Of a DNA stretch of 64,000 bases, positions 1 to 64,000 are shown piece by piece. Below the pieces are notes generated by a model that made no database searches, had not been told where the DNA came from, and was given only the letters and a program-made list of their open reading frames with translations. Origin of the DNA: Terriglobus roseus (lineage in GTDB: Bacteria > Acidobacteriota > Terriglobia > Terriglobales > Acidobacteriaceae); contig NZ_LT629690.1 of assembly GCF_900102185.1 (NCBI RefSeq), positions 1,426,001 to 1,490,000 on the forward strand. Direction: 5' to 3'. How positions within the stretch are numbered: position 1 is the first letter of the stretch; each line of letters starts with the position of its first letter. The translations under genes and the position numbers were made by a program.

Positions 1-551
1 GGGCGGATTGCTTTGTGCCGCGCGAGGCGATGGCGAGCAGGCAGGATGGCTACCAAAGGTTCGCTTGTGAGGAATTTGAAATCGAGGCCTACGGTTTTTG
101 TTTCACGGCGTAGCAGGGCTACATCGATTTCGCCCTGCATTAATGCATTCGCGAGTTCGGGTGATGATTTTGTTGTGATGGTGAGGTCGGCACCGGATGC
201 GTCGTCGCGCAAGACACGCAGTGCTTCGGTTAGCCAGATGACTTCCTGACCGGGAAGGAAGCCTAAGCTGAAGCCTGGTTTGTGAGGTCGCTCCGTGTTT
301 CTTGCAGCTTCGCACGCAACGTCGATCTGCATGAGTGCGAGTCTTGCATGATCGAGGAAGACTCGACCTGCTGCGGTGAGTTCAATGCCTCTGGCTTTGC
401 GTTCGAGGAGCTTTACGCCGAGTTCCATTTCAAGGTCGCGAATCTGTCGACTGAGTGATGGTTGTGCGGTATGCAGTCTTCTTTCAGCGGCCTGTAAGAG
501 ACTTCCTTCTTCAGCTACGGCAATGAAGTAACGCAGATGGCGAAGTTCCAT
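1..551 (-). CDS. LysR-family transcriptional regulator (3' part cut by window edge)
   Basis: The minus strand from the ATG at 549-551 reads MELRHLRYFIAVAEEGSLLQ followed by an AERRLHTAQPSLSRQIRDLE helix-turn-helix, which is the canonical LysR N-terminal winged helix (residues 1-60). A linker and the start of the substrate-binding domain follow, and the frame stays open to base 1, so about 183 residues are visible of a family length near 300. LysR proteins are cytoplasmic DNA-binding regulators that respond to a small-molecule co-inducer. The gene is divergent from the alpha/beta hydrolase at 694, and the shared 142-bp intergenic region holds a perfect 8-bp inverted repeat (567-589), so control of that hydrolase and autoregulation are likely. 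The effector cannot be predicted. Confidence 0.93.
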   Translation of the reverse strand, partial: MELRHLRYFIAVAEEGSLLQAAERRLHTAQPSLSRQIRDLEMELGVKLLERKARGIELTAAGRVFLDHARLALMQIDVACEAARNTERPHKPGFSLGFLPGQEVIWLTEALRVLRDDASGADLTITTKSSPELANALMQGEIDVALLRRETKTVGLDFKFLTSEPLVAILPARHRLARHKAIR

Positions 552-566
552 TTGGGAGACCCCTCT

Positions 567-589
567 AGCTATGCGCAATAAGCATAGCT
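567..589. promoter_or_regulatory. Inverted repeat, probable LysR operator
   Basis: AGCTATGC (567-574) and GCATAGCT (582-589) form a perfect 8-bp inverted repeat with a 7-bp spacer, containing the ATGC-N7-GCAT type of core that LysR regulators bind. It lies 15 bp upstream of the LysR start codon and about 100 bp upstream of the divergent hydrolase start, the usual position for a LysR site. Binding itself is inferred. Confidence 0.55.
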
Positions 590-693
590 CAAACAATCAA
601 AGTATTTGTGCACGTGATTGGAGAGGACCACTCTATGGCCAACGGAGAACGCATGATGCGTTCTCCGGAATTTCAAACTTGAGGAGTAACACC

Positions 694-1395
694 ATGTCAG
701 CACAACAGAAACTCGCTATCGTTTTTTGTCACGGGATATGGGCCGATGGCTCGTGTTTCAGCAAGGTCATTCCTGCGTTGCAGAAGGATGGCCATGAAGT
801 GATTGCAGCGCAGTATGGCCTGGATTCGTATGAAGGGGATGTGGCTGCGATCAAACGCACGCTGAATCGCGTGGGAAGCCCAGTTCTGCTTGTGGGGCAT
901 TCCTATGGTGGCGCTACGATTACGGCTGCCGGTGTGGATGAGCGTGTGGCGGGATTGGTTTATATCTCGGCTGTTGCACCGGATGCAGGTGAGACGGTGC
1001 AGAACCAATTGGACAAATATCCTTCAGACATTTTTTCGCGTGTGGAGGTGGCAGATGGGCGTGCATGGCTGGTCCCGAGCGGCACCGAGTTCTTTTGCGG
1101 AGACTTGTCCGCTGAAGAGCAGAAGCTGGTTTGGGCAACGCATTATGCGCCTGTTGCTGATTTGTTTCAGCAACAGAAGCTTGATGCCAACGGCGTTGCG
1201 TGGAGGACGAAGCCTAGCTGGTTTGTTCTGGCGAAGAAGGACCACACTGTGCATCCTGACCTGCAGCGGTGGGTGTCAAAGCGTATGGGCGCAACTGTGA
1301 CGGAGGTGGAAAGCAGTCATGTGCCGATGCTCTCCATGCCTGATGTTGTCATTGATGTGATTCGCAAGGCTGCGAAATCACTGGAAGGGAAGTAA
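694..1395 (+). CDS. Alpha/beta hydrolase
   Basis: A 233-residue alpha/beta-hydrolase-fold protein. The nucleophile elbow GHSYGG places the catalytic Ser at residue 70, and the C-terminal motif SSHVPMLS supplies the His (about residue 209). The N-terminal FCHGIWADGS is the usual oxyanion HG-x-W loop. It belongs to the small esterase/lactonase-like group often annotated simply as alpha/beta hydrolase; the substrate is unknown. An in-frame ATG exists at 571, but it sits inside the LysR operator. The ATG at 694 has GAGGAG 7 bases upstream and starts the conserved domain directly, so it was chosen. No signal peptide, so probably cytoplasmic. It is divergent from the LysR gene, which probably controls it. 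Confidence 0.88.
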   Translation: MSAQQKLAIVFCHGIWADGSCFSKVIPALQKDGHEVIAAQYGLDSYEGDVAAIKRTLNRVGSPVLLVGHSYGGATITAAGVDERVAGLVYISAVAPDAGETVQNQLDKYPSDIFSRVEVADGRAWLVPSGTEFFCGDLSAEEQKLVWATHYAPVADLFQQQKLDANGVAWRTKPSWFVLAKKDHTVHPDLQRWVSKRMGATVTEVESSHVPMLSMPDVVIDVIRKAAKSLEGK

Positions 1396-1425
1396 ATCTT
1401 CTTAGAAGCTGTAAGGCTTCTTGAC

Positions 1426-1460
1426 TACGACAGACCGCCTCATGACGGTCTGTCGTATTT
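1426..1460. terminator. Hairpin terminator between convergent genes
   Basis: A perfect 12-bp stem (TACGACAGACCG, 1426-1437, with its complement at 1446-1457) encloses an 8-base loop and is followed by TTT. It lies between the convergent hydrolase and VOC genes and could serve both directions. Confidence 0.7.
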
Positions 1461-1469
1461 GGGTCGCTA

Positions 1470-1919
1470 CTAGCCGTACATCACGCCTGCATGGCTTTGG
1501 CCTACTTCGATGAGGTAGCCATCGGGGTCGCGGATATAGCAACGTATCTCACCGTATTTGTCGATGGGTTCTGTGAGAAAGTCGGCTCCACGGCTCTTCC
1601 ATAGCTGATACGACGCCTGCATATCTGCTACGCGGAAGTTCATGAAGCTGTTGATGTGGTCGGGGTCAGGTGTGCTGAGTGTGACGGTGGGTTTGTCTGG
1701 TGTGGGGCCGCCGCCGACGTTCAGGATCATCCAGATATTTGCGAGTTGAAGGTAACAGGGGGCGTTGCCATCGCCGAGTGTAAGGATGCGAGCTCCGAAG
1801 ACTTTTTCGTAGTAACGGGCGGATCGCTCAATGTCACTCACGGTGAGAAAATGCGCGATGCTGAGGCCTTCTTTGGGAGGCATTTCAAAACTGTTCTGTC
1901 CGACTTGTATGTCGCTCAT
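1470..1919 (-). CDS. VOC-family (glyoxalase/bleomycin-resistance fold) protein
   Basis: A 149-residue single-module vicinal-oxygen-chelate protein. The first beta-alpha-beta-beta-beta unit carries HFLTVSDIERSARYYEKVFG and the second carries MNFRVADMQASYQLWKSRGA and YIRDPDGYLIEVGQ. The metal-ligand positions His (HFL) and Glu (LIEVGQ) look retained. Family members include glyoxalase I, dioxygenases and resistance proteins; the reaction here cannot be assigned. The start at 1919 (MSDIQVGQ) was chosen because translation upstream of it runs into the neighbouring reading frame without conserved sequence. It lies 14 bp downstream of the aldo/keto reductase and is probably co-transcribed with it. 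Confidence 0.85.
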   Translation of the reverse strand: MSDIQVGQNSFEMPPKEGLSIAHFLTVSDIERSARYYEKVFGARILTLGDGNAPCYLQLANIWMILNVGGGPTPDKPTVTLSTPDPDHINSFMNFRVADMQASYQLWKSRGADFLTEPIDKYGEIRCYIRDPDGYLIEVGQSHAGVMYG

Positions 1920-1933
1920 GGAGTGTTCCTTTT

Positions 1934-2875
1934 TCATGCTGAGGCGTTGCGTGGAATGAATCCTGGAACGCCAGTGTTGACTACGTTGTTGAGACGTTCT
2001 CTTGTCTCGATGCGATTTATTTCGTCGATGGCTTCCGACGGAAGAGGAGAGATGTTGAAGTTCTCCTGTGCGCGGTCTGCAGATTTTGGTGTGGTGAGCA
2101 ACGCTGTGCCGCGTTGAATGGCCCATGCGAGCAAGACCTGCGCGGGTGTCTTGCCTACGCGTGTGGCGATCTGCGTAACCACCGGATCTTCAAGCGGGCC
2201 TGGCCTTGCTCCATGGCCTAACGGTGCGAAGGCGAGGAGCACGATGTTCTTCTCTTTGCAGAACTGGAGGAGTTCGTCTTCCGGTAGATAGGGATGCGAT
2301 TCCACCTGTACGACTGCGGGCTTGATTGTTGCTGCGTCGTAGAGAGGCGCTAGCTTTTCGAGCGTGATGTCTGAGAGACCGATGGCGTTGCATCTGCCTT
2401 GTTCGACGAGGTTCTCAAGGGCTTTCCACGTGTCGAGCAAGGTGATGCCGGTGTCGTAAATGACATTGCCGGAAGCATCGCGCGGATCCTGATTGTCGCC
2501 GGGCTGAAATGCGTATGGCGTGTGGATGAGGTAGAGATCGAGGTGAGTTAGCTTGAGCCTTTCAAGACTGGCTTCAAATGCGGGGCGCACGCGTTCTGGT
2601 CGATGATTACTGTTCCAGAGTTTTGTGGTGACGAAGATGTCTTCTCGCTTGAGGCCAAGCGTCGTCATGCCTTCCCGCAGAGCATTGCCAACCTGGCTTT
2701 CATTCTTGTAGCGCTCAGCGCAATCGAAGTGTCGAAAGCCCGCTTTCAACGCATCGCGTGTTGCGCTGACGGTGAGGGCTAAATCAGGTATGAGAGTGCC
2801 AAAGCCCAGAGCCGGCATGAGGCCGCTACCATCGCGCAGGGTTAATTTCGTTGTCCGAAATTCAGCGTCGGTCAC
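1934..2875 (-). CDS. Aldo/keto reductase
   Basis: A 313-residue (alpha/beta)8 NADPH-dependent oxidoreductase. The catalytic tetrad is visible: Asp51 and Tyr56 in FDCAERY, Lys85 in VTTKLW and His118 in LYLIHTP. The C-terminal cofactor region (LLTTPKSADRAQENF) is typical of the AKR family. Such enzymes reduce aldehydes and ketones in the cytoplasm; the natural substrate is not evident. A longer open frame reaches 3133, but the added 86 residues look non-coding. The GTG at 2873-2875, with GAGGTGG just upstream, gives the correct family N-terminus. First gene of a two-gene unit with the VOC protein, and divergent from the outer-membrane barrel at 3132. Confidence 0.9.
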   Translation of the reverse strand: MTDAEFRTTKLTLRDGSGLMPALGFGTLIPDLALTVSATRDALKAGFRHFDCAERYKNESQVGNALREGMTTLGLKREDIFVTTKLWNSNHRPERVRPAFEASLERLKLTHLDLYLIHTPYAFQPGDNQDPRDASGNVIYDTGITLLDTWKALENLVEQGRCNAIGLSDITLEKLAPLYDAATIKPAVVQVESHPYLPEDELLQFCKEKNIVLLAFAPLGHGARPGPLEDPVVTQIATRVGKTPAQVLLAWAIQRGTALLTTPKSADRAQENFNISPLPSEAIDEINRIETRERLNNVVNTGVPGFIPRNASA

Positions 2876-3131
2876 GTGTCCACCTCGGTGGCCAAGGATC
2901 AGGATTTGGCCAAAGTCTACGCTTCCGATGTCAGAAATGGCGCGGCAGGAGTGTGAATGATCTGCCAAGGAATGCCAACCAATACCTTGGTTGCATGGTT
3001 CTGCTGTAAAGCCGGTGCATAGTGCTGCGCGAAAAGCTGATATGACGAGCTTCCGTATCGTTGTTGGCGCAGTGTAAGCTTGTGTCCTCTTCGTATCAGC
3101 ATTGATTTTTTTACTGTAAGGACTCACAAGC

Positions 3132-4613
3132 ATGATGTCTGGCAGGACCCGGACGCTGCATGCCGGGGCGATTGCCTTTGCCAGCGTCTTGATGGGCGGA
3201 ATGTATGCTCAGCAGCCCGTAGAGCAGCCTTCGCAACAGCCTCAGATAGTTTCTGGAACGAACGATTCCAAAGATAATTTGCCGGATGCGCAAACGGTGA
3301 TTCGCGGGAATTTTCTGCAGCGCCTTGGTCGCTTTTATTGGGCGGATTGGCGCGGCAAATTGCCTGCTGGGCCAACGCCTGCTCGACGTGCTTTCGATGC
3401 GCCACTGGATAGTCCTCCGTATCCTGCAGGGGATTGGAGCTATGGTGGGTCGCCTACGATTGGCGTGCCGGATACGGGTGTGTATCCGCTGATGACTGCA
3501 TTGAAGCTGGATAACCATCGCACCAAGGTTTATGGATGGGCGAAGGGCACTTATAACCAGAGCACCAGTCACGACAGCAACTATCCGTTGACGTTTGCGT
3601 CGTCACCGAACACCGCGCGTCTGCATCAGGTGGTGACGTTTATTGAACGGCTGCCGGAGACAGTGCAGAACACGCACTTTGACTGGGGATTCCACGTTAC
3701 CGCGCTGTACTACGGTGTGGACTATCGCTTTACGACGACCAAGGGATATCTGAGTGGGCAGTTGTTGGCGGATGGTCGTACGTATGGCTATGACCCTTTG
3801 ATGGAGTACGCGGATCTTTATTTTCCCGTGAAGGATGGCTTGAACATCCGTGTGGGGCGGTTTCTTTCTTTGCCAGGATTGGATTCGCCGCTGGCTCCGA
3901 ACAACTACACGATGACGCGTTCACTTGTGTACACGGCTGAGCCTGTGACGGAGACGGGCGCAGTGGCTACGTTGAAGTTGAACAAGCAGTGGCTGGTGCA
4001 GTTGGGAATGTCTGCAGGGCATGATGTGGCACCGTGGTCGAGTGATCATAAGCCTTCGCTGATTGCGTGCTTGAACTATTCGACTGCAACGAATTATGAC
4101 AACGTTTACGTCTGCGCGAATGGCATTAATGACGGCAAGTATGCGTATGACAACGTGCAGCAGTATGACGCGATATGGGCTCACAAGTTCAACGCGAAAT
4201 GGCACATGGCAACTGAAGCGTGGGTGATGTACGAGCGCGATGTGCCGAATGTGGCGAATGATGTTTCGAATCCGGTGCCGCCGGAGAGCGGTACGTTGGG
4301 CGCTGTGTGCGCACCGGGGATGTTGCGTTGTTTTGCTCCTGAGTATGCAATCGTTAGCTATCTGAACCGTGAGATCAGCCCTTCGTTAACGGTTGGATTT
4401 CGTTCCGACCTGTTGAATGACAAGAAGGGGCAACGCACTGGTACTGCTACGAAGTACACGGAGAACACGCTGTATGTGAACCGGTATTTTGGCAGCACGT
4501 TCCTGGCGCAGTCGGATCTGCGATTTGACCATTCGTGGGATAAGCGCGGGTACAACGGCGGTAAGGCGCGGAACCAGTTGGTGTGGGGTATCAGCCTGGT
4601 GTATCGATACTGA
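3132..4613 (+). CDS. Outer-membrane beta-barrel protein (BBP2/OmpL-like)
   Basis: A 493-residue exported protein with a signal peptide (residues 1-26, ending near GGMYAQQ), a Gln/Pro-rich linker, then alternating amphipathic strands and a C-terminal aromatic residue (VYRY), the signature of an outer-membrane barrel. Segments such as YWADWRGKLP, ADLYFPVKDGLNIRVGRFLS and SLVYTAEPVTETGA resemble the putative beta-barrel porin-2 (OmpL-like) family common in Acidobacteria and Planctomycetes. The likely role is a passive porin; the solute is unknown. AAGGA stands 9 bases before the ATG. thiE follows 31 bp downstream and may be read through. Confidence 0.78.
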   Translation: MMSGRTRTLHAGAIAFASVLMGGMYAQQPVEQPSQQPQIVSGTNDSKDNLPDAQTVIRGNFLQRLGRFYWADWRGKLPAGPTPARRAFDAPLDSPPYPAGDWSYGGSPTIGVPDTGVYPLMTALKLDNHRTKVYGWAKGTYNQSTSHDSNYPLTFASSPNTARLHQVVTFIERLPETVQNTHFDWGFHVTALYYGVDYRFTTTKGYLSGQLLADGRTYGYDPLMEYADLYFPVKDGLNIRVGRFLSLPGLDSPLAPNNYTMTRSLVYTAEPVTETGAVATLKLNKQWLVQLGMSAGHDVAPWSSDHKPSLIACLNYSTATNYDNVYVCANGINDGKYAYDNVQQYDAIWAHKFNAKWHMATEAWVMYERDVPNVANDVSNPVPPESGTLGAVCAPGMLRCFAPEYAIVSYLNREISPSLTVGFRSDLLNDKKGQRTGTATKYTENTLYVNRYFGSTFLAQSDLRFDHSWDKRGYNGGKARNQLVWGISLVYRY

Positions 4614-4644
4614 TCGCTGGTGGTTATAAGCTTCAGTTGTGGCT

Positions 4645-5265
4645 ATGACTAGGGATTTTCGGTTGCCGCGTTTGTACGCGATTCTGGATGCGGAGAGTTG
4701 TGCGCGGCGTGGGCTTGCTTTGCTGGAGACGGCGAAGGTGTGGCGCGATGCGGGTGTGACGCTGATGCAGTATCGCGACAAGGTGGCGACTGATGCTTCG
4801 GTGTTGGAGAACGCTGCTCTACTTCGTTGTGTGTTTGAGGGAGTTGATGCGACGTTGATCCTGAATGATCGTGTGCATTTGTTTGCTGAGTCAGGGTTTG
4901 ATGGCGTGCACGTGGGGCAGGGAGATGCCTCAGTCGCGTCTGTTCGTGAAGTGATTGGGGCGGATGCGGTGTTGGGTATCTCCACGCATAATCCTGCGCA
5001 GTTTGCGGACGCGGATTTGTTGTCTGTGTCTTATGTGGCGGTGGGGCCGGTGTTTGCTACGTCCACGAAACTGGATGCTGAGCCGGTTGTTGGGCTGGAC
5101 GGTGTGCGTTTAGCTCGTTCGTTGACGCGGAAGCCGCTGGTGGCGATTGGCGGGATTACGCAGGCGAATGCGGCTTCAGTGCTTGAGGCGGGCGCGGATT
5201 CGGTTGCGGTGATTTCGGGGTTGCTGGATGGGGATGTTCGCGGCTTCGTTGCAGCACATCGCTAG
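4645..5265 (+). CDS. thiE: Thiamine-phosphate synthase
   Basis: A 206-residue TIM-barrel enzyme joining HMP-PP and HET-P (thiazole phosphate) to give thiamine monophosphate. Diagnostic motifs appear in order: MQYRDK near the N-terminus, LILNDRVHLFAESGFDGVHVGQGD, GISTHNPAQ, YVAVGPVFATSTK and PLVAIGGITQANA with the phosphate-binding loop. Length fits the family (about 200-220). The ATG at 4645 was preferred over the in-frame GTG at 4639; neither has a strong ribosome site, so the start is soft. No other thiamine gene is nearby. A strong terminator follows at 5286. Confidence 0.93.
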   Translation: MTRDFRLPRLYAILDAESCARRGLALLETAKVWRDAGVTLMQYRDKVATDASVLENAALLRCVFEGVDATLILNDRVHLFAESGFDGVHVGQGDASVASVREVIGADAVLGISTHNPAQFADADLLSVSYVAVGPVFATSTKLDAEPVVGLDGVRLARSLTRKPLVAIGGITQANAASVLEAGADSVAVISGLLDGDVRGFVAAHR

Positions 5266-5285
5266 AACAGCTGTTCTAAAGCAAG

Positions 5286-5319
5286 GAAGCGAAGCAGATT
5301 TCTCTGCTTCGCTTCTTTT
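5286..5319. terminator. Rho-independent terminator
   Basis: A perfect 13-bp stem (GAAGCGAAGCAGA, 5286-5298, with its complement at 5303-5315), a 4-base loop and then TTTT. It closes thiE and, read on the other strand, the convergent formamidase-like gene ending at 5347. Confidence 0.85.
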
Positions 5320-5346
5320 CATTGCTCTTAATGCTGCAATGGATTG

Positions 5347-6669
5347 TTACGGTGTTGCCGGCTTGGTAAGCGTTGCGAGTTTGCTCTTGGCCATCTTCAG
5401 AACGACGCCTGCGTTGCGGTCGGCGGCCTCGCTGATTTTGTATTCAGCTGCTGTGCCGAGGACCATGGCGAACTCCTGCGGGGTGAGTTTGTATTCCTGC
5501 TCGAGGTAAGCGGACATGGTCTCTGTGGCGTCGGCGAAGGCCTGGTCGATGGAGCCATCGAGACCTACGGCCATGATGTGCGTGTCGGTGTCTACGAAGA
5601 CGCCGGGGATGCGCTTGCCCTTGAGAACCTCGACCTGAACGGTGACGTCGAGCGAGGTTTCAAGGGCGTCGCCGGTGGTTTCGCCGTCGCCCTGAAGTGC
5701 GTGACCGTCGCCGAAGAAGAGCAGGGCACCGGGAACGCGGACGGGCAGGAGTACGGTTGCACCTTCGGTGACTTCATTGAAATCCATGTTGCCACCGAAA
5801 CCGCCACTGTCGCCGGTGCGGATGCCAGGGTCCGAGCTGTCACCCGGCGCGACGGCGACGCAGCCGAGCATGGGGCGCACCGGGACGCTGTAGTGCTGCA
5901 TGTGTGGCCCGGGCTTTTCCGGGGTGGCGGTGTTGTTGGCGAGATCGAGATGCCAGCGGACTTGGTCCACCTTGTTCTGCGATTTGGCCGCGAGTCCAGA
6001 TGTGTTGGCGCGAGGCACGATGCCATTGGTGCTCATGGCCCAGTCGCGGTTTAGGCGAAGTTTGCGAATGTGGACGACGAGTGTGTCGCCCGGCATGGCG
6101 CCGTTCACGTAGAACGGCCCTGTTTGGGGATTGCCACCGAGCGAACGCGGTGTGCCAGTCGGGTCGTTGCCACCTGCGTCGACGGTCCATGTGTGCAGGG
6201 TGTCGCCGGGATTGATCTTGAGGACTGGTTCGTATGCGCTGGAATATTGGCGACGGAAGACGGTGGGTGTGAACTCGTGTGTCTGCGGTGAGCCGGAGGC
6301 TACGCTGGGCGGGACTTCGCGGACAGCTTTAAACGTATGCGTGGTGGGATGGTCGGCGGTCATGTTCTGCGCCCAGACCATGGTGCCAGTGATGGTATCG
6401 CCAGCGATGGTTGCGGTCACATCTTCGTAGCCAACGCCGCCAGGATCCTTGGCGTGGAAGATGAGCTTGCCATCCTTGATAGTGCCCTCGAGCTTGTCCC
6501 CCGCGTAGTTGCCAGTGATGTGATCGCCCTTCTGTTCCAGCGTGAGTCCCCAAGTGGTGGGTGTGCCGAAGGTGTCGAGAGTGAGAGTCCACTTGCCAGC
6601 AACAGTCGGTTGCTGTGCCAGGGCGGGAATGGTAGCAACCGATAGGAAGAGAAGGCTGGCGATTTTCAT
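5347..6669 (-). CDS. Secreted acetamidase/formamidase-family protein
   Basis: A 440-residue exported protein. Residues 1-18 are a signal peptide (MKIASLLFLSVATIPALAQQ). Residues 20-115 form a small beta-rich domain (GKWTLTLDTFGTP, GDHITGNYAGDKLEGTIKDGKL) like those added to many acidobacterial secreted enzymes. From about 130 the FmdA/AmdA fold follows (FRRQYSSAYEPVLKINPGDTL, TWTVDAGGND, GPFYVNGAMPGDTLVVHI, LGCVAVAP, GGNMDFNEV, FGDGHALQGDGE). The family hydrolyses formamide or acetamide to ammonia. Classical members are cytoplasmic and lack the N-terminal domain, so a periplasmic amidase of different specificity is possible. ACGGAG precedes the ATG at 6669. Confidence 0.85.
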   Translation of the reverse strand: MKIASLLFLSVATIPALAQQPTVAGKWTLTLDTFGTPTTWGLTLEQKGDHITGNYAGDKLEGTIKDGKLIFHAKDPGGVGYEDVTATIAGDTITGTMVWAQNMTADHPTTHTFKAVREVPPSVASGSPQTHEFTPTVFRRQYSSAYEPVLKINPGDTLHTWTVDAGGNDPTGTPRSLGGNPQTGPFYVNGAMPGDTLVVHIRKLRLNRDWAMSTNGIVPRANTSGLAAKSQNKVDQVRWHLDLANNTATPEKPGPHMQHYSVPVRPMLGCVAVAPGDSSDPGIRTGDSGGFGGNMDFNEVTEGATVLLPVRVPGALLFFGDGHALQGDGETTGDALETSLDVTVQVEVLKGKRIPGVFVDTDTHIMAVGLDGSIDQAFADATETMSAYLEQEYKLTPQEFAMVLGTAAEYKISEAADRNAGVVLKMAKSKLATLTKPATP

Positions 6670-6892
6670 AAGTGCTCCGTTGGGATTCGTTACTGATAGG
6701 TACGGAAAGAGCAGTAATTCCGCCGTAATTTTCTTCGTGATTTTTACGCTTCGTCGTTTGCAGGCTCAAACGCGGAGCGATGCGGGGCTTTCTCCGCTGT
6801 CGACGGCTTAATCCTTTTTGATGAATGGGATGGAATCATATGAGATTTCATCGAGGCAATGCCGCGACAGTAAACGGACGATGAACGCGACC

Positions 6893-6921
6893 TTGACCTA
6901 AGGGACCAATCGGACTATATT
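6893..6921 (+). promoter_or_regulatory. Promoter of the initiator tRNA gene
   Basis: TTGACC (6893-6898), a 17-bp spacer and TATATT (6916-6921) form a good sigma-70-type promoter. The -10 box ends 6 bases before the first base of the mature tRNA, as expected for a tRNA with almost no leader. Confidence 0.75.
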
Positions 6922-6927
6922 CATAAG

Positions 6928-7007
<80 letters not shown>

Positions 7008-7019
7008 ACATAAAACGAT

Positions 7020-7060
7020 ACCCCCACGTAAGAGAGTTTGTATTTCTCCGTGAGGGTTTT
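7020..7060 (+). terminator. Terminator after tRNA-Met
   Basis: ACCCCCACG (7020-7028) pairs with CGTGAGGGT (7049-7057), one mismatch, and is followed by TTT. It sits 15 bases after the tRNA and is probably its terminator. Confidence 0.65.
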
Positions 7061-7342
7061 CTAGTTTTTGGCCACAAGATTCTTCGCCGCTAAGAGTCCC
7101 TCAAACTACTTTCCTTTGACCACACTCTCTGGATGATTTCAGGTAATGGGTTGGAAGTATTCTCGCCGAAACGCTTCGGCTGCCGCGTGGAACCACACGA
7201 ATCATTCGTGTAGCAGTGCACGCCTCTCTGTGTGGTGACCCGGATATTCATGCGTGTGCTCGCTCCTTAGGTTGAGAGAGACGCTATTGCGAGATCGATT
7301 TTCGACCTCGCGAAGCTACTCTTTTTCACCCGCGAGACTCCG
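7061..7342. other. Intergenic stretch without a recognisable gene
   Basis: About 280 bp between the tRNA terminator and the large secreted protein. No reading frame with coding character is visible. It presumably contains the promoter and leader of the downstream gene, but I could not pick a convincing -35/-10 pair. Confidence 0.5.
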
Positions 7343-10300
7343 ATGAACGCTTTCCGACTACGCCAGTTTTCTTCGTCTTTCCTGATGACGCAACTGATGA
7401 TTGTCCTATCAATTGCGATGCCGCTTGCCGCGCAGAGCTCCTCACCGCAATCCGATACGGCGCCAATTACGCGTCTTCAAATATCGAGCACATCGGCGAG
7501 CAGCGGGTCAGCTGTTGTGAACATCAAGATTCCGTCATCGGCCGGTTCGGCCGCGCTGAAGGTTCATCTGAACGGACACGATGTAGGAGCGCGCTTCACC
7601 AGTGGGGATTGTTCGAATGCCACGTGCAAAACGGCTACATTGGCGATCTCCGATGGCCTGCACACAGCAAAGAATGTTCTTACAGTGGACGCGGGTAATG
7701 GGCTTACCTCTCGTCTGCGCTTCGATGCTCAGGGCACATCTGCTTCCGCGGTGAGTGCAGGTACGAAGGTGCACGCTTTGTCATCGATGAGTGCGCAGGC
7801 TGTCTCTTCTGGAATTGCGACTCCCTTTGTACCACCGACGCTGACATTCAGCACCAATAACGCGGGCGGCTGGAAGGGCAGTGGTTTTTGGTTCACGATA
7901 GGCACGCAACAGTACCCAGTGGCCACACCGACAAACTGCACAGGAGCCACCTATCTAGTCGAGGTTTTGGATCGCCAAACACTTGCGGAAAGTACATCGA
8001 CTCCTCCGCAGTGCCAGGCCAGTGCATCCGCTCTGAACACTTATCTGAAGACGTTGAACAGCGGTGATCTTGTTGTTTTAGGCACCCTGCAGGGCAAGAA
8101 TGCAGACGCAGGTTTGGATACGTCTCCGATTGGAGGCTCAAATCATGGAGGCTCCATCGTAACCGGCTACCCCGCCGGATACATGGCAATCGGTGTAGGA
8201 CAGGCGGCTGCAGGTACAGCGTACGAACCGTATTACACCATCGCCTCGGGCTATGAACCCGTGCCTCCATTTGCTAATGGCACTCTGCAGGAAGATGCCT
8301 ACGGAAACTACAACTTTCAAGCCTCGCAAGTTGTGGAGTACACGGTGTCGCCGAACGACCCATCGTATTTGACGGCGAACAATACCAGCGTAGTGAGCAT
8401 TCAAAACCTCAATGGCGGCTCCATCCAGTTCAATGTGTATTCGCCAACGCCAGGTAGCGCTAATGGCTACTGGTTGCTCACTGTTTCTCGCAATAGCCTA
8501 AACACCTACCCCTACGCGTGCACACCCAGTGGAACGTCGCAGGATGGAACGACCATGTACTTTTCGGGTTGCGGCAAGTTTTACAACACGGGCAACAGCG
8601 ACGCAACGGTGGCACAGGCAGCGTATGCATCGTTGGCGACTGATCTTAGCAGTGTGAACTCATGGCAGCTTGCCTTCCTCACTACGGTGGGACAGCCAGC
8701 CTATGGCACCACAAACTGGGACGTTGCTGGTTTCACCAGCTATGGTGGCACCGGTAACGGATATCAGAGCTTTACCAATGCCATTGCGCAACTGGGTGGA
8801 ACACCTGGTTTGACGGAGTCGCTGCTATCGCCAACCAGCGCCTATACGCTGATCGCATCACCTGGTATCGGAGGGCCACTTGCGGGTGGTGCCGTTGAAT
8901 CCACGACACAGCTTGCTGCTCAAGGGCAGACCGGTCTTGTACACGGCATTCTTGAACGCAACCTGAATGGCCTGTTTCAACCAGAGCAGACGAACCAAGA
9001 GACTTTCTCACTGTTCCAGGCTAAGGGAGGCGTCAACAGTCCTGAGTTCAAGCTGACGGAAGCAGCCCTGCAACAACCCGTTGATTGGCCTTCCAGCAGT
9101 TCCGGCACTGTTCTTAAAACTGGAACATTTACTGCTGACACGACCGCCGGCCAGGTTGCAGCGTATCGCTATCTGAGCTACATCCTCATTGCGAAAGTTT
9201 ATTTCCCCGGTATAAGCCCGACCGCGTTGCATTTGGATGACATCCATTACTTCTTCACAGGTTCACTTAACACGACTGTCAACTATCACACCTTCGATGT
9301 CCGCACGATTCAGTGGCCTACTACACAAAGCAGTGGAATGTATGCTGTTCCTTGCGACTCTGTCAGTGGAAATACCTGCACCGTCAACATCTTCGGTCAG
9401 AACGATCCGCTGGTGTTTACACAAAATGACTTCCAAGCAGTACAAGCGCAGCTGTTCAATGAGATTGTGTACCTCACGAATACACTGCAGTTCATGGTGA
9501 CTGGATCGACCAACATGAAGGATGTGGTCGCCGCAGGTAGTTCGAATGCTGGTATCGCTCTTACAGGTGCGGCGTCGAGCATTCTTGGTAGCAAGCTGCT
9601 GCCAGCGCCTCCAGCCACGGTGATTAAGACGAGCTGGCAGAACATTGTTTCCATGCTGGGCGGCGTTGCTTCTCTGGCCTCCGCGTTTCCTGGTTATGGC
9701 TCTCTGCTTGGGATTGGTGAAGACACCATTAAGGCACTGAGCGCAGTCACCACTGCGACTGGTGGTATCGCGGGCATTGCGGCCGGTGCAGGGCAGATCA
9801 CCTCTTCCGATACATCCTCAAGCCTGCCTAGTTCGTTCGCACACTTCGCAACAACGATTGGCAACCTGGCGAATGGCAGTATGCAGGGCCAGTTGAGCAG
9901 CGGCTTTGACACGGTGACAGACAGCATCACGTCGGACTGGGGTCGCTTGTCCATCATTGGACCTATGACGATCGATCCCTCCAACACGGTGTTCTATGCA
10001 CCGAACCAGGTGGGGCAGACGGTTGCAATTCAATCGCTCACCCAGGCGGCATCGCGCAGCTTTTATCTGGCGCTGTTACCCAGCTTCTACTCAGTGCAGT
10101 ACTGGCAGGGAGTTTCCGGCGATCGAAACACTCCCGGCAACAACATCCCTGACATGGGTTACTTCTCCAGTGATGGCAACTCGTACTACACGTACTTCTG
10201 CTCAGCGTTCTATCTCAACCCACAGAAGAACAGCAATCCGGCAGAGCCGAACGATCCGCTGACTGGTCTGGGCACCATCGCAGCCAACACGAGCGTCTGG

Positions 10301-11461
10301 TATCCCTCCGTCTCCGGTACGCCGCAGAACTTCCAGTGGGACTACTCCAAGTATCCGATCGACTATTACGTGATCGGCGGCACGGTCGCAAATTCCGGCA
10401 GCGATTCGCCGTTCATTCAGACACTTGATCCGACACTGGGAGCGAACCTGTTCACAACGGCAGGGTTGAACATGCCCATTGATGAATTCGTCACGCAGCA
10501 GGGGCCTATGTCTTCTGTTTGGGACAACGCTGCGACCACAAATCCGGCGGGGCATCGGTCAGATACTGTCTGCAATGCGAGAATCTTTCCTACGGCGGGT
10601 AGCGGCAACTTTCCTGTCGAACCAGGATACGGAAAGAGCGTAAGCACTGTACCGCCAGCCATCAGTGAGGCGCCGACCACTACGCTGCTCACAGCGCCGA
10701 CCACCAGCGTGTATGGGAGCCCGGTTGTGATCTCTGCGAAGGTTGCTACCACCGGCGGGCCAGTAACAGTTGGAGAGATCTACTTCCAGGACAACGGCGT
10801 GACCATCGCAACTGTGTCACTCGACAGCACGGGAACGGCGTCTGCGACTCTGGCTATGTCGGCGGGTACACACTCGCTGCAGGCGAAGTATGGTCGTGTT
10901 GATCCGTATGCAACGTCGTCTTCTGCAATCGCCGTGCTCAACGTGTATGGTGCTGCTCCGGATCTTAATCTGTCGCTCTCAGGCAACACGCTGAGTTCTA
11001 CAAGCGGTAGTACATCGCAGGCACTGACGTTGCAGATCACCTCGCTTGCAGGACTTTCGGGACAGGTTGCATTTAACTGCTCAGGCCTTCCTGTTGGTAT
11101 GACATGCAACTTCACACCGGCTTCCACGATGCTTGCCGCTAATGGTACGGCTACTAGTTCGTTCACGGTCAGCGGGACGGTCTCCAGCAAGTCATCTGTG
11201 GGTGCATGGAATACTCTGTGGCTCTCGGGCCTGAGTGCACTTGGCCTGCTGTCCTTGTCGGTTGGCTTCCGTAAGCGCTCCGCTCTTGCTTCGAAGCTGC
11301 TGCTTGTGTTCGGCGTTGGCATCTTCAGCATGGGAGCACTTACGGGCTGCGCGGGATCGTCCTCCGGAAACACGCAGCAACCGGCGGTTGTCACCATGCA
11401 GGTGATTGCAACATCGGGTAGTGTCTCACGCAGCCTGCCAGTCACGATTACGGTGCAATAG
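7343..11461 (+). CDS. Large secreted Ig-like-repeat protein, function unknown
   Basis: A 1372-residue exported protein with an N-terminal signal segment (residues 1-30, ending LAAQSS). Residues 30-100 look like a small Ig-like domain (SSTSASSGSAVVNIKIP, LKVHLNGHDVG). The long middle (about 170-1090) is Ser/Thr/Gly/Asn-rich and matches no family I recognise. Around 1110-1210 is a bacterial Ig-like repeat (TTTLLTAPTTSVYGSPVVIS ... GEIYFQDNGVTIATVSLDS) of the Big_3_5 type, then a second Ig-like segment with GLPVGMTCNFTPAS. The tail has two hydrophobic stretches (WLSGLSALGLLSLSVGF; LLLVFGVGIFSMGALTGC) and a final beta strand segment ending PVTITVQ, a module frequent in Acidobacteria. Probably surface-exposed, perhaps adhesive. 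It stands alone, with a hairpin after the stop. Confidence 0.72.
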   Translation: MNAFRLRQFSSSFLMTQLMIVLSIAMPLAAQSSSPQSDTAPITRLQISSTSASSGSAVVNIKIPSSAGSAALKVHLNGHDVGARFTSGDCSNATCKTATLAISDGLHTAKNVLTVDAGNGLTSRLRFDAQGTSASAVSAGTKVHALSSMSAQAVSSGIATPFVPPTLTFSTNNAGGWKGSGFWFTIGTQQYPVATPTNCTGATYLVEVLDRQTLAESTSTPPQCQASASALNTYLKTLNSGDLVVLGTLQGKNADAGLDTSPIGGSNHGGSIVTGYPAGYMAIGVGQAAAGTAYEPYYTIASGYEPVPPFANGTLQEDAYGNYNFQASQVVEYTVSPNDPSYLTANNTSVVSIQNLNGGSIQFNVYSPTPGSANGYWLLTVSRNSLNTYPYACTPSGTSQDGTTMYFSGCGKFYNTGNSDATVAQAAYASLATDLSSVNSWQLAFLTTVGQPAYGTTNWDVAGFTSYGGTGNGYQSFTNAIAQLGGTPGLTESLLSPTSAYTLIASPGIGGPLAGGAVESTTQLAAQGQTGLVHGILERNLNGLFQPEQTNQETFSLFQAKGGVNSPEFKLTEAALQQPVDWPSSSSGTVLKTGTFTADTTAGQVAAYRYLSYILIAKVYFPGISPTALHLDDIHYFFTGSLNTTVNYHTFDVRTIQWPTTQSSGMYAVPCDSVSGNTCTVNIFGQNDPLVFTQNDFQAVQAQLFNEIVYLTNTLQFMVTGSTNMKDVVAAGSSNAGIALTGAASSILGSKLLPAPPATVIKTSWQNIVSMLGGVASLASAFPGYGSLLGIGEDTIKALSAVTTATGGIAGIAAGAGQITSSDTSSSLPSSFAHFATTIGNLANGSMQGQLSSGFDTVTDSITSDWGRLSIIGPMTIDPSNTVFYAPNQVGQTVAIQSLTQAASRSFYLALLPSFYSVQYWQGVSGDRNTPGNNIPDMGYFSSDGNSYYTYFCSAFYLNPQKNSNPAEPNDPLTGLGTIAANTSVWYPSVSGTPQNFQWDYSKYPIDYYVIGGTVANSGSDSPFIQTLDPTLGANLFTTAGLNMPIDEFVTQQGPMSSVWDNAATTNPAGHRSDTVCNARIFPTAGSGNFPVEPGYGKSVSTVPPAISEAPTTTLLTAPTTSVYGSPVVISAKVATTGGPVTVGEIYFQDNGVTIATVSLDSTGTASATLAMSAGTHSLQAKYGRVDPYATSSSAIAVLNVYGAAPDLNLSLSGNTLSSTSGSTSQALTLQITSLAGLSGQVAFNCSGLPVGMTCNFTPASTMLAANGTATSSFTVSGTVSSKSSVGAWNTLWLSGLSALGLLSLSVGFRKRSALASKLLLVFGVGIFSMGALTGCAGSSSGNTQQPAVVTMQVIATSGSVSRSLPVTITVQ

Positions 11462-11468
11462 CGGGGGA

Positions 11469-11500
11469 TTGCTGGCGGTCTTTCCTGGAGCCGCCAGCAA
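11469..11500 (+). terminator. Hairpin after the Ig-like protein gene
   Basis: TTGCTGGCGG (11469-11478) and CCGCCAGCAA (11491-11500) form a perfect 10-bp GC-rich stem 7 bases after the stop codon. There is no T-run behind it, so it may be a rho-assisted or processing hairpin. Confidence 0.5.
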
Positions 11501-11558
11501 CACCACGGACAACAGGCAAGGACGTACTCCAATTGGATGGGCAATAAACCATGACAAT

Positions 11559-11592
11559 CTGCTTTTATCGTTCGTGTGAACGATAAAGGCAG
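11559..11592 (-). terminator. Hairpin downstream of the ADOP permease gene
   Basis: A 15-bp stem (11559-11573 with 11578-11592, one G-T pair) and a 4-base loop lie 28 bp beyond the stop of the minus-strand permease. It probably ends that transcript; no clear U-tract follows. Confidence 0.5.
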
Positions 11593-11619
11593 TGTTCCGA
11601 TCGGTAATTGCAGGCTTGG

Positions 11620-14043
11620 TTATTCCGCTCTGAGTGCTTGCATTGGTTGGACTGAGGCTGCTCGACGAGCCGGTATCATGCAGGCTAGAAGCGCTGAAAC
11701 GAGAAGCAGCAGTGCAACGGATAGGAAGACCGATAGGTCGATTTTGCCCATTCCATAGAGCGTTTTTTGCATTCCCCATCCCACGAAGTATGCTCCGACG
11801 GCGCCCACCGATAGGCCGATCGCTGCAAGTGCCATGCCCTCTCTAACGATGAGTCCGACGACGTTGCGTCGACTTGCACCGAGCGCCATACGTAATGCGA
11901 TCTCGTGGGTTCGCTGAGCGATTGAGAACGAGATCACCCCGTAGACTCCGATGGATGCCAGGAGTAACGCGACCACAGCAAAGACAACGAAGAGGATGAG
12001 GGTGAAGCGATCGTTTGAAAGAACCCGGTCGTGAATCTCTTCCATCGTGCGAGGTTCAGCCAACGCGATGTCAGGGTCTACTCGATGAACGGCTTCCGCA
12101 ATCGAATGAACCATAGCAGCAGGGTCAGTTGTTGTTCTGACACCAATAGCGGAAGCGGGCCAGGGGATTTGCCAGAAAGGGATAAGCATTTCTGGATTTC
12201 CTTCAGCCCTCTCGCGGCTATGGACATTGTGATAAATCCCGATGATTTGCCATTCTTGCGGTGCGCCAAGTTTTGTAACGCCTGGTATGAGCTCTTCCAC
12301 AGAGATGCGAGTGGATAGCGGGTCGGTGTCCTTGAGGTACTTCTTTGCGAAGTCCTCGTTGACTACAGCCACTTTGACGGAAGAGGCTGCATCCTGATCC
12401 GTGAACGAGCGGCCCCGCGTTAGGGCGATGCCGAACGTTTGGAAATAGTCAGGTGTCACCATTCCGTACCCTGTGTTCGGACGCATGGATGGGTCATTGA
12501 AGGCTGGCTTTCCGACAATGGTGAATGGCATACCAAAGCCAGGGCCGTAGAGAGGCGTTCCGGTTTCAGCGGAGACTGAGGTAACCCCCGGCACTGAATG
12601 GATACTGGCAAGTATCTGGCGGTAATAAGTAACGACTCGTTGCGGGTCTTTTGACCTCGTCTCCGGTACGGGAAGATAGAACGTCAGAGCGTGATCCGGA
12701 CGGATGCCCAGGTCTACATCCAGAAGTTTGACGAAGGAATGAATGGCGAGCCCTGCGCCTGTCAGCAATGAGAGTGCGAGAGCGAATTCGCCGATTACGA
12801 GCATCTGCCTCAAGCGGTGGTGCCCAACGCTGGTGCCTGTTCGGCCGCCTTCTTTGAGAGCTTCTCCTGGATCAATACGTGATGCATACCAGGCTGGAGC
12901 GGAGCCGAAGAGAACTCCTGCGAGCGTTGTCGCGGCGAGTGTGAAGAAGAGAACGGGAAGATTGAGATGTAAGTCGGCCTCAGTGGGAAGCGTGTTCTGC
13001 GGCATTATGGCGACTAACGCCTGTAGCATTGCCCATCCCACACCGATCCCAAGGATTCCACCGACCGCCGCGAGGAGCAGGCTTTCCAGTAGGAGTTGTT
13101 CGAAGAGCATCTTTCGGCTCGCTCCGAGAGCGCTACGGACTGCGAGTTCCTTTTGGCGGCTCATGCCTCGAGCTAGAAGCAGATTCGCTACATTGACGCA
13201 CGCAATCAACAGGACAAAGCCGACAGCGCCCAACAGAATCCAGAGTGTCTGCTTGCGCTCAGAGGGCAGGAAGTCGTTCTTGAGTGGTTCCACGAACGAA
13301 CCCCATCCCTTGTTGCTCTTTGGGTACGCTTCAGCGATGTGGGAGGTGACGGAATCCATATCCGCCTGTGCCTGTTTGAGCGTGACACCGGGCTTCAGAC
13401 GTCCGATCGAGAGCAGCCAGTGGAAGTCGTGGTTCAATTGTTCCGGTTTGAAGACGAGCGGAACGATGAGTTGGGCGTCGTTGCGATCAGCTACCCCGGG
13501 AGCGAGAATACCGACTACGGTGTAAGGCTCAGTGTTAACGTGCATGGTCTTGCCGACGAGACTGCTGTCAGAACCGAGGTGGGACCAGAGCTTATGCGTC
13601 AGGATGACGACGTGATCTTTGCCTTCCTTTCCTTCTTCCGGAAGGAAGTCGCGTCCGAGGAAGAACGGGTTTCCAAGCATGTTGTAGTAACCGGGAGTTA
13701 CCTGCATGCCGTCTATGTTTTCCGGGACATCCTTGGTGGCGATGTTGAAGGACCCGCCGGTGAAGGCGCTCAGCGTGGAAAATGAGCGGGATTGATTGTT
13801 CCAATCAGTGTAATCACCCGCCGAGATGCCATTGTGATAGGTCTTAATCTTTGACCAAACAACCACTAGTTGCTCAGGGTGCGGGTAGGGAAGTGGGGCG
13901 AGCAGAGTTGCGTAATCGACCGTGAAAATAGCAGTGTTGACGCCAATTCCAAGAGCTAATGTCAGAAGGATCGTGATCGTCAATCCTGGACTTTTCCAAA
14001 GAAGCCGTACGGTATGGCGAAGGTTGCGCAACAAACTCGGCAT
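11620..14043 (-). CDS. ADOP-type ABC transporter permease (FtsX/MacB-like)
   Basis: An 807-residue membrane protein of the acidobacterial duplicated orphan permease type. The N-terminal half has a TM helix (ITILLTLALGIGVNTAIFTV), a MacB-like periplasmic domain (residues about 45-260) and three TM helices in an FtsX domain (LLGAVGFVLLIACVNVANLLL, then RQKELAVRSALGASRKMLFEQ). The second half repeats this plan: TM at MLVIGEFALALSLLTGAGLA, a second periplasmic domain, then FAVVALLLASIGVYGVISF and THEIALRMALGASRRNV. Family members lack an adjacent ATPase gene, as here; their substrate is generally unknown and they are often linked to PadR-type regulators, none of which is visible. GAGG stands 8 bases before the ATG. 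Confidence 0.9.
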   Translation of the reverse strand: MPSLLRNLRHTVRLLWKSPGLTITILLTLALGIGVNTAIFTVDYATLLAPLPYPHPEQLVVVWSKIKTYHNGISAGDYTDWNNQSRSFSTLSAFTGGSFNIATKDVPENIDGMQVTPGYYNMLGNPFFLGRDFLPEEGKEGKDHVVILTHKLWSHLGSDSSLVGKTMHVNTEPYTVVGILAPGVADRNDAQLIVPLVFKPEQLNHDFHWLLSIGRLKPGVTLKQAQADMDSVTSHIAEAYPKSNKGWGSFVEPLKNDFLPSERKQTLWILLGAVGFVLLIACVNVANLLLARGMSRQKELAVRSALGASRKMLFEQLLLESLLLAAVGGILGIGVGWAMLQALVAIMPQNTLPTEADLHLNLPVLFFTLAATTLAGVLFGSAPAWYASRIDPGEALKEGGRTGTSVGHHRLRQMLVIGEFALALSLLTGAGLAIHSFVKLLDVDLGIRPDHALTFYLPVPETRSKDPQRVVTYYRQILASIHSVPGVTSVSAETGTPLYGPGFGMPFTIVGKPAFNDPSMRPNTGYGMVTPDYFQTFGIALTRGRSFTDQDAASSVKVAVVNEDFAKKYLKDTDPLSTRISVEELIPGVTKLGAPQEWQIIGIYHNVHSRERAEGNPEMLIPFWQIPWPASAIGVRTTTDPAAMVHSIAEAVHRVDPDIALAEPRTMEEIHDRVLSNDRFTLILFVVFAVVALLLASIGVYGVISFSIAQRTHEIALRMALGASRRNVVGLIVREGMALAAIGLSVGAVGAYFVGWGMQKTLYGMGKIDLSVFLSVALLLLVSALLACMIPARRAASVQPMQALRAE

Positions 14044-14551
14044 CGACGATCCTCACTCGCTTTTGGTCGAATTCATACTACTGATTCCTTCGTTCTCGAG
14101 TAACAACTTGCATTTAATCGTTCAAGTTTCGTCTCGATAGCTCGCGCGAGGCATGCTTTCCCATCGAATCATTTGCTCTGCACGGGAGGGTAGCTGTCAC
14201 ACTCCACATCACAAGGGACGTATCGATCAGAAAGTAGTTATCCATAGCCCCGGGAAAGATTTGCCGTTTGTGAGAGCTTTAGAGACTGCGGTAGCAGTGG
14301 GGGCGTTGGATCCGCGCTTGATGGGAGGGTTCGAGCTGCTCGAAGGATGAGGATGCCTTGCGGTTGTCCCTCTCGGATGACTTCCTTGATTGGATCGATC
14401 CGCACGATGAGACCTGTTTGAGGGATGCGTCGAGCAGAGATCCGGAAGGGGAGTGGTCCATCGTGATGATGGTTTTGCTCTTAATCTCACACGCAATTAT
14501 CTGCCGTCTTCGATAGTTAGTTCAGATTCCTAACCACCATGCAAACTTTTG
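14044..14551. other. Intergenic region without a supported gene
   Basis: About 500 bp between the ADOP permease and the qhp promoter. Short open frames exist on both strands (for example 14153-14350 plus and 14227-14496 minus), but they have no ribosome site or recognisable domain and their compositions are mutually inconsistent. It could contain a decayed gene; I cannot support one. Confidence 0.5.
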
Positions 14552-14580
14552 TTGACAGCCCACTAGGGGTTTGCTACATA
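14552..14580 (+). promoter_or_regulatory. Predicted promoter of the qhp operon
   Basis: A consensus TTGACA (14552-14557), a 17-bp spacer and TACATA (14575-14580) give a strong sigma-70-type promoter. Transcription from it would begin near 14587 and leave an untranslated leader of about 300 bases before qhpA. Assignment to qhp is by position. Confidence 0.65.
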
Positions 14581-14884
14581 TGAACCAGTCCTCACCAAAC
14601 AGTTTCTTGGGATAGCACACAGAGAAAAGAACATCCTCTCTGAACGCTCGTCCGCGCGTCCGCATCCGTAGTTGTTGCTTCTCGCCGATGCCCCTCTCTG
14701 CTCGCTTGTTCGTCGGAGCTGGCCTCGGCACCGTTGTCTCCAACCGTTGCTGTACCAAGAAGGAAAACTGCCGGGCTGTTTCTGCCCGACCGTCTGTAGT
14801 CCGTTTTCAGCAGGCCGCTGTTCTCTTTTGTTCCTAAAGGATCAAAGGAATTCCGTATCTCCGCGATTGCGAAAGGGTCGACTG

Positions 14885-16669
14885 ATGTACTGTTTTTCAA
14901 CACGCCAAATTCGATTGTCGTTGCTTGCCTTGCTGCTACTCGGGAGTTTCTCGTCGAGCAGCCTTGCCCAGAGGGGAAATCGCGGCGGTGGGGGCGCTCA
15001 GCAGGAGGCCAAGCCGATAGAAGGGCTGATCCCTGTGACCGATCCGCTGGTTGTTTCCAAGTGTGGGACGTGTCACACAGCGGACGCGAAGGGAAATCTG
15101 ACCCGTATCTCTGCAGTGCGCACCACGCCTGAAGGTTGGGAAGAGGCGATTAAGCGCATGGTGCGCTTGAATGGTTTGCAGCTGTCACCAGACGATGCTC
15201 GCAAAATCCTAAAGTATCTCAGTGATAGCCATGGGCTGGCCCCGGAAGAAGCTGCTGAAGTGCAGTACTTTGCGGAGCATCGCATCATCGATGAGAAATT
15301 TCCGGACGCTGCGGATACACGACGTGCATGCGCTTCTTGCCACGCCATTGCAAAGCCGTTGAGCTGGCGGCGCGCTCCAGAAGACTGGGATTTGCTGAAG
15401 AATATGCATCTTGCTTACTTCCCGTCGATTCAGAATTCGTTTGGAGGCGGACCCGGTGGTGGTGGCGGAGGAGGAGCGCAGGGCGGAGCTCCCGCTGCGG
15501 CTGCAGCGCCGGCCGGAGGTGCTCCTGCAGGACCTCCGCGGACAGCAGTGGATACTGCGCTTGCGTATATCAAGAAATCCGCTCCGCTGACGACTCCTGA
15601 GTGGTCAGCATGGGCTCCTAATGTGTCGACTCCGAAGCTCAGCGGCGCCTGGACGTTGACGGGATATATGCCGGGTAAAGGGAAGTTCTTCGGACGGACC
15701 AAGATTACTGAGACACCGAGCGGCTATACGACGCATACGGAACTCTCATTCCTAAAGGGCGGCGAGGTGACTTTGGATGGCTCCTCGCTTATCTACACAG
15801 GGTATGCGTGGCGTGGACGCGCCAAGGGACCGGCAAAGATCGAAGGTATCGATATGCCGTCTGGCTTGCGCGAAGTAATGATGTTGTCAAAGGATCAGAC
15901 CGCGATCACAGGGCGTTGGTTTTGGGGTGTCTACCAGGAATTTGGAATGGATGTGACTCTGCATCGAGAGACACCGGCGCCAGCAGTATTGGGAACGGAT
16001 GTGTATTCGCTCAAGGCTGGTGTCACGGACGCTCCTGTAACGGTATATGGTTCACATCTCAGCACGTCACTTACACCTGCGGACATTGACCTTGGCAAGG
16101 GTGTGACGGTGACTAAGGTTGTGAGCGCAACACCTGACAAGCTGACGCTGACTGCCAGTGTTGCTGCGGATGCAGTACCAGGGCCGCGTGTGATCTCTGT
16201 CGGTGGAGTGATTCTGCCGTCAGCATATGCGGTGTACAAGAAGATCGATCATCTCAAGGTATTGCCAGTCACATCGATGGCGCGGTTGGGCAGCGAACCG
16301 CATGCCAAGGGTTACATGCAGTTCGAGGCGATTGCCTATACCAACGGACCGGATGACAAGCCGAATACCGATGACGACGTTGCTCTTGGTCCTGTGCCAG
16401 CGACGTGGGCAATCGAAGAATTCATCTCTGCCTACGGTGATGACGATGTGAAGTACGTGGGGAAGATTGATCCAGCGACCGGTTTCTTTACTCCAGGATC
16501 CGATGGGCCGAACCCCGAGCGTAAATCACAACGCAATAACTACGGCGACGTGTGGTCGGTTGCTCGCTACACACCACCGGGAGAAACGAAACCCCTCATT
16601 GGCAAAGGCTATTTCATTGTCACTGTGCCGCAGTATGTGCAGTGGGATCAGCCGGAGGTGGCGCAATGA
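14885..16669 (+). CDS. qhpA: Quinohemoprotein amine dehydrogenase alpha subunit (di-heme cytochrome c)
   Basis: A 594-residue periplasmic subunit carrying the electron-exit hemes of QHNDH, which oxidatively deaminates primary amines. A signal peptide (about 1-29, ending LAQ) precedes two c-type heme sites: C60-GT-C63-H64 and C149-AS-C152-H153. Beta-rich domains follow: a lipocalin-like region (SGAWTLTGYMPGKGKFFGRT), an Ig-like segment near DAPVTVYGSHLSTSLTPADI and a C-terminal domain (VLPVTSMARLGSEP, ATWAIEEF), in the order known for the Paracoccus alpha subunit. Residues 187-218 are a Gly/Ala/Pro-rich low-complexity stretch I do not associate with the family, making the chain longer than usual. 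The ATG at 14885 gives a clean signal peptide. Its stop overlaps the qhpD start (ATGA), and the whole downstream gene order confirms the identity. Confidence 0.93.
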   Translation: MYCFSTRQIRLSLLALLLLGSFSSSSLAQRGNRGGGGAQQEAKPIEGLIPVTDPLVVSKCGTCHTADAKGNLTRISAVRTTPEGWEEAIKRMVRLNGLQLSPDDARKILKYLSDSHGLAPEEAAEVQYFAEHRIIDEKFPDAADTRRACASCHAIAKPLSWRRAPEDWDLLKNMHLAYFPSIQNSFGGGPGGGGGGGAQGGAPAAAAAPAGGAPAGPPRTAVDTALAYIKKSAPLTTPEWSAWAPNVSTPKLSGAWTLTGYMPGKGKFFGRTKITETPSGYTTHTELSFLKGGEVTLDGSSLIYTGYAWRGRAKGPAKIEGIDMPSGLREVMMLSKDQTAITGRWFWGVYQEFGMDVTLHRETPAPAVLGTDVYSLKAGVTDAPVTVYGSHLSTSLTPADIDLGKGVTVTKVVSATPDKLTLTASVAADAVPGPRVISVGGVILPSAYAVYKKIDHLKVLPVTSMARLGSEPHAKGYMQFEAIAYTNGPDDKPNTDDDVALGPVPATWAIEEFISAYGDDDVKYVGKIDPATGFFTPGSDGPNPERKSQRNNYGDVWSVARYTPPGETKPLIGKGYFIVTVPQYVQWDQPEVAQ

Positions 16670-18093
16670 TGTATTCCAAGTCTCAAGTGCATACCTTTCG
16701 AGGGGCGGAGCATGACTTCGCCTACCTTGTTCCCAGCGGCGGCATTGTGGCGTTGGATGGCATCTCCACGGAAGTATTAAAGCGCCTCGAAGACCAGCCA
16801 ATGTCACGTGAGAGGCTGATCGTTGAGCTGGTCGAAAGTGGTTACAGTTACGCTGAAGCCGCGGAGTGCGTTGATGAGTTGCAAGAGGTCCGTGCCATTC
16901 AGGATGGACCTGCTGTATACGAGCCGTCACAAGCGCTGCCAGAAGACTTTCCTCTGCAGAGCATTGTGCTGAACGTAACGAATCAGTGCAATCTGTCCTG
17001 CTCTTACTGTTATGAGTTCGGAGAAGACAAGATTGCTACTCCTGACGGTAAGAAGAAGTTTATGGACATGGAGACTGCGAAGGCCTCCGTGGACTATCTC
17101 CTTGATGAGTCAGGTGATCGTCCCAGTGTTCACATCACCTTCTTCGGTGGCGAAACACTGATGAACTTTCCGCTGATGAAGCAGGTGGTCATCTACGCGC
17201 GAGAAGAGGCAACGAAGCGTGAACGTAAGGTGGAGTTCAGCCTGACGACGAACGCGACACTGCTCTCTGAGGCTATCGTTGATTTCCTGGTGGAGCATGG
17301 CATTGGCGTGACAGTCAGTATGGATGGCACGCGAGAGATGCAGGACAAGTTTCGAATCTTTTCCAATGGTAAAGGCAGTTACGACATCATCAAGCCGAAG
17401 GTTAAGAACCTGATCTCTAAGCATCGTGCACGGCCTGTTGGTGCGCGAGTGACGATGACTTCTGGCGCGATGGACGTGCGCGCTATTTATGACCATTTGA
17501 AGGGCGAGCTTGGATTCCATGAGGTTGCATTTGCGCCTGTGACCACATCGCCAGATCGGTTGTACTCCATCGGCGAGCCCGGCATGGGACGCGTTCTGGA
17601 GCAGTTCAGTGATCTGGCGGACGAGTACCTGGCGTATGCGTTGCGTGGAGAGCATCATGGCTTTTCTAACGTGAGTGATACGTTGGCAGAACTCCACCAG
17701 GGCGTAAACAAGTCTCTGCCATGCGGTGCGGGGCTGGGCATGGTTGGGGTTGGCCCTTCTGGTGACATTGCTCCTTGCCACCGCTTTGTGGATTCGGATG
17801 AACACGCAATCGGCCACATTTCTGAAGGCATCGACAAAGAGAAGCGCGCTGACTTTCTTGGCCGAGGCAATGTCGACACAAAGTACGACTGCCATTCGTG
17901 CTGGGCAAGACCGCTATGTGCGGGCGGTTGCCATCATGAAGCTTTTGTCCGGTATGGCGATACGGGCCATGCGAACCTTCACTATTGCGATTGGATCCGT
18001 CAATGGACGCATAAGTGCCTAGAGATATACGGCGCTATTGCAGAGAAAAATCCAGCATTTCTACAGCACTTTGAAGAGAGGAAGACTGCATGA
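16666..18093 (+). CDS. qhpD: Radical SAM peptide maturase for the QHNDH gamma subunit
   Basis: A 475-residue SPASM-type radical SAM enzyme. In characterised systems it forms the intrapeptidyl Cys-to-Asp/Glu thioether bridges of the gamma subunit in the cytoplasm. The SAM-cluster motif is C108-x3-C112-x2-C115 (VTNQCNLSCSYCYEFG). FFGGETLMNF is the GGE-type SAM motif. C-terminal cysteines for auxiliary clusters are at 353, 371, 409, 412, 418 and 422 (DCHSCWARPLCAGGCHHEAF). The N-terminal 90 residues resemble a small peptide-recognition (PqqD-like) wing. Length equals that of the Paracoccus enzyme as I recall it. GGAGGT lies 6 bases before the ATG at 16666, which overlaps the qhpA stop; the next gene overlaps by 4 bases too, so translation is coupled. 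Confidence 0.93.
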   Translation: MMYSKSQVHTFRGAEHDFAYLVPSGGIVALDGISTEVLKRLEDQPMSRERLIVELVESGYSYAEAAECVDELQEVRAIQDGPAVYEPSQALPEDFPLQSIVLNVTNQCNLSCSYCYEFGEDKIATPDGKKKFMDMETAKASVDYLLDESGDRPSVHITFFGGETLMNFPLMKQVVIYAREEATKRERKVEFSLTTNATLLSEAIVDFLVEHGIGVTVSMDGTREMQDKFRIFSNGKGSYDIIKPKVKNLISKHRARPVGARVTMTSGAMDVRAIYDHLKGELGFHEVAFAPVTTSPDRLYSIGEPGMGRVLEQFSDLADEYLAYALRGEHHGFSNVSDTLAELHQGVNKSLPCGAGLGMVGVGPSGDIAPCHRFVDSDEHAIGHISEGIDKEKRADFLGRGNVDTKYDCHSCWARPLCAGGCHHEAFVRYGDTGHANLHYCDWIRQWTHKCLEIYGAIAEKNPAFLQHFEERKTA

Positions 18094-18434
18094 AGCATCT
18101 GCACGCCATCAATAAAAAGGCACATCGGATCGCGGCTCAGGTTGAAGCAGAAAAGAGCGACGTCATCGCGTTGCAGCGAGGAGGCGGAGCTCAGCAGGCA
18201 TTACCACACGTCCCCATGGGCTGCTCGATCATCTTCTCTCCAGGTTGGGAAGTGGATTCGGCCGGTGGAACCGCAGGTCTTTGCCAGCCTGTGGAGCGCG
18301 ATATCTACGACTGCTATGTGACCTGTTTCTGGCCGGCGCAGGTGCCGGATCACATGAACAACTATCCCGACTGGACAAGCAAGTGCGCGCTTGCCACGAA
18401 GGATTGGCGCAGCATGGACATCGTCTTCCCATAA
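18090..18434 (+). CDS. qhpC: QHNDH gamma subunit precursor (cysteine tryptophylquinone peptide)
   Basis: A 114-residue precursor whose C-terminal about 76 residues match the catalytic gamma subunit. If Cys45 is taken as mature residue 7, every cross-linked residue known from Paracoccus falls in register: Cys7-Glu16 (C45, E54), Cys27-Asp33 (C65, D71), Cys41-Asp49 (C79, D87), and Cys37-Trp43 (C75, W81), the pair that becomes cysteine tryptophylquinone. FWPAQVPD and NYPDW are further family hallmarks. The leader is about 38 residues and Lys/Gln/Gly-containing (RGGGAQQALP), with no Sec signal, as expected for a peptide cleaved by QhpE and exported by QhpF. One additional Cys (C99) lies outside the known bridges. 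It overlaps qhpD by 4 bases. Confidence 0.95.
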   Translation: MKHLHAINKKAHRIAAQVEAEKSDVIALQRGGGAQQALPHVPMGCSIIFSPGWEVDSAGGTAGLCQPVERDIYDCYVTCFWPAQVPDHMNNYPDWTSKCALATKDWRSMDIVFP

Positions 18435-18489
18435 GGCACCGTTGGTTACATCTTCCGCTTTTTACTGCATTTGCTTTGAGAGGAGCATC

Positions 18490-19638
18490 ATGCGTTTGAT
18501 TGTGAAATTTGCCGCCGTCGTCACTTTGCTATCGAGCACGGTTTGCTTTGCTGAACTTCCAAAACCGACGAAGTCGACGAAACCAGCGGAACCACAGTTG
18601 ATGTATCTGGGCACGTGGCCGCATGCCATTCGTGTCATCGACATGAACACTGAGAAGGTTGTCGACACGATCGAGCTTCCTACGGATATCGCGCGTACGT
18701 TGGTGCTCTCTCCAGACAAGACGAAGTTGTACGCTTCGAGCTTGCGTGACAACTGCATTGTGACGATCGATCTGAAGACTCGCAAGGTGATCGACTCGTT
18801 CTCGTTGAATACGCCGACGGAACAGAACCGTATTGCGGGTCTTGGTGTCGATCCTAACGGCAAGCTGATGTATACCCAGATCACCACTTTCATCAAGAAG
18901 AGCGATCGCTTCGAGGTGGAAGATCCTAAATGGGCCGTCATTGACCTGGAACAGAAGAAGGTCACACGCACCGTTCCAGTGCCGCAGGCAGAGCGTAACG
19001 CAGGTGGTGGCGGTGGTGGTCGCGCTCCGTATCGCATATCGCCGGATGGAAAATTTCTCTATGTCGTTCGGCAGAATATTCAGATCTACAACACATCGGA
19101 CTTCAAGTTGGTAAAGACGATTGATCTTGCCAGCACGGCTGCACCGCCGGGTACGGAGACACTGTCGTTGAATCTGATGGATGATCCGAATGCGCCGACG
19201 GGACGTATCTGGGGCATCTTCAACTCGACTGATCCCTATGTGCACCGGGCGATCTTTGGTTTTGCGGACATTGACTTGTTCAATGGTGACTATCAGCTGA
19301 CGCCGATTGCGCCGAGCGAAGGCAGCTTGCAGCCCATGATGATTACGCCGGATCACAAAATGGGATACACCGTCTTCACGTCAGGTACGCACGGTGATCG
19401 CATCACCGAGTTCTGGGCGTTTGATCTGGATAGCAAGAAGATCGTGGCACGCAAAGAATTCCCAGGACGCACGCGTCTAGCGGCATTTGGTATGTCAGCA
19501 GATGGCAAGAAGCTGTTGATCTACAGCGCGGGCTACGAAGTTGAGGTGTACGACACGAAAACCATGGCGTTAGAGAAGTCGATTGACCTTGGTGGTGATA
19601 CGACATCGAACCTGATCGTGATGCCGTTCCATCCGTAA
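18490..19638 (+). CDS. qhpB: QHNDH beta subunit (seven-bladed propeller)
   Basis: A 382-residue periplasmic beta-propeller subunit that packs against alpha and gamma in the QHNDH heterotrimer. Residues 1-21 are a signal peptide (ending VCFAE). Blades of the YVTN type are visible: PHAIRVIDMNTEKVVDTIEL, LVLSPDKTKLYASS, GVDPNGKLMY, ISPDGKFLYVV and MSADGKKLLIYSAG with VYDTKTMALEKSIDL. Residues 172-177 are six consecutive Gly (RNAGGGGGGRAP), which looks like an insertion between blades. GAGGAG stands 4 bases before the ATG at 18490, and an upstream in-frame extension (from 18391) overlaps qhpC and was rejected. It follows qhpC by 55 bp. Confidence 0.92.
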   Translation: MRLIVKFAAVVTLLSSTVCFAELPKPTKSTKPAEPQLMYLGTWPHAIRVIDMNTEKVVDTIELPTDIARTLVLSPDKTKLYASSLRDNCIVTIDLKTRKVIDSFSLNTPTEQNRIAGLGVDPNGKLMYTQITTFIKKSDRFEVEDPKWAVIDLEQKKVTRTVPVPQAERNAGGGGGGRAPYRISPDGKFLYVVRQNIQIYNTSDFKLVKTIDLASTAAPPGTETLSLNLMDDPNAPTGRIWGIFNSTDPYVHRAIFGFADIDLFNGDYQLTPIAPSEGSLQPMMITPDHKMGYTVFTSGTHGDRITEFWAFDLDSKKIVARKEFPGRTRLAAFGMSADGKKLLIYSAGYEVEVYDTKTMALEKSIDLGGDTTSNLIVMPFHP

Positions 19639-19650
19639 ACGGATGTTTTG
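19630..19650 (+). terminator. Short hairpin across the qhpB stop codon
   Basis: CATCCG (19630-19635), loop TAAA and CGGATG (19640-19645) are followed by TTTTG. The 6-bp stem spans the qhpB stop and resembles a weak intrinsic terminator. Together with the hairpin at 19659 it could lower expression of the downstream qhpF and qhpE genes. Confidence 0.45.
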
Positions 19651-19658
19651 TAGACATG

Positions 19659-19694
19659 CAGGAGGCGAGTGGTTGAAGTGCACTTCGCCTCCTG
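19659..19694 (+). terminator. Intra-operon hairpin between qhpB and qhpF
   Basis: CAGGAGGCGA (19659-19668) pairs perfectly with TCGCCTCCTG (19685-19694); the loop contains its own palindrome GAAGTGCACTTC (19675-19686), so two mutually exclusive structures are possible. TGATCTATTTT follows. This may be a partial terminator separating structural genes from export and processing genes. Confidence 0.45.
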
Positions 19695-19726
19695 ATCTAT
19701 TTTCCCCAAGCGTTGGAAGCAGGATC

Positions 19727-21496
19727 ATGCAGCAGAAGGAAAGAGCTTCAATTCCGTACCGTCAGTATCGGAGAGCGATGGTGTTTGTCGCGCCCTTCTG
19801 GCGAGGACTGACGTTTGTTTTGCTGCTCGGCCTATTCTCGACGGTTGTCAGTCTTGCCCAGCCATATATCTCCCGTCTGTTGATTGACAATGCATTACTG
19901 CGCCACAACATGTCAGCGTTGTTGCGGATTGCATTTCTGATGCTGGCAGTAACTGTTGTCGGATTTGTGGTGAATGCTCTATCGAATTACGTCTACACCC
20001 GCGTCTCCGCAGAGAGCCTGTTTCAGATGCGGCTTGCAGTGTTTGAGCATTTGCAGAGGCTCTCGCCCCGATACTTTGCGCGGCAGAAGCTCGGCGATAT
20101 TGTCTCGCGCATTAACAACGACATCGGTGAGGTGCAGCGCGTCTGCTCAGACACGTTGCTCTCCGTCTTCTCCAATGTGCTGTTCCTGGTGGGTAGCCTA
20201 TTCATGATGGCGTGGCTGAATCCACGGCTTATGCTTGCAAGTGTTTGTTTGCTGCCGATCAGTATTTTTGCTCTGCGTCATTATCAGAATCGTTTGATGA
20301 TTCACACCGCGGAGCTTCGGCAACGCAGCTCAGACCTCGGCAGCTTTCTGATTGAAGCCATCATGGGACTGCGATTGATTGTGACTTCAACCGCAGAACA
20401 GCGCGAGACTCAGAAATTCCGCAATCACAATAGCCGTTTTGTGGCGTCGCTGCTTTCAATGCAAATGACGTCGTTCTATGCAAGTGCATTGCCTGGCACA
20501 GTCCTTACGCTCTCGACTGCCATTGTGTTCCTATACGGCGGAAGTCTGGTGATCCATGGGGCGCTGACTGTAGGAGCATTTGTTGCCTTTTTGGCATATC
20601 ACGTGAAGCTACTCGGCCCGGTGCAGAATCTTCTTGGTATCTACACCAGTCTGCTCACGGGTGGCGTGTCTCTGGCTCGTGTGTTTGAAGTTCTCGACGT
20701 GCCGGTGGAGGTGATAGAAGCCAATGATCCCACTTCGCTAGTGCCGCTGCAGAGTGAGATCCGACTGGAAAATGTGAGCTTTCGCTATCTACCGAACGTG
20801 CCTGTTTTAGAAGATGTGTCGATGCGTTTGCGGAAGGGCCGGCTGCATGTGTTGGTAGGGCCAAGCGGCGCAGGTAAGTCAACTGTGGGTGATCTGTTGG
20901 TGCGGTTCTTCGATGTACACGCTGGGAAGATCACGGTAGATGGCGAAAACATCCGCGACTTTTCGCTATCCGATCTCCGCAGCATGATCGCGGTCGTGGA
21001 GCAGACACCTTATCTATTCCACGCTTCGGTTCGTGAGAATATCGCATACGCTCATCCTGAAGCGACCATTTCTCAGATACACGAAGCGGCACGGCAAGCG
21101 GGCATTCACGAGTTTCTACAACGCTTGCCGGAGCGCTATGAAACGATGATCGGCGAACGTGGCTCTACGCTCTCTGTTGGTGAGCGTCAACGTATTGCGC
21201 TGGCACGTGCTCTGCTTCGCGATCCACAGGTGCTGGTGTTGGACGAGCCAACTTCTGCACTTGACCCGGAGGCTGAAGCGATAGTGACTGATGAATTGAC
21301 CAACAACCTTCGCGGCCGGACAACGTTGGTGATTACACATCGTGCGTCGTTGGTGCATGCTGCTGACTATGTATTTGTTCTCAGCGGAGGTCGAATCATT
21401 CAAGAAGGAGCGCCGCACGCCCTGCCGCAGGGCGACGGTGCTTGGGTGCAAAGCTTTGGTCGCGAGACGGTCCAGGTGGAAACGGCGACAGTATGA
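19727..21496 (+). CDS. qhpF: ABC exporter for the processed QHNDH gamma subunit
   Basis: A 589-residue half-size ABC exporter with fused membrane and ATPase domains. Several TM helices occupy residues about 15-310 (GLTFVLLLGLFSTVVSLAQP, LLRIAFLMLAVTVVGFVVNAL, LLSVFSNVLFLVGSLFMMAW). The nucleotide-binding domain shows Walker A GPSGAGKST (about residue 378), signature LSVGERQRIALARAL (about 482) and Walker B VLVLDEPTSALD followed by an ITHR switch His. In the known system QhpF moves the cross-linked gamma peptide to the periplasm. The ATG at 19727 follows GCAGGA; the upstream in-frame ATG at 19643 lies inside the hairpin region and was rejected. The stop overlaps the qhpE start. Confidence 0.88.
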   Translation: MQQKERASIPYRQYRRAMVFVAPFWRGLTFVLLLGLFSTVVSLAQPYISRLLIDNALLRHNMSALLRIAFLMLAVTVVGFVVNALSNYVYTRVSAESLFQMRLAVFEHLQRLSPRYFARQKLGDIVSRINNDIGEVQRVCSDTLLSVFSNVLFLVGSLFMMAWLNPRLMLASVCLLPISIFALRHYQNRLMIHTAELRQRSSDLGSFLIEAIMGLRLIVTSTAEQRETQKFRNHNSRFVASLLSMQMTSFYASALPGTVLTLSTAIVFLYGGSLVIHGALTVGAFVAFLAYHVKLLGPVQNLLGIYTSLLTGGVSLARVFEVLDVPVEVIEANDPTSLVPLQSEIRLENVSFRYLPNVPVLEDVSMRLRKGRLHVLVGPSGAGKSTVGDLLVRFFDVHAGKITVDGENIRDFSLSDLRSMIAVVEQTPYLFHASVRENIAYAHPEATISQIHEAARQAGIHEFLQRLPERYETMIGERGSTLSVGERQRIALARALLRDPQVLVLDEPTSALDPEAEAIVTDELTNNLRGRTTLVITHRASLVHAADYVFVLSGGRIIQEGAPHALPQGDGAWVQSFGRETVQVETATV

Positions 21497-22167
21497 GTAA
21501 ACCGGTTCGCATTGCGATCTTAGATAGCGGTGTTGCGGTGAATCATGCACATATCTCTCGTCCAGTGTCTGGTGGCGTCACGATCACCTCTGACGGCATT
21601 TCAGAAGGATATGCGGACATGCTCGGGCATGGAACTGCAGTATGTGCGTTGATTCAGGCTATGGCACCAGAAGCGCAGGTATTCTCGGTAAAAGTATTCG
21701 ATCGAAGACTGGCGACCACAGCATCTATCGTTATGCGTGCGATTGAATGGTGTCTGGAAAACAGCATGGACATTGTGAATCTAAGCCTCGGCACTGCAAA
21801 TTCCGATCATCGGCAACAGTTTGCTGCTGTAGTCGACAGGGTGTGTGTGGCAGGGGCAGTCCTGGTCTCTGCTTATGAGGTGAATGACACTTTGATGTTG
21901 CCGGGATCCATGCGCGGTGTCGTGGGAGTGGTGGAAGACACAGCGTGCGAACGTGAAGAAGTTCGCGTGTTGCCCGGAGACCCACGGCGGGTGACAGCTT
22001 GTCCCTATCCATTGGACATTGCAGGTGTACCTCGCGAACGCAATCTTCGTGGTGTGAGCTTTTCTGTCGCACATGTGTCTGCGCGGCTTGCGTGCTTGAG
22101 AGCTAACGATGCGCGCACACCATGGGAAGAGCTTCTGCGTGGTGCGTCTGTCGCAACAGCGGTTTGA
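21493..22167 (+). CDS. qhpE: Subtilisin-like leader peptidase of the QHNDH gamma subunit
   Basis: A 224-residue S8-type serine protease without signal peptide, consistent with the cytoplasmic protease that removes the gamma-subunit leader after cross-linking. The triad is recognisable: Asp11 (AILDSGV), His46 (GHGTAVCAL) and Ser189 in RGVSFSVAHVSA, a divergent form of the GTSMAAPHVSG block. It is much shorter than typical subtilisins, as is usual for QhpE. Start at 21493 overlaps the qhpF stop by 4 bases (ATGA), indicating coupling. It converges on qhpG with only 6 bp between stop codons. Confidence 0.88.
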   Translation: MSKPVRIAILDSGVAVNHAHISRPVSGGVTITSDGISEGYADMLGHGTAVCALIQAMAPEAQVFSVKVFDRRLATTASIVMRAIEWCLENSMDIVNLSLGTANSDHRQQFAAVVDRVCVAGAVLVSAYEVNDTLMLPGSMRGVVGVVEDTACEREEVRVLPGDPRRVTACPYPLDIAGVPRERNLRGVSFSVAHVSARLACLRANDARTPWEELLRGASVATAV

Positions 22168-22173
22168 TTCGCG

Positions 22174-23202
22174 TTACGGCCTATCGATCGGAATGAGATC
22201 TCGCCCGACTAATCGATAGCGTGGTGGAGATGCTTGCGTGAGCAACGTGGAGAGATACTGCGCGCCTTTGTTTAGCACGTCCACCTGTTCTCGCCAGAAA
22301 TCGCTTGTGCCGCCGGATTGATAGAACTGCAGGCAGACTTCAAGGTGTCGTGCAAAGCCCAGGCAGAGACGGCTTTCATAGTGTTCCGCTAACTCTGCAA
22401 TGGGGTGTCCTGCTAAGCCAGCACGTATCACCGCTGCAGCTAAAAAAGCTTCCCGAATGGCATTGCCTGCTCCTTCTCCACAGAGCGGATCGAAGCTCAT
22501 TGCCGCACTTCCACACGCAATGATTCCAGGCTCAGTAAGTGTGAGTGCAAGTTGCGACGACGCGGGAACGAGCGCAGAAGTTGGTGTCACAGAATCTAGT
22601 TGATGAGAGATAAGTCTGCTGTCCTGGAGAAGTACTTGTGGCGTATCCCCGACGGCCATCAGGGTTGCTTGTCCTTCACCTCGCGGCAGCAGGAAGAGCC
22701 ACCCGTTGGTCGTTGATTCCACCCAGCAAGCATCGTCTGGAGCAGTAGGAAGAAGCTGCGCGACGGCGATGTGTGCATAACGTTCACCAACACGCAGCGC
22801 AGATTCAATGGAGGCGTTCGAGCCGAGGGTCTTTATCTTCCATGCGCATCCCTCGGACTCAACATGATTGCGGTCAAAAGATGTTTGATCCCATAGCCGT
22901 TCCAACAGAACGTCTTCTGGTGCTACAAGCCCGAGATGAGGAAATGACACTGCCTCCTTTGCATTGCCCCAGAGCACAATACGACGCCGAATTGGAAGGA
23001 AGCCGGCGTACAGCGCATCGCCTGCATCTGCAATAGGAAAGATTTCGTGCAAGAGATACTGCGTGGCCTGGCTCAGCAGAATGGCTGCAACTTTAGGTCG
23101 TTGGGTTTTCTCGCCGATGCAAGCGACGCCAGCGTCGCGTAGAAGGCGTGTCAAGCAAACAGATGCGATGCCATCACCCTCCATGCAAACCAATGCACTC
23201 AT
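22174..23202 (-). CDS. qhpG: FAD-dependent monooxygenase of QHNDH biogenesis
   Basis: A 342-residue flavoprotein-like chain. The N-terminal Rossmann region is short and divergent (ALVCMEGDGIASVCLTRLLRDAG), and the second FAD motif reads IIACGSAAMSFDPLCGEGAGNAI, matching the GD-box block of tryptophan-halogenase/hydroxylase-type flavoproteins. In Paracoccus QhpG dihydroxylates the gamma-subunit Trp on the way to the quinone. Identification rests on fold motifs plus position next to qhpE. Unlike the other qhp genes it is on the minus strand, convergent with qhpE, and separated from the receptor gene upstream by a terminator, so it must have its own promoter in 23203-23260. GGAAC precedes the ATG. 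Confidence 0.8.
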   Translation of the reverse strand: MSALVCMEGDGIASVCLTRLLRDAGVACIGEKTQRPKVAAILLSQATQYLLHEIFPIADAGDALYAGFLPIRRRIVLWGNAKEAVSFPHLGLVAPEDVLLERLWDQTSFDRNHVESEGCAWKIKTLGSNASIESALRVGERYAHIAVAQLLPTAPDDACWVESTTNGWLFLLPRGEGQATLMAVGDTPQVLLQDSRLISHQLDSVTPTSALVPASSQLALTLTEPGIIACGSAAMSFDPLCGEGAGNAIREAFLAAAVIRAGLAGHPIAELAEHYESRLCLGFARHLEVCLQFYQSGGTSDFWREQVDVLNKGAQYLSTLLTQASPPRYRLVGRDLIPIDRP

Positions 23203-23260
23203 GCTTTCTGTTCCTTATGACGAGCATGTCATAGATATGCCAGATCGTATGTCTATCTCC

Positions 23261-23291
23261 AAAAAGAACCTGCGAGGGAGGCCCTCGCAGG
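23261..23291 (-). terminator. Intrinsic terminator of the Oar-like receptor gene
   Basis: CCTGCGAGGG (23269-23278) and CCCTCGCAGG (23282-23291) form a perfect 10-bp stem. Read on the minus strand it is followed by TTCTTTTT. It separates the receptor transcript from qhpG. Confidence 0.85.
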
Positions 23292-23318
23292 CTGAGGAGG
23301 TAGTACAACACAAATCGG

Positions 23319-26300
23319 CTAGAAGGAGAGGCGGCCTGTCAGCATCATGGAGCGAAGGCCAAGATCACCTGCTGTTTGCATAGCCGTGGAGACACCGAAA
23401 GAAGAAGGTGTTCCAATGACGACCGCCGGATCAGCATAGTTGTGGCGGTTAAAAAGGTTCTGTACCTGGACTCCGGCATCCAACCTGATCTTTTCGGTGA
23501 AGGCCAGTCCCTTCATAAGGGTTATGGAAAGCGAGCTGGCTCCATTGCCAACAAGACTTCCAACGGCGGTGTTTCCTTGACGTCCCGGAGTCGCCGCTGT
23601 GGCCGAAGCCATCACTGGCTGATACGCCGCAACAGAGCTTCCGTTTAAGTACGCAAGACGATTACGAGCGCCGCAGGATGTGCAGCTATACGGCGAAACG
23701 CCTGGCACGACGTCGGGACGGATGGTGTATCCCGAGCCGTAGCCCGCGTTATTCGCAGTGCCTGTGGGATCACCCTGTGCAGATGTCTGTGACGGCGTGA
23801 GGAACGCTCCGCTTTGGCCAACGAAGAAACCGCTAAGCGACCAGTTGGAGACGGCCTTATTGACGATGAAGTTGGATGTTCCGAGCAGGCTCTGTCCACG
23901 TCCGAAGGGTAAGTTATAGAGGAACGATGCAAGATAGCGATGCTTGCGTGTTGAATTCGGAACGTTGCCGTAATCCTGCATTGGTTTGTAAACGTTGGTG
24001 ATGGTGTTGTTGGAAAGATTGCGTGCAAAGGTATAGCTGGTCTGGAACTGCAGACCCTTCGTCATGCGATGGTTTGCTTCCAGGGTAAGAGCGTTGTAGT
24101 TGGTTTGAATTACATTCTGCAGGAAGGTGATGTTTCCCAAGTAGGGGTATGGCTCTTGTGACTGTGCAGGTGCAGCCGCGCCTGCTGCCAAAGACTGATA
24201 TGGGATCTGATTGATGCTGGAGAGATTGTTGAGCTTCTGCGCATGGTTACCCATGTAAGTCACCCGCACACCAGTGTCAAAGCCAACTGACTGCTCCAGT
24301 GTAAGGTTCCATTGCTGCATGGTTGGGTCACGATAGTTAGGAGTCTGTCCGTAGGAAAAGCTCAGAGCAGAGGATGCAGAAGGTGTGGTGGCGAATGGTG
24401 TGGGGAAGGCCAACACAGGTGCGCCATTGGAATATGTATTCGTATAGTTGGCCACTGCGCTGGCACTGACAGCCCAGCCCGCATTTACTCCCTGTCCCAG
24501 CGGGGCTACAACGAACTGGCCAAGGCCACCACGGACGACGGTCTTATCGTTGTGAAGTGGACGCCATGCAAAACCAAAGCGTGGTGCAAAGTCAATTTTA
24601 GTTGGGTTAGTAAGGCCGCGTCCCAGCCCAGCCTGTGCTGCTGTGATGATCGGGTAGGGGCTGACGGAAGTTCGGAACTGCGCGATGACGTTGTTTTGCA
24701 CTGCGTAGTCACTGGGCACAACCACCGCACCGCGGACGGTTTGACCGTTAGACGTCGAGTAGTAATCCGTGAGGAAGTTTGCTGTGTTGTCGAACTTGTC
24801 AGTAAACGGCGGATGGTATTCGTATCGCAGGCCATAGCTAAGCGTGAGTGAATTCGTGACTTTGAAATCGTCCTGCATATAGAACGCGTAGGCATTGGCG
24901 CGGCCATTTTGGTCTGGCTTCAGAACGTCTGTGACGGTCGTGGTGTCAGGGATGCCTTGCGCGAATTGGGCTACAGCCGCAACCGTCGTCACGGTAGAGG
25001 GAGCGCCTGCTTGCATCATCTTTGTGCCCACGGCACTGGTTGTTTGAAATACGTAACGACCAAGCCGTGTGCTTCCGAAAACATTGGAGCTGTATGCATA
25101 CATGCGGCGAAGATCGCCGCCAAACTTGACCGTGTGGCGTCCATGTGTCCAGGTCATGCTGTCTGTGAATTGGTAGGTGTTGCTGCTACGAATGCTGCTG
25201 CTGCCAGTGATGCTGGTCAGTCCCGTGATCGTAAGACCGGGTTCCGCTGCAACAGATGTTGGCAAAAGATTGGGGATACCCTGGATGCCCGCGTTGGCGA
25301 TCACAGATGAGTTTGAATTGAAGCTGGATGCCGAGATGTACTTACTTAAGCCTGAGCGAAACTCGTTGAATAAATATGGCGTGAGGATGTAGTTGTAGGC
25401 CCCGGTGAGGCTCGTGTCTTTTTCGGGTGTTGAGATTGTGCCACCCAATCCGCTGTTCAAAGCACTCTGTACAGAACGCTGTTTGTAGCTATAGCGCACA
25501 TATGCCGTCTGTCGAGAGGTGAAGGTTTGATCAAACCGCGCGTCGCCCTGCTCCGATCCAATCGGCGTATTAATGTTGGTGGTGTAGTTGTTTGCAAGTT
25601 GTCCGACCGAACCCGTGTTGGGCGTCGGGTAGTACGTGTTCATTAAGTATTTGGATGTGGAGCTCCACTGCGAGACAGGGATCTGGTTGCCCGACCATGG
25701 CGTGATGCCGTCAGCATGGTAAAGCTGCTTGGTGAATGCGGAGAAGTCTCCGTTACGTTCCGCAAGGGTGGGAACGCTTAATACCGCGGTGGATTGGTTA
25801 GGACGGCGCAGCCCTTCGTAACTTAGGAAATAGAAAGTCTTATCCTTGCCGTTATAGAGCCAAGGGATTTTTACAGGACCACCGTAGAACCCGCCAAAAT
25901 CATTCAGAACAAGATTGGCTTTGTTGGTCGGTGTGAAAGGGCTGTTGGAGTTAAACCCCTTTGACTGATAGTTATCAAAGGCCTGGCCATGTGAGTTGTT
26001 ATTGCCACCCTTGGATACTGTGGTGATGTCAGTCGTGCCGCCGAACTCTGCCGCATTTGCATTCTGGCTCACCCGGATTTCTTCGATCGCATTGAACGAG
26101 GGAAACATTTCCTGCGCCACGCTGGCGGAGTTCACGTTCATGGTGCTGATGCCGTCGACAGTGATGTTCATCATGGCCTGTGTTGCGCCTGCGACGTTCA
26201 GGTTGCCGCTGGAATCCTGAGTAACGCCTGCTTGTGTTTGAAGTGTCGAGTAGGGGCTCGTTGAACCACCCTGAATGGAGGAGATTGCAATGGGAAGAGT

Positions 26301-26762
26301 TGTGAGTTCAATGCCTTCGCGAGTCTGTGCGATGTTGGGGGTGTCGGTATTGATGACGGCTGCGGCAGCCTGCACGGTGACGGATGTGTTCGCTGCACCG
26401 ATGGTCAGAACGCCATCTGCACGCCGAGTTTCACGCGATAGCAGTGTCAGATCCGTGAAGGTCAGTTTGGTGAATCCGGAAGCTTCAATCTCGATCGTGT
26501 AGTCGCCCGGTTCTATGTTCAAAAGCTCATACTGTCCCGCTTTGTTGGTTACATCCACAACAGATCTGCCTGTTTTCACGTTGCTCAAAGTCACTTTGGC
26601 ACTCACGATCACAGAACCTGATGGATCCTTAACCGTGCCGACGAACGATCCTGTCGTGGATTGTGCGTGTGCGGTGTTCGGGGTGGCAATGGCGCTGAGA
26701 GAAAGCACTGCGGCAAACGACACGGGGAGAACCCGTCCGGAACGGAATGTAAAAACAGACAT
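23319..26762 (-). CDS. TonB-dependent receptor, Oar-like (carboxypeptidase-regulatory N-terminus)
   Basis: A 1147-residue outer-membrane protein. The signal peptide (1-33, ending TAHAQS) is followed by a carboxypeptidase-regulatory-like domain (GSFVGTVKDPSGSVIVSAKV ... GQYELLNIEPGDYTIEIEAS), a plug domain (about 120-260; VDGISTMNVNSASVAQ, EFGGTTDITTVSKGGNN) and a large barrel with many aromatic strand ends, finishing SMMLTGRLSF. Oar-like receptors import or secrete unidentified substrates across the outer membrane using TonB energy. GAGGTT stands 7 bases before the ATG. It lies directly beside the qhp genes, so a role in amine or peptide uptake is conceivable but unproven. Divergent from the PSD1 operon. 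Confidence 0.9.
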   Translation of the reverse strand: MSVFTFRSGRVLPVSFAAVLSLSAIATPNTAHAQSTTGSFVGTVKDPSGSVIVSAKVTLSNVKTGRSVVDVTNKAGQYELLNIEPGDYTIEIEASGFTKLTFTDLTLLSRETRRADGVLTIGAANTSVTVQAAAAVINTDTPNIAQTREGIELTTLPIAISSIQGGSTSPYSTLQTQAGVTQDSSGNLNVAGATQAMMNITVDGISTMNVNSASVAQEMFPSFNAIEEIRVSQNANAAEFGGTTDITTVSKGGNNNSHGQAFDNYQSKGFNSNSPFTPTNKANLVLNDFGGFYGGPVKIPWLYNGKDKTFYFLSYEGLRRPNQSTAVLSVPTLAERNGDFSAFTKQLYHADGITPWSGNQIPVSQWSSTSKYLMNTYYPTPNTGSVGQLANNYTTNINTPIGSEQGDARFDQTFTSRQTAYVRYSYKQRSVQSALNSGLGGTISTPEKDTSLTGAYNYILTPYLFNEFRSGLSKYISASSFNSNSSVIANAGIQGIPNLLPTSVAAEPGLTITGLTSITGSSSIRSSNTYQFTDSMTWTHGRHTVKFGGDLRRMYAYSSNVFGSTRLGRYVFQTTSAVGTKMMQAGAPSTVTTVAAVAQFAQGIPDTTTVTDVLKPDQNGRANAYAFYMQDDFKVTNSLTLSYGLRYEYHPPFTDKFDNTANFLTDYYSTSNGQTVRGAVVVPSDYAVQNNVIAQFRTSVSPYPIITAAQAGLGRGLTNPTKIDFAPRFGFAWRPLHNDKTVVRGGLGQFVVAPLGQGVNAGWAVSASAVANYTNTYSNGAPVLAFPTPFATTPSASSALSFSYGQTPNYRDPTMQQWNLTLEQSVGFDTGVRVTYMGNHAQKLNNLSSINQIPYQSLAAGAAAPAQSQEPYPYLGNITFLQNVIQTNYNALTLEANHRMTKGLQFQTSYTFARNLSNNTITNVYKPMQDYGNVPNSTRKHRYLASFLYNLPFGRGQSLLGTSNFIVNKAVSNWSLSGFFVGQSGAFLTPSQTSAQGDPTGTANNAGYGSGYTIRPDVVPGVSPYSCTSCGARNRLAYLNGSSVAAYQPVMASATAATPGRQGNTAVGSLVGNGASSLSITLMKGLAFTEKIRLDAGVQVQNLFNRHNYADPAVVIGTPSSFGVSTAMQTAGDLGLRSMMLTGRLSF

Positions 26763-27171
26763 GCATCAACCTCATATGGGCAGTGGACTGTGTTGCGAAT
26801 TGCGAGACGACAGAGACGATTTCCAGTCAATCAACGCGCCATGGGGACATGACGCGGCGCAGCAGGCACAACGGTACGACGCAGCACAACGAGTCGGGCA
26901 TTTGACGAAATGCCTGTGAGATGCGGGATGCAAGCGGTTAGCAAACAGCGCGCCAGCTATGCACGTGGACCTAGCCAACAAGCAATACAGCTCTCCGGAT
27001 GTTCGGCGGAGCGCTTTGGATTTTTGAGGTGTCTGACTCCAGAACTTAGCGGCAGAGCCGCGACGTGTCAACGAAAAAGTGAATGTTCGTTAAGAAAACT
27101 AACTACAAGAAGCCGCAGCCACTAGCTGAAAGTTCGAAGTTCTCACTTCGTCATCGCGCTCGCTCTTGGAG
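26763..27171. other. Divergent intergenic region, no gene supported
   Basis: About 400 bp upstream of the receptor gene and of the PSD1 operon promoter. Short frames here have no ribosome sites or domains. It includes related AACTAACTAC (27099-27108) and GTAGTTAGGTTAGTT (27178-27192) elements in opposite orientation, which might be regulatory. Confidence 0.45.
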
Positions 27172-27200
27172 TTGAAGGTAGTTAGGTTAGTTAATAATAG
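27172..27200 (+). promoter_or_regulatory. Predicted promoter of the PSD1-DUF1501 operon
   Basis: TTGAAG (27172-27177), a 17-bp spacer and TAATAG (27195-27200). Transcription would start near 27207, about 300 bases before the PSD1 gene, giving a long leader that contains a 7-bp hairpin (27264-27281) and an AGGACG/CGTCCT hairpin near 27465. Confidence 0.5.
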
Positions 27201-27508
27201 AAGTGCTAGAGAGGCTGTGCTTTGTCCAACTAGATGGGAAGGCTCCAGCAAAGCTCTATGCTTGTGCAGACTTTTCTGCACCGGTTCCTTTTGTTTCGAG
27301 CCCGAGCTCTACAGAGACGGTAGAGTGACCTGTCACGATGAAGAAGAACGAATCGGCTGCTCCGTAGACATCCTGAGTTTGCCTACCAGTCCCAAGAGGG
27401 ATGGACGTTCGTTCTCGAGAGGGGTTCCGCCCGGTCGCATGGGGGAACCGTTCACGACTGTAAGAGGACGGTGCACGTCCTTGTTCCAAGGGTTTAAGAT
27501 TACCGTCC

Positions 27509-30500
27509 GTGGAACGGCTGCTCAGACTTTTGTCGACGAAATCTCCCGTCTCTGGGCGATGGCTGGTGGTCTGCCTTCTGGCGGCTGGACTCTCCGGGTG
27601 TAAGGGCAAACCTGCGCGCGTGGCGGGAGATGCTGGGGGGAACCTAGATTTCAACCGGGACGTGCAACCCATCCTTGCCAGCAATTGCTTTAGTTGCCAT
27701 GGTCCTGACCCTGGGAACCGAAAGGCTGGACTCAGGCTTGATCTGGAGGAGTCGGCTTTTCGGAAGCGGCCGGGACATCCAGACGCGATCGTCCCCCATC
27801 ATCCGGAACTGAGTGAACTTGTCAAACGGATCGAATCCAAGAATCCGCACTACCTGATGCCTCAGTCTGCGCAGGGCGATGCCAAGCCGATGAAGCCGGA
27901 AGAAATTGCGGTGCTGAAGGAGTGGGTGAAAGAGGGTGCGGTCTACCGCCCGCATTGGGCTTTTGAGGTTCCGGTCAAAGTGCAACTGCCGCAAGTGAAC
28001 AATGCGGCATGGGCCAAGAACCCCATCGATCGTTTCGTCCTGGCGAGTCTGCAGACGGAGGGGTTGAATCCGTCTCCGGAGGCGGACAAGCGTGCGCTCA
28101 TTCGTCGTGTCACGCTCGATCTGACCGGCCTGCTGCCCGACCCGAAGGAGGTCGAGGCGTTTGTGAAGGATGCATCGCCGGATGCGTATGAACATGTGGT
28201 GGACGCTCTGCTGGCGCGACCGTCGTATGGCGAAGCGCGCACACGGTACTGGCTGGACTACACACGCTATGCGGATACGTACGGAATTCACTTCGATAAC
28301 AATCGCTACATCTCGCCGTATCGCGACTACCTGATCCGCTCCTTCAATCTGAACAAGCCCTATGACCAGTTTGCGATGGAGCAGATTGCCGGCGACATGA
28401 TGCCGTCGAAGACACTGGATGCGATCATCGCCAGCGCCTATGTTCGCTCGGGTATCAGCAGCAATGAGGGCGGGGCGATTCCTGAAGAGTTGCGCGTGAA
28501 CATCGCTCGCGAACGTACCGAGGCTTATGGTGCGGCGTTCCTTGGTCTCACAGTTGGCTGCGCCGTATGCCACGACCATAAGTACGATCCCACCACGCAA
28601 AAGGACTTCTACTCGTTAAGCGCGTTCTTCAACAATATGGAAGAGCTTCCTTTCAACGGTGACGCGCCGAATTGGGCTCCGGTGGTACGGATGCCGAAGC
28701 CGCAAAACGAAGCAGCATATGACCGCGTGTGGGCGAAGCGAACAGAGCTGCAGAGTGATGTTAATCAGGCTCGTGCAGACGAGCGCGGCATGGTCTCCGC
28801 GTGGCTTGCATCGCGGAAGGATCTGCCGACTCCTGTGTCACCGGATGCGATGCAACTTCGCCTGCGGCTTGATGAGGGAGGCGGAGAGGTACTGAAGAAC
28901 TCGGCGCCTCATTCTATGCCTGCGGAGTTTGCCATTGGTAAGAACAAGCCGCAATGGGGAGAGAACACCTTCCTATGGCCTGATTTCCGTCTAGATACGA
29001 CGACTCGTATAAGTCTCGGCCAGACCGGCGACATGGAGTGGAATCAGCCGTTCTCTGCAGGCGGTTGGGTGATGCTTCGTATTGCGCCCAGTTTCAGGAA
29101 CGTGCTCGGAACACTGCTTTCCAAAGTGGATAGCAACAACCAGATGCGCGGATGGGACCTGTTCGTAAATCGCGGAGTTCTCAACCTTCAACTGGCAGAC
29201 GAAGGACCGACCGGTCTTGTCGTGAAGGATCCCGCACCGGTGAAGGCAGCACCGCAGGCTTTTCATTATGACGATCCTCATCCTCGTCCCAAGCCAGCGC
29301 TCAAGAAGCCTGATCCTAAGAAAAAGATGGCAGCGGCACCGCCTCCAGAAGGGAAGAAACCGGGCCGTGCGATCCGTGTCGCTGCGGTAATGCCCATCCC
29401 TTCCGATGGCTCGTGGAAACACATCTTCTTTACCTACGATGGTTCGGGGAAGGCTGCGGGCATCAAGCTTTACGTTGATGGCAAGCCGATAGCGACGACA
29501 ATCATCGTGGACAATCTCCGCCCGAACGATAAGGTTCAGCCGCCTACGATTCGGACGCAAGCGCCCATGATGCTTGGCTGGCGCTATCCCGAGGGCAATC
29601 CTGCACACGACACGCGGTATCAGGATCTTCGACTGTATAAGCGCGCTCTGACGACGGATGAGATCGCTCGGCTGCCCTATGAAGACTATGCTGCCGAGTT
29701 GGCGGCCGGGCAGACCACACAGTGGAATGCGGATCAATGGCACGCAATGGGTGAGTTCTATCTGAACCACGTCAACGCGGACACGATGGCCAAACAGGCT
29801 GAAATCGCAAAGCTGGACGGCGAACTTGCCAAGTTATCGGAGGGTGGTGAACTCTCCATGGTCTCCGCTGAAAAGTCTTCGATCCCATATGCTGATGTTC
29901 TAACGCGCGGTGTCTATAGCGCACGTGCAGAACGTGTTGCTGCCAACACACCGCACTATCTTCCCGCATTGCCTGCGAACATGCCGCATAATCGTCTGGC
30001 ACTGGCGAAGTGGACAGTAAGTCCTCAGAATCCGTTGACCGCTCGAGTTACGGTCAATCGTATGTGGTACGAAGTCTTCGGTACTGGACTGGTGGAGACC
30101 ACGGAAGACTTTGGCATCATGGGTGGTCGTCCTTCGCATCCCGAATTGCTTGACTGGCTTGCCGTCGAGTTTCGCGAGAGCGGATGGGACATGAAGCACA
30201 TGTACAAGTTGATGGTGATGTCTGAGGCCTATCGCCAAAGTGCGGTGTCTCGACCCGATCAACTGAAGAGAGATCCCCGAAACCTGTTGCTGGCGCATGG
30301 TCCGCGCTTCCGCATGGATGCCGAGATGCTGCGCGACGTCGCGCTTCAGAGCAGTGGTTTGCTTGTGAACAAGATAGGTGGCCCAAGTGTGAAACCGTAT
30401 CAACCTGCGAACGTGTGGGAGCAGGTAAGCTATCCAACGGCCGACACGGCGAAGTATGAGCAGGACCATGGTGACGCACTCTATCGTCGCAGCATGTACA

Positions 30501-30937
30501 CCTACTGGAAGCGAATGGCTATCCAGCCAGACATGGATGCGTTTGACGCGCCGATGCGTGACGGAGCGTGCACACGCAGACAGCGAACGGACACGCCTCT
30601 GCAGGCGTTGGTCACCATGGATGATGTGCAGTGGGTGGAGGCGTCCCGAGCGCTTGCACAGCGCGTTATCAAGCAGGGCGGTCGTCAACCGGAGCAACGC
30701 ATTCGCTTGTTGAGCAACATCCTCCTTGCTCGCGATCCGTCTCCAAAAACAACGGCAGTATTGATGGCCTCGCTCGACAAGATGCAGAAGCATTATGCGA
30801 CGGATGTGAAGGCTGCAGATCAGCTCGTCGCCGTCGGCGAAATGAAGCGTGACACGTCGATTTCTGCGCCGGAGCTTGCGGCATGGACTATGGTTGCCAG
30901 TGAAATGTTGAACCTGGACGAGACGTTGACGAAGTAA
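27509..30937 (+). CDS. PSD1 and planctomycete cytochrome C domain lipoprotein
   Basis: A 1142-residue exported protein. The signal ends in a lipobox (LAAGLSGC, Cys31), so it is probably a lipoprotein. A planctomycete-type cytochrome c module has C60-FS-C63-H64-GPD. It is followed by a DUF1549 domain (about 150-380; [40 protein letters not shown], which adds a second CxxCH), a LamG-like domain (about 480-720) interrupted by a Pro/Lys-rich linker ([15 protein letters not shown]), and a C-terminal PSD1/DUF1553 domain ([46 protein letters not shown]). The function of this family is not established; redox and polymer degradation have been proposed. Start is a GTG at 27509 with a poor ribosome site, chosen because it yields the full signal sequence. 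First gene of a four-gene operon. Confidence 0.88.
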
Positions 30938-30950
30938 TGAGGGACGGAAA

Positions 30951-32498
30951 ATGAAACAACATCCTCTCTGCACGGATAACGAACACGAACTTGATGTCTC
31001 GCGCCTTGCGCTGCCAGCGGAGGTCCGACGAGAGTGGGCATCGCTGCAGACACGCCGTCATTTCCTGGGTCGTGCGGGTAAGGTGATGGGATGGGCGGCA
31101 ATGGCGAGCCTCGCCGGTGACCGTTTGTTGCAGACGCATGCGTCTAGTCCGAAAACACCAGCAGGCGCACCCGGTCCCGACGAACTGAAGCTGCCGCATT
31201 TCGCACCGAAGGCCAAGCGCGCGATCTATCTGTTCATGTCTGGTGGGCCGCCACAGCTCGACTTGTGGGATTACAAGCCGAATCTTGCTGCGCAGTACGA
31301 CAAGGACATTCCTGATTCTGTTCGTGGAGCGCAGCAGGTGACCGGCATGACCGCGGGCCAGGCGCGTTTCCCCGTTGCACCCTCTCATTGGGACTTCAAA
31401 CGCTACGGTCAAACGGGCACGTATGTCAGCGATCTGTTGCCGTACACCAGCAAGCTTGTAGATGACCTCACGATCATCAAGTCAACCAACACGGACGCCA
31501 TCAATCATGAACCCGCAATCATGCTGATGAACACGGGCAACATGAACGCGGGTAAACCATGTTTGGGTGCATGGCTGGCTTATGGGCTTGGCAGCATGAA
31601 CGATAATCTGCCGACTTTCCTGGTGCTTCAGACCAAGCTGAATCCCAAAGAGAATAATCAGCCGGTATCGTCACGCTTGTGGAGCAGCGGGTTTCTTTCA
31701 TCGGAGTACGCGGGCGTGGGTCTGCGCTCCGCAGGTGACCCGGTCTTGTACATCAACAATCCTGATGGTGTGGACAGCACGACGCGCCGCCAAATGCTGG
31801 ATGCTGTGAATCAGATCAACCGTGAGACATACGAAGAGGTTGGCGATCCAGAGACGAACTCGCGAATTGCGCAATATGAGATGGCGTACCGTATGCAGAC
31901 GTCCGTGCCGGAGCTGGCCGACCTGAGCAAGGAGCCACAGACGACGTGGGACTTGTACGGCGAAGAAGCAAAGGAACCAGGCACGTTCGCATACAACTGC
32001 CTTATGGCGCGGCGTATGGCGGAGCGTGGAGTGCGCTTCACACAGGTCTACAAGCGCGGTTGGGATGTTCACGGCAACGTGGTGGGTATGCTGCCGCAGC
32101 TGTGCGGTGAAGTGGATCGCGCCTGCTATGCGCTGGTGACCGATCTGAAACAACGTGGATTGCTGGACGACACGCTGGTGATTTGGGGTGGTGAGTTCGG
32201 CCGCACGGTGTACAGCCAGGGCGGCCTGTCACGCGAGAACTACGGCCGTGATCACCATCCGCGCTGTTTCACCACGTGGATGACTGGCGGTGGCGTACGT
32301 CCCGGTATCTCTTACGGAGAGACAGACGATTACAGCTACAACGTTGTGAAAGATCCAGTGCCGGTGCGCGATTTCAATGCGACGATCCTTCATTGCCTTG
32401 GCATTGATCACAACAAGCTGACGTACAAGTTCCAGGGGCTCGACCAGAAGCTGACGGGGACCACTCCCGCAAACGTGGTGAAAGGTCTTCTGGCATGA
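30951..32498 (+). CDS. DUF1501 (sulfatase-like fold) protein with Tat signal
   Basis: A 515-residue protein that almost always accompanies PSD1 cytochrome proteins. The N-terminal RRHFLGRAGKVMGWAAMASL is a twin-arginine signal located about 30 residues in. The body has the alkaline-phosphatase/sulfatase-like core of DUF1501: AIYLFMSGGPPQLDLWDYKP, NTDAINHEPAIMLMNTG, ERGVRFTQVYKRGWDVHGN, DTLVIWGGEFGRTVYSQGG, GRDHHPRCFTTWMTGGGVR. Asp and His residues at metal-site positions (GRDHHP) are kept. The biochemical activity of the family is unknown. It lies 13 bp after the PSD1 gene and 6 bp before the next. Confidence 0.9.
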   Translation: MKQHPLCTDNEHELDVSRLALPAEVRREWASLQTRRHFLGRAGKVMGWAAMASLAGDRLLQTHASSPKTPAGAPGPDELKLPHFAPKAKRAIYLFMSGGPPQLDLWDYKPNLAAQYDKDIPDSVRGAQQVTGMTAGQARFPVAPSHWDFKRYGQTGTYVSDLLPYTSKLVDDLTIIKSTNTDAINHEPAIMLMNTGNMNAGKPCLGAWLAYGLGSMNDNLPTFLVLQTKLNPKENNQPVSSRLWSSGFLSSEYAGVGLRSAGDPVLYINNPDGVDSTTRRQMLDAVNQINRETYEEVGDPETNSRIAQYEMAYRMQTSVPELADLSKEPQTTWDLYGEEAKEPGTFAYNCLMARRMAERGVRFTQVYKRGWDVHGNVVGMLPQLCGEVDRACYALVTDLKQRGLLDDTLVIWGGEFGRTVYSQGGLSRENYGRDHHPRCFTTWMTGGGVRPGISYGETDDYSYNVVKDPVPVRDFNATILHCLGIDHNKLTYKFQGLDQKLTGTTPANVVKGLLA

Positions 32499-32504
32499 GG
32501 GCGC

Positions 32505-33911
32505 GTGTCCGCTAACAAAATTCTTTGGAAGGACAAGACCGCTCGCAGACGATGGATAGCAGCAATTGTGCTGTCGCTGTTACTGCTTAGTCTGCCATGG
32601 ATCGTTCGGTTGAACGGCCAGCCGCACGCTGACTGGCAGCAGTTCCTTGGACGCTTTCATCCTCTTGCGGTACATCTTCCGGTAACGCTCATACTGCTGG
32701 TGCCGTTGCTTGAACTTGGTGGTAGGCGAAAGCCCGCGTTGCGCGAGGCCGCAGGTTTTGTTCTCGGCCTGGCATTCGTGGGCTGCATCGCATCGGTGAT
32801 GCTGGGCTATCTGCTTGCCTTTGGGAGTGGCGCAGCTGGTCCTGGGGTCACGCGCCACATGTGGGGAGGCATCCTGCTCACGGTATGCACCATGCTGTGT
32901 TTGCTGACGCGACCCTTATGGTCAGCGTCTGCTGCAGATAAGGTTTACCCTGCGTTGCTGGTGAGCACACTGATCGTGATGATGTGGGCCGCACACCAGG
33001 GCGGCTCACTCACGCATGGCAGCAATTACCTGACCGTGTACGCGCCACGCCCGATCAAAACAATCGTCTCCCTTGGTAGTTCGAAGGCAAAGAGCGATTC
33101 GTTTTACGTGCAGCACATTGATCCGATTTGGGACAATAAGTGTTTGTCCTGTCATGGTGACGGCCAGGTGAAGGGCGGCTTACGCATGGATACCTTCGAG
33201 GCACTCATGGTGGGCGGCAAAGACGGCCCGGTAATCGTGCCAAACAAGCCGGACGATAGTTTACTGCTCAAGCGGGTGACACTTCCGGAAGGCCACAAAC
33301 AGTTCATGCCAGCGGAGGGGAAACCACCACTCAGCCAGGAGGAGATTGCATGGATCAGGGCATGGATTCAGCAAGGCGCATCCCCCGCAGCTACAAATCT
33401 TGCAGGCATCTCGATTCGAGAACAGCGTGACATTCCGCTTGAGCCGGTGGGGGACTACAGCGCGTTACAGCCTGAGATTGATCGCATGAAGATTGCTCCC
33501 GGAGCAAAGCTACTCACTGTTTCCGCAAAGCCGTCTGACGGCTTGATACTCAACACGCTCGATGTTGCGGCGAGCTTTGGCGATGCGCAACTCACGCAGT
33601 TCGAGAAATACGCTCCGTACATCGTCGAGGTCGATCTTGCGAGAACCGCCGTTACAGACGCGAGTTTTACAACGCTCGCCAAATTTACACACCTGCGCGC
33701 GATTCATCTGGACAACACAAATGTTACCGGAAGCGGCCTTGAGGAGCTTGCAGCGTTGAAGCACTTGAGCTATCTCAACCTGAGTGGGACGAAGATTACA
33801 AGCGAAGGCGCCTCGCGATTGAAAGCGCTGCCCAGTCTGCAGCATATCTATCTCTTCAACACACCCGCACAGCCTTTGACTCAAGCAGCAGAAGTGAGGA
33901 AGACATCATGA
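32505..33911 (+). CDS. Membrane cytochrome c protein with DUF2231-like and leucine-rich domains
   Basis: A 468-residue protein with three parts. Residues 1-180 hold several TM helices (WIAAIVLSLLLLSLPWIV, FHPLAVHLPVTLILLVPLLEL, GFVLGLAFVGCIASVMLGYL, LLVSTLIVMMWAAHQGGSLT) resembling DUF2231-type membrane cytochrome modules. Residues about 195-300 are a planctomycete-type cytochrome c with C213-LS-C216-H217 and FMPAEGKPPLSQEEIAWIRAW. Residues about 330-450 are leucine-rich repeats (IVEVDLARTAVTDASFTTLAKF, LRAIHLDNTNVTGSGLEELAA, LSYLNLSGTKITSEGASRLKA). It may be the membrane electron acceptor or anchor of the PSD1/DUF1501 system. Start is GTG (32505), 6 bp after the previous stop; its end overlaps the next gene by 4 bases. 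Confidence 0.85.
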   Translation: MSANKILWKDKTARRRWIAAIVLSLLLLSLPWIVRLNGQPHADWQQFLGRFHPLAVHLPVTLILLVPLLELGGRRKPALREAAGFVLGLAFVGCIASVMLGYLLAFGSGAAGPGVTRHMWGGILLTVCTMLCLLTRPLWSASAADKVYPALLVSTLIVMMWAAHQGGSLTHGSNYLTVYAPRPIKTIVSLGSSKAKSDSFYVQHIDPIWDNKCLSCHGDGQVKGGLRMDTFEALMVGGKDGPVIVPNKPDDSLLLKRVTLPEGHKQFMPAEGKPPLSQEEIAWIRAWIQQGASPAATNLAGISIREQRDIPLEPVGDYSALQPEIDRMKIAPGAKLLTVSAKPSDGLILNTLDVAASFGDAQLTQFEKYAPYIVEVDLARTAVTDASFTTLAKFTHLRAIHLDNTNVTGSGLEELAALKHLSYLNLSGTKITSEGASRLKALPSLQHIYLFNTPAQPLTQAAEVRKTS

Positions 33912-34957
33912 GCAGTGCATCCAAGTGGACACGTCGGAGCTTCCTGGCCGGTTCGGCCTCGGTAGTCGTCGCCAACAGATTGAGTCAGCCACAGACAGCA
34001 CACGCACAGGCGGCTTCGCCGACAACCGCAATCACCGGCAACGGAGAATGGGTATACCGCACCGTGAACAACTGGGGCACGCTGCCTGCTGGAACCATCT
34101 ACGGTGGTACACACGGCGCGATTGCTACCGACGTTGCAGGCAACATCTACGTCGCCACGCAAAGCAACACAGGTGTCCTCGTATACTCGGCTGATGGCAA
34201 GCTGCTACGCAGCATTCTCAAGGACTACCCTGAAGTGCATTCCATGGTGCATCAACAGGACTCCGACGGAGAACGCTTTCATGTGACAGTGCAGAAAGGG
34301 ACGCCAGAAGCGAACTGGCTCTATCTCACTGTCAAACCGGACGGCACGGTATTGAGAAAGATCACAGCGCCGCAGGAGGCGGGCTTTGCAGCACCGAATG
34401 CATGGCGCCTGACTGCAGCGGTGCCCGCGCCCGATGGAGATCTCTGGATCGCAAACGGATACGGCGACTCGCGCCTGTTTCGTTTCGACAAGAACGGCAA
34501 CTACAAAGCGGCATACGCGGGCAAAGGAAACGCAGACGGTATGTTCCAGTGCAGTCATGGGCTTGCCGTCGACACGCGATATGACCAGCCGTTACTGCTC
34601 GTCTGTGATCGCGAGAACCGCAGGCTTGTACACATGGACTTCGATGGAAAATTCGTCCGCAACATTGCCTTGCACATGCGTCGCCCTTGTCAGGTGAGCT
34701 TCTATGGTGAACATGCAGTTGTCTCCGAACTTGAGGGCCGTGTCACGATCCTCGATAAAGACAACGCCATCGTGGCATTTCTCGGTGATAATCCGGATCG
34801 CACGATGTGGGCAAAATACGATCTGAACCCTGCATCCGTCGCACCCGCGCTTTTCAGCGCCGCGCACGGCTGTCTTATAGATTCATCCGGCAACATCTAT
34901 ATCTCCGACTGGAACAAGACCGGCCGCGTTTCAAAGTTGGAACGTATGACTGCATGA
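33908..34957 (+). CDS. NHL-repeat propeller protein with Tat signal
   Basis: A 349-residue exported protein. A twin-arginine signal (RRSFLAGSASVVVANRL, cleavage near AHAQA) precedes a beta-propeller with NHL-like blades: GAIATDVAGNIYVATQSNTG, WLYLTVKPDGTVLRKI, DGDLWIANGYGDSRLFRFDKN, SHGLAVDTRYDQPLLLVCDR and HGCLIDSSGNIYISDWNKTG. Propellers of this sort bind ligands or act as lyases and lactonases (peptidylglycine-lyase-like); no catalytic set can be fixed. It overlaps the preceding gene (ATGA) and is the last gene of the PSD1 operon, followed by a terminator. Confidence 0.85.
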   Translation: MSSASKWTRRSFLAGSASVVVANRLSQPQTAHAQAASPTTAITGNGEWVYRTVNNWGTLPAGTIYGGTHGAIATDVAGNIYVATQSNTGVLVYSADGKLLRSILKDYPEVHSMVHQQDSDGERFHVTVQKGTPEANWLYLTVKPDGTVLRKITAPQEAGFAAPNAWRLTAAVPAPDGDLWIANGYGDSRLFRFDKNGNYKAAYAGKGNADGMFQCSHGLAVDTRYDQPLLLVCDRENRRLVHMDFDGKFVRNIALHMRRPCQVSFYGEHAVVSELEGRVTILDKDNAIVAFLGDNPDRTMWAKYDLNPASVAPALFSAAHGCLIDSSGNIYISDWNKTGRVSKLERMTA

Positions 34958-34965
34958 ATGGCGAA

Positions 34966-35011
34966 GAGCGCGCCGGGAGAACCTCCTTCGGTTTCTCCTG
35001 ACGCGCTCGTT
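34966..35011. terminator. Bidirectional terminator
   Basis: A 16-bp stem (34966-34981 with 34993-35008, one mismatch and one G-T pair) with a UUCG-containing loop and following GTTT lies between the convergent NHL and phosphatase genes. Confidence 0.75.
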
Positions 35012-35017
35012 TCACGT

Positions 35018-36112
35018 CTATTGTTCGGTTAGACGCTCCCGCAACTGCGCGACGTCAACATCTGAGACGTGCAGAGCTGTGCGGCGGTAGTTGTCGAAGC
35101 TGCCGTACTTTTCATCGATCTGACGAAGAGTTGACTTTAGATACTCCGGATCGGCGGCGATCATGACTTTTTGCTGCTCAGGCGTCAGGTTCTTCATGGA
35201 GTTCTGAGTGCTTGGTCCGCTCGCTGCCATCATCTTCTTCATGTCCGCACTGTTCTTGCCCACGTATTCGTTGGTAAGAGCGTAGTCTGCCAACACTGTC
35301 TCTTCCGGTACTCCCAGCATCAGAAGCACGAATGCGCTGAAGACGCCGGTGCGGTCTTTACCGCCCGTGCAGTGATACAGCAGCGGCAGGTGATCGTTTT
35401 TCAATTGCTGAAAGACTGTCGCGTACTGTTCTGCAGAGTGGAATGCGAAGTTGCCGTAAGTGGAAGTCATTGCCTTGCGCAACTGTTCCGGTGTGGCATT
35501 CGGATCGAATGCCTGGCGTACAGAGGGTTCTTTACCGGGTTCTTGCGGCCTGGCTCCAATGGGAAGGCTGATCTGCTCTACTGAGCTTCCTGGAATCCAT
35601 GTTTCTGCTGCGGCCTGCGCTTCTTCCTTCGTGCGGAAGTCGCACACAACACGGATGTCGAGAGCGGAAAGATACTTGTAGTCTTCCGGCGTGAGATACG
35701 TCAGTACACCTGAACGATAGAGCAAGCCCCAACGCACTGTCCGGCCGTCCGTCGTCTTGTAGCCCCCAATATCGCGGAAGTTCGGCGTACCATCCAACGG
35801 AAGGTGGCGAATGGAGACTTCTCTCACTTCGCCGGTGTTTGCCTTCAGGTAGAAATACATGCGCTCGTGCGGTTTGCCTGCGTGCAGCGTAATTGTGTTT
35901 TCTGATGTGCTGCGCAACGGAGCGGATGCGGGCACTTTGTTTGCCTCAGTGCCTGCGAGAATCGCAACGGACTTTGTGTTGCCTGTGAGAGTGTAGGACA
36001 ACTTATATTCGTCCGCGCCTGTTTGAACGCACTTCAGATTGATGACATCGGCGTGTGCAGCGCTGGTGACGGCGGAAGCAAGAAGTAGCGCATAAAGATT
36101 ACGAAATTGCAT
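35018..36112 (-). CDS. Secreted tyrosine-protein phosphatase
   Basis: A 364-residue exported protein: signal peptide (1-21, ending AHA), a beta-rich N-terminal domain (about 22-102), and a tyrosine/lipid-phosphatase domain beginning GTPNFRDIGGYKTTDGRTVRWG and containing the P-loop HCTGGKDRTG (nucleophile Cys248, Arg254) with general-acid candidates around Asp158. The family (Y_phosphatase3, PF13350) dephosphorylates phosphotyrosine, phosphoinositides or other phosphoesters; a periplasmic location suggests a nutritional or polysaccharide-related substrate. An in-frame ATG at 36151 was rejected because the signal peptide begins at 36112. It follows the Oar-like receptor by 65 bp on the same strand, probably one operon. 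Confidence 0.9.
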   Translation of the reverse strand: MQFRNLYALLLASAVTSAAHADVINLKCVQTGADEYKLSYTLTGNTKSVAILAGTEANKVPASAPLRSTSENTITLHAGKPHERMYFYLKANTGEVREVSIRHLPLDGTPNFRDIGGYKTTDGRTVRWGLLYRSGVLTYLTPEDYKYLSALDIRVVCDFRTKEEAQAAAETWIPGSSVEQISLPIGARPQEPGKEPSVRQAFDPNATPEQLRKAMTSTYGNFAFHSAEQYATVFQQLKNDHLPLLYHCTGGKDRTGVFSAFVLLMLGVPEETVLADYALTNEYVGKNSADMKKMMAASGPSTQNSMKNLTPEQQKVMIAADPEYLKSTLRQIDEKYGSFDNYRRTALHVSDVDVAQLRERLTEQ

Positions 36113-36177
36113 GGAGGATTCTCTTTCTGGCGGCGTTGCGGATGGCCGCAACGTCGCCTGTTTTGTACTTGTGAGTT

Positions 36178-39100
36178 CTAGAAGTTGAAGCGGAGGCTTG
36201 CCTGGATTTCGCGAGGCAGATTCGACTGTGTGAGGAAGATCTGGCCAAAGCTTGTGGACGCGATGCTGGTGTTCGGTCCGGCAAACTGAACACGGTTGAA
36301 GGCGTTGAAGAACTCAACCTTGAAGTCGAGCGCCATGGCATCGTGTAACTGGAAGCGGCGCGACGCGAGCATGTCGAAGTTGTTCGTTCCCGGCGCGCGT
36401 ACACCTGCGAGATAACGTGGCGCGTTGCCGAAGGTGTACGGAGCGGTTGTGGTGAATGCTGTCGGATTGAAGTACAGGCTGCCGTTAGTCATCTTTCGTC
36501 CACCCGGTACTGCGGTGGAGATACCAGTTACTGTCGGACGCATCGATGTACCGCCACCAAAGCAGTTGCAGAAGTTTGGCGACGACACCGTCACTGGCAG
36601 GCCGCTATCGAAGGTGTAGAAGCTACCGACCGTGAAGCCGCCCAGCACCTGGCTCATGACACCGTGCGACAGGAAAGGCTTTCCGTGTCCCATCGGCAAT
36701 TCATACTGGCCGCTGATGCGCAGTACATGGGTGAGGTCCTGCGACGAGATCGAGCGGTCGCACGAGGGGCAGTTGTTGTCCTGGAACTGTGCCGTTGTGA
36801 AGTAATCTCCCACGTTGTCGAACATCTTGCTGAAGGTGTATGCAGCCAGCAGCGAGAAGCCCTGTGAGAAGCGGCGCTCCAGCGAAACCTGGAATGCGTT
36901 GTAGTTGGAGGCGCCCACGCCAGTGGTGGCTGTCATGTTCAAGAATTGCGGATGCGGACGAAGCAACTGTCCACGCTGCACCGTTGCCTGGCTGAGGATG
37001 GAGGTCTTATCCGTGATAACGCCGTAGAAGGGATTCGCAACCGTGGCCAGCAGATTTGAACCAAGCGACAGATTGCTATCGGAGAGTTGGTTGAAGTTCA
37101 CCGGCTGGTAGAGGTGCAGACCGTTGTTGGCGGCATAGCCAGCTGTGAGGACAAGGTTGCCTGGCAACTGACGCTGTACGTCCAGCGACCACTGTTCGTA
37201 GTAGCTGATGTGCTGCTGACGTTCTGAGCCGGTGATGTTTTGGCCCAGGTTAGTGTTCAGTCCCAGCGAGTTGCCACTGGGCTGCGTGAGGCCATTCGGG
37301 AAGGGATTGGTCAGGTTGAATTGCGGCGTTACGCCATCAGCAAGTGTTGGATTCGACGTCGTTACAGCGGCGTAGCCAATGCTGGAGTTCGCCAGATCCA
37401 CTGGAGGTGCATGGAAGATACCGAAGCCGCCACGTACCACTGTCCGTTCGCCTGCACGATAGGCAAAGCCAACGCGCGGATCGAAGTTAAAGTGCTGTGT
37501 GTTTTGCAGGCGGCGACCGTTTCCATTTGTGCCAGTGAATCCCGGACCGCCGGTCAGCGTGCCCAGAGAGCTCACCTGATTGTTCAGTGGTGATGCGCTG
37601 GTCAGATCGAGATAGACGTACTGGTTCTTTGCTTCGAGATCCGGTAGCTCAAGGTTGTAACGCAGACCGTAGGTCAGCGTGAGCGCGGGAGTGATGTGGA
37701 ATTCATCTTGCGCGAATCCTGCGAAGTATGGATGGCTGGCAACGAAGGAAGGAGCATAGCCGCTGCTGACTGTAGCCGCTCCGAGCAGAAGATCTGCAGC
37801 GCCGCTACCTGAGGTTCCCACTGCTGCCTGCGGATTCGGTCCACCCGTGTAATTGCCTGCGGCCGTTACTGTGACAAGCTGTGCGATGTTCAGGCCAACG
37901 GAGAAGTGGCGGAAGTCAAAGCCGTACTTGAGTGAGTGACGGCCCAACAGCTGCGTGAGCGATGCTGCATATTGCCATGTGGTGCCGTAGTCCTTTTCCA
38001 GACCGCCGGTGGCACCCATGGAGCTGATGCGCGTTGCGGTGACTGTTGGAAAGGTTGTGGAGGTTAGTCCAGCAGTCACGTTGCTGTTGAAGCCGAGGGT
38101 GCCCGGATCAAATCCGAGTGAAGCAGGCACGCGATTCGATTCCTGATGCGCGTAGAGGATGTGGTGTTCAAACACCAGTCGCGAATTCAGAATGAACATG
38201 TGATCCAGCATCATGTTGTAGCCAGGCAGGCGTTGGTTTCCCGGCTCAGGGCTGAAATGGTTTCCAAAGGGATCGGGATAGTTGTTGTTGCGCTGGAACC
38301 AGTTGAAGCGGCCATAGATGCTGTGACGATCCGAGATGCGGTGATCGACTCGCAGATTGACGTTGTTTTGATTGCTAGAGGTCGTCGCATTGGAGAAGAA
38401 GTTGTTGGTGCTGCTGTAACCCTGACCGGCGCGGTTGGGCAGCGGATAATTTCCCAGGATGGCGAGACCGGTTGCGTTCAGGTAGTTCTGCGGGATGACG
38501 TTCCCAGCGAACGGAGTACGGATGTAGCGCGTGGTGCCTGCTGGCGCAGTCGGATCAAGGCGCGTGGTCCGCGGGTCATACATCGTGATCAGCGTTCCGT
38601 TTGAGTCCGTCGTCTGGGAGAAGTCGCCTTTTCTTTCCAATGCTGTGGGAACGGTGCCGAGGTACGATCCAGCCTGGCTCTGACGAAGGCCTTCAAAGGT
38701 GGAGAAGAAGAAGGTACGCTCGCGTCCGTTGTACAGGTGGGGCAGGATGATGGGACCGCCCAGCGCGTAGCCGAACTGATTGCGTTGGAAATGTGGCTTT
38801 GCGGTACCCGCTGCGTTTGCGTTGTAGCCGTTTGCGTCGAGCAAGCTATTGCGGAGGTATTCGAATACGCTGCCATGGAATTGGTTGGAACCGGAACGCG
38901 TGGCGAATGTGACGATTCCGCCGCTGGTGCGACCCCATTCCGGAGCGTAGGCGGTTGTCAGCACCTTGAATTCCTGGATGGAATCTACCTGCGGAACGGC
39001 CGCTGCAGCGTTGTAATCGTAGGTGGTGGTGTTGGCCGCGCCGTCGAGCAGGCTTTCCGTCGTGGCTAACTTCGCACCGTTGATGCGGAAGGTGTTCGTG

Positions 39101-39645
39101 TATGCCTGGCTCTGTTCGTTGTTACCGGACTGTGAATTGTAAGCCGTGACGCCCTGCGCGAAATTCACCAGCTGCAATGGATTACGTACGTTGAGCGGCG
39201 TGTTCTGCACGAACTGGCTTTCGATCACGTTGCCGCGATCTGGGTGATCCGTAACCAGTTCAGGGGCCGTCGCGGTGACTTCCACAGATTGTGCTTCGCT
39301 GGCAGCCTTGAGAGAAATGTCAACGCTGCGTGAAGATCCCACTTCGAGCGTTAGATCACTGACGGTGTAGGGTGCGAAGGTTGGCGCCGTTGCACGCAGG
39401 GTGTACTTACCGGCGTTCAGCGGCGGCAACAGGAAGTAGCCCTCACCGTTGGTATGAACGCTGACGACGGCATTTGTTGCGGCGCTGGTGACGTCTACAT
39501 TGGCGTCGCGGATTGGCGCACCGGAGGCATCTGTGACGTGGCCGCTGATCGCGATGCTCTGCGCCACGGCTCCCGGGACGAATGCCAGAAACGCTGCACT
39601 GAGGACAGGACCGCGAAGGAGCAGGGAATTTCGCTGGAAGATCAT
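36178..39645 (-). CDS. TonB-dependent receptor, Oar-like
   Basis: A 1155-residue outer-membrane receptor. The signal peptide (1-28, ending GAVAQS) leads into a carboxypeptidase-regulatory-like domain (AISGHVTDASGAPIRDANVD ... GYFLLPPLNAGKYTLRATAP), a plug (about 130-260; RINGAKLATTESLLDGAANT, EWGRTSGGIVTFATRSGSNQ) and a barrel ending with the outer-membrane signature IQASLRFNF. It shares the architecture of the receptors at 23319 and 47959 but is clearly a separate paralogue. Divergent from the winged-helix/propeller regulator at 39751, which may control it, and followed by a secreted phosphatase. Confidence 0.92.
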   Translation of the reverse strand: MIFQRNSLLLRGPVLSAAFLAFVPGAVAQSIAISGHVTDASGAPIRDANVDVTSAATNAVVSVHTNGEGYFLLPPLNAGKYTLRATAPTFAPYTVSDLTLEVGSSRSVDISLKAASEAQSVEVTATAPELVTDHPDRGNVIESQFVQNTPLNVRNPLQLVNFAQGVTAYNSQSGNNEQSQAYTNTFRINGAKLATTESLLDGAANTTTYDYNAAAAVPQVDSIQEFKVLTTAYAPEWGRTSGGIVTFATRSGSNQFHGSVFEYLRNSLLDANGYNANAAGTAKPHFQRNQFGYALGGPIILPHLYNGRERTFFFSTFEGLRQSQAGSYLGTVPTALERKGDFSQTTDSNGTLITMYDPRTTRLDPTAPAGTTRYIRTPFAGNVIPQNYLNATGLAILGNYPLPNRAGQGYSSTNNFFSNATTSSNQNNVNLRVDHRISDRHSIYGRFNWFQRNNNYPDPFGNHFSPEPGNQRLPGYNMMLDHMFILNSRLVFEHHILYAHQESNRVPASLGFDPGTLGFNSNVTAGLTSTTFPTVTATRISSMGATGGLEKDYGTTWQYAASLTQLLGRHSLKYGFDFRHFSVGLNIAQLVTVTAAGNYTGGPNPQAAVGTSGSGAADLLLGAATVSSGYAPSFVASHPYFAGFAQDEFHITPALTLTYGLRYNLELPDLEAKNQYVYLDLTSASPLNNQVSSLGTLTGGPGFTGTNGNGRRLQNTQHFNFDPRVGFAYRAGERTVVRGGFGIFHAPPVDLANSSIGYAAVTTSNPTLADGVTPQFNLTNPFPNGLTQPSGNSLGLNTNLGQNITGSERQQHISYYEQWSLDVQRQLPGNLVLTAGYAANNGLHLYQPVNFNQLSDSNLSLGSNLLATVANPFYGVITDKTSILSQATVQRGQLLRPHPQFLNMTATTGVGASNYNAFQVSLERRFSQGFSLLAAYTFSKMFDNVGDYFTTAQFQDNNCPSCDRSISSQDLTHVLRISGQYELPMGHGKPFLSHGVMSQVLGGFTVGSFYTFDSGLPVTVSSPNFCNCFGGGTSMRPTVTGISTAVPGGRKMTNGSLYFNPTAFTTTAPYTFGNAPRYLAGVRAPGTNNFDMLASRRFQLHDAMALDFKVEFFNAFNRVQFAGPNTSIASTSFGQIFLTQSNLPREIQASLRFNF

Positions 39646-39681
39646 GCGCCAAGGTTGCCTTGGCCACAGGTAGGAAATCGC

Positions 39682-39736
39682 CGTAACGCGGGTAAAAGAG
39701 GGTTACGCTGTTCAACTCTGATTAACAGACGGTAAC
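39682..39736. promoter_or_regulatory. Cluster of GTAAC-type hexamers in divergent promoter region
   Basis: CGTAAC (39682-39687), GGTAAA (39691-39696), GGTTAC (39701-39706) and GGTAAC (39731-39736) lie within 55 bp between the divergent receptor and regulator genes; the first and third form an inverted repeat. They could be binding sites for the regulator at 39751. This is inference from position and repetition. Confidence 0.35.
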
Positions 39737-39750
39737 TAACCTTGAATGGC

Positions 39751-42033
39751 ATGCCGCAAAATCAGGAAATCCTGGCACAGTTGGACCGCATTCTGCGGTC
39801 GAATGTTTTTGCCAATGCGGCGCGCTCTTCACAGTTCCTCTCCTATTGCGTGACTTCGAAGATCCATGGGGAGAATTGGAGTTTGAAGGAGACTTCCATC
39901 GCGATGGAGGTCTTTCTACGCGAAGCCAGCTATGACCCGAAGGTGGATCCAATTGTCCGTGTCCATGCCCGACGCGTCCGCGAAAAGCTGGCTCACTACT
40001 ACCGAACAACCGGACGTGGCGATCCCATTCTGATCGAGTTACCCAAGGGGAGCTACGTGCCACAATTTCTGTGGGCACATGGGGCGCATTCACCGCTGTT
40101 GCAGCCGGAGAGTGAACCGAAACCTCTGGGGATAGCTCGCGAGATTGAAGAGGAGATCGCTGAATCTCCAATACGATCTGAACCCGTTGTAATACCAGTT
40201 ACCCAGGCAATTCCAACTCTTCCAGTGGAAGTCCGTTCCACACCACGTGCTTCGCATCTTCGATGGATTGCGCTTTTCTCATCCCTCGCTCTCGTGATCG
40301 CATTCGTCGCGTTCCTCATAATCAAGCGAGGCGATAAGAGCCATCCAACCAGTACAGTCACCAGTCCTCAATCGCTCCGCCCTGTCGATCTCCTGCCTCC
40401 TGACGCAGTGGATGTGGCGTGGTCGCCAGACCAAAAGAGCGTGGCCTTTGTTCAGGCCGATGGGCATAACCGGACATCTGTGTACGTCATGGAATTTGGG
40501 CCAGGGCGTGCTCCACGGCGTTTGACTCATGGTGTGGGAAATGAATATCGGCCAGCATGGTCACCGGATGGCCAGCAGATCGCATTGATACGAAGCCCCG
40601 ACGACGTGCGTTTTGTCATTGTGCGCGTTGGGACGGCAACAGGTGACGAGACTGTGACAGGGCCTTTCACGGCCAACCTCGGTGTGAGTCTGTACCATCC
40701 AGTCCTTGACTGGTCGCCGGATGGCAAATATCTCCTGACTTCCAACCAGGTTTCCCCGAACGTGCCGTCGCGATTGCTGCTGTTGAGGATTGCGGATGAG
40801 GCACGCATTCTTCTCACCTCTCCGCCTATACGCTCTGCCGGTGATCTGGAGGGAAAGTTCTCGCCAGACGGCAAATACGTTGCTTTTCATCGCGGTGGGC
40901 TGGGCGATCTATACGTGTTGCGGCTGAACGGGGAAAGCGCGAGCGAGATACGCCAATTGACTGCGGATAATCGTGGTGTTCGCGGCATAGCGTTCACAAC
41001 CGATAGTAAAAACATCCTGTTCGCATCAGACCGCACGCAAAACGATGTCTTCAGCATCTACAAAATTCCAATTACGGGGGGAACTCCAACGCCCGTTTCC
41101 CCGGATGGTTTCGTAGCAGTTGAACCTGTCGCGCTAAGTCAGGACGTTCTCGCCTTTCGGCATGTCGATCTGGCAATGGAGTTTGTCGAACATCACGGCA
41201 ATGCGACTCCTGCTCCACTGTTTCCCGGCAACGAGATCGACGAAGCCCCTGCTTATTCGCCGGACGGAAACACCATCGCGTTCATTAGCACTCGTTCTGG
41301 AGCGGAACAGCTTTGGCGCTTCCGTCGCGGGGACAAAGCGCCGGAGCAATTAACGCATTTTTCAGGAGAAGGCTTCCTGTTTACACCCCATTGGTCGCCG
41401 AGTGGAGACCAGATCACCCTCGGCTTTCGCGAGAACGGCGCGACGAACATCTATGTTGTGAACGCGAAGAGTGGTGAGGTAAGAAAACTAACGAACGGAC
41501 GCAGTCGCAACTTCAACCCCGTGTTTAGCAATGACGGCACATACATCTTCTTCTCTTCTAACGAAGATGGAACTCCGCGTCTATGGCGCATCGCCGCCGA
41601 CGGAAAGCGTCCTGCCGAGCCACTTTTCACGCAGGTTGTTTCCAACTTTGCAGCCTCTCCGGACGGTAAATGGCTCTACTACATCGACTATCTTGATTCA
41701 CTTCGGCTTTGCCGCCTTAATCTGTTCGATGGCACAACCGAGGCGATGCTAAGCATTGATGCAAGGCCCGTTTTCACGAACAGTCTTGTTGTCACGCGCG
41801 AGGGCATTTACGTCGCTGTTGCCAAGCCTAATGAACCGTACGTTCGTATCGAACGCATTGACCCGACCGACAAATCGCAGCGCACGATGTGGCGCATTCC
41901 CGCATCGGGTGAGAGTCTCCCGATAGTTACTCCAGGGTTTGATGTAGCACAGGATGGCAGCCGCCTGCTGGCGACCCGCTTCCTCCGACACAACTCCACC
42001 GTGTTCACGACGCAATTGTCAGCACAGCCATAA
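39751..42033 (+). CDS. Winged-helix/TM/PD40 beta-propeller one-component regulator
   Basis: A 760-residue membrane protein. Residues 1-105 match the DNA-binding-like domain found in many rhizobial and acidobacterial regulators (RSSQFLSYCVTSKIHGENWS, LREASYDPKVDPIVRVHARR, VREKLAHYYRTTGRGDPILI, ELPKGSYVPQF). A single TM helix (RWIALFSSLALVIAFVAFLI, about 170-190) leads to a periplasmic TolB/PD40-type propeller with repeated SPDGKYVAF-like units (WSPDQKSVAFVQ, WSPDGQQIALI, FSPDGKYVAFHR, YSPDGNTIAFIS, FSNDGTYIFF, ASPDGKWLYY). The layout suggests a periplasmic ligand sensor acting directly on DNA. The ATG at 39751 was preferred to the TTG at 39742. Divergent from the Oar-like receptor by 105 bp. 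Confidence 0.82.
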   Translation: MPQNQEILAQLDRILRSNVFANAARSSQFLSYCVTSKIHGENWSLKETSIAMEVFLREASYDPKVDPIVRVHARRVREKLAHYYRTTGRGDPILIELPKGSYVPQFLWAHGAHSPLLQPESEPKPLGIAREIEEEIAESPIRSEPVVIPVTQAIPTLPVEVRSTPRASHLRWIALFSSLALVIAFVAFLIIKRGDKSHPTSTVTSPQSLRPVDLLPPDAVDVAWSPDQKSVAFVQADGHNRTSVYVMEFGPGRAPRRLTHGVGNEYRPAWSPDGQQIALIRSPDDVRFVIVRVGTATGDETVTGPFTANLGVSLYHPVLDWSPDGKYLLTSNQVSPNVPSRLLLLRIADEARILLTSPPIRSAGDLEGKFSPDGKYVAFHRGGLGDLYVLRLNGESASEIRQLTADNRGVRGIAFTTDSKNILFASDRTQNDVFSIYKIPITGGTPTPVSPDGFVAVEPVALSQDVLAFRHVDLAMEFVEHHGNATPAPLFPGNEIDEAPAYSPDGNTIAFISTRSGAEQLWRFRRGDKAPEQLTHFSGEGFLFTPHWSPSGDQITLGFRENGATNIYVVNAKSGEVRKLTNGRSRNFNPVFSNDGTYIFFSSNEDGTPRLWRIAADGKRPAEPLFTQVVSNFAASPDGKWLYYIDYLDSLRLCRLNLFDGTTEAMLSIDARPVFTNSLVVTREGIYVAVAKPNEPYVRIERIDPTDKSQRTMWRIPASGESLPIVTPGFDVAQDGSRLLATRFLRHNSTVFTTQLSAQP

Positions 42034-42109
42034 ACTGCCACACTCATTGATGTCGGCTAACGTTGCAATTAGCACTGCTCTGGACATGTCCAAAGGTACT
42101 GTCAAGGTA

Positions 42110-43015
42110 TTAGCTTCGAAAGTTGACTCCTTGCGACTGCAGGTAGTGCTTGCTTTCCTGCACCAGCTTCAGGGGAACGAACGACTCTTTGCCGTCGTAG
42201 TCGAGTTCTACCATGATCATGCCCTTCAGTTTTCGGCCTGCCATTAGATCCAGCACTGCTGGTACGTTGACCTTGCCCTGTCCTAGCGGGCAGTAACCGG
42301 CGAAGTGATCGTCCTTGCCGTTCCAATCCTTCAGGTGCATGTGTTCGATGATGGGAAGGAAGTCGCGGACGACTACGGTTGCGTCGGAGCAACCCTTTGT
42401 GAGTTGGCCAATATCGGGACCGAAGCGAACATATTTGGTGTTCACGGAATGGAGAATTTCGTAAGTTTCGTCCTTCGATTCCACGCAGGTCCCGGTGTGC
42501 TGATGCAGCGCGGCGGTGATTCCGATGTCGGTTACGGCCTGGCAGATTTCATTGAGCGAGGCCACGATGGTCGACTTGTGCTGAGAGAAGTCATACGTCT
42601 TCCGATCCACTGCATTGGGCCCGATGACGGCAACGCGTCCGCCGTACTTCTTAACGATGCTTGCCCAGCGTACGGCCTTGGCAATCTCTTCTTTTCTTGC
42701 TGAAGCATCGGTCAGGTTCAGGGCACAGTACGCAGAGATTAATGGCAGAGAATGAGCCTTCAGCACGGCACCCAAGCCGCCTGGCTGCTGCTCCCAACGT
42801 TCCAGTACTTCGCCGAATGTTTCGAATCCATAAAAGCCTTCGCCACCAATATCAGCGATTGCTGTGGCGACATCTTTGTTGGACCACGTGATCGCTGTGT
42901 GTCCTACAACGATGTTGCGTTTGCGAGGTGATGCGAAGAGGGAATCTGGGTTAAGTGCTGCAAGGCTGGCAGTAAGCACGGCTGATTTGCAGAACGTGCG
43001 GCGGTTTAACTCCAT
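42110..43015 (-). CDS. Exported sugar-phosphate isomerase/epimerase-like TIM barrel
   Basis: A 301-residue protein of the xylose-isomerase-like TIM-barrel family (PF01261). An N-terminal twin-arginine-like signal (NRRTFCKSAVLTASLAAL) predicts export. Barrel motifs include VVGHTAITWSNKDVATAIAD, ISAYCALNLTD, RVAVIGPNAV, ITAALHQHTGTCVESKDET, RFGPDIGQLTKG, EHMHLKDWNGKDDHF and GMIMVELDYD, giving the usual His/Asp/Glu metal ligands. Relatives include inosose dehydratase, hydroxypyruvate isomerase and enzymes acting on 3-keto-sugars; a periplasmic member next to PQQ dehydrogenases and a DUF1080 protein makes keto-sugar chemistry plausible (inference). It is 58 bp downstream of the small cytochrome c on the same strand. 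Confidence 0.85.
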   Translation of the reverse strand: MELNRRTFCKSAVLTASLAALNPDSLFASPRKRNIVVGHTAITWSNKDVATAIADIGGEGFYGFETFGEVLERWEQQPGGLGAVLKAHSLPLISAYCALNLTDASARKEEIAKAVRWASIVKKYGGRVAVIGPNAVDRKTYDFSQHKSTIVASLNEICQAVTDIGITAALHQHTGTCVESKDETYEILHSVNTKYVRFGPDIGQLTKGCSDATVVVRDFLPIIEHMHLKDWNGKDDHFAGYCPLGQGKVNVPAVLDLMAGRKLKGMIMVELDYDGKESFVPLKLVQESKHYLQSQGVNFRS

Positions 43016-43073
43016 GCTGTTTCTCCCGTACCGTCGGCATTGTGGCCGGCGTGAATACTATTGGATCTGATTT

Positions 43074-43478
43074 TTAATGAACGGTTGGTGTGGTCGTCGT
43101 GTTCGGATTGGGTGTTGCAGGGAAGCTGGCTGCAAGATAACGACCGACTGTGACGATCTCTTCATCGCTCAGTTCCGCACCTCGATTCACCATTTCATCT
43201 ACTGTGGCTGACCATTCTGCGGCAGTGGCACGCTTGCGAGAGATCGTTCCCGATGTGTGGCACGTGGTGCAGGCGCGTTGAACAACAGCCTTTCCTTCAC
43301 CTGGTGGGAGATCGGACGAAGCAGTCTGAGGCGCCTGAGATTGCGCATAGGTGCTGATACACAGGGTGATGACCAGGAGAAAGGCGGCCCACAGCCACGC
43401 CCAGAAGCCTACCCTACTGTGCGCCTGCCAGTTATATTTCCTTCGATCTGATTGGAGGGAACTTGTTGCTGGATGCAT
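43074..43478 (-). CDS. Small monoheme cytochrome c
   Basis: A 134-residue protein with an N-terminal hydrophobic segment (WAWLWAAFLLVITLCIST, residues 26-43, anchor or signal) and one heme site C70-TT-C73-H74 in VVQRACTTCHTSG. Downstream are EWSATVDEMVNRGAELSDEE, with a candidate axial Met, and IVTVGRYLAASF, typical of the small cytochromes that accept electrons from PQQ or molybdenum dehydrogenases. Divergent from the PQQ dehydrogenase at 43611, with which it shares a 132-bp regulatory region containing one of the five palindromic operators, so it is the likely electron acceptor (inference). Confidence 0.87.
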   Translation of the reverse strand: MHPATSSLQSDRRKYNWQAHSRVGFWAWLWAAFLLVITLCISTYAQSQAPQTASSDLPPGEGKAVVQRACTTCHTSGTISRKRATAAEWSATVDEMVNRGAELSDEEIVTVGRYLAASFPATPNPNTTTTPTVH

Positions 43479-43526
43479 TCAAAGCTCACTTCTGATGAAA
43501 CCCAATGGAAAGGATTGCGTACGTGC

Positions 43527-43556
43527 TTGACTTTCCTGAACACGGAGATTTATACA
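43527..43556 (+). promoter_or_regulatory. Predicted promoter of the first PQQ dehydrogenase operon
   Basis: TTGACT (43527-43532), an 18-bp spacer and TATACA (43551-43556). Transcription would start near 43563, so the composite operator at 43572-43599 lies immediately downstream of the start, a position suited to repression. Confidence 0.6.
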
Positions 43557-43571
43557 CTTGTTCACTCTCAT

Positions 43572-43599
43572 TAAGCAACTTACATTGCATAATACGCAA
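43572..43599. promoter_or_regulatory. Composite palindromic operator A (putative IclR site)
   Basis: TTGCATAATACGCAA (43585-43599) is a near-perfect palindrome. An accessory arm TAAGCAA (43572-43578) lies in 21-bp centre-to-centre register, 6 bp from the palindrome. It is 12 bp upstream of the PQQ dehydrogenase start. The same layout recurs at 47910, 58228 and 59427, with a variant at 60697. Confidence 0.75.
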
Positions 43600-43610
43600 C
43601 AAGGGGCTCT

Positions 43611-45500
43611 GTGTTTAATAAGTATTTGTTCTTCTTCTCCGTTCTGGCTCTGGTTTCACCGATGAGTGGTCAGAAGGGTACGGATTGGCCTATGTATGGT
43701 CACGACACATCCAGCATGCGTTTTTCGCCACTGAAGCAAATCAATGTGGCGAATGTGGGTTCGTTGAAGCTTGCCTGGAGCTTTGATATGACTGCGCCCG
43801 TGACGACATCCACTGTGACGACAGCAAGTGGAAGAAGAATTGTTCGCACATCGAAAACGACACCGCTGGTGGTTGGCGACGTGATGTATTTTTCCACTCC
43901 GTTCTCTCATGTCGTTGCACTGCATGCCACGGATGGAACTGTGATCTGGGATCACACGCTGCCAGCCAATCCGGCGTCGAGAGGAATCTCGTACTGGCCC
44001 GGTGAGGGAAGTGATGGTCCTCGCATCTTTATTGGAACCTCCAACGGGAAGTTGTTTGCACTTGATGCGAAGACCGGTGAGGCGGTGAAGGCATTTGGTG
44101 ACGATGGTGCTTTGAATGTGCGAGTTGGTGTTGCGGATAAATATCCGAATGCACACTATGGCATCTCATCTCCGCCTGCGATCTTCAAGAATCTTGTCAT
44201 TACTGGATGCCAGTTACAGGAGATGCCCAGCAAAGGGCCGAGTGGTGACGTCCGCGCATGGGACGTACGAACGGGCAAACTGGTTTGGACATTCCACACG
44301 CTGCCGCGTCCTGGTGAAGCGAACCATGAGGTATGGCAGGAAGATCAATGGAAGGATCGCTCCGGGTTGAATGTATGGGGGCTGATGACGGTGGACGCGC
44401 AGACCAGCACGATTTTCATTCCGCTGGGAACACCTACGACCGACTTCTATGGTGGTGATCGTAAAGGGACGAATCTGTATGGTTCGTCGCTTGTTGCTCT
44501 GGATGTGGCGACCGGAAAGTTGAAATGGTTTTATCAGACAACGCATCACGATAACTGGGACTATGACATTACGGCTGCGCCTGTTCTGTTAGATGTTCAT
44601 CGCAACGGAAAGAAGATTGAGGCCGTGGCGCAGAGCACAAAGCAGAGTTTGCTCTTTATCCTTGATCGCAAAACGGGCAAGCCGATCTTTGATGTTGAGG
44701 AAAGGCCCGTGCCCGCAGATAATGTGCCACCGGGTGATAAGCCTTCTCCGACCCAGCCATTTCCGGTTAAGCCCGCGGCATTGAGTCTGAATCATTTCGA
44801 AGGCACAGATGCTGAGATGGCAAAGCTGACTCCAGAGCACGATAAGGCTTGCAAAGACTTGCTTGGCTTGGAGGGCGGTGTCCTGATGGGAGGCCCATAT
44901 GCCGAGTATGGCCCCAAGTTGCGTATCGTGTTTCCGGGATGGACGGGTGGGGGAAATTGGGGCGGAACTGCGTTCGATCCGAAACTTGGTTTGCTCTTTG
45001 TGAATTCCAAGAGTGAAGGCATGCTGAGCAAGTTGGTGAAGGAAAAAGACGGGACATATAGTCGTGTCGGCCCAGATCATCCGCCAGCTGGTGTCAAAGA
45101 CCTGTTTCAAGTAGGACCGTGGCCTTGCCAGGCACCGCCGTGGGGTGAGTTGAGTGCCGTGAATGTGAGCACGGGTGAGATAGCGTGGCGTATTCCTTTG
45201 GGATCATACCCGGAACTTGATGCAATGGGGATTCCAACGACTGGTAGGACAAATACCGGTGGACCAATCGCAACAGCAGGTGGCCTTGTTTTTATCGCCG
45301 CAACAGAGGATCAGAAATTCCGTGCCTTTGACGCTCACAACGGTAAGAAAGTATGGGAGACAACTCTGAACTCAAACGGGTTCACTGTTCCAATTTCCTA
45401 TCAGGGTGCAAATAAGAAACAGTATGTCGTAGTCGTTGCAGGTGGTGGCAATGGTGCCACACCGGCTCATCCAACTATCTATGCCTATGCTCTTCCATAA
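43611..45500 (+). CDS. PQQ-dependent dehydrogenase (quinoprotein)
   Basis: A 629-residue periplasmic quinoprotein: signal peptide (1-20, ending PMSGQ), then an eight-bladed propeller of the PQQ alcohol/glucose dehydrogenase type. Motifs include WPMYGHDTSSMRFSPLKQIN at the N-terminus, IFIGTSNGKLFALDAKTGE, GDVRAWDVRTGKLVWTFHTL, GGDRKGTNLYGSSLVALDVA, TGKLKWFYQTTHHDNWDYDI (about 300-318, including the catalytic Asp/metal segment WDYD) and GGNWGGTAFDPKLGLLFVNS. It would oxidise a sugar or alcohol and pass electrons to a cytochrome c such as the one at 43074. The substrate is unknown and PQQ synthesis genes are not in the window. GTG start at 43611 with AAGGGG upstream. Operator A is directly upstream. 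Confidence 0.9.
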   Translation: MFNKYLFFFSVLALVSPMSGQKGTDWPMYGHDTSSMRFSPLKQINVANVGSLKLAWSFDMTAPVTTSTVTTASGRRIVRTSKTTPLVVGDVMYFSTPFSHVVALHATDGTVIWDHTLPANPASRGISYWPGEGSDGPRIFIGTSNGKLFALDAKTGEAVKAFGDDGALNVRVGVADKYPNAHYGISSPPAIFKNLVITGCQLQEMPSKGPSGDVRAWDVRTGKLVWTFHTLPRPGEANHEVWQEDQWKDRSGLNVWGLMTVDAQTSTIFIPLGTPTTDFYGGDRKGTNLYGSSLVALDVATGKLKWFYQTTHHDNWDYDITAAPVLLDVHRNGKKIEAVAQSTKQSLLFILDRKTGKPIFDVEERPVPADNVPPGDKPSPTQPFPVKPAALSLNHFEGTDAEMAKLTPEHDKACKDLLGLEGGVLMGGPYAEYGPKLRIVFPGWTGGGNWGGTAFDPKLGLLFVNSKSEGMLSKLVKEKDGTYSRVGPDHPPAGVKDLFQVGPWPCQAPPWGELSAVNVSTGEIAWRIPLGSYPELDAMGIPTTGRTNTGGPIATAGGLVFIAATEDQKFRAFDAHNGKKVWETTLNSNGFTVPISYQGANKKQYVVVVAGGGNGATPAHPTIYAYALP

Positions 45501-45572
45501 CTCGCTGACTAGTTCATTCAGGTAGCAGGCAAACTTAGCAATAAGCAACGCTGATTTCTGGAGTAACTTCTT

Positions 45573-47477
45573 ATGAAGCATCTCGCCACTTTCTTGCTAT
45601 TCCTTAGTACTGTATGTTTCACGTTGAACGTCGAAGCGCAGTCCTTTCAGCCAGATATTCGGTATCAGAGCAACACATTGCATGCGTGGTCATCGAAAGG
45701 GAGCGGATCGTGGCAGCCAGAGGGCGATAGCATTGTCGGGCATGGGGGCGCGAATGGGGCATGGCTCCTTTCGGACAAGTCTTATCAGGATGTTGCATTT
45801 TATGGTGAATTCCGTTGTGGCAATCCTTGCGATGCAGGATTTCTGTTGCGTGCAGAGCCGACTCCTGATGGTGGATTGAAAGGTGTTCTTGTTTCCTTCA
45901 GCGGAAGCTCGCTTCCGACATTTGCTGTGTCCATTGATCGCGATGGCAAGATCGTTCGAAGGGACTTGTTAGCTCGCGGTGGCTTGCTGCAGCGGGTTAC
46001 ACCTCCTCCAGCGAAGCCACAGGCAGCGGTTGCACCTCGACCGAGGAATGCGAATACTGTTGTGTTGCCTTTGCATGCTCCTGATACGTCATTAAAAGTC
46101 GGCGATTGGAATCGTGTTGAGAGTTTCTTTGATGCGAATACTGTTCGATCTTTTCTGAATGATGGGCATCAGGAAGGTGCGATCTCAGAAGAGGGCTACG
46201 GACGCATTGGGTTGTATGTCGGCAGTGGAAGCCAGATTAGTTTTCGGAAGCTGGCACTAAAGGATTTGAATCGTAAGGTTCGCGACGCTGAGAAGGTCGG
46301 CGATGGTTTCCGCAAGCAGAAGCTCAACGATTTCTATTACTCGTGGGGTACGGCCGCTGCTGACTTCAACCACGATGGCGTGCTGGACATTGTTTCCGGA
46401 CCTTACATCTATTACGGTCCTGATTACAAAACATCGCGTGAAATATGGCTGGCTCTTAGCTCAAATCCCACGACAGAATTTGCTACTGATTCGACAATGG
46501 AGTTTGCTGCAGACTTCAACGGCGATGGATGGCCCGATGTGCTGACGGTGATGTTTGGTAATGGCCCCGGCATCCAGCTCTATATCAATCCCAAAGGAGA
46601 GAATCGCCGCTGGGATAAGTACACAGTTGGCTCAGCCGTACAAAGCGAGATTGCGGTTCTGCGCGATGTTGATGGTGATGGCAAGCCAGAGCTGGTGTGT
46701 TCCGGCGAAGGATACGTTCGTTATCTGAAACCCGATGCTTCCGATCCTACAAAGCCCTGGACGATTCATAACATCTCTGAGAAGGGATATGGCGCTTCAC
46801 ATGGCATTGGCGTGGGAGATGTAAACGGCGATGGTCGCATGGACATCATCGATCCGTTTGGATGGTGGGAGCAGCCTGCACAGAACGCTGCAAATGTTAC
46901 CTGGACTTATCATCCGCAAGCTTTTGCAAAGTATGGTCGCGGCATGATGGGAGGCAGCGTGATGGCTGTCTACGACGTGAACGGTGATGGACTGAATGAC
47001 ATTGTTACGTCACTAAATTCTCACGGCTGGGGACTTGCCTGGTACGAGCAGAAGCGTGAAAACGGAAACATTACTTTTGTCGAACACATGGTGATGGATG
47101 ATTTCACAACTGCAAATGCAGGGAATGTGACCTTCTCCGAACTGCACGGATCTGGTTTTGGGGATGTAGACGGAGACGGTCTTACCGATTTCATTGTTGG
47201 GAAAAGATACTTTTCGCATCTGGATACGAACCTTGATCCTGATCCACGAGATGCTCCAGTTCTCTATTGGTACAAGACGGTGCGCGATGCGAAGGCACCC
47301 GGCGGCGCGAAGCTGGTTCCTGAGCTTATTGATACGCACAGTGGCGTGGGATCAGATGTACTCGCCGTTGACCTGAATCGCGACGGTGCATTGGATATCG
47401 TAACGTCGACGCGTTTTGGAACAGAAATTTACTGGAATACCCGACCCAAACGATCGGGTCGTACAAAGGAAAAATAG
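45573..47477 (+). CDS. DUF1080 domain and FG-GAP/VCBS-repeat secreted protein
   Basis: A 634-residue exported protein. The signal peptide (1-22, ending VEAQ) precedes a concanavalin-like DUF1080 domain (about 25-230; HAWSSKGSGSWQPEGDSIVG, VAFYGEFRCGNPCDAGFLLR, LKVGDWNRVESFFDANTVRS), the family now named 3-keto-disaccharide hydrolase. Seven FG-GAP repeats with calcium-binding DxDxDG loops follow (ADFNHDGVLDIVSG, ADFNGDGWPDVLTV, RDVDGDGKPELVCS, GDVNGDGRMDIIDP, YDVNGDGLNDIVTS, GDVDGDGLTDFIVG, VDLNRDGALDIVTS), forming a propeller. The pairing suggests periplasmic or surface processing of an oxidised glycoside. It is 72 bp behind the PQQ dehydrogenase and probably co-transcribed. GGAG lies 9 bases before the ATG. 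Confidence 0.85.
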   Translation: MKHLATFLLFLSTVCFTLNVEAQSFQPDIRYQSNTLHAWSSKGSGSWQPEGDSIVGHGGANGAWLLSDKSYQDVAFYGEFRCGNPCDAGFLLRAEPTPDGGLKGVLVSFSGSSLPTFAVSIDRDGKIVRRDLLARGGLLQRVTPPPAKPQAAVAPRPRNANTVVLPLHAPDTSLKVGDWNRVESFFDANTVRSFLNDGHQEGAISEEGYGRIGLYVGSGSQISFRKLALKDLNRKVRDAEKVGDGFRKQKLNDFYYSWGTAAADFNHDGVLDIVSGPYIYYGPDYKTSREIWLALSSNPTTEFATDSTMEFAADFNGDGWPDVLTVMFGNGPGIQLYINPKGENRRWDKYTVGSAVQSEIAVLRDVDGDGKPELVCSGEGYVRYLKPDASDPTKPWTIHNISEKGYGASHGIGVGDVNGDGRMDIIDPFGWWEQPAQNAANVTWTYHPQAFAKYGRGMMGGSVMAVYDVNGDGLNDIVTSLNSHGWGLAWYEQKRENGNITFVEHMVMDDFTTANAGNVTFSELHGSGFGDVDGDGLTDFIVGKRYFSHLDTNLDPDPRDAPVLYWYKTVRDAKAPGGAKLVPELIDTHSGVGSDVLAVDLNRDGALDIVTSTRFGTEIYWNTRPKRSGRTKEK

Positions 47478-47909
47478 ATAACGGTAAACGCCAGCAAAGT
47501 CATGGCGGGCAGAGGGATGAGACAACGCGCAGTTTATTTTCGTCGTTACATTACCTCCTTTGAAGTAATGTAACGACACCAATTTCCTCGCAGACGATAG
47601 AGAGCCTGCGTGCACATGCGCCATTGATATCGCGGCAGCAATTTCGGCGAAGATACCGATTACGCTTGTGCACCCGTGCACGTAAAGAAGATTGCACATC
47701 TCTAAATCGCGGAGCGATGGCAGCCGCTTTTTTCAACGCGGAAGAGACACGAGTATCTTCCTTCGTTGTGAAAACGGCTGTGTTTAGTCGCATGCGAGAG
47801 GACAGTTTTGTTGCGTGTTCTCAAGCGTCAGCAAGCATTACAGCAATCGTCTGAAAATATTTTTTAATCCTTGACGAATTCTGTTTAACGTTGCTAGCCT
47901 TCTCTCGTT
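47478..47909. other. Intergenic region with a long inverted repeat, no gene supported
   Basis: About 430 bp. It holds a perfect 13-bp inverted repeat, GTCGTTACATTAC (47542-47554) with its complement at 47565-47577, lacking a T-run, and GTGCACCCGTGCAC near 47670. Small open frames on both strands have no ribosome site or family resemblance. A possible weak promoter lies at 47871-47900 (TTGACG, 18 bp, TAGCCT). Confidence 0.5.
47542..47577. repeat. Perfect 13-bp inverted repeat
   Basis: Arms 47542-47554 and 47565-47577 are exact complements around a 10-base loop. It lies 64 bp after the DUF1080 gene stop. No U-tract follows on the plus strand, so it may be a rho-dependent end, an RNA-processing hairpin or a protein-binding site. 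Confidence 0.6.
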
Positions 47910-47937
47910 CACGCAATAAGAATTGCATAATACGCAA
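47910..47937. promoter_or_regulatory. Composite palindromic operator B (putative IclR site)
   Basis: TTGCATAATACGCAA (47923-47937) is identical to the palindrome of operator A. The accessory arm CACGCAA (47910-47916) stands 6 bp from it, in 21-bp centre register. It lies 21 bp upstream of the receptor start at 47959. Confidence 0.75.
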
Positions 47938-47958
47938 CACGTAGCTGGAGGCCAACCG

Positions 47959-50900
47959 ATGTACTACAGGAAGAGTTTTGGATCGGCAATCGCACTTGCC
48001 GCAGTACTTGTCTCATCTGCGAGCGCACAGATTCGATCCGCAACAATCACCGGAACAGCTATCGACAGCACCGGCGCCCTTTTGCCCGGGGCCAAGGTGA
48101 CCGTGACGAACGAAGCTACCAATGAAACTCAAACGACAGATGCTTCGAGCTCCGGACAATACACCATCCCGTATCTTGCCGCTGGTAAATACACCGTTAC
48201 GGTGAGCAAGGGCGGCTTCCAGGATTTCAAGGCGAAGGGTGTTGTTCTGAACACTTCGCAGACAGTCAAAGTGGATAGCACGCTGTCTGTTGGAGGCTCA
48301 GTAGAGCAGGTGGAAGTGAATGCTTCCGCGGCTCAGATTCAGACGGAAAGCAGTACCGTGTCTGGAGCTGTTGACGCTCAGACGATTGAAGCTATTCCGA
48401 ATATCACGCAGAATCCGCTCTACTACGCGACGCTACAGAATGGCGTTCAGCCTCGCAATACATCGGCAAGCACGCAGAATCTGAATTCGTTTGGTGTGGG
48501 TGTTGCAGGACGCGCTCAGTTTTCCGCGATCGGTGTGAACGGTGGTCGAGCCTACGAGAATGACATCCAGCTTGATGGCCTTCCGATTACGGGTAATGGC
48601 TTCAACGAAGCAGCGATCGTACCGAACACCGAAGGCATTCAGGAAGTTCGCGTGATTGCGAATAACTTCACCGCGGACTATGGCCGTGGTGATTCCGTGA
48701 TGGCAATTACGACGAAGTCTGGTGGGAATGCGTTTCACGGACAAGTGTCATACATGATTCGTAATGAAGCCCTGAATGCAAACTCGCCCGGTAATAAGGC
48801 ACAGGGAATCCGCCGTCCTGCATTCAAGGTGAATGACTTTGGCGGCGCCATTACAGGACCTATCTGGCGTGATCGAATCTTCTTCTCGTCCAGCTATCAC
48901 TATCTGCGCTTTAATCAGGGGCAGACGTATCTTCAGACCGTGCCTACGGCTCTGGAGCGCGTGGGAGATTTCAGCAAGACTTTCCAGCAGGATGCGAACG
49001 GAAACCCGGTTCCGGCATTGTTGTTTGATCCATTCAACGTGACGCAGCGCGGCACGAACCTGTATGAACGTGCGCAGATTCCAAATTCAATCATTCCGAA
49101 TCCGAATCCGTATGCGGTGAAGATGTTTAGCTACTATCCGCTGCCGAATCGCACGCCGGATGATGTCTATAACACCAACAACTTCACGGCAACCGTAGTG
49201 AATATGGTGCGCCGTCAGTCATCAAACAACCGCCTTGATTTCAAGTGGGGCCGTCATTCGTTCTATGCAAGCGGCGGTATCGATTATGGAACGATCTCTC
49301 AACCTCGTCCGTTTGGGACAGCTCCGTTTAACAACGCGCCGACGACTACGCAGGATCAGAATCCGTATGCTCAGATCGGTGACACGATTACGCTTTCTCC
49401 CACGCTGTATGTTGACGTACGCTATGGCGTGACAAGAATCAACACCTACAACTACGCAGGTAATCATTCCGGATTTACTGATTACGGTAGCTTTGGAATT
49501 CCTACGGCAACACAGGCTTTGTTTGCTCAGCCTGGTGCTGCGCCCGTTGTGAGCCCTGCGGGATTTGGTGGCAGCGGTGGCGGCAGCAATTGGTCTGCAC
49601 TTTCAGCTGGACAGTTCGCCAGCAAGGCAGAGCATCAATTGGTCCACGCTATCAATGGCAGCGTGACGAAGGTCGCAGGGAAGTGGACCTACAAGGTTGG
49701 TTCCGAATATCGTGTGATGCTGGCCAACTACAACGACTTCGAAGAGGCATCTGCGAACATAGGTGGTTGCTGTGCAGCAGATCCCGGAGGCAACTATTCT
49801 TTCCGGTATGTGACTGCAAGTGGTGGTCAGGCGCCTGGCAATACGAGTCCGAATCTGCAAGGAATTTCAGGTGCAACGATGTTGCTGGGCGAAGGTGTCT
49901 GGTTTGTTCGTCCCGGAGCCAATCTGAAGCCAGCATATGCAGCAAAGTACTTCGCGGTGTATTCGCAGAACGATTGGAAGGTGCGACCGAATCTGACCAT
50001 CAACCTTGGTCTTCGCTGGGATCTGCAGCCCGGACCTACCGAGCGCTATAACCGGCTGTCCGGCATCGACTTCACACGGAACAATCCGTTTGGCAGCAAA
50101 GGCGTGATTGCCTTCCCTGGAACGAATGGCTACAGCAGAAACCTGTGGGATACGGAATACACGGACTTTCAGCCTCGTGTCGGGCTTGCGTACCAGGTGC
50201 ATGAAGGGACTGTGATTCGCGGCGGATTTGCATTTGCCTATCTGCCAAGCAATACCGGTTACTTCTCAAGCCCGAACGATTACGGTGGAACGCCATTCTC
50301 TCCAGGCAATCAGGCGTTGCCATTTGGTACAAACCCACAAGGTGTTCCTGTGACGCGATTCACTGATGCCTCTCCACTTGTTCCAGCAGTTGGAGCGAAT
50401 GCTGCTGCACCGCAGGTGTATGGAACAACCGGAGCTTATTTCGATCGGCACCTGAAGAACCAGTTGATGAAGCAGGGAAATGTCTTCCTTGAACAGGCCT
50501 TTGGCAAAGGTGGCGGCTACCTGTTCTCGCTTGGATGGGCAGGATCCTATGGCTCGAACCTGACAACGCGCAATCAGCCGTTTGAGACGCTGCAGTCTGT
50601 CGACCCGTCTACTCTTGCGAACTATCGTAGTCAGTACATCGCAAACAATGGGACGTCGAATCCGGCAACGGCATTGGTGCAGAATCCGTATCAGCCAACT
50701 GGTGGCCAACTGCTCCCGTTCCAGAATGCTCTTGCTGGTTCAACGATTCAGCAGTTCATCCCACAGACACCTTATCCGTTGCTTTACGGAGCGTTTCTCA
50801 ACGGTTCAAGGGGCTACTCCAACTTCAACTCGTTACAGGCTTCGTTGCGACACAACTTCCAGTCTGGCTTCAATATGATTCTGAATTACACCTGGAGCAA

Positions 50901-51711
50901 GGAACTGGATTATTCAGTTACTGGTATTGAAGATGGCCAGGGTGTGAATGCTGGTGGTTCGCTTGGAACTCCTGATCTCTTGAACAATGGACTCAATCGC
51001 AATTATGGTCTTGCTGATCAGCCACATCGTCTTGTCGCCACGTTGATCTACAAGTCGCAGTTCGGGAAGGATGGGAAGTACGCTCTTGGGAACGTTGTCG
51101 GACGTGTGCTCTTAGGAGGATGGAGCTTTGGCAGCGTGATCACAATGCAATCCGGCATGCCGGTGGTTTTAAGCTTCTCAAACAATGGATCGCTGACATC
51201 TCGACTGGATCGTGTTGCTGGACAGAATGTTGTCCTCCCGAAGGAGTTCCAGAAGCGGTACAACGGCTCGACGACGGTGACACTTCCTTGCGGGAAGACA
51301 GTCACGCCCGCTAAGTACTCATTGCTGAAATACAACGCTTGCGCTTATTCCAGCCGAACGCTTACAACTCCTAACGGAAGCATTGTGCAGGATTTGTATT
51401 GGGTTGGAAATCACGCGCAGACGGATGGCAATATCCGAACCAACAGCCGTTACAACGTGGACTTCAGCCTTCGGCGTAGTTTCCCGCTGTTTGAACGGTT
51501 CCAGCTAGACGTTGCGGCAGAAGCAACGAATCTTCTGAACACTGCGGAATACAACGGAGCCTATGTCGGAGGGCTTGGATCACCCAACCTTGTGAACAAC
51601 GCGAGCAAGGGGCTGATTCCCGGTCTGGGCACGAGCAGCACGTTTGGAACCGTGAATATGAATGCCTTTGACCCGAGGCAGATTCAGATGCACGCACGTT
51701 TGGTCTTCTAA
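47959..51711 (+). CDS. TonB-dependent receptor, Oar-like
   Basis: A 1250-residue outer-membrane receptor: signal peptide (1-24, ending SASAQ), carboxypeptidase-regulatory-like domain (ATITGTAIDSTGALLPGAKV ... GQYTIPYLAAGKYTVTVSKG), plug (about 120-260; VNGGRAYENDIQLDGLPITG, DYGRGDSVMAITTKSGGNAF) and barrel ending RQIQMHARLVF. It presumably brings the substrate of this locus across the outer membrane. The ATG at 47959 has TGGAGG 8 bases upstream; the upstream in-frame ATG at 47923 lies within operator B and was rejected. First gene of an operon with a second PQQ dehydrogenase, a transketolase-like protein and a cupin. Confidence 0.92.
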   Translation: MYYRKSFGSAIALAAVLVSSASAQIRSATITGTAIDSTGALLPGAKVTVTNEATNETQTTDASSSGQYTIPYLAAGKYTVTVSKGGFQDFKAKGVVLNTSQTVKVDSTLSVGGSVEQVEVNASAAQIQTESSTVSGAVDAQTIEAIPNITQNPLYYATLQNGVQPRNTSASTQNLNSFGVGVAGRAQFSAIGVNGGRAYENDIQLDGLPITGNGFNEAAIVPNTEGIQEVRVIANNFTADYGRGDSVMAITTKSGGNAFHGQVSYMIRNEALNANSPGNKAQGIRRPAFKVNDFGGAITGPIWRDRIFFSSSYHYLRFNQGQTYLQTVPTALERVGDFSKTFQQDANGNPVPALLFDPFNVTQRGTNLYERAQIPNSIIPNPNPYAVKMFSYYPLPNRTPDDVYNTNNFTATVVNMVRRQSSNNRLDFKWGRHSFYASGGIDYGTISQPRPFGTAPFNNAPTTTQDQNPYAQIGDTITLSPTLYVDVRYGVTRINTYNYAGNHSGFTDYGSFGIPTATQALFAQPGAAPVVSPAGFGGSGGGSNWSALSAGQFASKAEHQLVHAINGSVTKVAGKWTYKVGSEYRVMLANYNDFEEASANIGGCCAADPGGNYSFRYVTASGGQAPGNTSPNLQGISGATMLLGEGVWFVRPGANLKPAYAAKYFAVYSQNDWKVRPNLTINLGLRWDLQPGPTERYNRLSGIDFTRNNPFGSKGVIAFPGTNGYSRNLWDTEYTDFQPRVGLAYQVHEGTVIRGGFAFAYLPSNTGYFSSPNDYGGTPFSPGNQALPFGTNPQGVPVTRFTDASPLVPAVGANAAAPQVYGTTGAYFDRHLKNQLMKQGNVFLEQAFGKGGGYLFSLGWAGSYGSNLTTRNQPFETLQSVDPSTLANYRSQYIANNGTSNPATALVQNPYQPTGGQLLPFQNALAGSTIQQFIPQTPYPLLYGAFLNGSRGYSNFNSLQASLRHNFQSGFNMILNYTWSKELDYSVTGIEDGQGVNAGGSLGTPDLLNNGLNRNYGLADQPHRLVATLIYKSQFGKDGKYALGNVVGRVLLGGWSFGSVITMQSGMPVVLSFSNNGSLTSRLDRVAGQNVVLPKEFQKRYNGSTTVTLPCGKTVTPAKYSLLKYNACAYSSRTLTTPNGSIVQDLYWVGNHAQTDGNIRTNSRYNVDFSLRRSFPLFERFQLDVAAEATNLLNTAEYNGAYVGGLGSPNLVNNASKGLIPGLGTSSTFGTVNMNAFDPRQIQMHARLVF

Positions 51712-51717
51712 CTGTGT

Positions 51718-51753
51718 AAGCACCCCGTGCGCTAAACGGTGCACGGGGTGTTT
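51718..51753 (+). terminator. Hairpin after the receptor gene (partial terminator)
   Basis: A 13-bp stem around CACCCCGTGC (51721-51730) and GCACGGGGTG (51741-51750), extended by A-T and G-T pairs, ends in TTTG. It may reduce read-through from the receptor into the dehydrogenase gene, a common arrangement when a receptor is needed in excess. Confidence 0.6.
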
Positions 51754-51795
51754 GTCGTGAGATTTGTAAGTAAGAATGCTTAGGGAAGAGACTTC

Positions 51796-54036
51796 ATGCA
51801 ATATCGCAAGTTCATCGGCGCGAGCTTATGCGCATCCGCAACCTTGATGGTGGCACTCTCCAGCGAACGTGCGACTACTGTCCGTGCGGAACAGCACAAA
51901 CGGTATGCTGACTGGTCTCAGTTCGAAGGCAGCTCGGATGCATCGCAGTATTCTTCTCTGAAACAAGTCAACAAGACGAACGTTACCCAGCTCCAGCAGG
52001 CATGGTTTTATCCCGCAGGCAACAACGGTTTGCTCTTTGGCTCAAACCCTATCGTTGTTGATGGCGTGATGTTTGTGTTGGGGCGCAGCAACCGTATTGC
52101 GGCTCTGGATGCAGTCACGGGTAAAGAGATCTGGGTGTATGACACACAGAATCCTCGTGGCATTACTAATCGTGGTCTCACGTATTGGAAGAGCGACGAT
52201 GGGACGGATGCCCGCATCCTGTTTGCAAGTAATAACGAATTACATGCGTTGAACGCGAAGACTGGAACTTTGATCACCTCCTTTGGAGTGAATGGGAGTG
52301 TGAATCTAAAAGAGGGGCTGGGCCGCGATCCGTCGAAGGTTCGATCCATCCAGTCGAGTACGCCTGGGAAGATATTTGGAAACCTCATCCTTATGGGATC
52401 GGCTCCTGGCGAGGACTACGGTTCACCTCCGGGAGATATACGTGCTTATGACGTGATTACGGGCAAGCTGGTGTGGAGTTTTCATACGATTCCGCATCCG
52501 GGTGAGTTTGGTTATGACACCTGGCCGGCAGATGCGTGGCAACACGAAGGTGGCGTGAATACATGGGGAGAATTCTCGATTGACGAGAAGCGAGGCATTG
52601 CTTACTTCCCACTTGGATCGGCCACATATGACTTTTATGGTGCGGACAGAAAGGGCATGAATCTGTTCGCAAATTGCATCCTTGCTTTGGATGCGAAGAC
52701 CGGAAAGTACCTTTGGCACTTTCAAACTGTGCACCACGACTTGTGGGACTACGATCTGGCGGCGTCGCCCAAGCTGATTACGGTAAAGCACGACGGCAAG
52801 GTTGTTGATGCGCTTGCGGCTGCGGGAAAGAATGGCTTTCTGTATGTGCTGGATCGTGTTACGGGTAGGCCACTGTGGCCTATTGAAGAACGTCCTGTAC
52901 CGGTTTCAACAGTGCCGGGTGAGCAGTCTTGGCCAACGCAGCCTTTCCCCACTGTAGTGCCACCGTTTGTGCGGCAAAGCTTTACTGCTGATGACATTAA
53001 TCCATATATCCAGGAACCTGCAGAGCAGGAGAGATTGCGGAAGCTGGTACGTGAGGCCAAGAACGACGGCTTGTTCACTCCGCCATCGTTGCAGAACACC
53101 ATTCAGGCTCCTGGAAATGGTGGTGGTGCGAACTGGGGCGCGCTCGCTGCTGATCCCGATGCGGGCTTTGTTTATGTTCAAGCCAAGAACGCACCGTCAT
53201 TGTTGAAGCTGGAGCCACGAGCGCCGCGTCGCCCGATCCAAGGCCCTCCCTCCACAGTTGGCTTGGTGCTTTACAAACAGAATTGCCAAGCATGCCATCT
53301 TGCGGAGCAGCAGGGGCAGCCACCCGTTATCCCATCACTGAAGGGTGTTGTAGAACGGATTGGCGCGTCACGTGTGAAAGAGACCGTGCACAACGGGCAA
53401 TCACCGATGCCTGCATTCGCTGATTTCACAAACACCGATCTTGATGCGTTGGTTGCGTATCTCGAGAGTCCGTCGACGGCTAAAGCTCCTCCGAATTTAG
53501 AGGCGTTACTGGCGCCACCACCTAAGACCGCTGGTCAGCGTTATTGGACAGGCTACGGATATATGGATTCGGAAGATGGCCTGCCTGCTATTAAGGGACC
53601 GTGGTCGACGTTGACTGCATACGACTTGAATCGCGGCAAGATCGCTTGGCAGGTTCCTCTTGGAGGCATTACGCGCCTTGAAGCGAAAGGGATTAAGGGG
53701 ACTGGAAGTTACTGGCCTCGTGGCGGCGTTGCGGTTACGGCTGGTGGACTCATCTTCTCTGGAACGAAGTCCGATTCCAAGTTCCGCGCTTATGACAAGG
53801 ACACTGGAAAGGTTTTGTGGGAGAAAGAACTTCCTGCAGCACCGGAAGGCATTCCTGCTGTGTATGAGGTGAATGGCAAGGAATACATCGTGATCAGCGC
53901 AAGACCTGGAACAGTTCTTGCTGGAACGGATGTAGGAGCTCATCAGAACAGTGATGGTCCGCTTGCAAAGGAGACGTCGGGGGATGCGGCGCCTTCGCAG
54001 GGATACTACGTGTTCGCTCTGCCAGCAAAACGATAA
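51796..54036 (+). CDS. PQQ-dependent dehydrogenase with internal cytochrome c domain
   Basis: A 746-residue periplasmic quinohemoprotein. A signal segment (1-32) precedes a PQQ propeller with WSQFEGSSDASQYSSLKQVN, GITNRGLTYWKSDDGTDARI, GDIRAYDVITGKLVWSFHTI, GADRKGMNLFANCILALDAK, TGKYLWHFQTVHHDLWDYDL (about 300-317, catalytic WDYD) and GGGANWGALAADPDAGFVYV. A cytochrome c module is inserted at about 490-560 (C497-QA-C500-H501, with QSPMPAF supplying the axial Met), after which the propeller resumes (GYMDSEDGLPAIKGPWSTLT, PRGGVAVTAGGLIFSGTKSD). The heme would take electrons directly from PQQ. Sugars or polyols are likely substrates. It is 84 bp after the receptor and 32 bp before the transketolase gene. 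Confidence 0.9.
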   Translation: MQYRKFIGASLCASATLMVALSSERATTVRAEQHKRYADWSQFEGSSDASQYSSLKQVNKTNVTQLQQAWFYPAGNNGLLFGSNPIVVDGVMFVLGRSNRIAALDAVTGKEIWVYDTQNPRGITNRGLTYWKSDDGTDARILFASNNELHALNAKTGTLITSFGVNGSVNLKEGLGRDPSKVRSIQSSTPGKIFGNLILMGSAPGEDYGSPPGDIRAYDVITGKLVWSFHTIPHPGEFGYDTWPADAWQHEGGVNTWGEFSIDEKRGIAYFPLGSATYDFYGADRKGMNLFANCILALDAKTGKYLWHFQTVHHDLWDYDLAASPKLITVKHDGKVVDALAAAGKNGFLYVLDRVTGRPLWPIEERPVPVSTVPGEQSWPTQPFPTVVPPFVRQSFTADDINPYIQEPAEQERLRKLVREAKNDGLFTPPSLQNTIQAPGNGGGANWGALAADPDAGFVYVQAKNAPSLLKLEPRAPRRPIQGPPSTVGLVLYKQNCQACHLAEQQGQPPVIPSLKGVVERIGASRVKETVHNGQSPMPAFADFTNTDLDALVAYLESPSTAKAPPNLEALLAPPPKTAGQRYWTGYGYMDSEDGLPAIKGPWSTLTAYDLNRGKIAWQVPLGGITRLEAKGIKGTGSYWPRGGVAVTAGGLIFSGTKSDSKFRAYDKDTGKVLWEKELPAAPEGIPAVYEVNGKEYIVISARPGTVLAGTDVGAHQNSDGPLAKETSGDAAPSQGYYVFALPAKR

Positions 54037-54068
54037 GTGATTGCAACGTACAAGGGCTCTGGAACAAG

Positions 54069-56216
54069 ATGAAAACTGGAACACTATTCGCTTTTGGAGA
54101 GGCTTTGCTCTCCCAGCCTCACTACTTGATTCGCGAAGGGCTTTTGCGGCTGCTTGCGATCAAGGACTCTGATATACGATTGCTGACGCTTTCTCAGAGT
54201 CGGACTGCTGTCGACAATGGACTGCATGCAGGTGGAGCATTCTCCGCCACCATTCCCATGGTGGCATTGTTCTATGGTGGGTTTCTTTCACTTGATATCG
54301 AAGATCCAACGCGACGCGGTCAGGATATCTTCACGTTGAGCAAGGGGCATGCTGTTGCAACACTTGCTTCTATCTATGCGGAGATTGGTTACTTCGATGC
54401 GACGTTACTAGCGCACTCGCGCTCGCACCATAGCTTGCTGAATGGACATCCAGGGCCCGTGCTGCCTGGCATTCACATTGCCACCGGACCAATGGGACAG
54501 GGTATCGGCGTAGCGCAGGGATTTGCGATTGCAGGGCGTACTAGCCCACGTTTTGATTCCTATGCAATGGTGGGTGATGGCGAACTGCAGGAAGGGACCT
54601 GCTGGGAGACCATTATGTATGCGGGCCAAAGCCATCTGGATAATTTGTGTGTTCTGGTTGACCGAAACCATGGTCAGCTTGATGTTCACAACCGCACGCT
54701 TTTTCCGATGCCGGAGCTGGATGAAGTCTTCCGCTCCTTTGGATGGAATGCGCATAGTGTAGACGCAACACAATACGACGGTGTTGTGGCCGCGTTGGAG
54801 CAATTCCGTTATGGGCCACGCAATGGTAAGCCGACAGCCATCATCTGCAGTACGACGAAGGGCTACGGTGCGTTTAGTGACTTCATGAACAAGCATAAAG
54901 TCACTACTGCCGAAGCGCTGTTGGATCAGGAGGCTGAGTTACAGCGTGCACGTCGCGCGGAACGTGTTGCAGAGTTTCAAGAGCTGTTGGTCAAACTTGA
55001 CGACACCCAGGAAGACAAGCGCATTGCCCAGCTATTGCGACGTGCCGCGAAAGACACGCATCTGGATGAATCCAACAATTTCTCGCAAGTGATTGGCCCG
55101 GTACTTACGCGTCGAGCTCAGGTGCGTTTGAAGGCGGTGCAATACGATGATGCTGCTCTGCCGCGATTGGATCGCGGAAAGCAGTACACAGCCGCGGAGA
55201 TTGTCACCGCAGCGATGAAGGTCTTCGCGCGCGACCGTCGCGTTGTGTCCATCGATTCTGATCTTGCATCCACCAGTGGTCTGGAAGCCGGTGTGGCTGC
55301 GGTGGATCAAGCTCGCGCATTGAATGTGGGTGTTGCGGAAGCCAACATGATGTTGATTGGCGAAGCTATGGCCGCACTTGGACAGCAGGTATGGACCAGC
55401 ACATTCTGCCCATTCTTTAACTGGCAAGTGATGCGACGCATCGCAGTGGGACAGCAGGAGAGGTTCGAGGCGATTGCAGCGACCGATGGGTGGCTGAGCG
55501 AAGGTCATGGTCTTGATCTGACGTTTCTTGCTACGGCGGCCAACTTCGAAACACGTACGAACGGCGCTACACACATGGGCAACGATGACATCACCACGTT
55601 TGATGCTGTCGGACATCTGAAGATCATTGACGTTTCCTGCCCGCAGCAGATGTTGTCGTTGATGAAGTGGGCGATGCAGGGCAACAAAGGCTTGCTGTAT
55701 GTCCGAGTTATGCGTACTGCATCAGCCGTCTTGTATGGGCCGGAGTACACCTTCGAGTTTGGGACGGGCCATATTCTGAAGCAGACAGAAACCGATACCG
55801 TTGTGCTTATTAGTAGTGGACGTGGAACACATGAAGCTATGGAAGCCGCGGGTCTTTGCGCAGAGCAGGGAGTCGGAGTGACTGTGGTGGATATGCCTTC
55901 CATCGATGAGGAGTTGTTATTGCAACTGCATCGTTCGAGAAAGAAGATGATCTTCGCTGAGCAGAACAACGGTTATATATGGCAGAACTATCTGAAGGTT
56001 CTTTATCGTCATCGTGAGTTCCATCCATCTTCCACTGTATTTACGGTGAATACGCTCGATGCGCATGGCAAGCCGCAGTTCATACACTCCGCAACGTATG
56101 AAGAGTTGGTGGAAGTGTTTGGACTTTCAGGAGCGGCTCTAGCCAGAAAAGTATTGGAAGTGGGCGGTGAGCCGGAAAGTGAGGAATCCAGCCATGGCAT
56201 TGCCTATCGTGCATGA
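54069..56216 (+). CDS. Transketolase-like thiamine-diphosphate enzyme
   Basis: A 715-residue cytoplasmic protein containing both transketolase halves in one chain. The N-terminal ThDP domain has HAGGAFSATIPMVALFYGGF, FTLSKGHAVATLASIYAEIG and the ThDP motif GDGELQEGTCWETIMYAGQS through VDRN. A charged linker (about 285-345) leads to the pyrimidine-binding domain (IVTAAMKVFARDRRVVSIDS, GVAEANMMLIGEAMAALGQQ with the catalytic Glu) and the C-terminal domain (VVLISSGRGTHEAMEAAGLC). It is divergent from housekeeping transketolase and lies in a catabolic operon, so it may cleave a pathway-specific ketose phosphate. This recalls the dedicated transketolases of other sugar pathways (inference). The cupin gene overlaps its last 23 bases. 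Confidence 0.85.
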   Translation: MKTGTLFAFGEALLSQPHYLIREGLLRLLAIKDSDIRLLTLSQSRTAVDNGLHAGGAFSATIPMVALFYGGFLSLDIEDPTRRGQDIFTLSKGHAVATLASIYAEIGYFDATLLAHSRSHHSLLNGHPGPVLPGIHIATGPMGQGIGVAQGFAIAGRTSPRFDSYAMVGDGELQEGTCWETIMYAGQSHLDNLCVLVDRNHGQLDVHNRTLFPMPELDEVFRSFGWNAHSVDATQYDGVVAALEQFRYGPRNGKPTAIICSTTKGYGAFSDFMNKHKVTTAEALLDQEAELQRARRAERVAEFQELLVKLDDTQEDKRIAQLLRRAAKDTHLDESNNFSQVIGPVLTRRAQVRLKAVQYDDAALPRLDRGKQYTAAEIVTAAMKVFARDRRVVSIDSDLASTSGLEAGVAAVDQARALNVGVAEANMMLIGEAMAALGQQVWTSTFCPFFNWQVMRRIAVGQQERFEAIAATDGWLSEGHGLDLTFLATAANFETRTNGATHMGNDDITTFDAVGHLKIIDVSCPQQMLSLMKWAMQGNKGLLYVRVMRTASAVLYGPEYTFEFGTGHILKQTETDTVVLISSGRGTHEAMEAAGLCAEQGVGVTVVDMPSIDEELLLQLHRSRKKMIFAEQNNGYIWQNYLKVLYRHREFHPSSTVFTVNTLDAHGKPQFIHSATYEELVEVFGLSGAALARKVLEVGGEPESEESSHGIAYRA

Positions 56217-56580
56217 AAGCGACATCGAGGCACTGGATCTGCCTGGGAGGATGTTGCGCTGGGTTGTAACGAAAGAGACCACTGGGGCAGAGCATTGCAG
56301 CGTGGCCATGATTGAGGTACAGCCCGGTCAAAAGGTACGGCCAGCGCACTCTCATCCTCACGGCGAAGAGGTGATCTATCTTGTCAGCGGTAGCGGACGC
56401 GTATGGATTGACGGAGAGATCGGTGAGGTGCGCACAGGCAGCATGGTTCTTTTCCCTCAGGGAAAGCCGCATATGTTGCAGAACACGAGCGATGAAGTAA
56501 TGAAAGTTGTCTGCTTCTTTGCGCCGGCGACAAGCCTGGATAACTACCAGATGTTTGAAGGTCTTGGTTTTCAGGACTAA
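56194..56580 (+). CDS. Single-domain cupin protein
   Basis: A 128-residue cupin. Motif 1 is HSHPHGEEVIYLVSGSGRVW (metal ligands His-x-His and Glu) and motif 2 is GSMVLFPQGKPHMLQN (second His). Such small cupins act as sugar isomerases, lyases or ligand-binding proteins. The ATG at 56194 (MALPIVHESD) has GAGGAA 8 bases upstream; an in-frame ATG at 56167 lies further inside the transketolase gene. The 23-base overlap with the transketolase suggests linked functions, possibly isomerising its substrate or product. A terminator follows. Confidence 0.85.
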   Translation: MALPIVHESDIEALDLPGRMLRWVVTKETTGAEHCSVAMIEVQPGQKVRPAHSHPHGEEVIYLVSGSGRVWIDGEIGEVRTGSMVLFPQGKPHMLQNTSDEVMKVVCFFAPATSLDNYQMFEGLGFQD

Positions 56581-56594
56581 TGTTCTGTGTCCCC

Positions 56595-56625
56595 ATGGGC
56601 TCCCAGATGGGAGCCCATTCTTTTT
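56595..56625. terminator. Intrinsic terminator between convergent operons
   Basis: ATGGGCTCCC (56595-56604) and GGGAGCCCAT (56609-56618) form a perfect 10-bp stem with a 4-base loop, followed by TCTTTTT. It ends the receptor/PQQ/transketolase/cupin operon and lies 10 bp from the stop of the convergent aldehyde dehydrogenase. Confidence 0.9.
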
Positions 56626-56634
56626 GGGGCATTC

Positions 56635-58176
56635 TTAGCCGAGTGTTGGCATCGTGGTATCTACACCTACGCGGATGCCTGTGGGCCAGCGAGCAGTGAC
56701 TGTTTTAACGCGCGTATAGAAGCGGACGCCTTCTGGGCCGTGCATGGCATGATCGCCAAACAGTGAGCGCTTCCAGCCGCCGAAGCTATGGAACGCCATT
56801 GGCACAGGAATGGGAATGTTTACGCCCACCATGCCCACCTGAACCGCATGTGTGAAGGCGCGAGCAGTATCTCCGTCCCGTGTGAAGATGGACGTGCCAT
56901 TGCCGAACTCGTGTTGATTGATTAGGTCCAGCGCGGTCTGGAAGTTATTCGCACGCACAATGCCTAGCACCGGTCCGAAAATCTCGTCCTTATAGATGCT
57001 CATCTCCGGCTTCACATGATCGAACAGGCAAGCGCCTAAGAAGAAGCCATCACCCTTTGGCAGTGCGGAGTTGCGGCCATCTACAACCAACTCTGAGCCT
57101 TCCTGCACGCCTGTGTTGAGGTATCCCTTTACGCGCTCAAGATGCTGCTTTGTTACGAGCGGTCCAATATCGGAAGTGGCTTCCGTTCCGGGTTCTATCT
57201 TCAGCATGGCAATACGCTCCAACAACTTTTCACGCAGTTCGTCCGCTGTGTTGTTGCCTACAGTCACAGCGATTGAGATTGCCATGCAACGTTCACCGGC
57301 GGAACCGTAGGCAGCTCCAACGAGCGCGTCGGCTGCTTGATCCAGGTCGGCATCGGGCATCACGATCATGTGATTCTTTGCGCCGCCGAGTGCCTGCACG
57401 CGCTTTCCTTTTGCTGTGCCGCGTGTGTAGACATACTCTGCGATGGGAGTTGATCCTACGAAGCTGATCGCCTGCACATCCGGGTGATCCAACAGCCCAT
57501 CCACGGTTTCTTTGTCGCCGTGAAGTACGTTGAATACACCGTCTGGAAGGCCTGCTTCTTTCAGGAGTTCGGCGAGGATGAGCGCGGCACTAGGATCGCG
57601 TTCGCTTGGCTTTAGGATGAATGTGTTGCCGCAGGCCAAGGCCACGGGGAACATCCACATTGGCACCATGGCTGGGAAGTTGAATGGTGTGATGCCTGCC
57701 ACAACACCCAGCGGTTGCCGCATGTTCCAGCTATCGATTCCTGTGCCTACCTGCTCTGTAAATTCACCTTTCAGTAGTTGAGGGATGCCGGTGGCAAATT
57801 CAACAACTTCCAGCCCACGTGTTACTTCGCCCTTCGCATCGGAGAGGACCTTGCCGTGCTCCGATGTGATGGCTGCAGCAATGCGATCGGTATTCTTTTC
57901 CAGCAACTCGCGAAAACGAAACAGGATGCGTGCACGGCGCAGCGGAGGAAATGCCGCCCACTCTGGAAACGCCGCTTTGGCAGCCGCTACGGCACGTTCA
58001 AGTTCCTTGGCATTTGCCAAAGCGAGCCGCGCTTGTACCTGGCCTGTTGCTGGATTGTAGATATCGCTGAAACGGCCCGATGTACCGGGCACAGCGGCGC
58101 CGCCGATCCAGTGGGGGATCACACGTAGCGAAGCAGTTTCTGCAGTCAAATCAGGAAGAGTGGCGGTATTGGACAC
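56635..58176 (-). CDS. mmsA: CoA-acylating (methyl)malonate-semialdehyde dehydrogenase family protein
   Basis: A 513-residue aldehyde dehydrogenase. The MmsA/IolA subgroup is indicated by [40 protein letters not shown], the catalytic-Cys segment [17 protein letters not shown] and the C-terminal [20 protein letters not shown]. Members convert malonate or methylmalonate semialdehyde to acetyl- or propionyl-CoA with NAD and CoA, for instance at the end of inositol or valine breakdown. The GTG at 58176 (GAGG 8 bases upstream) is preferred over the ATG at 58224, which directly abuts operator C and has no ribosome site. Its product class suggests the pathway here yields a C3 semialdehyde (inference). 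Confidence 0.88.
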
Positions 58177-58227
58177 GGCGAAAACCTCGGAAAGTCGTTT
58201 CGGAGATTGTCTTCCTATTGTCATAAA

Positions 58228-58255
58228 TACGCAATAGTAGTTGCGTAATACGCAA
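58228..58255. promoter_or_regulatory. Composite palindromic operator C (putative IclR site)
   Basis: TTGCGTAATACGCAA (58241-58255) is a perfect palindrome around a central A. Accessory arm TACGCAA (58228-58234) is 6 bp away, in 21-bp register. It sits 52 bp upstream of the preferred aldehyde dehydrogenase start. Confidence 0.78.
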
Positions 58256-58287
58256 TATGCCTCAATGCAAAGCAGTACTTACAAGAT

Positions 58288-58317
58288 GATGGGGACAGCA
58301 TCTCTGCTGTCCCCATC
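58288..58317. terminator. Perfect hairpin between lactonase and aldehyde dehydrogenase genes
   Basis: GATGGGGACAGCA (58288-58300) pairs perfectly with 58305-58317 around a 4-base loop. It lies just beyond the stop of the minus-strand lactonase and probably ends that transcript, although no long U-tract follows. Confidence 0.65.
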
Positions 58318-58347
58318 GATCGTCTGCGCGAAATTGCATCAGGATAG

Positions 58348-59373
58348 TTAGTGGGATTCGTTCCAGTGGACCATCGGCAAGCCCGGTGCAGGCGCGCAGA
58401 AATAGGGAATGCTTTGGCCACGTAACGAACCGATGTAAAGGGTCTGTAGGTCTGCTCCTCCGAAGGTCACACTTGCCATCCAAGGGGCAATACCGCGACC
58501 GGTTGCGAAGAGCACATCCTGCGTGACTGCACCCGCAAGAAATTGTTGTTCCAACGCGTCGACTTTCGCTGGGTCGCCCTCATCCAGGAACACACGCAGA
58601 TCGCCCTGAGGAGTGAGCGCCCACAACTTATCGGAATAGACGCATGTTCCCCAAAGATTGCCAATGCTATCGAATGCGATTCCATCTGGCCATGCCCCCT
58701 TGCCCAGGCTTGATGGGCCAAAGACTTCAGGAGTACCCAGAGTGCCGTCTTCATGAACTCGCATACGGCGGATGTGGCCGCCGGTTGTTTCTACGGCGTA
58801 CATCCACTCTTCATTGGCATCCATACGGATCTCATTGGTGAACTGAAATCCATCTGCCATGATCCGGAATTTTCCGTCGATGTAACGCGCAATGTATCCG
58901 TCATACAGGTCAGTGCGCAGTGCGTGCATCCAGTTCTTGATGCGTGTGGAGACGGTGATCCAGATACGTCCCTTCGAATCGCGGAGAACGAAATTGACCT
59001 TGCCAATCGCTTCACCTTCAATGCTGTCCGCCAGCACATGTGATTCGCCGGAGCGTGTCATCACTTCAAGGCGATCCGTGCCAAAGTTGGAGATGAGAAT
59101 ATCTCCATTTGGAGCGAATGCCAGACCGTTGGGCAGAGTGCCGGTCAGGTAACGTGTGGCTTCGTCGCCAGCATCTGCGAAGTAGTCGGAGATGCGCTGC
59201 GTCACGATCTCCTGCGTGCCATCATGCCGCATACGCACCACACCGCCGCGAGAATCTGCAGACCACAGTGTTCCATTGCGTTCTGCGAGGATGCACTCTG
59301 GGCGCTGTAAGCCTTCGCCAATGTACTGCAGGGAATTCGTGTCGATACCGAAATCAAGAATGGGATTAGACAT
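58348..59373 (-). CDS. SMP-30/gluconolactonase-family lactonase
   Basis: A 341-residue six-bladed propeller of the SMP-30/Gluconolactonase/LRE family. Characteristic segments are LQRPECILAERNGTLWSADS (metal-ligand Glu), LPNGLAFAPNGDILISNFGT, GKVNFVLRDSKGRIWITVST (Asn ligand), FTNEIRMDANEEWMYAVETT and GAWPDGIAFDSIGNLWGTCV (Asp ligand). It would hydrolyse a sugar lactone made by a PQQ dehydrogenase or SDR. No signal peptide, so cytoplasmic, which suits the lactone being formed by a soluble SDR. Operator D lies 54 bp upstream of the ATG at 59373. Confidence 0.88.
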   Translation of the reverse strand: MSNPILDFGIDTNSLQYIGEGLQRPECILAERNGTLWSADSRGGVVRMRHDGTQEIVTQRISDYFADAGDEATRYLTGTLPNGLAFAPNGDILISNFGTDRLEVMTRSGESHVLADSIEGEAIGKVNFVLRDSKGRIWITVSTRIKNWMHALRTDLYDGYIARYIDGKFRIMADGFQFTNEIRMDANEEWMYAVETTGGHIRRMRVHEDGTLGTPEVFGPSSLGKGAWPDGIAFDSIGNLWGTCVYSDKLWALTPQGDLRVFLDEGDPAKVDALEQQFLAGAVTQDVLFATGRGIAPWMASVTFGGADLQTLYIGSLRGQSIPYFCAPAPGLPMVHWNESH

Positions 59374-59426
59374 GCCGCAATCCTTCGTAATGCTCGATCT
59401 GGCGGCATGAGTTTCAATCCGCCGTA

Positions 59427-59454
59427 TTGCACAATGTGCAATATAGATTGCAAG
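59427..59454. promoter_or_regulatory. Composite palindromic operator D (putative IclR site)
   Basis: TTGCACAATGTGCAA (59427-59441) is a perfect palindrome, flanked by TA on both sides. Accessory arm TTGCAAG (59448-59454) is 6 bp away in 21-bp register, an exact mirror of the layout at operators A-C, as expected for a minus-strand gene. It is upstream of the lactonase. Confidence 0.75.
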
Positions 59455-59506
59455 GGTAGCACGAAGCGAGAAAGAGGGATGAGCTATGAGGCGGGGTGAA
59501 GAGGAA

Positions 59507-60298
59507 CTACTCGGACTGCTCGGAAGTGTTTAGAAGGGCCGCAATGCCCGCGGCTACACGCAGAACCTTCTTGCTGTAGCTGGGATATTGCTCTTTCAGG
59601 AAGCGCGAGTCTGGCGCCGAGATTCCAATGGAGCCGACGATCGAACCATCTTCGAGACGGATGGGGGCAGCGATGCAGCGCATGCCAGCGGCGTATTCAC
59701 CTTCGTCCGTCGCGTAGCCGCGAGTCTTGATTTCGTGGCACTCTTCCAGCAGTGACTTAAGGCTCGTAATGGTGTTTTTCGTGTGCCGCGTGAGTGCTCC
59801 CTGACCGAACTGCGACTTTAGCTCGCGCTCGTCGGCATCTGCCAAAAGAGCTTTTCCGTGCGCGGTGCAATACAGTGGCACCAGTTCGCCAGTTTGGCCT
59901 GCAACTGCGATGACGTGGTTTGCATGGGCCGAATCGATAAAGAGTGCGCTCTTGCCTTCTCGGACGGCCAAGTGCGCTGTTTCGTTCAGATCGTTTGCCA
60001 GCGCCTTCAGTTCTTTATGCGCTACGCGGACCAGCATGTTGCTCCAATCGTATTGGTGTGACAGCGTCCACATGGACGGCCCGAGAATGTAGTCCTTGCG
60101 ACCCGGGGGGCAGGAGAGAAAGCCACGGCGACGAAGGGTGTGGGCCAGTCGGAAGGCGCTGCTACGGTCGACTTCCAGTGCTTCCGCCAGTTCCGACAGT
60201 GTTACCGGCTGCTTGGAAAGCGCCACCATCTGGATGATGGTTAGGCCGCGGTCAAGGCTTTGGATGAAAGGGACGAGCGGTGATTTCTTCGGAGCCAT
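59507..60298 (-). CDS. IclR-family transcriptional regulator
   Basis: A 263-residue regulator. The N-terminal winged helix (residues about 10-75) shows QSLDRGLTIIQMVALSKQPV, TLSELAEALEVDRSSAFRLA and HTLRRRGFLSCPPGRKDYIL. The C-terminal effector domain has ETAHLAVREGKSALFIDSAH, PLYCTAHGKALLADADEREL, RGYATDEGEYAAGMRCIAAP and GSIGISAPDSRF, all typical of IclR. Family members bind palindromic DNA as dimers or tetramers and respond to small catabolic intermediates. Five matching palindromes surround this gene, making it the likely regulator of the locus. ATG at 60298 with AAGG 8 bases upstream; GTG at 60322 is an alternative. Confidence 0.9.
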   Translation of the reverse strand: MAPKKSPLVPFIQSLDRGLTIIQMVALSKQPVTLSELAEALEVDRSSAFRLAHTLRRRGFLSCPPGRKDYILGPSMWTLSHQYDWSNMLVRVAHKELKALANDLNETAHLAVREGKSALFIDSAHANHVIAVAGQTGELVPLYCTAHGKALLADADERELKSQFGQGALTRHTKNTITSLKSLLEECHEIKTRGYATDEGEYAAGMRCIAAPIRLEDGSIVGSIGISAPDSRFLKEQYPSYSKKVLRVAAGIAALLNTSEQSE

Positions 60299-60660
60299 GG
60301 ACCTTGCCTTGTTGAGGCCCACAGACTCCCGCCATCTTTCGGAAATATCACGTTAAGTGCCATTCCCTGAGGTATGTGCCGGTGAGAAAGCCTGGGGCGC
60401 TTCTCAGATTCTGCCTCCACCATATCACCCTGCTATGCCGTCATGCGAAGGCGTGGCAGCTGCTCGCTAGATGCCCCTACGCCCATACAAGATCGCCTTC
60501 TTCCCGTGCAGCCATTCGTTTTGATGGCGTCCAGAAGGAAATCTTTACTGCATACATCTAGGAGATGCTGGCGAACTGGACGATTGCCCTCAAGCGCAAT
60601 CAGAAATGGCTCTTGGTATGGCGATAAACCGGCTCTTGTAGATATTGCGATAACCGAGCC
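60299..60660. other. Intergenic region without a supported gene
   Basis: About 360 bp between the IclR gene and the SDR promoter. Small frames at 60376-60561 (plus) and 60433-60732 (minus) lack ribosome sites and family resemblance. It must contain the IclR promoter; no palindromic operator of the locus type is seen here. Confidence 0.5.
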
Positions 60661-60689
60661 TTGACGCTTACGAGATGGAACGTTAAGAT
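60661..60689 (+). promoter_or_regulatory. Predicted promoter of the SDR operon
   Basis: TTGACG (60661-60666), a 17-bp spacer and TAAGAT (60684-60689). The operator at 60697 covers the predicted transcription start, so a bound regulator would block initiation. Confidence 0.7.
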
Positions 60690-60696
60690 TTGCTCG

Positions 60697-60732
60697 TTGC
60701 ACAATACGCAAGTAATTAAGTGAAATACGCAA
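60697..60732. promoter_or_regulatory. Palindromic operator E with outward half-site (putative IclR site)
   Basis: TTGCACAATACGCAA (60697-60711) plus a second arm TACGCAA (60726-60732) whose implied centre is again 21 bp away. Here the arm faces outward (14-bp gap), unlike operators A-D. It ends 21 bp before the SDR start. Confidence 0.75.
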
Positions 60733-60753
60733 CGATCTGATTTCGGAGTGCAG

Positions 60754-61530
60754 ATGGATTACTCGAGCTTCAACTTACAAGACAAGGTTGCCATCGTAAC
60801 CGGCGCATCGCAAGGCATCGGGCGTGCCATCGCCCTGGGGCTGGCTCAGGCAGGAGCGAATCTGGTTCTTTCCAAGCACCCCGGACCTCGGCTGGAAGAA
60901 ATACAGAAGCTCAAGCAAGAGATTGAAGCACTTGGTCGGCGTGTTTTGATTGTTCCGGCAGATGTTGGGGTAGTAAGTGACGTTCAGAAGTTAGTGGATA
61001 GTGCCGTCACCGAGTTTGGACGCGTTGATATCCTTGTCAATAATGCGGGCTGGACGGGGACCGGACCTGCTCTGGATGTCAGCGAAGAAGAGTTTGATAA
61101 GACCATTACGGCTTCGCTCAAAAGTGTCTTTTTCGCTTCGCAGGCAGCGGCTAAAGTGATGTTGCCTCAGGGAAGTGGTCGCATTATTCAGATTGGATCT
61201 AACTTTGGTGTTATCGCGTTTAAGAACCGCGCGCTCTACGCTGCAGTGAAGGCCGCCGTGCATCATTTAGCGAAATCGCTTTCGTTGGAGTGGGCACAAC
61301 AAGGTGTTCTGGTAAACGTTGTTGCGCCATGCATCACCGAAACGGAATCACGTAAGAACATTCTCGAAAAGCCTGGCTATAAAGAGTGGGCGACACAGGA
61401 GATGATTCCGCGGGGCCGTTGGAACCAGCCTGAAGATCTGGTGGGCGCGGTGTTATTCCTGGCGAGTCCTTTCGCCGATATGGTGGTAGGACAAACGCTG
61501 ATGGTTGATGGCGGCTGGACGATCCACTAA
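60754..61530 (+). CDS. Short-chain dehydrogenase/reductase (SDR)
   Basis: A 258-residue classical SDR. The cofactor motif is VTGASQGIG, followed by DILVNNAG and the active site with Ser (IQIGSNFG), Tyr and Lys (YAAVK). Length and the final GGW motif (VGQTLMVDGGWTIH) fit glucose-dehydrogenase-like sugar or polyol dehydrogenases. The ATG at 60754 has GGAG 5 bases upstream; an in-frame GTG at 60748 overlaps that ribosome site. First gene of an SDR-SDR-sialidase-beta-helix cluster, under operator E. Confidence 0.9.
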   Translation: MDYSSFNLQDKVAIVTGASQGIGRAIALGLAQAGANLVLSKHPGPRLEEIQKLKQEIEALGRRVLIVPADVGVVSDVQKLVDSAVTEFGRVDILVNNAGWTGTGPALDVSEEEFDKTITASLKSVFFASQAAAKVMLPQGSGRIIQIGSNFGVIAFKNRALYAAVKAAVHHLAKSLSLEWAQQGVLVNVVAPCITETESRKNILEKPGYKEWATQEMIPRGRWNQPEDLVGAVLFLASPFADMVVGQTLMVDGGWTIH

Positions 61531-61576
61531 CGAGTACACGTGAACTCCTAAACGAGAGATGACGACGAGGACGAAG

Positions 61577-62329
61577 ATGAAGTTGGTGGGTAAGATCGCG
61601 CTTGTGACAGGCGCAGGACAAGGTATTGGTAAGGGGATTGCTGAAGTTCTTGCCGACGAAGGCGCAGACATTGTCATTAATGACATCTATGCCGATGAGC
61701 GCTGCGAGGTGCTAGCCGATGCCATTCAAAAGAAGGGAAGGCGCGCGCTCGTCGTTGCTGGCGATGTAAGTAAGCGAGCAGATGTGGATCGCATCTTCGA
61801 TGCTGCGTCAGACTTCGGTCCTATTGATGTGCTGGTCAATAACGCGGGGATCGAGACCATCATCCCGTTTCTGGAACTTACGGACAAGCAGTGGGAGGAA
61901 GTCACTGAGGTCAACCTTAAGAGCCAGTGGATGTGCGCGCAGACTTTCTGTAAGCGCGCAATCGCAGAGGATCGCGAGGGCTCAATAGTGAATATCGGAT
62001 CGATTCAGGCGGCTCGTGTGTTGCCAGGCCGTACACACTATGCTCCAAGCAAACTGGCGATTGAAGCGCTTACACGCAACATCTCTGCTGAGATGGGGTA
62101 CTACGGCATCCGTGTGAACTGCGTTCATCCCGGTCTGATTGATACCCCAATGATTCGTTGGGTACTGGAAAGTCCGGAGATCCTACCTGGGGTCGTAGGA
62201 CAGATTTCGTTGGGACGTCCGGGGCAGCCGCTAGAGGTTGGAAAGGCCGTTGCATTCCTTGCATCGGATGATGCTTCGTACATTACGGGCCAATCCATCT
62301 ATGTCGATGGCGGATGGGTCGGTAAGTAA
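61577..62329 (+). CDS. Short-chain dehydrogenase/reductase (SDR)
   Basis: A 250-residue classical SDR: VTGAGQGIGKG cofactor loop, DVLVNNAG, catalytic Ser in IVNIGSIQA, Tyr and Lys in HYAPSKLAIEAL, and the terminal ITGQSIYVDGGWVGK. The DIVINDIYADE segment at the end of beta-2 contains an Asp that suggests NAD preference. It resembles glucose 1-dehydrogenase or keto-acyl-reductase-like sugar dehydrogenases; the substrate is unknown. The ATG at 61577 has GAGG 6 bases upstream; an in-frame ATG at 61559 adds 6 residues not typical of the family. It lies 46 bp after the first SDR, which it complements rather than duplicates, the two being clearly divergent. Confidence 0.9.
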   Translation: MKLVGKIALVTGAGQGIGKGIAEVLADEGADIVINDIYADERCEVLADAIQKKGRRALVVAGDVSKRADVDRIFDAASDFGPIDVLVNNAGIETIIPFLELTDKQWEEVTEVNLKSQWMCAQTFCKRAIAEDREGSIVNIGSIQAARVLPGRTHYAPSKLAIEALTRNISAEMGYYGIRVNCVHPGLIDTPMIRWVLESPEILPGVVGQISLGRPGQPLEVGKAVAFLASDDASYITGQSIYVDGGWVGK

Positions 62330-62487
62330 ATTGCGATTCCCTGTGCTTCGACAGGACGCATCCGTATCGTACTGAAGCTGTTACAACAACATTCTCAATA
62401 GACACAGAGTTAACGCCTTCATTGCAGCGACTTCGACGGGTATGCTGGATGCCACGTAGCAAAGCGTTGCGAATGGGGTGGAGCTTC

Positions 62488-63633
62488 ATGTATCGATGCG
62501 GGATGCGAATGTTAGCGGCAGCATGTGTAATTTGGGTGGGAACTGCCGGTGCGCAGTGGGTTCCATCACACGCGACCGATCCTGGAGTGCATCCGGTAGG
62601 TGAGTTTATTTACGCGCCCGCAACGGTAACCCCACAGTGTCATGCATCAACGGTTGTCGCGTTGAAGGATGGCGACCTGCTGGCTGCCTGGTTTGGCGGC
62701 AAGGCAGAGCGTGCGCCGGATGTTGCCATCTATACCGCGCGTAAACACAAGGGTGTGTGGTCCGCACCGGTTGAAGTGGCTCGTGAGAAGAATGGCGATC
62801 AGGGAATCCCCACGTGGAATCCGGTCCTGTTTCATACGAGCGATGGCAAGCTGTGGCTCTACTACAAATATGGTCCCAGCCCCGACACGTGGGCGGGCAA
62901 GCGTATGGTGAGCACGGACGAGGGCAAGACATGGTCTCCGAAGGAGAATCTTCCCGATGGCGTACTTGGGCCGATCCGGGCAAGGCCGTTGGTGTTGCCG
63001 AACGGTGTAATCGTCAGCGGTTCTTCAAATGAAGGTAAGGATGGATGGCGCGTATTCATTGAGCGCAGCGCCGACGGTGGCAAGTCATGGAAGCGCATCG
63101 GCCCTCTGACCATCAGCCGGGAAGACGATGCAGCCGCGAAACCATGGCCTGATCCTCCATCGGACTCGCAGGAAGTTCGCGAGAAGGACAAGGCGGCTCG
63201 CCCTTACTCGGGCATTATTCAGCCATCTGTGATTTCGCTGGGTGGCAAGCATCTGCGGTTCTATGCGCGTTCAAAGACGCTTGCGTCGCGCATCGTCGTT
63301 TCCGATTCGACGGATGAAGGTCTTAGCTGGTCCACGCCGCATTATCTTGATCTTCCGAACAACAACTCGGGTCTGGATGTCGTTGCTTTGAAGGACGGTC
63401 GCGAGGTAATGATCTTCAACGACACCACGCGTGGACGCTCTCCGCTGAATCTTGCTGTGAGTACGGATGGAGAGCATTTCCGGATCTTCGCCACGTTGGA
63501 ACAGGGCGAAGGCGAGTACTCCTACCCTGCGATTATTCAAGGAAACGACAAAGCGCTGGAAATGACATACACATGGCATCGCACAACGATCAAGCATGTA
63601 CGCCTGGAACTTGCGCAGGTTCCCGCTAAATAA
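62488..63633 (+). CDS. Sialidase-fold (BNR repeat) secreted protein
   Basis: A 381-residue exported protein. A signal peptide (ending TAGAQ) is followed by a six-bladed sialidase-type propeller (BNR_2, PF13088). It contains CHASTVVALKDGDLLAAWFG (the conserved start of this group), VSTDEGKTWSP, SADGGKSWKRIGPLTI and SDSTDEGLSWSTPHYL (Asp-box repeats), and NNNSGLDVVALKDGREVMIF. Family members are annotated as exo-alpha-sialidases, but many act on other glycans or are lyases; true sialidase activity is uncertain. Start at 62488 is chosen for GGTGGAG just upstream and the signal peptide. It is 158 bp behind the second SDR and 9 bp before the next gene. Confidence 0.82.
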   Translation: MYRCGMRMLAAACVIWVGTAGAQWVPSHATDPGVHPVGEFIYAPATVTPQCHASTVVALKDGDLLAAWFGGKAERAPDVAIYTARKHKGVWSAPVEVAREKNGDQGIPTWNPVLFHTSDGKLWLYYKYGPSPDTWAGKRMVSTDEGKTWSPKENLPDGVLGPIRARPLVLPNGVIVSGSSNEGKDGWRVFIERSADGGKSWKRIGPLTISREDDAAAKPWPDPPSDSQEVREKDKAARPYSGIIQPSVISLGGKHLRFYARSKTLASRIVVSDSTDEGLSWSTPHYLDLPNNNSGLDVVALKDGREVMIFNDTTRGRSPLNLAVSTDGEHFRIFATLEQGEGEYSYPAIIQGNDKALEMTYTWHRTTIKHVRLELAQVPAK

Positions 63634-63642
63634 GGAGGCACC

Positions 63643-64000
63643 ATGCACCTTCGTCATCCGGTACGTTTCGTCCTGCGGTGGCAGTGGTTCGCATGGTGCT
63701 TGATCCTCGTTTGTGCAGGTATTTGTAGCGCACAGGACGTGGTGTATGTCTCGCCTACAGGTAAGGACGAATGGAGCGGGAAGCTTGCCGATACGAACAC
63801 AGCCGGCAATGACGGTCCATTGCAAACATTGGAAGCAGCGCGTAACCATGTGCGTGCTTTGCGCCAGCAAAAATATGCAGGCACCATCCACGTCATCCTG
63901 CGCGGCGGCACTTACTCGTTGGAGCGCACCTTCGAACTCCGGCCCGAAGATTCCGGTCTCTCTTCCGGACCAACCATCTACGAGGCATATCCGCACGAAG
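63643..64000 (+). CDS. Right-handed beta-helix secreted protein (3' part cut by window edge)
   Basis: The first about 119 residues of an exported protein: an N-terminal hydrophobic signal (WFAWCLILVCAGICSAQ), then VVYVSPTGKDEWSGKLADTN, PLQTLEAARNHVRALRQQKY and IHVILRGGTYSLERTFELRP. This is the standard opening of right-handed parallel beta-helix polysaccharide-active proteins (pectate-lyase-like fold). AAGGAGG lies 6 bases before the ATG. It follows the sialidase-fold protein by 9 bp, so the pair probably acts on a polysaccharide or glycoside outside the cytoplasm. The catalytic region is beyond the window. Confidence 0.85.
   Translation, partial: MHLRHPVRFVLRWQWFAWCLILVCAGICSAQDVVYVSPTGKDEWSGKLADTNTAGNDGPLQTLEAARNHVRALRQQKYAGTIHVILRGGTYSLERTFELRPEDSGLSSGPTIYEAYPHE

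Follow-up and report, generated by a model that had tools for sequence, protein, structure and literature searches.

The window analysed here, a 64,000-nucleotide stretch from Terriglobus roseus, holds a quinohemoprotein amine dehydrogenase (QHNDH) locus that probably represents a distinct subtype, in which the tryptophan of cysteine tryptophylquinone (CTQ) would most likely be hydroxylated by a short QhpG-like protein holding its flavin unlike QhpG (7CTQ). QHNDH itself was already known; what is new is a variant of the locus with a stripped QhpG-like protein. Because the protein in the QhpG slot is missing a domain and some of the flavin site, the last cofactor step may differ here. The original prediction had placed a QHNDH locus at this position in a probable acidobacterium. 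The ORF list and the sequence confirm the locus and its placement, and its identity is well supported at the sequence level, since in 78/78 gammas the eight residues behind CTQ and the thioether bridges are conserved, and every QhpA row spanning the CXXCH motifs keeps both.

Every qhp ORF in the window is intact (Table 1), and the three ATGA overlaps claimed beforehand were seen in the sequence. The gene order had been likened to that of Paracoccus; in P. pantotrophus it runs G (minus strand)-A-D-C-B-E-F, whereas the window has A-D-C-B-F-E, which is the order of Leisingera. The cluster is not a chance association, since the same kinds of qhp genes recur side by side in the mapped loci. Recent import was rejected on composition: G+C content is even, at 0.51-0.57 over 4-kb blocks across the window, and thus gives no sign of a fresh insertion. 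Neither a regulator nor an aldehyde dehydrogenase was recognised by eye beside the locus among the listed ORFs (at least 60, 180 or 260 aa); a gene of aldehyde-dehydrogenase type is found some 33 kb from it. A sigma-70-like promoter pattern occurred once (shuffle mean 8.4), an uninformative outcome, and terminator-like hairpins, a pattern match alone, occurred at 18 sites (shuffle mean 11.5). The Oar/TonB-receptor-like gene is close to qhp in 5/5 acidobacterial-type loci with a short QhpG. Among plasmid records, just two, both from Granulicella tundricola, matched its product at 1e-40, with 26-29% identity; a permease of the window matched Rahnella, Gemmatirosa, Gloeobacter and Acidisarcina, and a dehydrogenase matched a mixture of bacteria. 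Gene set and order, together with the conserved residues, predicted folds and clade described below, are the observations on which the proposed reading is built.

Table 1. Features of the qhp locus and its flank, in window positions.
Feature	Position	Strand	Basis
qhpA, alpha subunit, 594 aa	14885..16669	+	TIGR03908, Pfam and 1jmx_A matches
qhpD, radical SAM thioether-forming maturase, 475 aa	16666..18093	+	TIGR03906 and tree
qhpC, gamma subunit precursor, CTQ carrier, 114 aa	18090..18434	+	NF037958, 1jmx_G, conserved residues
qhpB, divergent beta-propeller beta subunit (predicted), 382 aa	18490..19638	+	TIGR03907 below cut-off; AF2 and Foldseek
qhpF, ABC exporter, 589 aa	19727..21496	+	ABC_membrane and ABC_tran; adjoins qhpE at most of the loci mapped
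qhpE, subtilisin-like leader protease, 224 aa	21493..22167	+	NF049966 near-miss; triad
Short QhpG-like protein with flavoprotein fold, convergent with qhpE, 342 aa	22174..23202	-	NF049967, AF2, Foldseek, residues
ATGA overlap qhpA/qhpD	16666..16669	+	Sequence
ATGA overlap qhpD/qhpC	18090..18093	+	Sequence
ATGA overlap qhpF/qhpE	21493..21496	+	Sequence
Heme c motif 1, CGTCH	15062..15076	+	35/35 short-clade rows covering the site; 2 further rows gapped
Heme c motif 2, CASCH	15329..15343	+	35/35 short-clade rows covering the site; 2 further rows gapped
CTQ Cys37 equivalent in gamma	18312..18314	+	C in 78/78 gammas
CTQ Trp43 equivalent in gamma	18330..18332	+	W in 78/78 gammas
Extra gamma Cys	18384..18386	+	C in 67/78 gammas, 37/37 short-clade rows
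Cys241 codon of short QhpG, aligned with Ser269 of 7CTQ	22480..22482	-	C in 39/39 short, S in 25/25 long
Terminator-like hairpin, located between qhpG and the gene for the outer-membrane protein	23267..23293	-	12 pairs, 8 GC, T-rich tail; pattern only
Oar/TonB-receptor-like outer-membrane protein, 1147 aa	23319..26762	-	PF25183, 578 bits

The original prediction held every subunit to be identifiable. This is true of alpha and gamma, which pass curated models, and of beta by its predicted fold, QhpB having missed its cut-off. QhpC scored 138 bits with NF037958 (cut-off 50) and matched 1jmx_G (E 1e-23). In the solved enzymes gamma carries three Cys-Asp/Glu thioethers besides CTQ. Of the residues concerned, Cys37, Trp43 and Cys41-Asp49 are given in PMC7876137. 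The first core Cys of the window gamma stands at residue 45, against residue 35 in P. pantotrophus, and the leader is longer. At the extra gamma Cys, six classical proteobacterial rows with a long QhpG carry Ala (five) or Val (one). As a disulfide partner for it, no QhpA column is more than half Cys among 59 subtype rows besides the four heme cysteines (each in 57/59 rows, with 2 gaps), and two QhpB columns are Cys in 33/58 rows, yet not in the window.

QhpA reached 502 bits with TIGR03908 (cut-off 274), matched the Pfam heme-binding domain and domains II-IV as well as 1jmx_A (E 4e-69), and has a di-heme c domain and, by eye, a signal peptide. A change of heme ligand was considered, because the window has Asn where the solved alphas have a His; it was rejected, as classical rows show Tyr or Arg there too, and Met163 and His246 (numbered on the 665-aa ORF) do not vary where covered. 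QhpB scored 67.2 against 223.2 with TIGR03907; its AF2 model (pLDDT 82.6) had 1jju_B (E 3e-22) and 1jmx_B (E 2e-20) as its top two Foldseek matches, supporting the predicted beta-subunit identity, with a propeller fold like that of chain B in 1JJU and 1JMX. Against the proteins of P. pantotrophus and P. nitroreducens, identity is 39-40% for QhpD and 20-22% for QhpB. Compared with the QHNDHs of Pseudomonas putida (1JMX) and Paracoccus denitrificans (1JJU), the window shares the di-heme alpha, propeller beta, QhpD, QhpE and QhpF, and its gamma retains all CTQ and thioether residues; it differs in the extra gamma Cys, the longer leader, the short QhpG-like protein and a separate clade.

That every known maturation enzyme can be identified, as also predicted, applies only loosely. 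QhpD passes TIGR03906 (621 bits, cut-off 453), and QhpE falls narrowly under NF049966 (163.3 against 165) with its Asp, His, Ser triad present in 35/35 short-clade rows; QhpG fails its model, has no winged helix and has an altered flavin site. A gene does lie beside qhpE, where an adjacent qhpG had been announced, but its product is a distant, shortened relative (63.6 bits against 240 with NF049967) consisting of the catalytic domain without the winged-helix domain, which occupies 349-429 in 7CTQ. After the DP motif, 102-114 aa remain in the 39 short rows, window included, against 162-213 aa in the 24 rows measured among the 25 long QhpGs. The AF2 model of the short protein (pLDDT 90.1) had 7ctq_A as its top Foldseek match (E 1e-16); in VIA-align, the halogenases CmlS (Z 31.1) and CndH (Z 30.7) outranked 7CTQ (Z 28.2).

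With 7CTQ residue numbers transferred by motif via P. nitroreducens QhpG (L069) rather than from coordinates, Arg70, Trp74, Trp181, Pro267, Arg314 and Phe322 are kept in 39/39 short QhpGs, as are the first two glycines of GxGxxG, the third being missing from all 39. The GD-motif Asp (Asp260) and Trp183 occur in 0/39 short rows against 25/25 long ones, and the G and R of the GR motif in 1/39 each against 25/25; Glu42 and the Arg111 segment are missing as well. The Ser constant in 25 long QhpGs (Ser269) is replaced by Cys in every short row. According to PMC7876137, mutation of Glu42 or Trp183 nearly abolishes the activity of the studied QhpG, which adds both oxygens to the Trp of CTQ, unlike MauG, LodB and GoxB. 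The short protein resembles the peptidyl tryptophan dihydroxylase QhpG (7CTQ) in predicted catalytic-domain fold, channel residues and genomic setting, and differs from it in the elements just listed. It approaches the LodB and GoxB maturases of CTQ oxidases in model length (about 360 aa) and by distant similarity; an identity with either was rejected, as the scores (39 and 22 bits) are below the QhpG score and far from the cut-offs of 400, and its context is qhp, not lodA or goxA. Short qhpG evolves under purifying selection, with dN/dS of 0.09-0.31 in 8 pairs; the six genes tested (qhpA, B, C, D, E and G) all stayed well below 1 in 8 sphingomonad/Caulobacter pairs, and three acidobacterial-type pairs were mostly saturated.

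From these observations we infer the activity, every modification step and the use of flavin by the short QhpG. QhpD would install Cys-Asp/Glu thioethers in the precursor of QhpC, QhpE would remove the gamma leader and QhpF would export gamma, which would join the di-heme alpha and propeller beta in the periplasm. The enzyme would turn primary amines into aldehydes, its own hemes receiving the electrons. The short QhpG, with a predicted flavin-monooxygenase fold reduced to the catalytic domain, most likely hydroxylates the CTQ Trp, the QhpC-facing channel residues being kept and the flavin presumably held differently from 7CTQ. This reading is preferred because QhpA, QhpD and QhpC pass their models, the gamma residues, hemes and QhpE triad are conserved, and beta matches 1jju_B and 1jmx_B. 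The hydroxylase role is given to the short QhpG since it accompanies the cluster wherever it was found, has 7CTQ as top Foldseek match, keeps the residues named and shows low dN/dS, and since its own genome yielded neither a PF01136 match nor a gene above the QhpG cut-off. Against it stand the failed QhpG model, the loss of the winged helix, of the GR motif and Arg111 segment, and of Glu42, Trp183 and Asp260, the higher rank of CmlS and CndH, the sub-cut-off scores of QhpB and QhpE, and the lack of a visible regulator or aldehyde dehydrogenase beside the locus.

Alternatively, the short protein could be an ordinary QhpG that binds FAD much as in 7CTQ, its sequence differences being tolerated divergence. 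Such a view fits the best Foldseek match and the retention in 39/39 of the first two glycines, two channel Trp and the re-face Pro; some 7CTQ residues are also missing from long QhpGs within the wider clade to which the short form belongs (Arg240, Arg140 and Arg70 in 19/19, Glu42 in 9/19), and the one such long QhpG tested was likewise under the cut-off, at 193.8 against 240. We consider it unlikely, given that the GD Asp and Trp183 are gone from all short forms and the GR residues from nearly all, every long form having them, and that the winged-helix domain is absent. A flavin-free scaffold or chaperone in a QhpC-QhpD complex, with the Trp hydroxylated by another protein or autocatalytically, would accord with lost flavin-site motifs beside retained QhpC-facing Arg70, Arg314, Trp74 and Phe322, with the assistance QhpG gives QhpD in the ternary complex of the studied system (PMC7876137), and with the different candidate hydroxylase of three other loci of the phylum. 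It appears still less probable, as PF01136 matches nothing in the own genome, no candidate partner was recognised beside the locus, and the GxG start and flavin-side Pro persist. That no CTQ enzyme is made, the locus having decayed or gamma bearing thioethers only, might be read from the divergent QhpG and the patchy occurrence (gamma in 2/6 genomes sampled from the genus, the window's among them), but is very improbable with intact ORFs, dN/dS well below 1 and invariant CTQ residues.

In three loci of the same phylum (L074, L079 and L094) qhpG is absent and its slot is occupied by a U32 pair, a UbiU-like U32 protein with CX6C and a partner with UbiV-like cysteines, CXnCX18CX3C. The spacing in UbiV itself is CXnCX12CX3C (PMC6747719). 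The UbiU-like protein is far under the UbiU cut-off, and UbiV identity of its partner was rejected, with no significant hhalign match and only the four-Cys spacing alike. The likeness to the O2-independent UbiU-UbiV hydroxylases concerns these three loci and not the genome of the window, where PF01136 gave 0 matches (8/14 genomes positive in the control). For loci without a visible hydroxylase, nothing convincing emerged elsewhere in genomes G370 and G188, the G188 contig stopping within qhpF. Openly licensed PMC literature yielded no link of UbiU with an amine dehydrogenase, or of peptidase U32 with a tryptophan and quinone cofactor.

A wider proposal, speculative and doubtful as a whole, would make CTQ biogenesis of the acidobacterial type independent of canonical FAD-dependent QhpG. 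The hydroxylase of the window clade would be a catalytic shell with a kept QhpC-binding face and flavin either covalent via the invariant Cys241 or absent; the U32 pair of sister lineages (UbiU-like and UbiV-like) would be an O2-independent peptidyl-tryptophan hydroxylase, a type of enzyme with no example known to us; the extra gamma Cys would form a further cross-link, and the whole subtype would have passed from acidobacteria to sphingomonads. The stripped QhpG clade and the U32-pair loci would show which QhpG parts are needed and whether the quinone forms without O2.

Gamma was commoner in the sampled genomes of the window's phylum (28/396) than in those of Pseudomonadota (7/398), each sample including its own seed genome; QHNDH is not rare in this phylum. 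The earlier suggestion that the locus extends the setting of QHNDH is therefore weak, the more so because the qhp operon has been reported in more than 1300 bacterial species (PMC7876137). The QhpD tree sets the window locus in a clade separate from classical QHNDH. The short form marks one clade, made up of 5 loci of acidobacterial type and, nested within, 32 of sphingomonad/Caulobacter type. The sphingomonad and Caulobacter amine dehydrogenases of this subtype are thereby placed on the family's acidobacterial side, so that annotating them by analogy with Paracoccus is unwarranted. Each of the 40 loci found to have a short QhpG has it with the qhp cluster, in varying position: it is convergent with qhpE in the window, L002, L077 and L078, overlaps the last 4 bases of qhpE in L075, and lies between qhpB and qhpF in 35 sphingomonad/Caulobacter-type loci, with a split ORF in L034.

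The window carries a genuine quinohemoprotein amine dehydrogenase (QHNDH) locus that is ordinary as such; what is out of the ordinary is the hydroxylation step, in which its clade and relatives differ from the studied mechanism. The positions and overlaps of the open reading frames in the original prediction were borne out, but the gene order was not confirmed as that of Paracoccus: Leisingera shows the order A D C B F E, and in P. pantotrophus the genes run A D C B E F, preceded by a divergent upstream qhpG. The arrangement, order, and strand of qhp genes vary between bacteria, according to PMC7876137 (section 4). QhpA, QhpD, and QhpC scored above the curated NCBIfam cut-offs, QhpE less than 2 bits under its own, and QhpB and QhpG clearly under theirs. 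The alpha subunit (QhpA) aligned with 1jmx_A and 1jju_A, and the core of the gamma precursor with 1jmx_G and 1jju_C. Sequence matches of QhpB to 1jmx_B and 1jju_B were weak and ranked under an archaeal surface-layer propeller; the two best PDB matches of its AlphaFold2 model (pLDDT 82.6, 16 rows) were 1jju_B and 1jmx_B. A Gly/Ala-rich, low-complexity insert in QhpA (window 15440-15545) separates the heme domain from domain II; it is not present in the classical (proteobacterial) alphas aligned and produces spurious PDB matches.

A scan of genome contigs with QhpD, which detects close relatives only, yielded 37 loci, the closest (83%) from an unclassified MAG and the other 36 at 57-66%. Among the latter, 33 are recorded as Sphingobium, Novosphingobium, Phenylobacterium, Caulobacteraceae, Sphingomonadaceae or Sphingomonadales, two (L010, L020) are labelled only Proteobacteria and one (L014) only bacterium. 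The set was completed by five loci on plasmids whose organisms are named (L068-L072). The gamma subunit was detected in 28 of 396 genomes of the window's phylum and in 7 of 398 of Pseudomonadota.

Hydroxylase classes were assigned from script output and by hand. Nineteen of the phylum's 28 gamma-positive genomes have a long QhpG, with the winged-helix domain, mostly immediately upstream of qhpA, and four (G000, G233, G345, G187) have the short, catalytic-domain form found in the window. Three others (G281, G259, and one of two G377 loci) have a U32 pair, described below, without QhpG in the locus; no candidate was visible in G370 (an 11.5-kb contig) or G188 (contig stopping within qhpF). G377 seemingly splits its qhp system over two loci: L073, nearer the classical type, has A, D, C, and B, with F, E, and G not seen in 20 kb, and L074 has D, C, the U32 pair, F, and E, with A and B not seen. 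The sphingomonad/Caulobacter-type loci (37, being 36 from the scan plus L068) carry short QhpG between qhpB and qhpF in 35 cases, one as a split ORF (L034); the contigs of the remaining two (L005, L032) stop within qhpB.

Residues were compared between 39 short rows (L034 dropped) and 25 long ones, with the numbering of the solved QhpG, 7CTQ. The Asp of the GD motif, constant in the long proteins, is Thr (21), Ser (15), Ala (2) or Asn (1) in the short ones; the third Gly of GxGxxG (G22 A3 in long) occurs in 0/39, and the two residues of the GR motif, each 25/25 in long, in 1/39 each. A Ser constant in all 25 long proteins becomes Cys, and Trp183, likewise constant, becomes Phe (31) or Tyr (8). 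Glu42, Arg240, and the Arg111 segment are gone from all 39, and Arg89 is retained in one; Arg70, Trp74, Trp181, Pro267, Arg314, and Phe322 are retained in every short protein. Residues of 7CTQ are missing from the 19 long QhpGs of the wider clade too: Glu42 is kept in 10, Arg89 in 9, Arg314 in 1, and Arg70, Arg140, and Arg240 in none; the one scanned scored 193.8 against the QhpG cut-off of 240. Peculiar to short QhpG are thus the Ser-to-Cys change and the loss of the winged-helix domain, which spans residues 349-429 of 7CTQ (PMC7876137, section 11), of Trp183, of the third Gly, and of both the GD Asp and the GR motif.

When the model of the window's short protein (pLDDT 90.1, pTM 0.89, 24 rows) was compared by Foldseek, 7ctq_A ranked first (E 1e-16); in VIA-align, 7ctq_A (Z 28.2) came behind the halogenases CmlS (31.1) and CndH (30.7). 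That it is an ordinary QhpG is unlikely given the motif losses, although slightly less so because the phylum's long QhpGs also lack several 7CTQ residues. For the same reason a mere scaffold role, which those losses might suggest, becomes slightly less probable and is the more doubtful of the two. Its dN/dS was 0.09-0.31 in eight sphingomonad/Caulobacter pairs, well under 1 and above that of QhpD and QhpC in each; three acidobacterial-type pairs were saturated.

All 37 short-QhpG rows cluster in a single clade (100/100) of the QhpD tree, which was built from 72 rows without the six partial loci. This clade is nested in a group of 60 whose other rows come from the window's phylum; the other side holds the classical rows and L073. 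L075, which comes from the window's class, is the sister of the 32 sphingomonad/Caulobacter-type rows (100/96), and the QhpA tree (52 rows, 15 of the sphingomonad type kept) concurs (97/96). Holding the acidobacterial-type five together, a group chosen once the first tree was known, was rejected with QhpA (p-AU 0.026). The nesting and the QhpA agreement point to a probable transfer of the short-QhpG subtype from acidobacteria to sphingomonads, in midpoint-rooted trees with rows from two phyla and long branches flagged.

In L094, L079, and L074, two genes take the place of qhpG, flanked by qhpB (or qhpC) on one side and by qhpF or qhpE on the other. The second encodes a Peptidase_U32 protein (115-116 bits) with UbiU as best NCBIfam match (89-96 bits against a cut-off of 440) and an hhalign probability of 98.9-99.5 to E. 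coli UbiU. For the first protein, neither Pfam nor NCBIfam gave a match, nor the PDB a convincing one; its four cysteines, invariant in six sequences, are spaced CXnCX18CX3C. UbiV has CXnCX12CX3C according to PMC6747719, which describes UbiU-UbiV as O2-independent hydroxylases with [4Fe-4S] clusters. The pair may be an O2-independent Trp hydroxylase in these loci. Of the 396 genomes, 7 encode the first protein, all of them among the 28 with gamma (hypergeometric 4e-9; 2e-7 when genera are counted instead of genomes, other relatedness being ignored). Four of the seven have it on a contig separate from qhp, with no qhp gene recognised in the 20 kb examined there, and carry a long QhpG in their qhp locus; the pair therefore does not simply stand in for QhpG in every genome, and the idea is weaker for it. 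No PF01136 match turned up in the window's genome. By eye, a small ORF at L133:3804-4118, about 5.5 kb from a pair gene, appears Nif11-type leader-peptide-like.

Coordinates of features in the window and in related loci
Feature	Location	Remark
U32-family protein and Cys-conserved partner	L094:11439-13459	locus without qhpG
U32-family protein and Cys-conserved partner	L079:11530-13492	locus without qhpG
U32-family protein and Cys-conserved partner	L074:10201-12185	locus without qhpG
Off-locus U32 pair, same family	L130:10309-12375	
Off-locus U32 pair, same family	L131:8427-10444	
Off-locus U32 pair, same family	L132:8259-10276	
Off-locus U32 pair, same family	L133:9543-11498	
Extra gamma Cys	window 18384-18386	present in 67/78 gammas
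Oar-like outer-membrane protein gene	window 23319-26762	

The eight known cross-link residues of gamma are conserved in 78/78 sequences. The extra Cys is found in none of six classical rows with long QhpG and is present in L073; no shared disulfide partner was found in QhpA or QhpB, and it may form a further cross-link. Relative to P. pantotrophus, the first core Cys of the window's gamma is shifted ten residues away from the start.

An Oar-like gene is near qhp in all five acidobacterial-type short-QhpG loci, on differing sides, and upstream of the U32-type locus L094 (756 bits). Members of this family are very numerous in the window's genome (128 matched stretches), but the closest paralogue scores 510 bits; the proteins encoded near qhp in L002, L077, and L078 score 1237-1287, and the one in L075 scores 832. 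Elsewhere in the window, inspection by eye suggests a cytochrome/DUF gene set of planctomycete type and two beta-propeller dehydrogenases of the PQQ-like kind (27509-34957, 43611-45500, and 51796-54036), with what we take to be a further Oar-like receptor between the two dehydrogenases.
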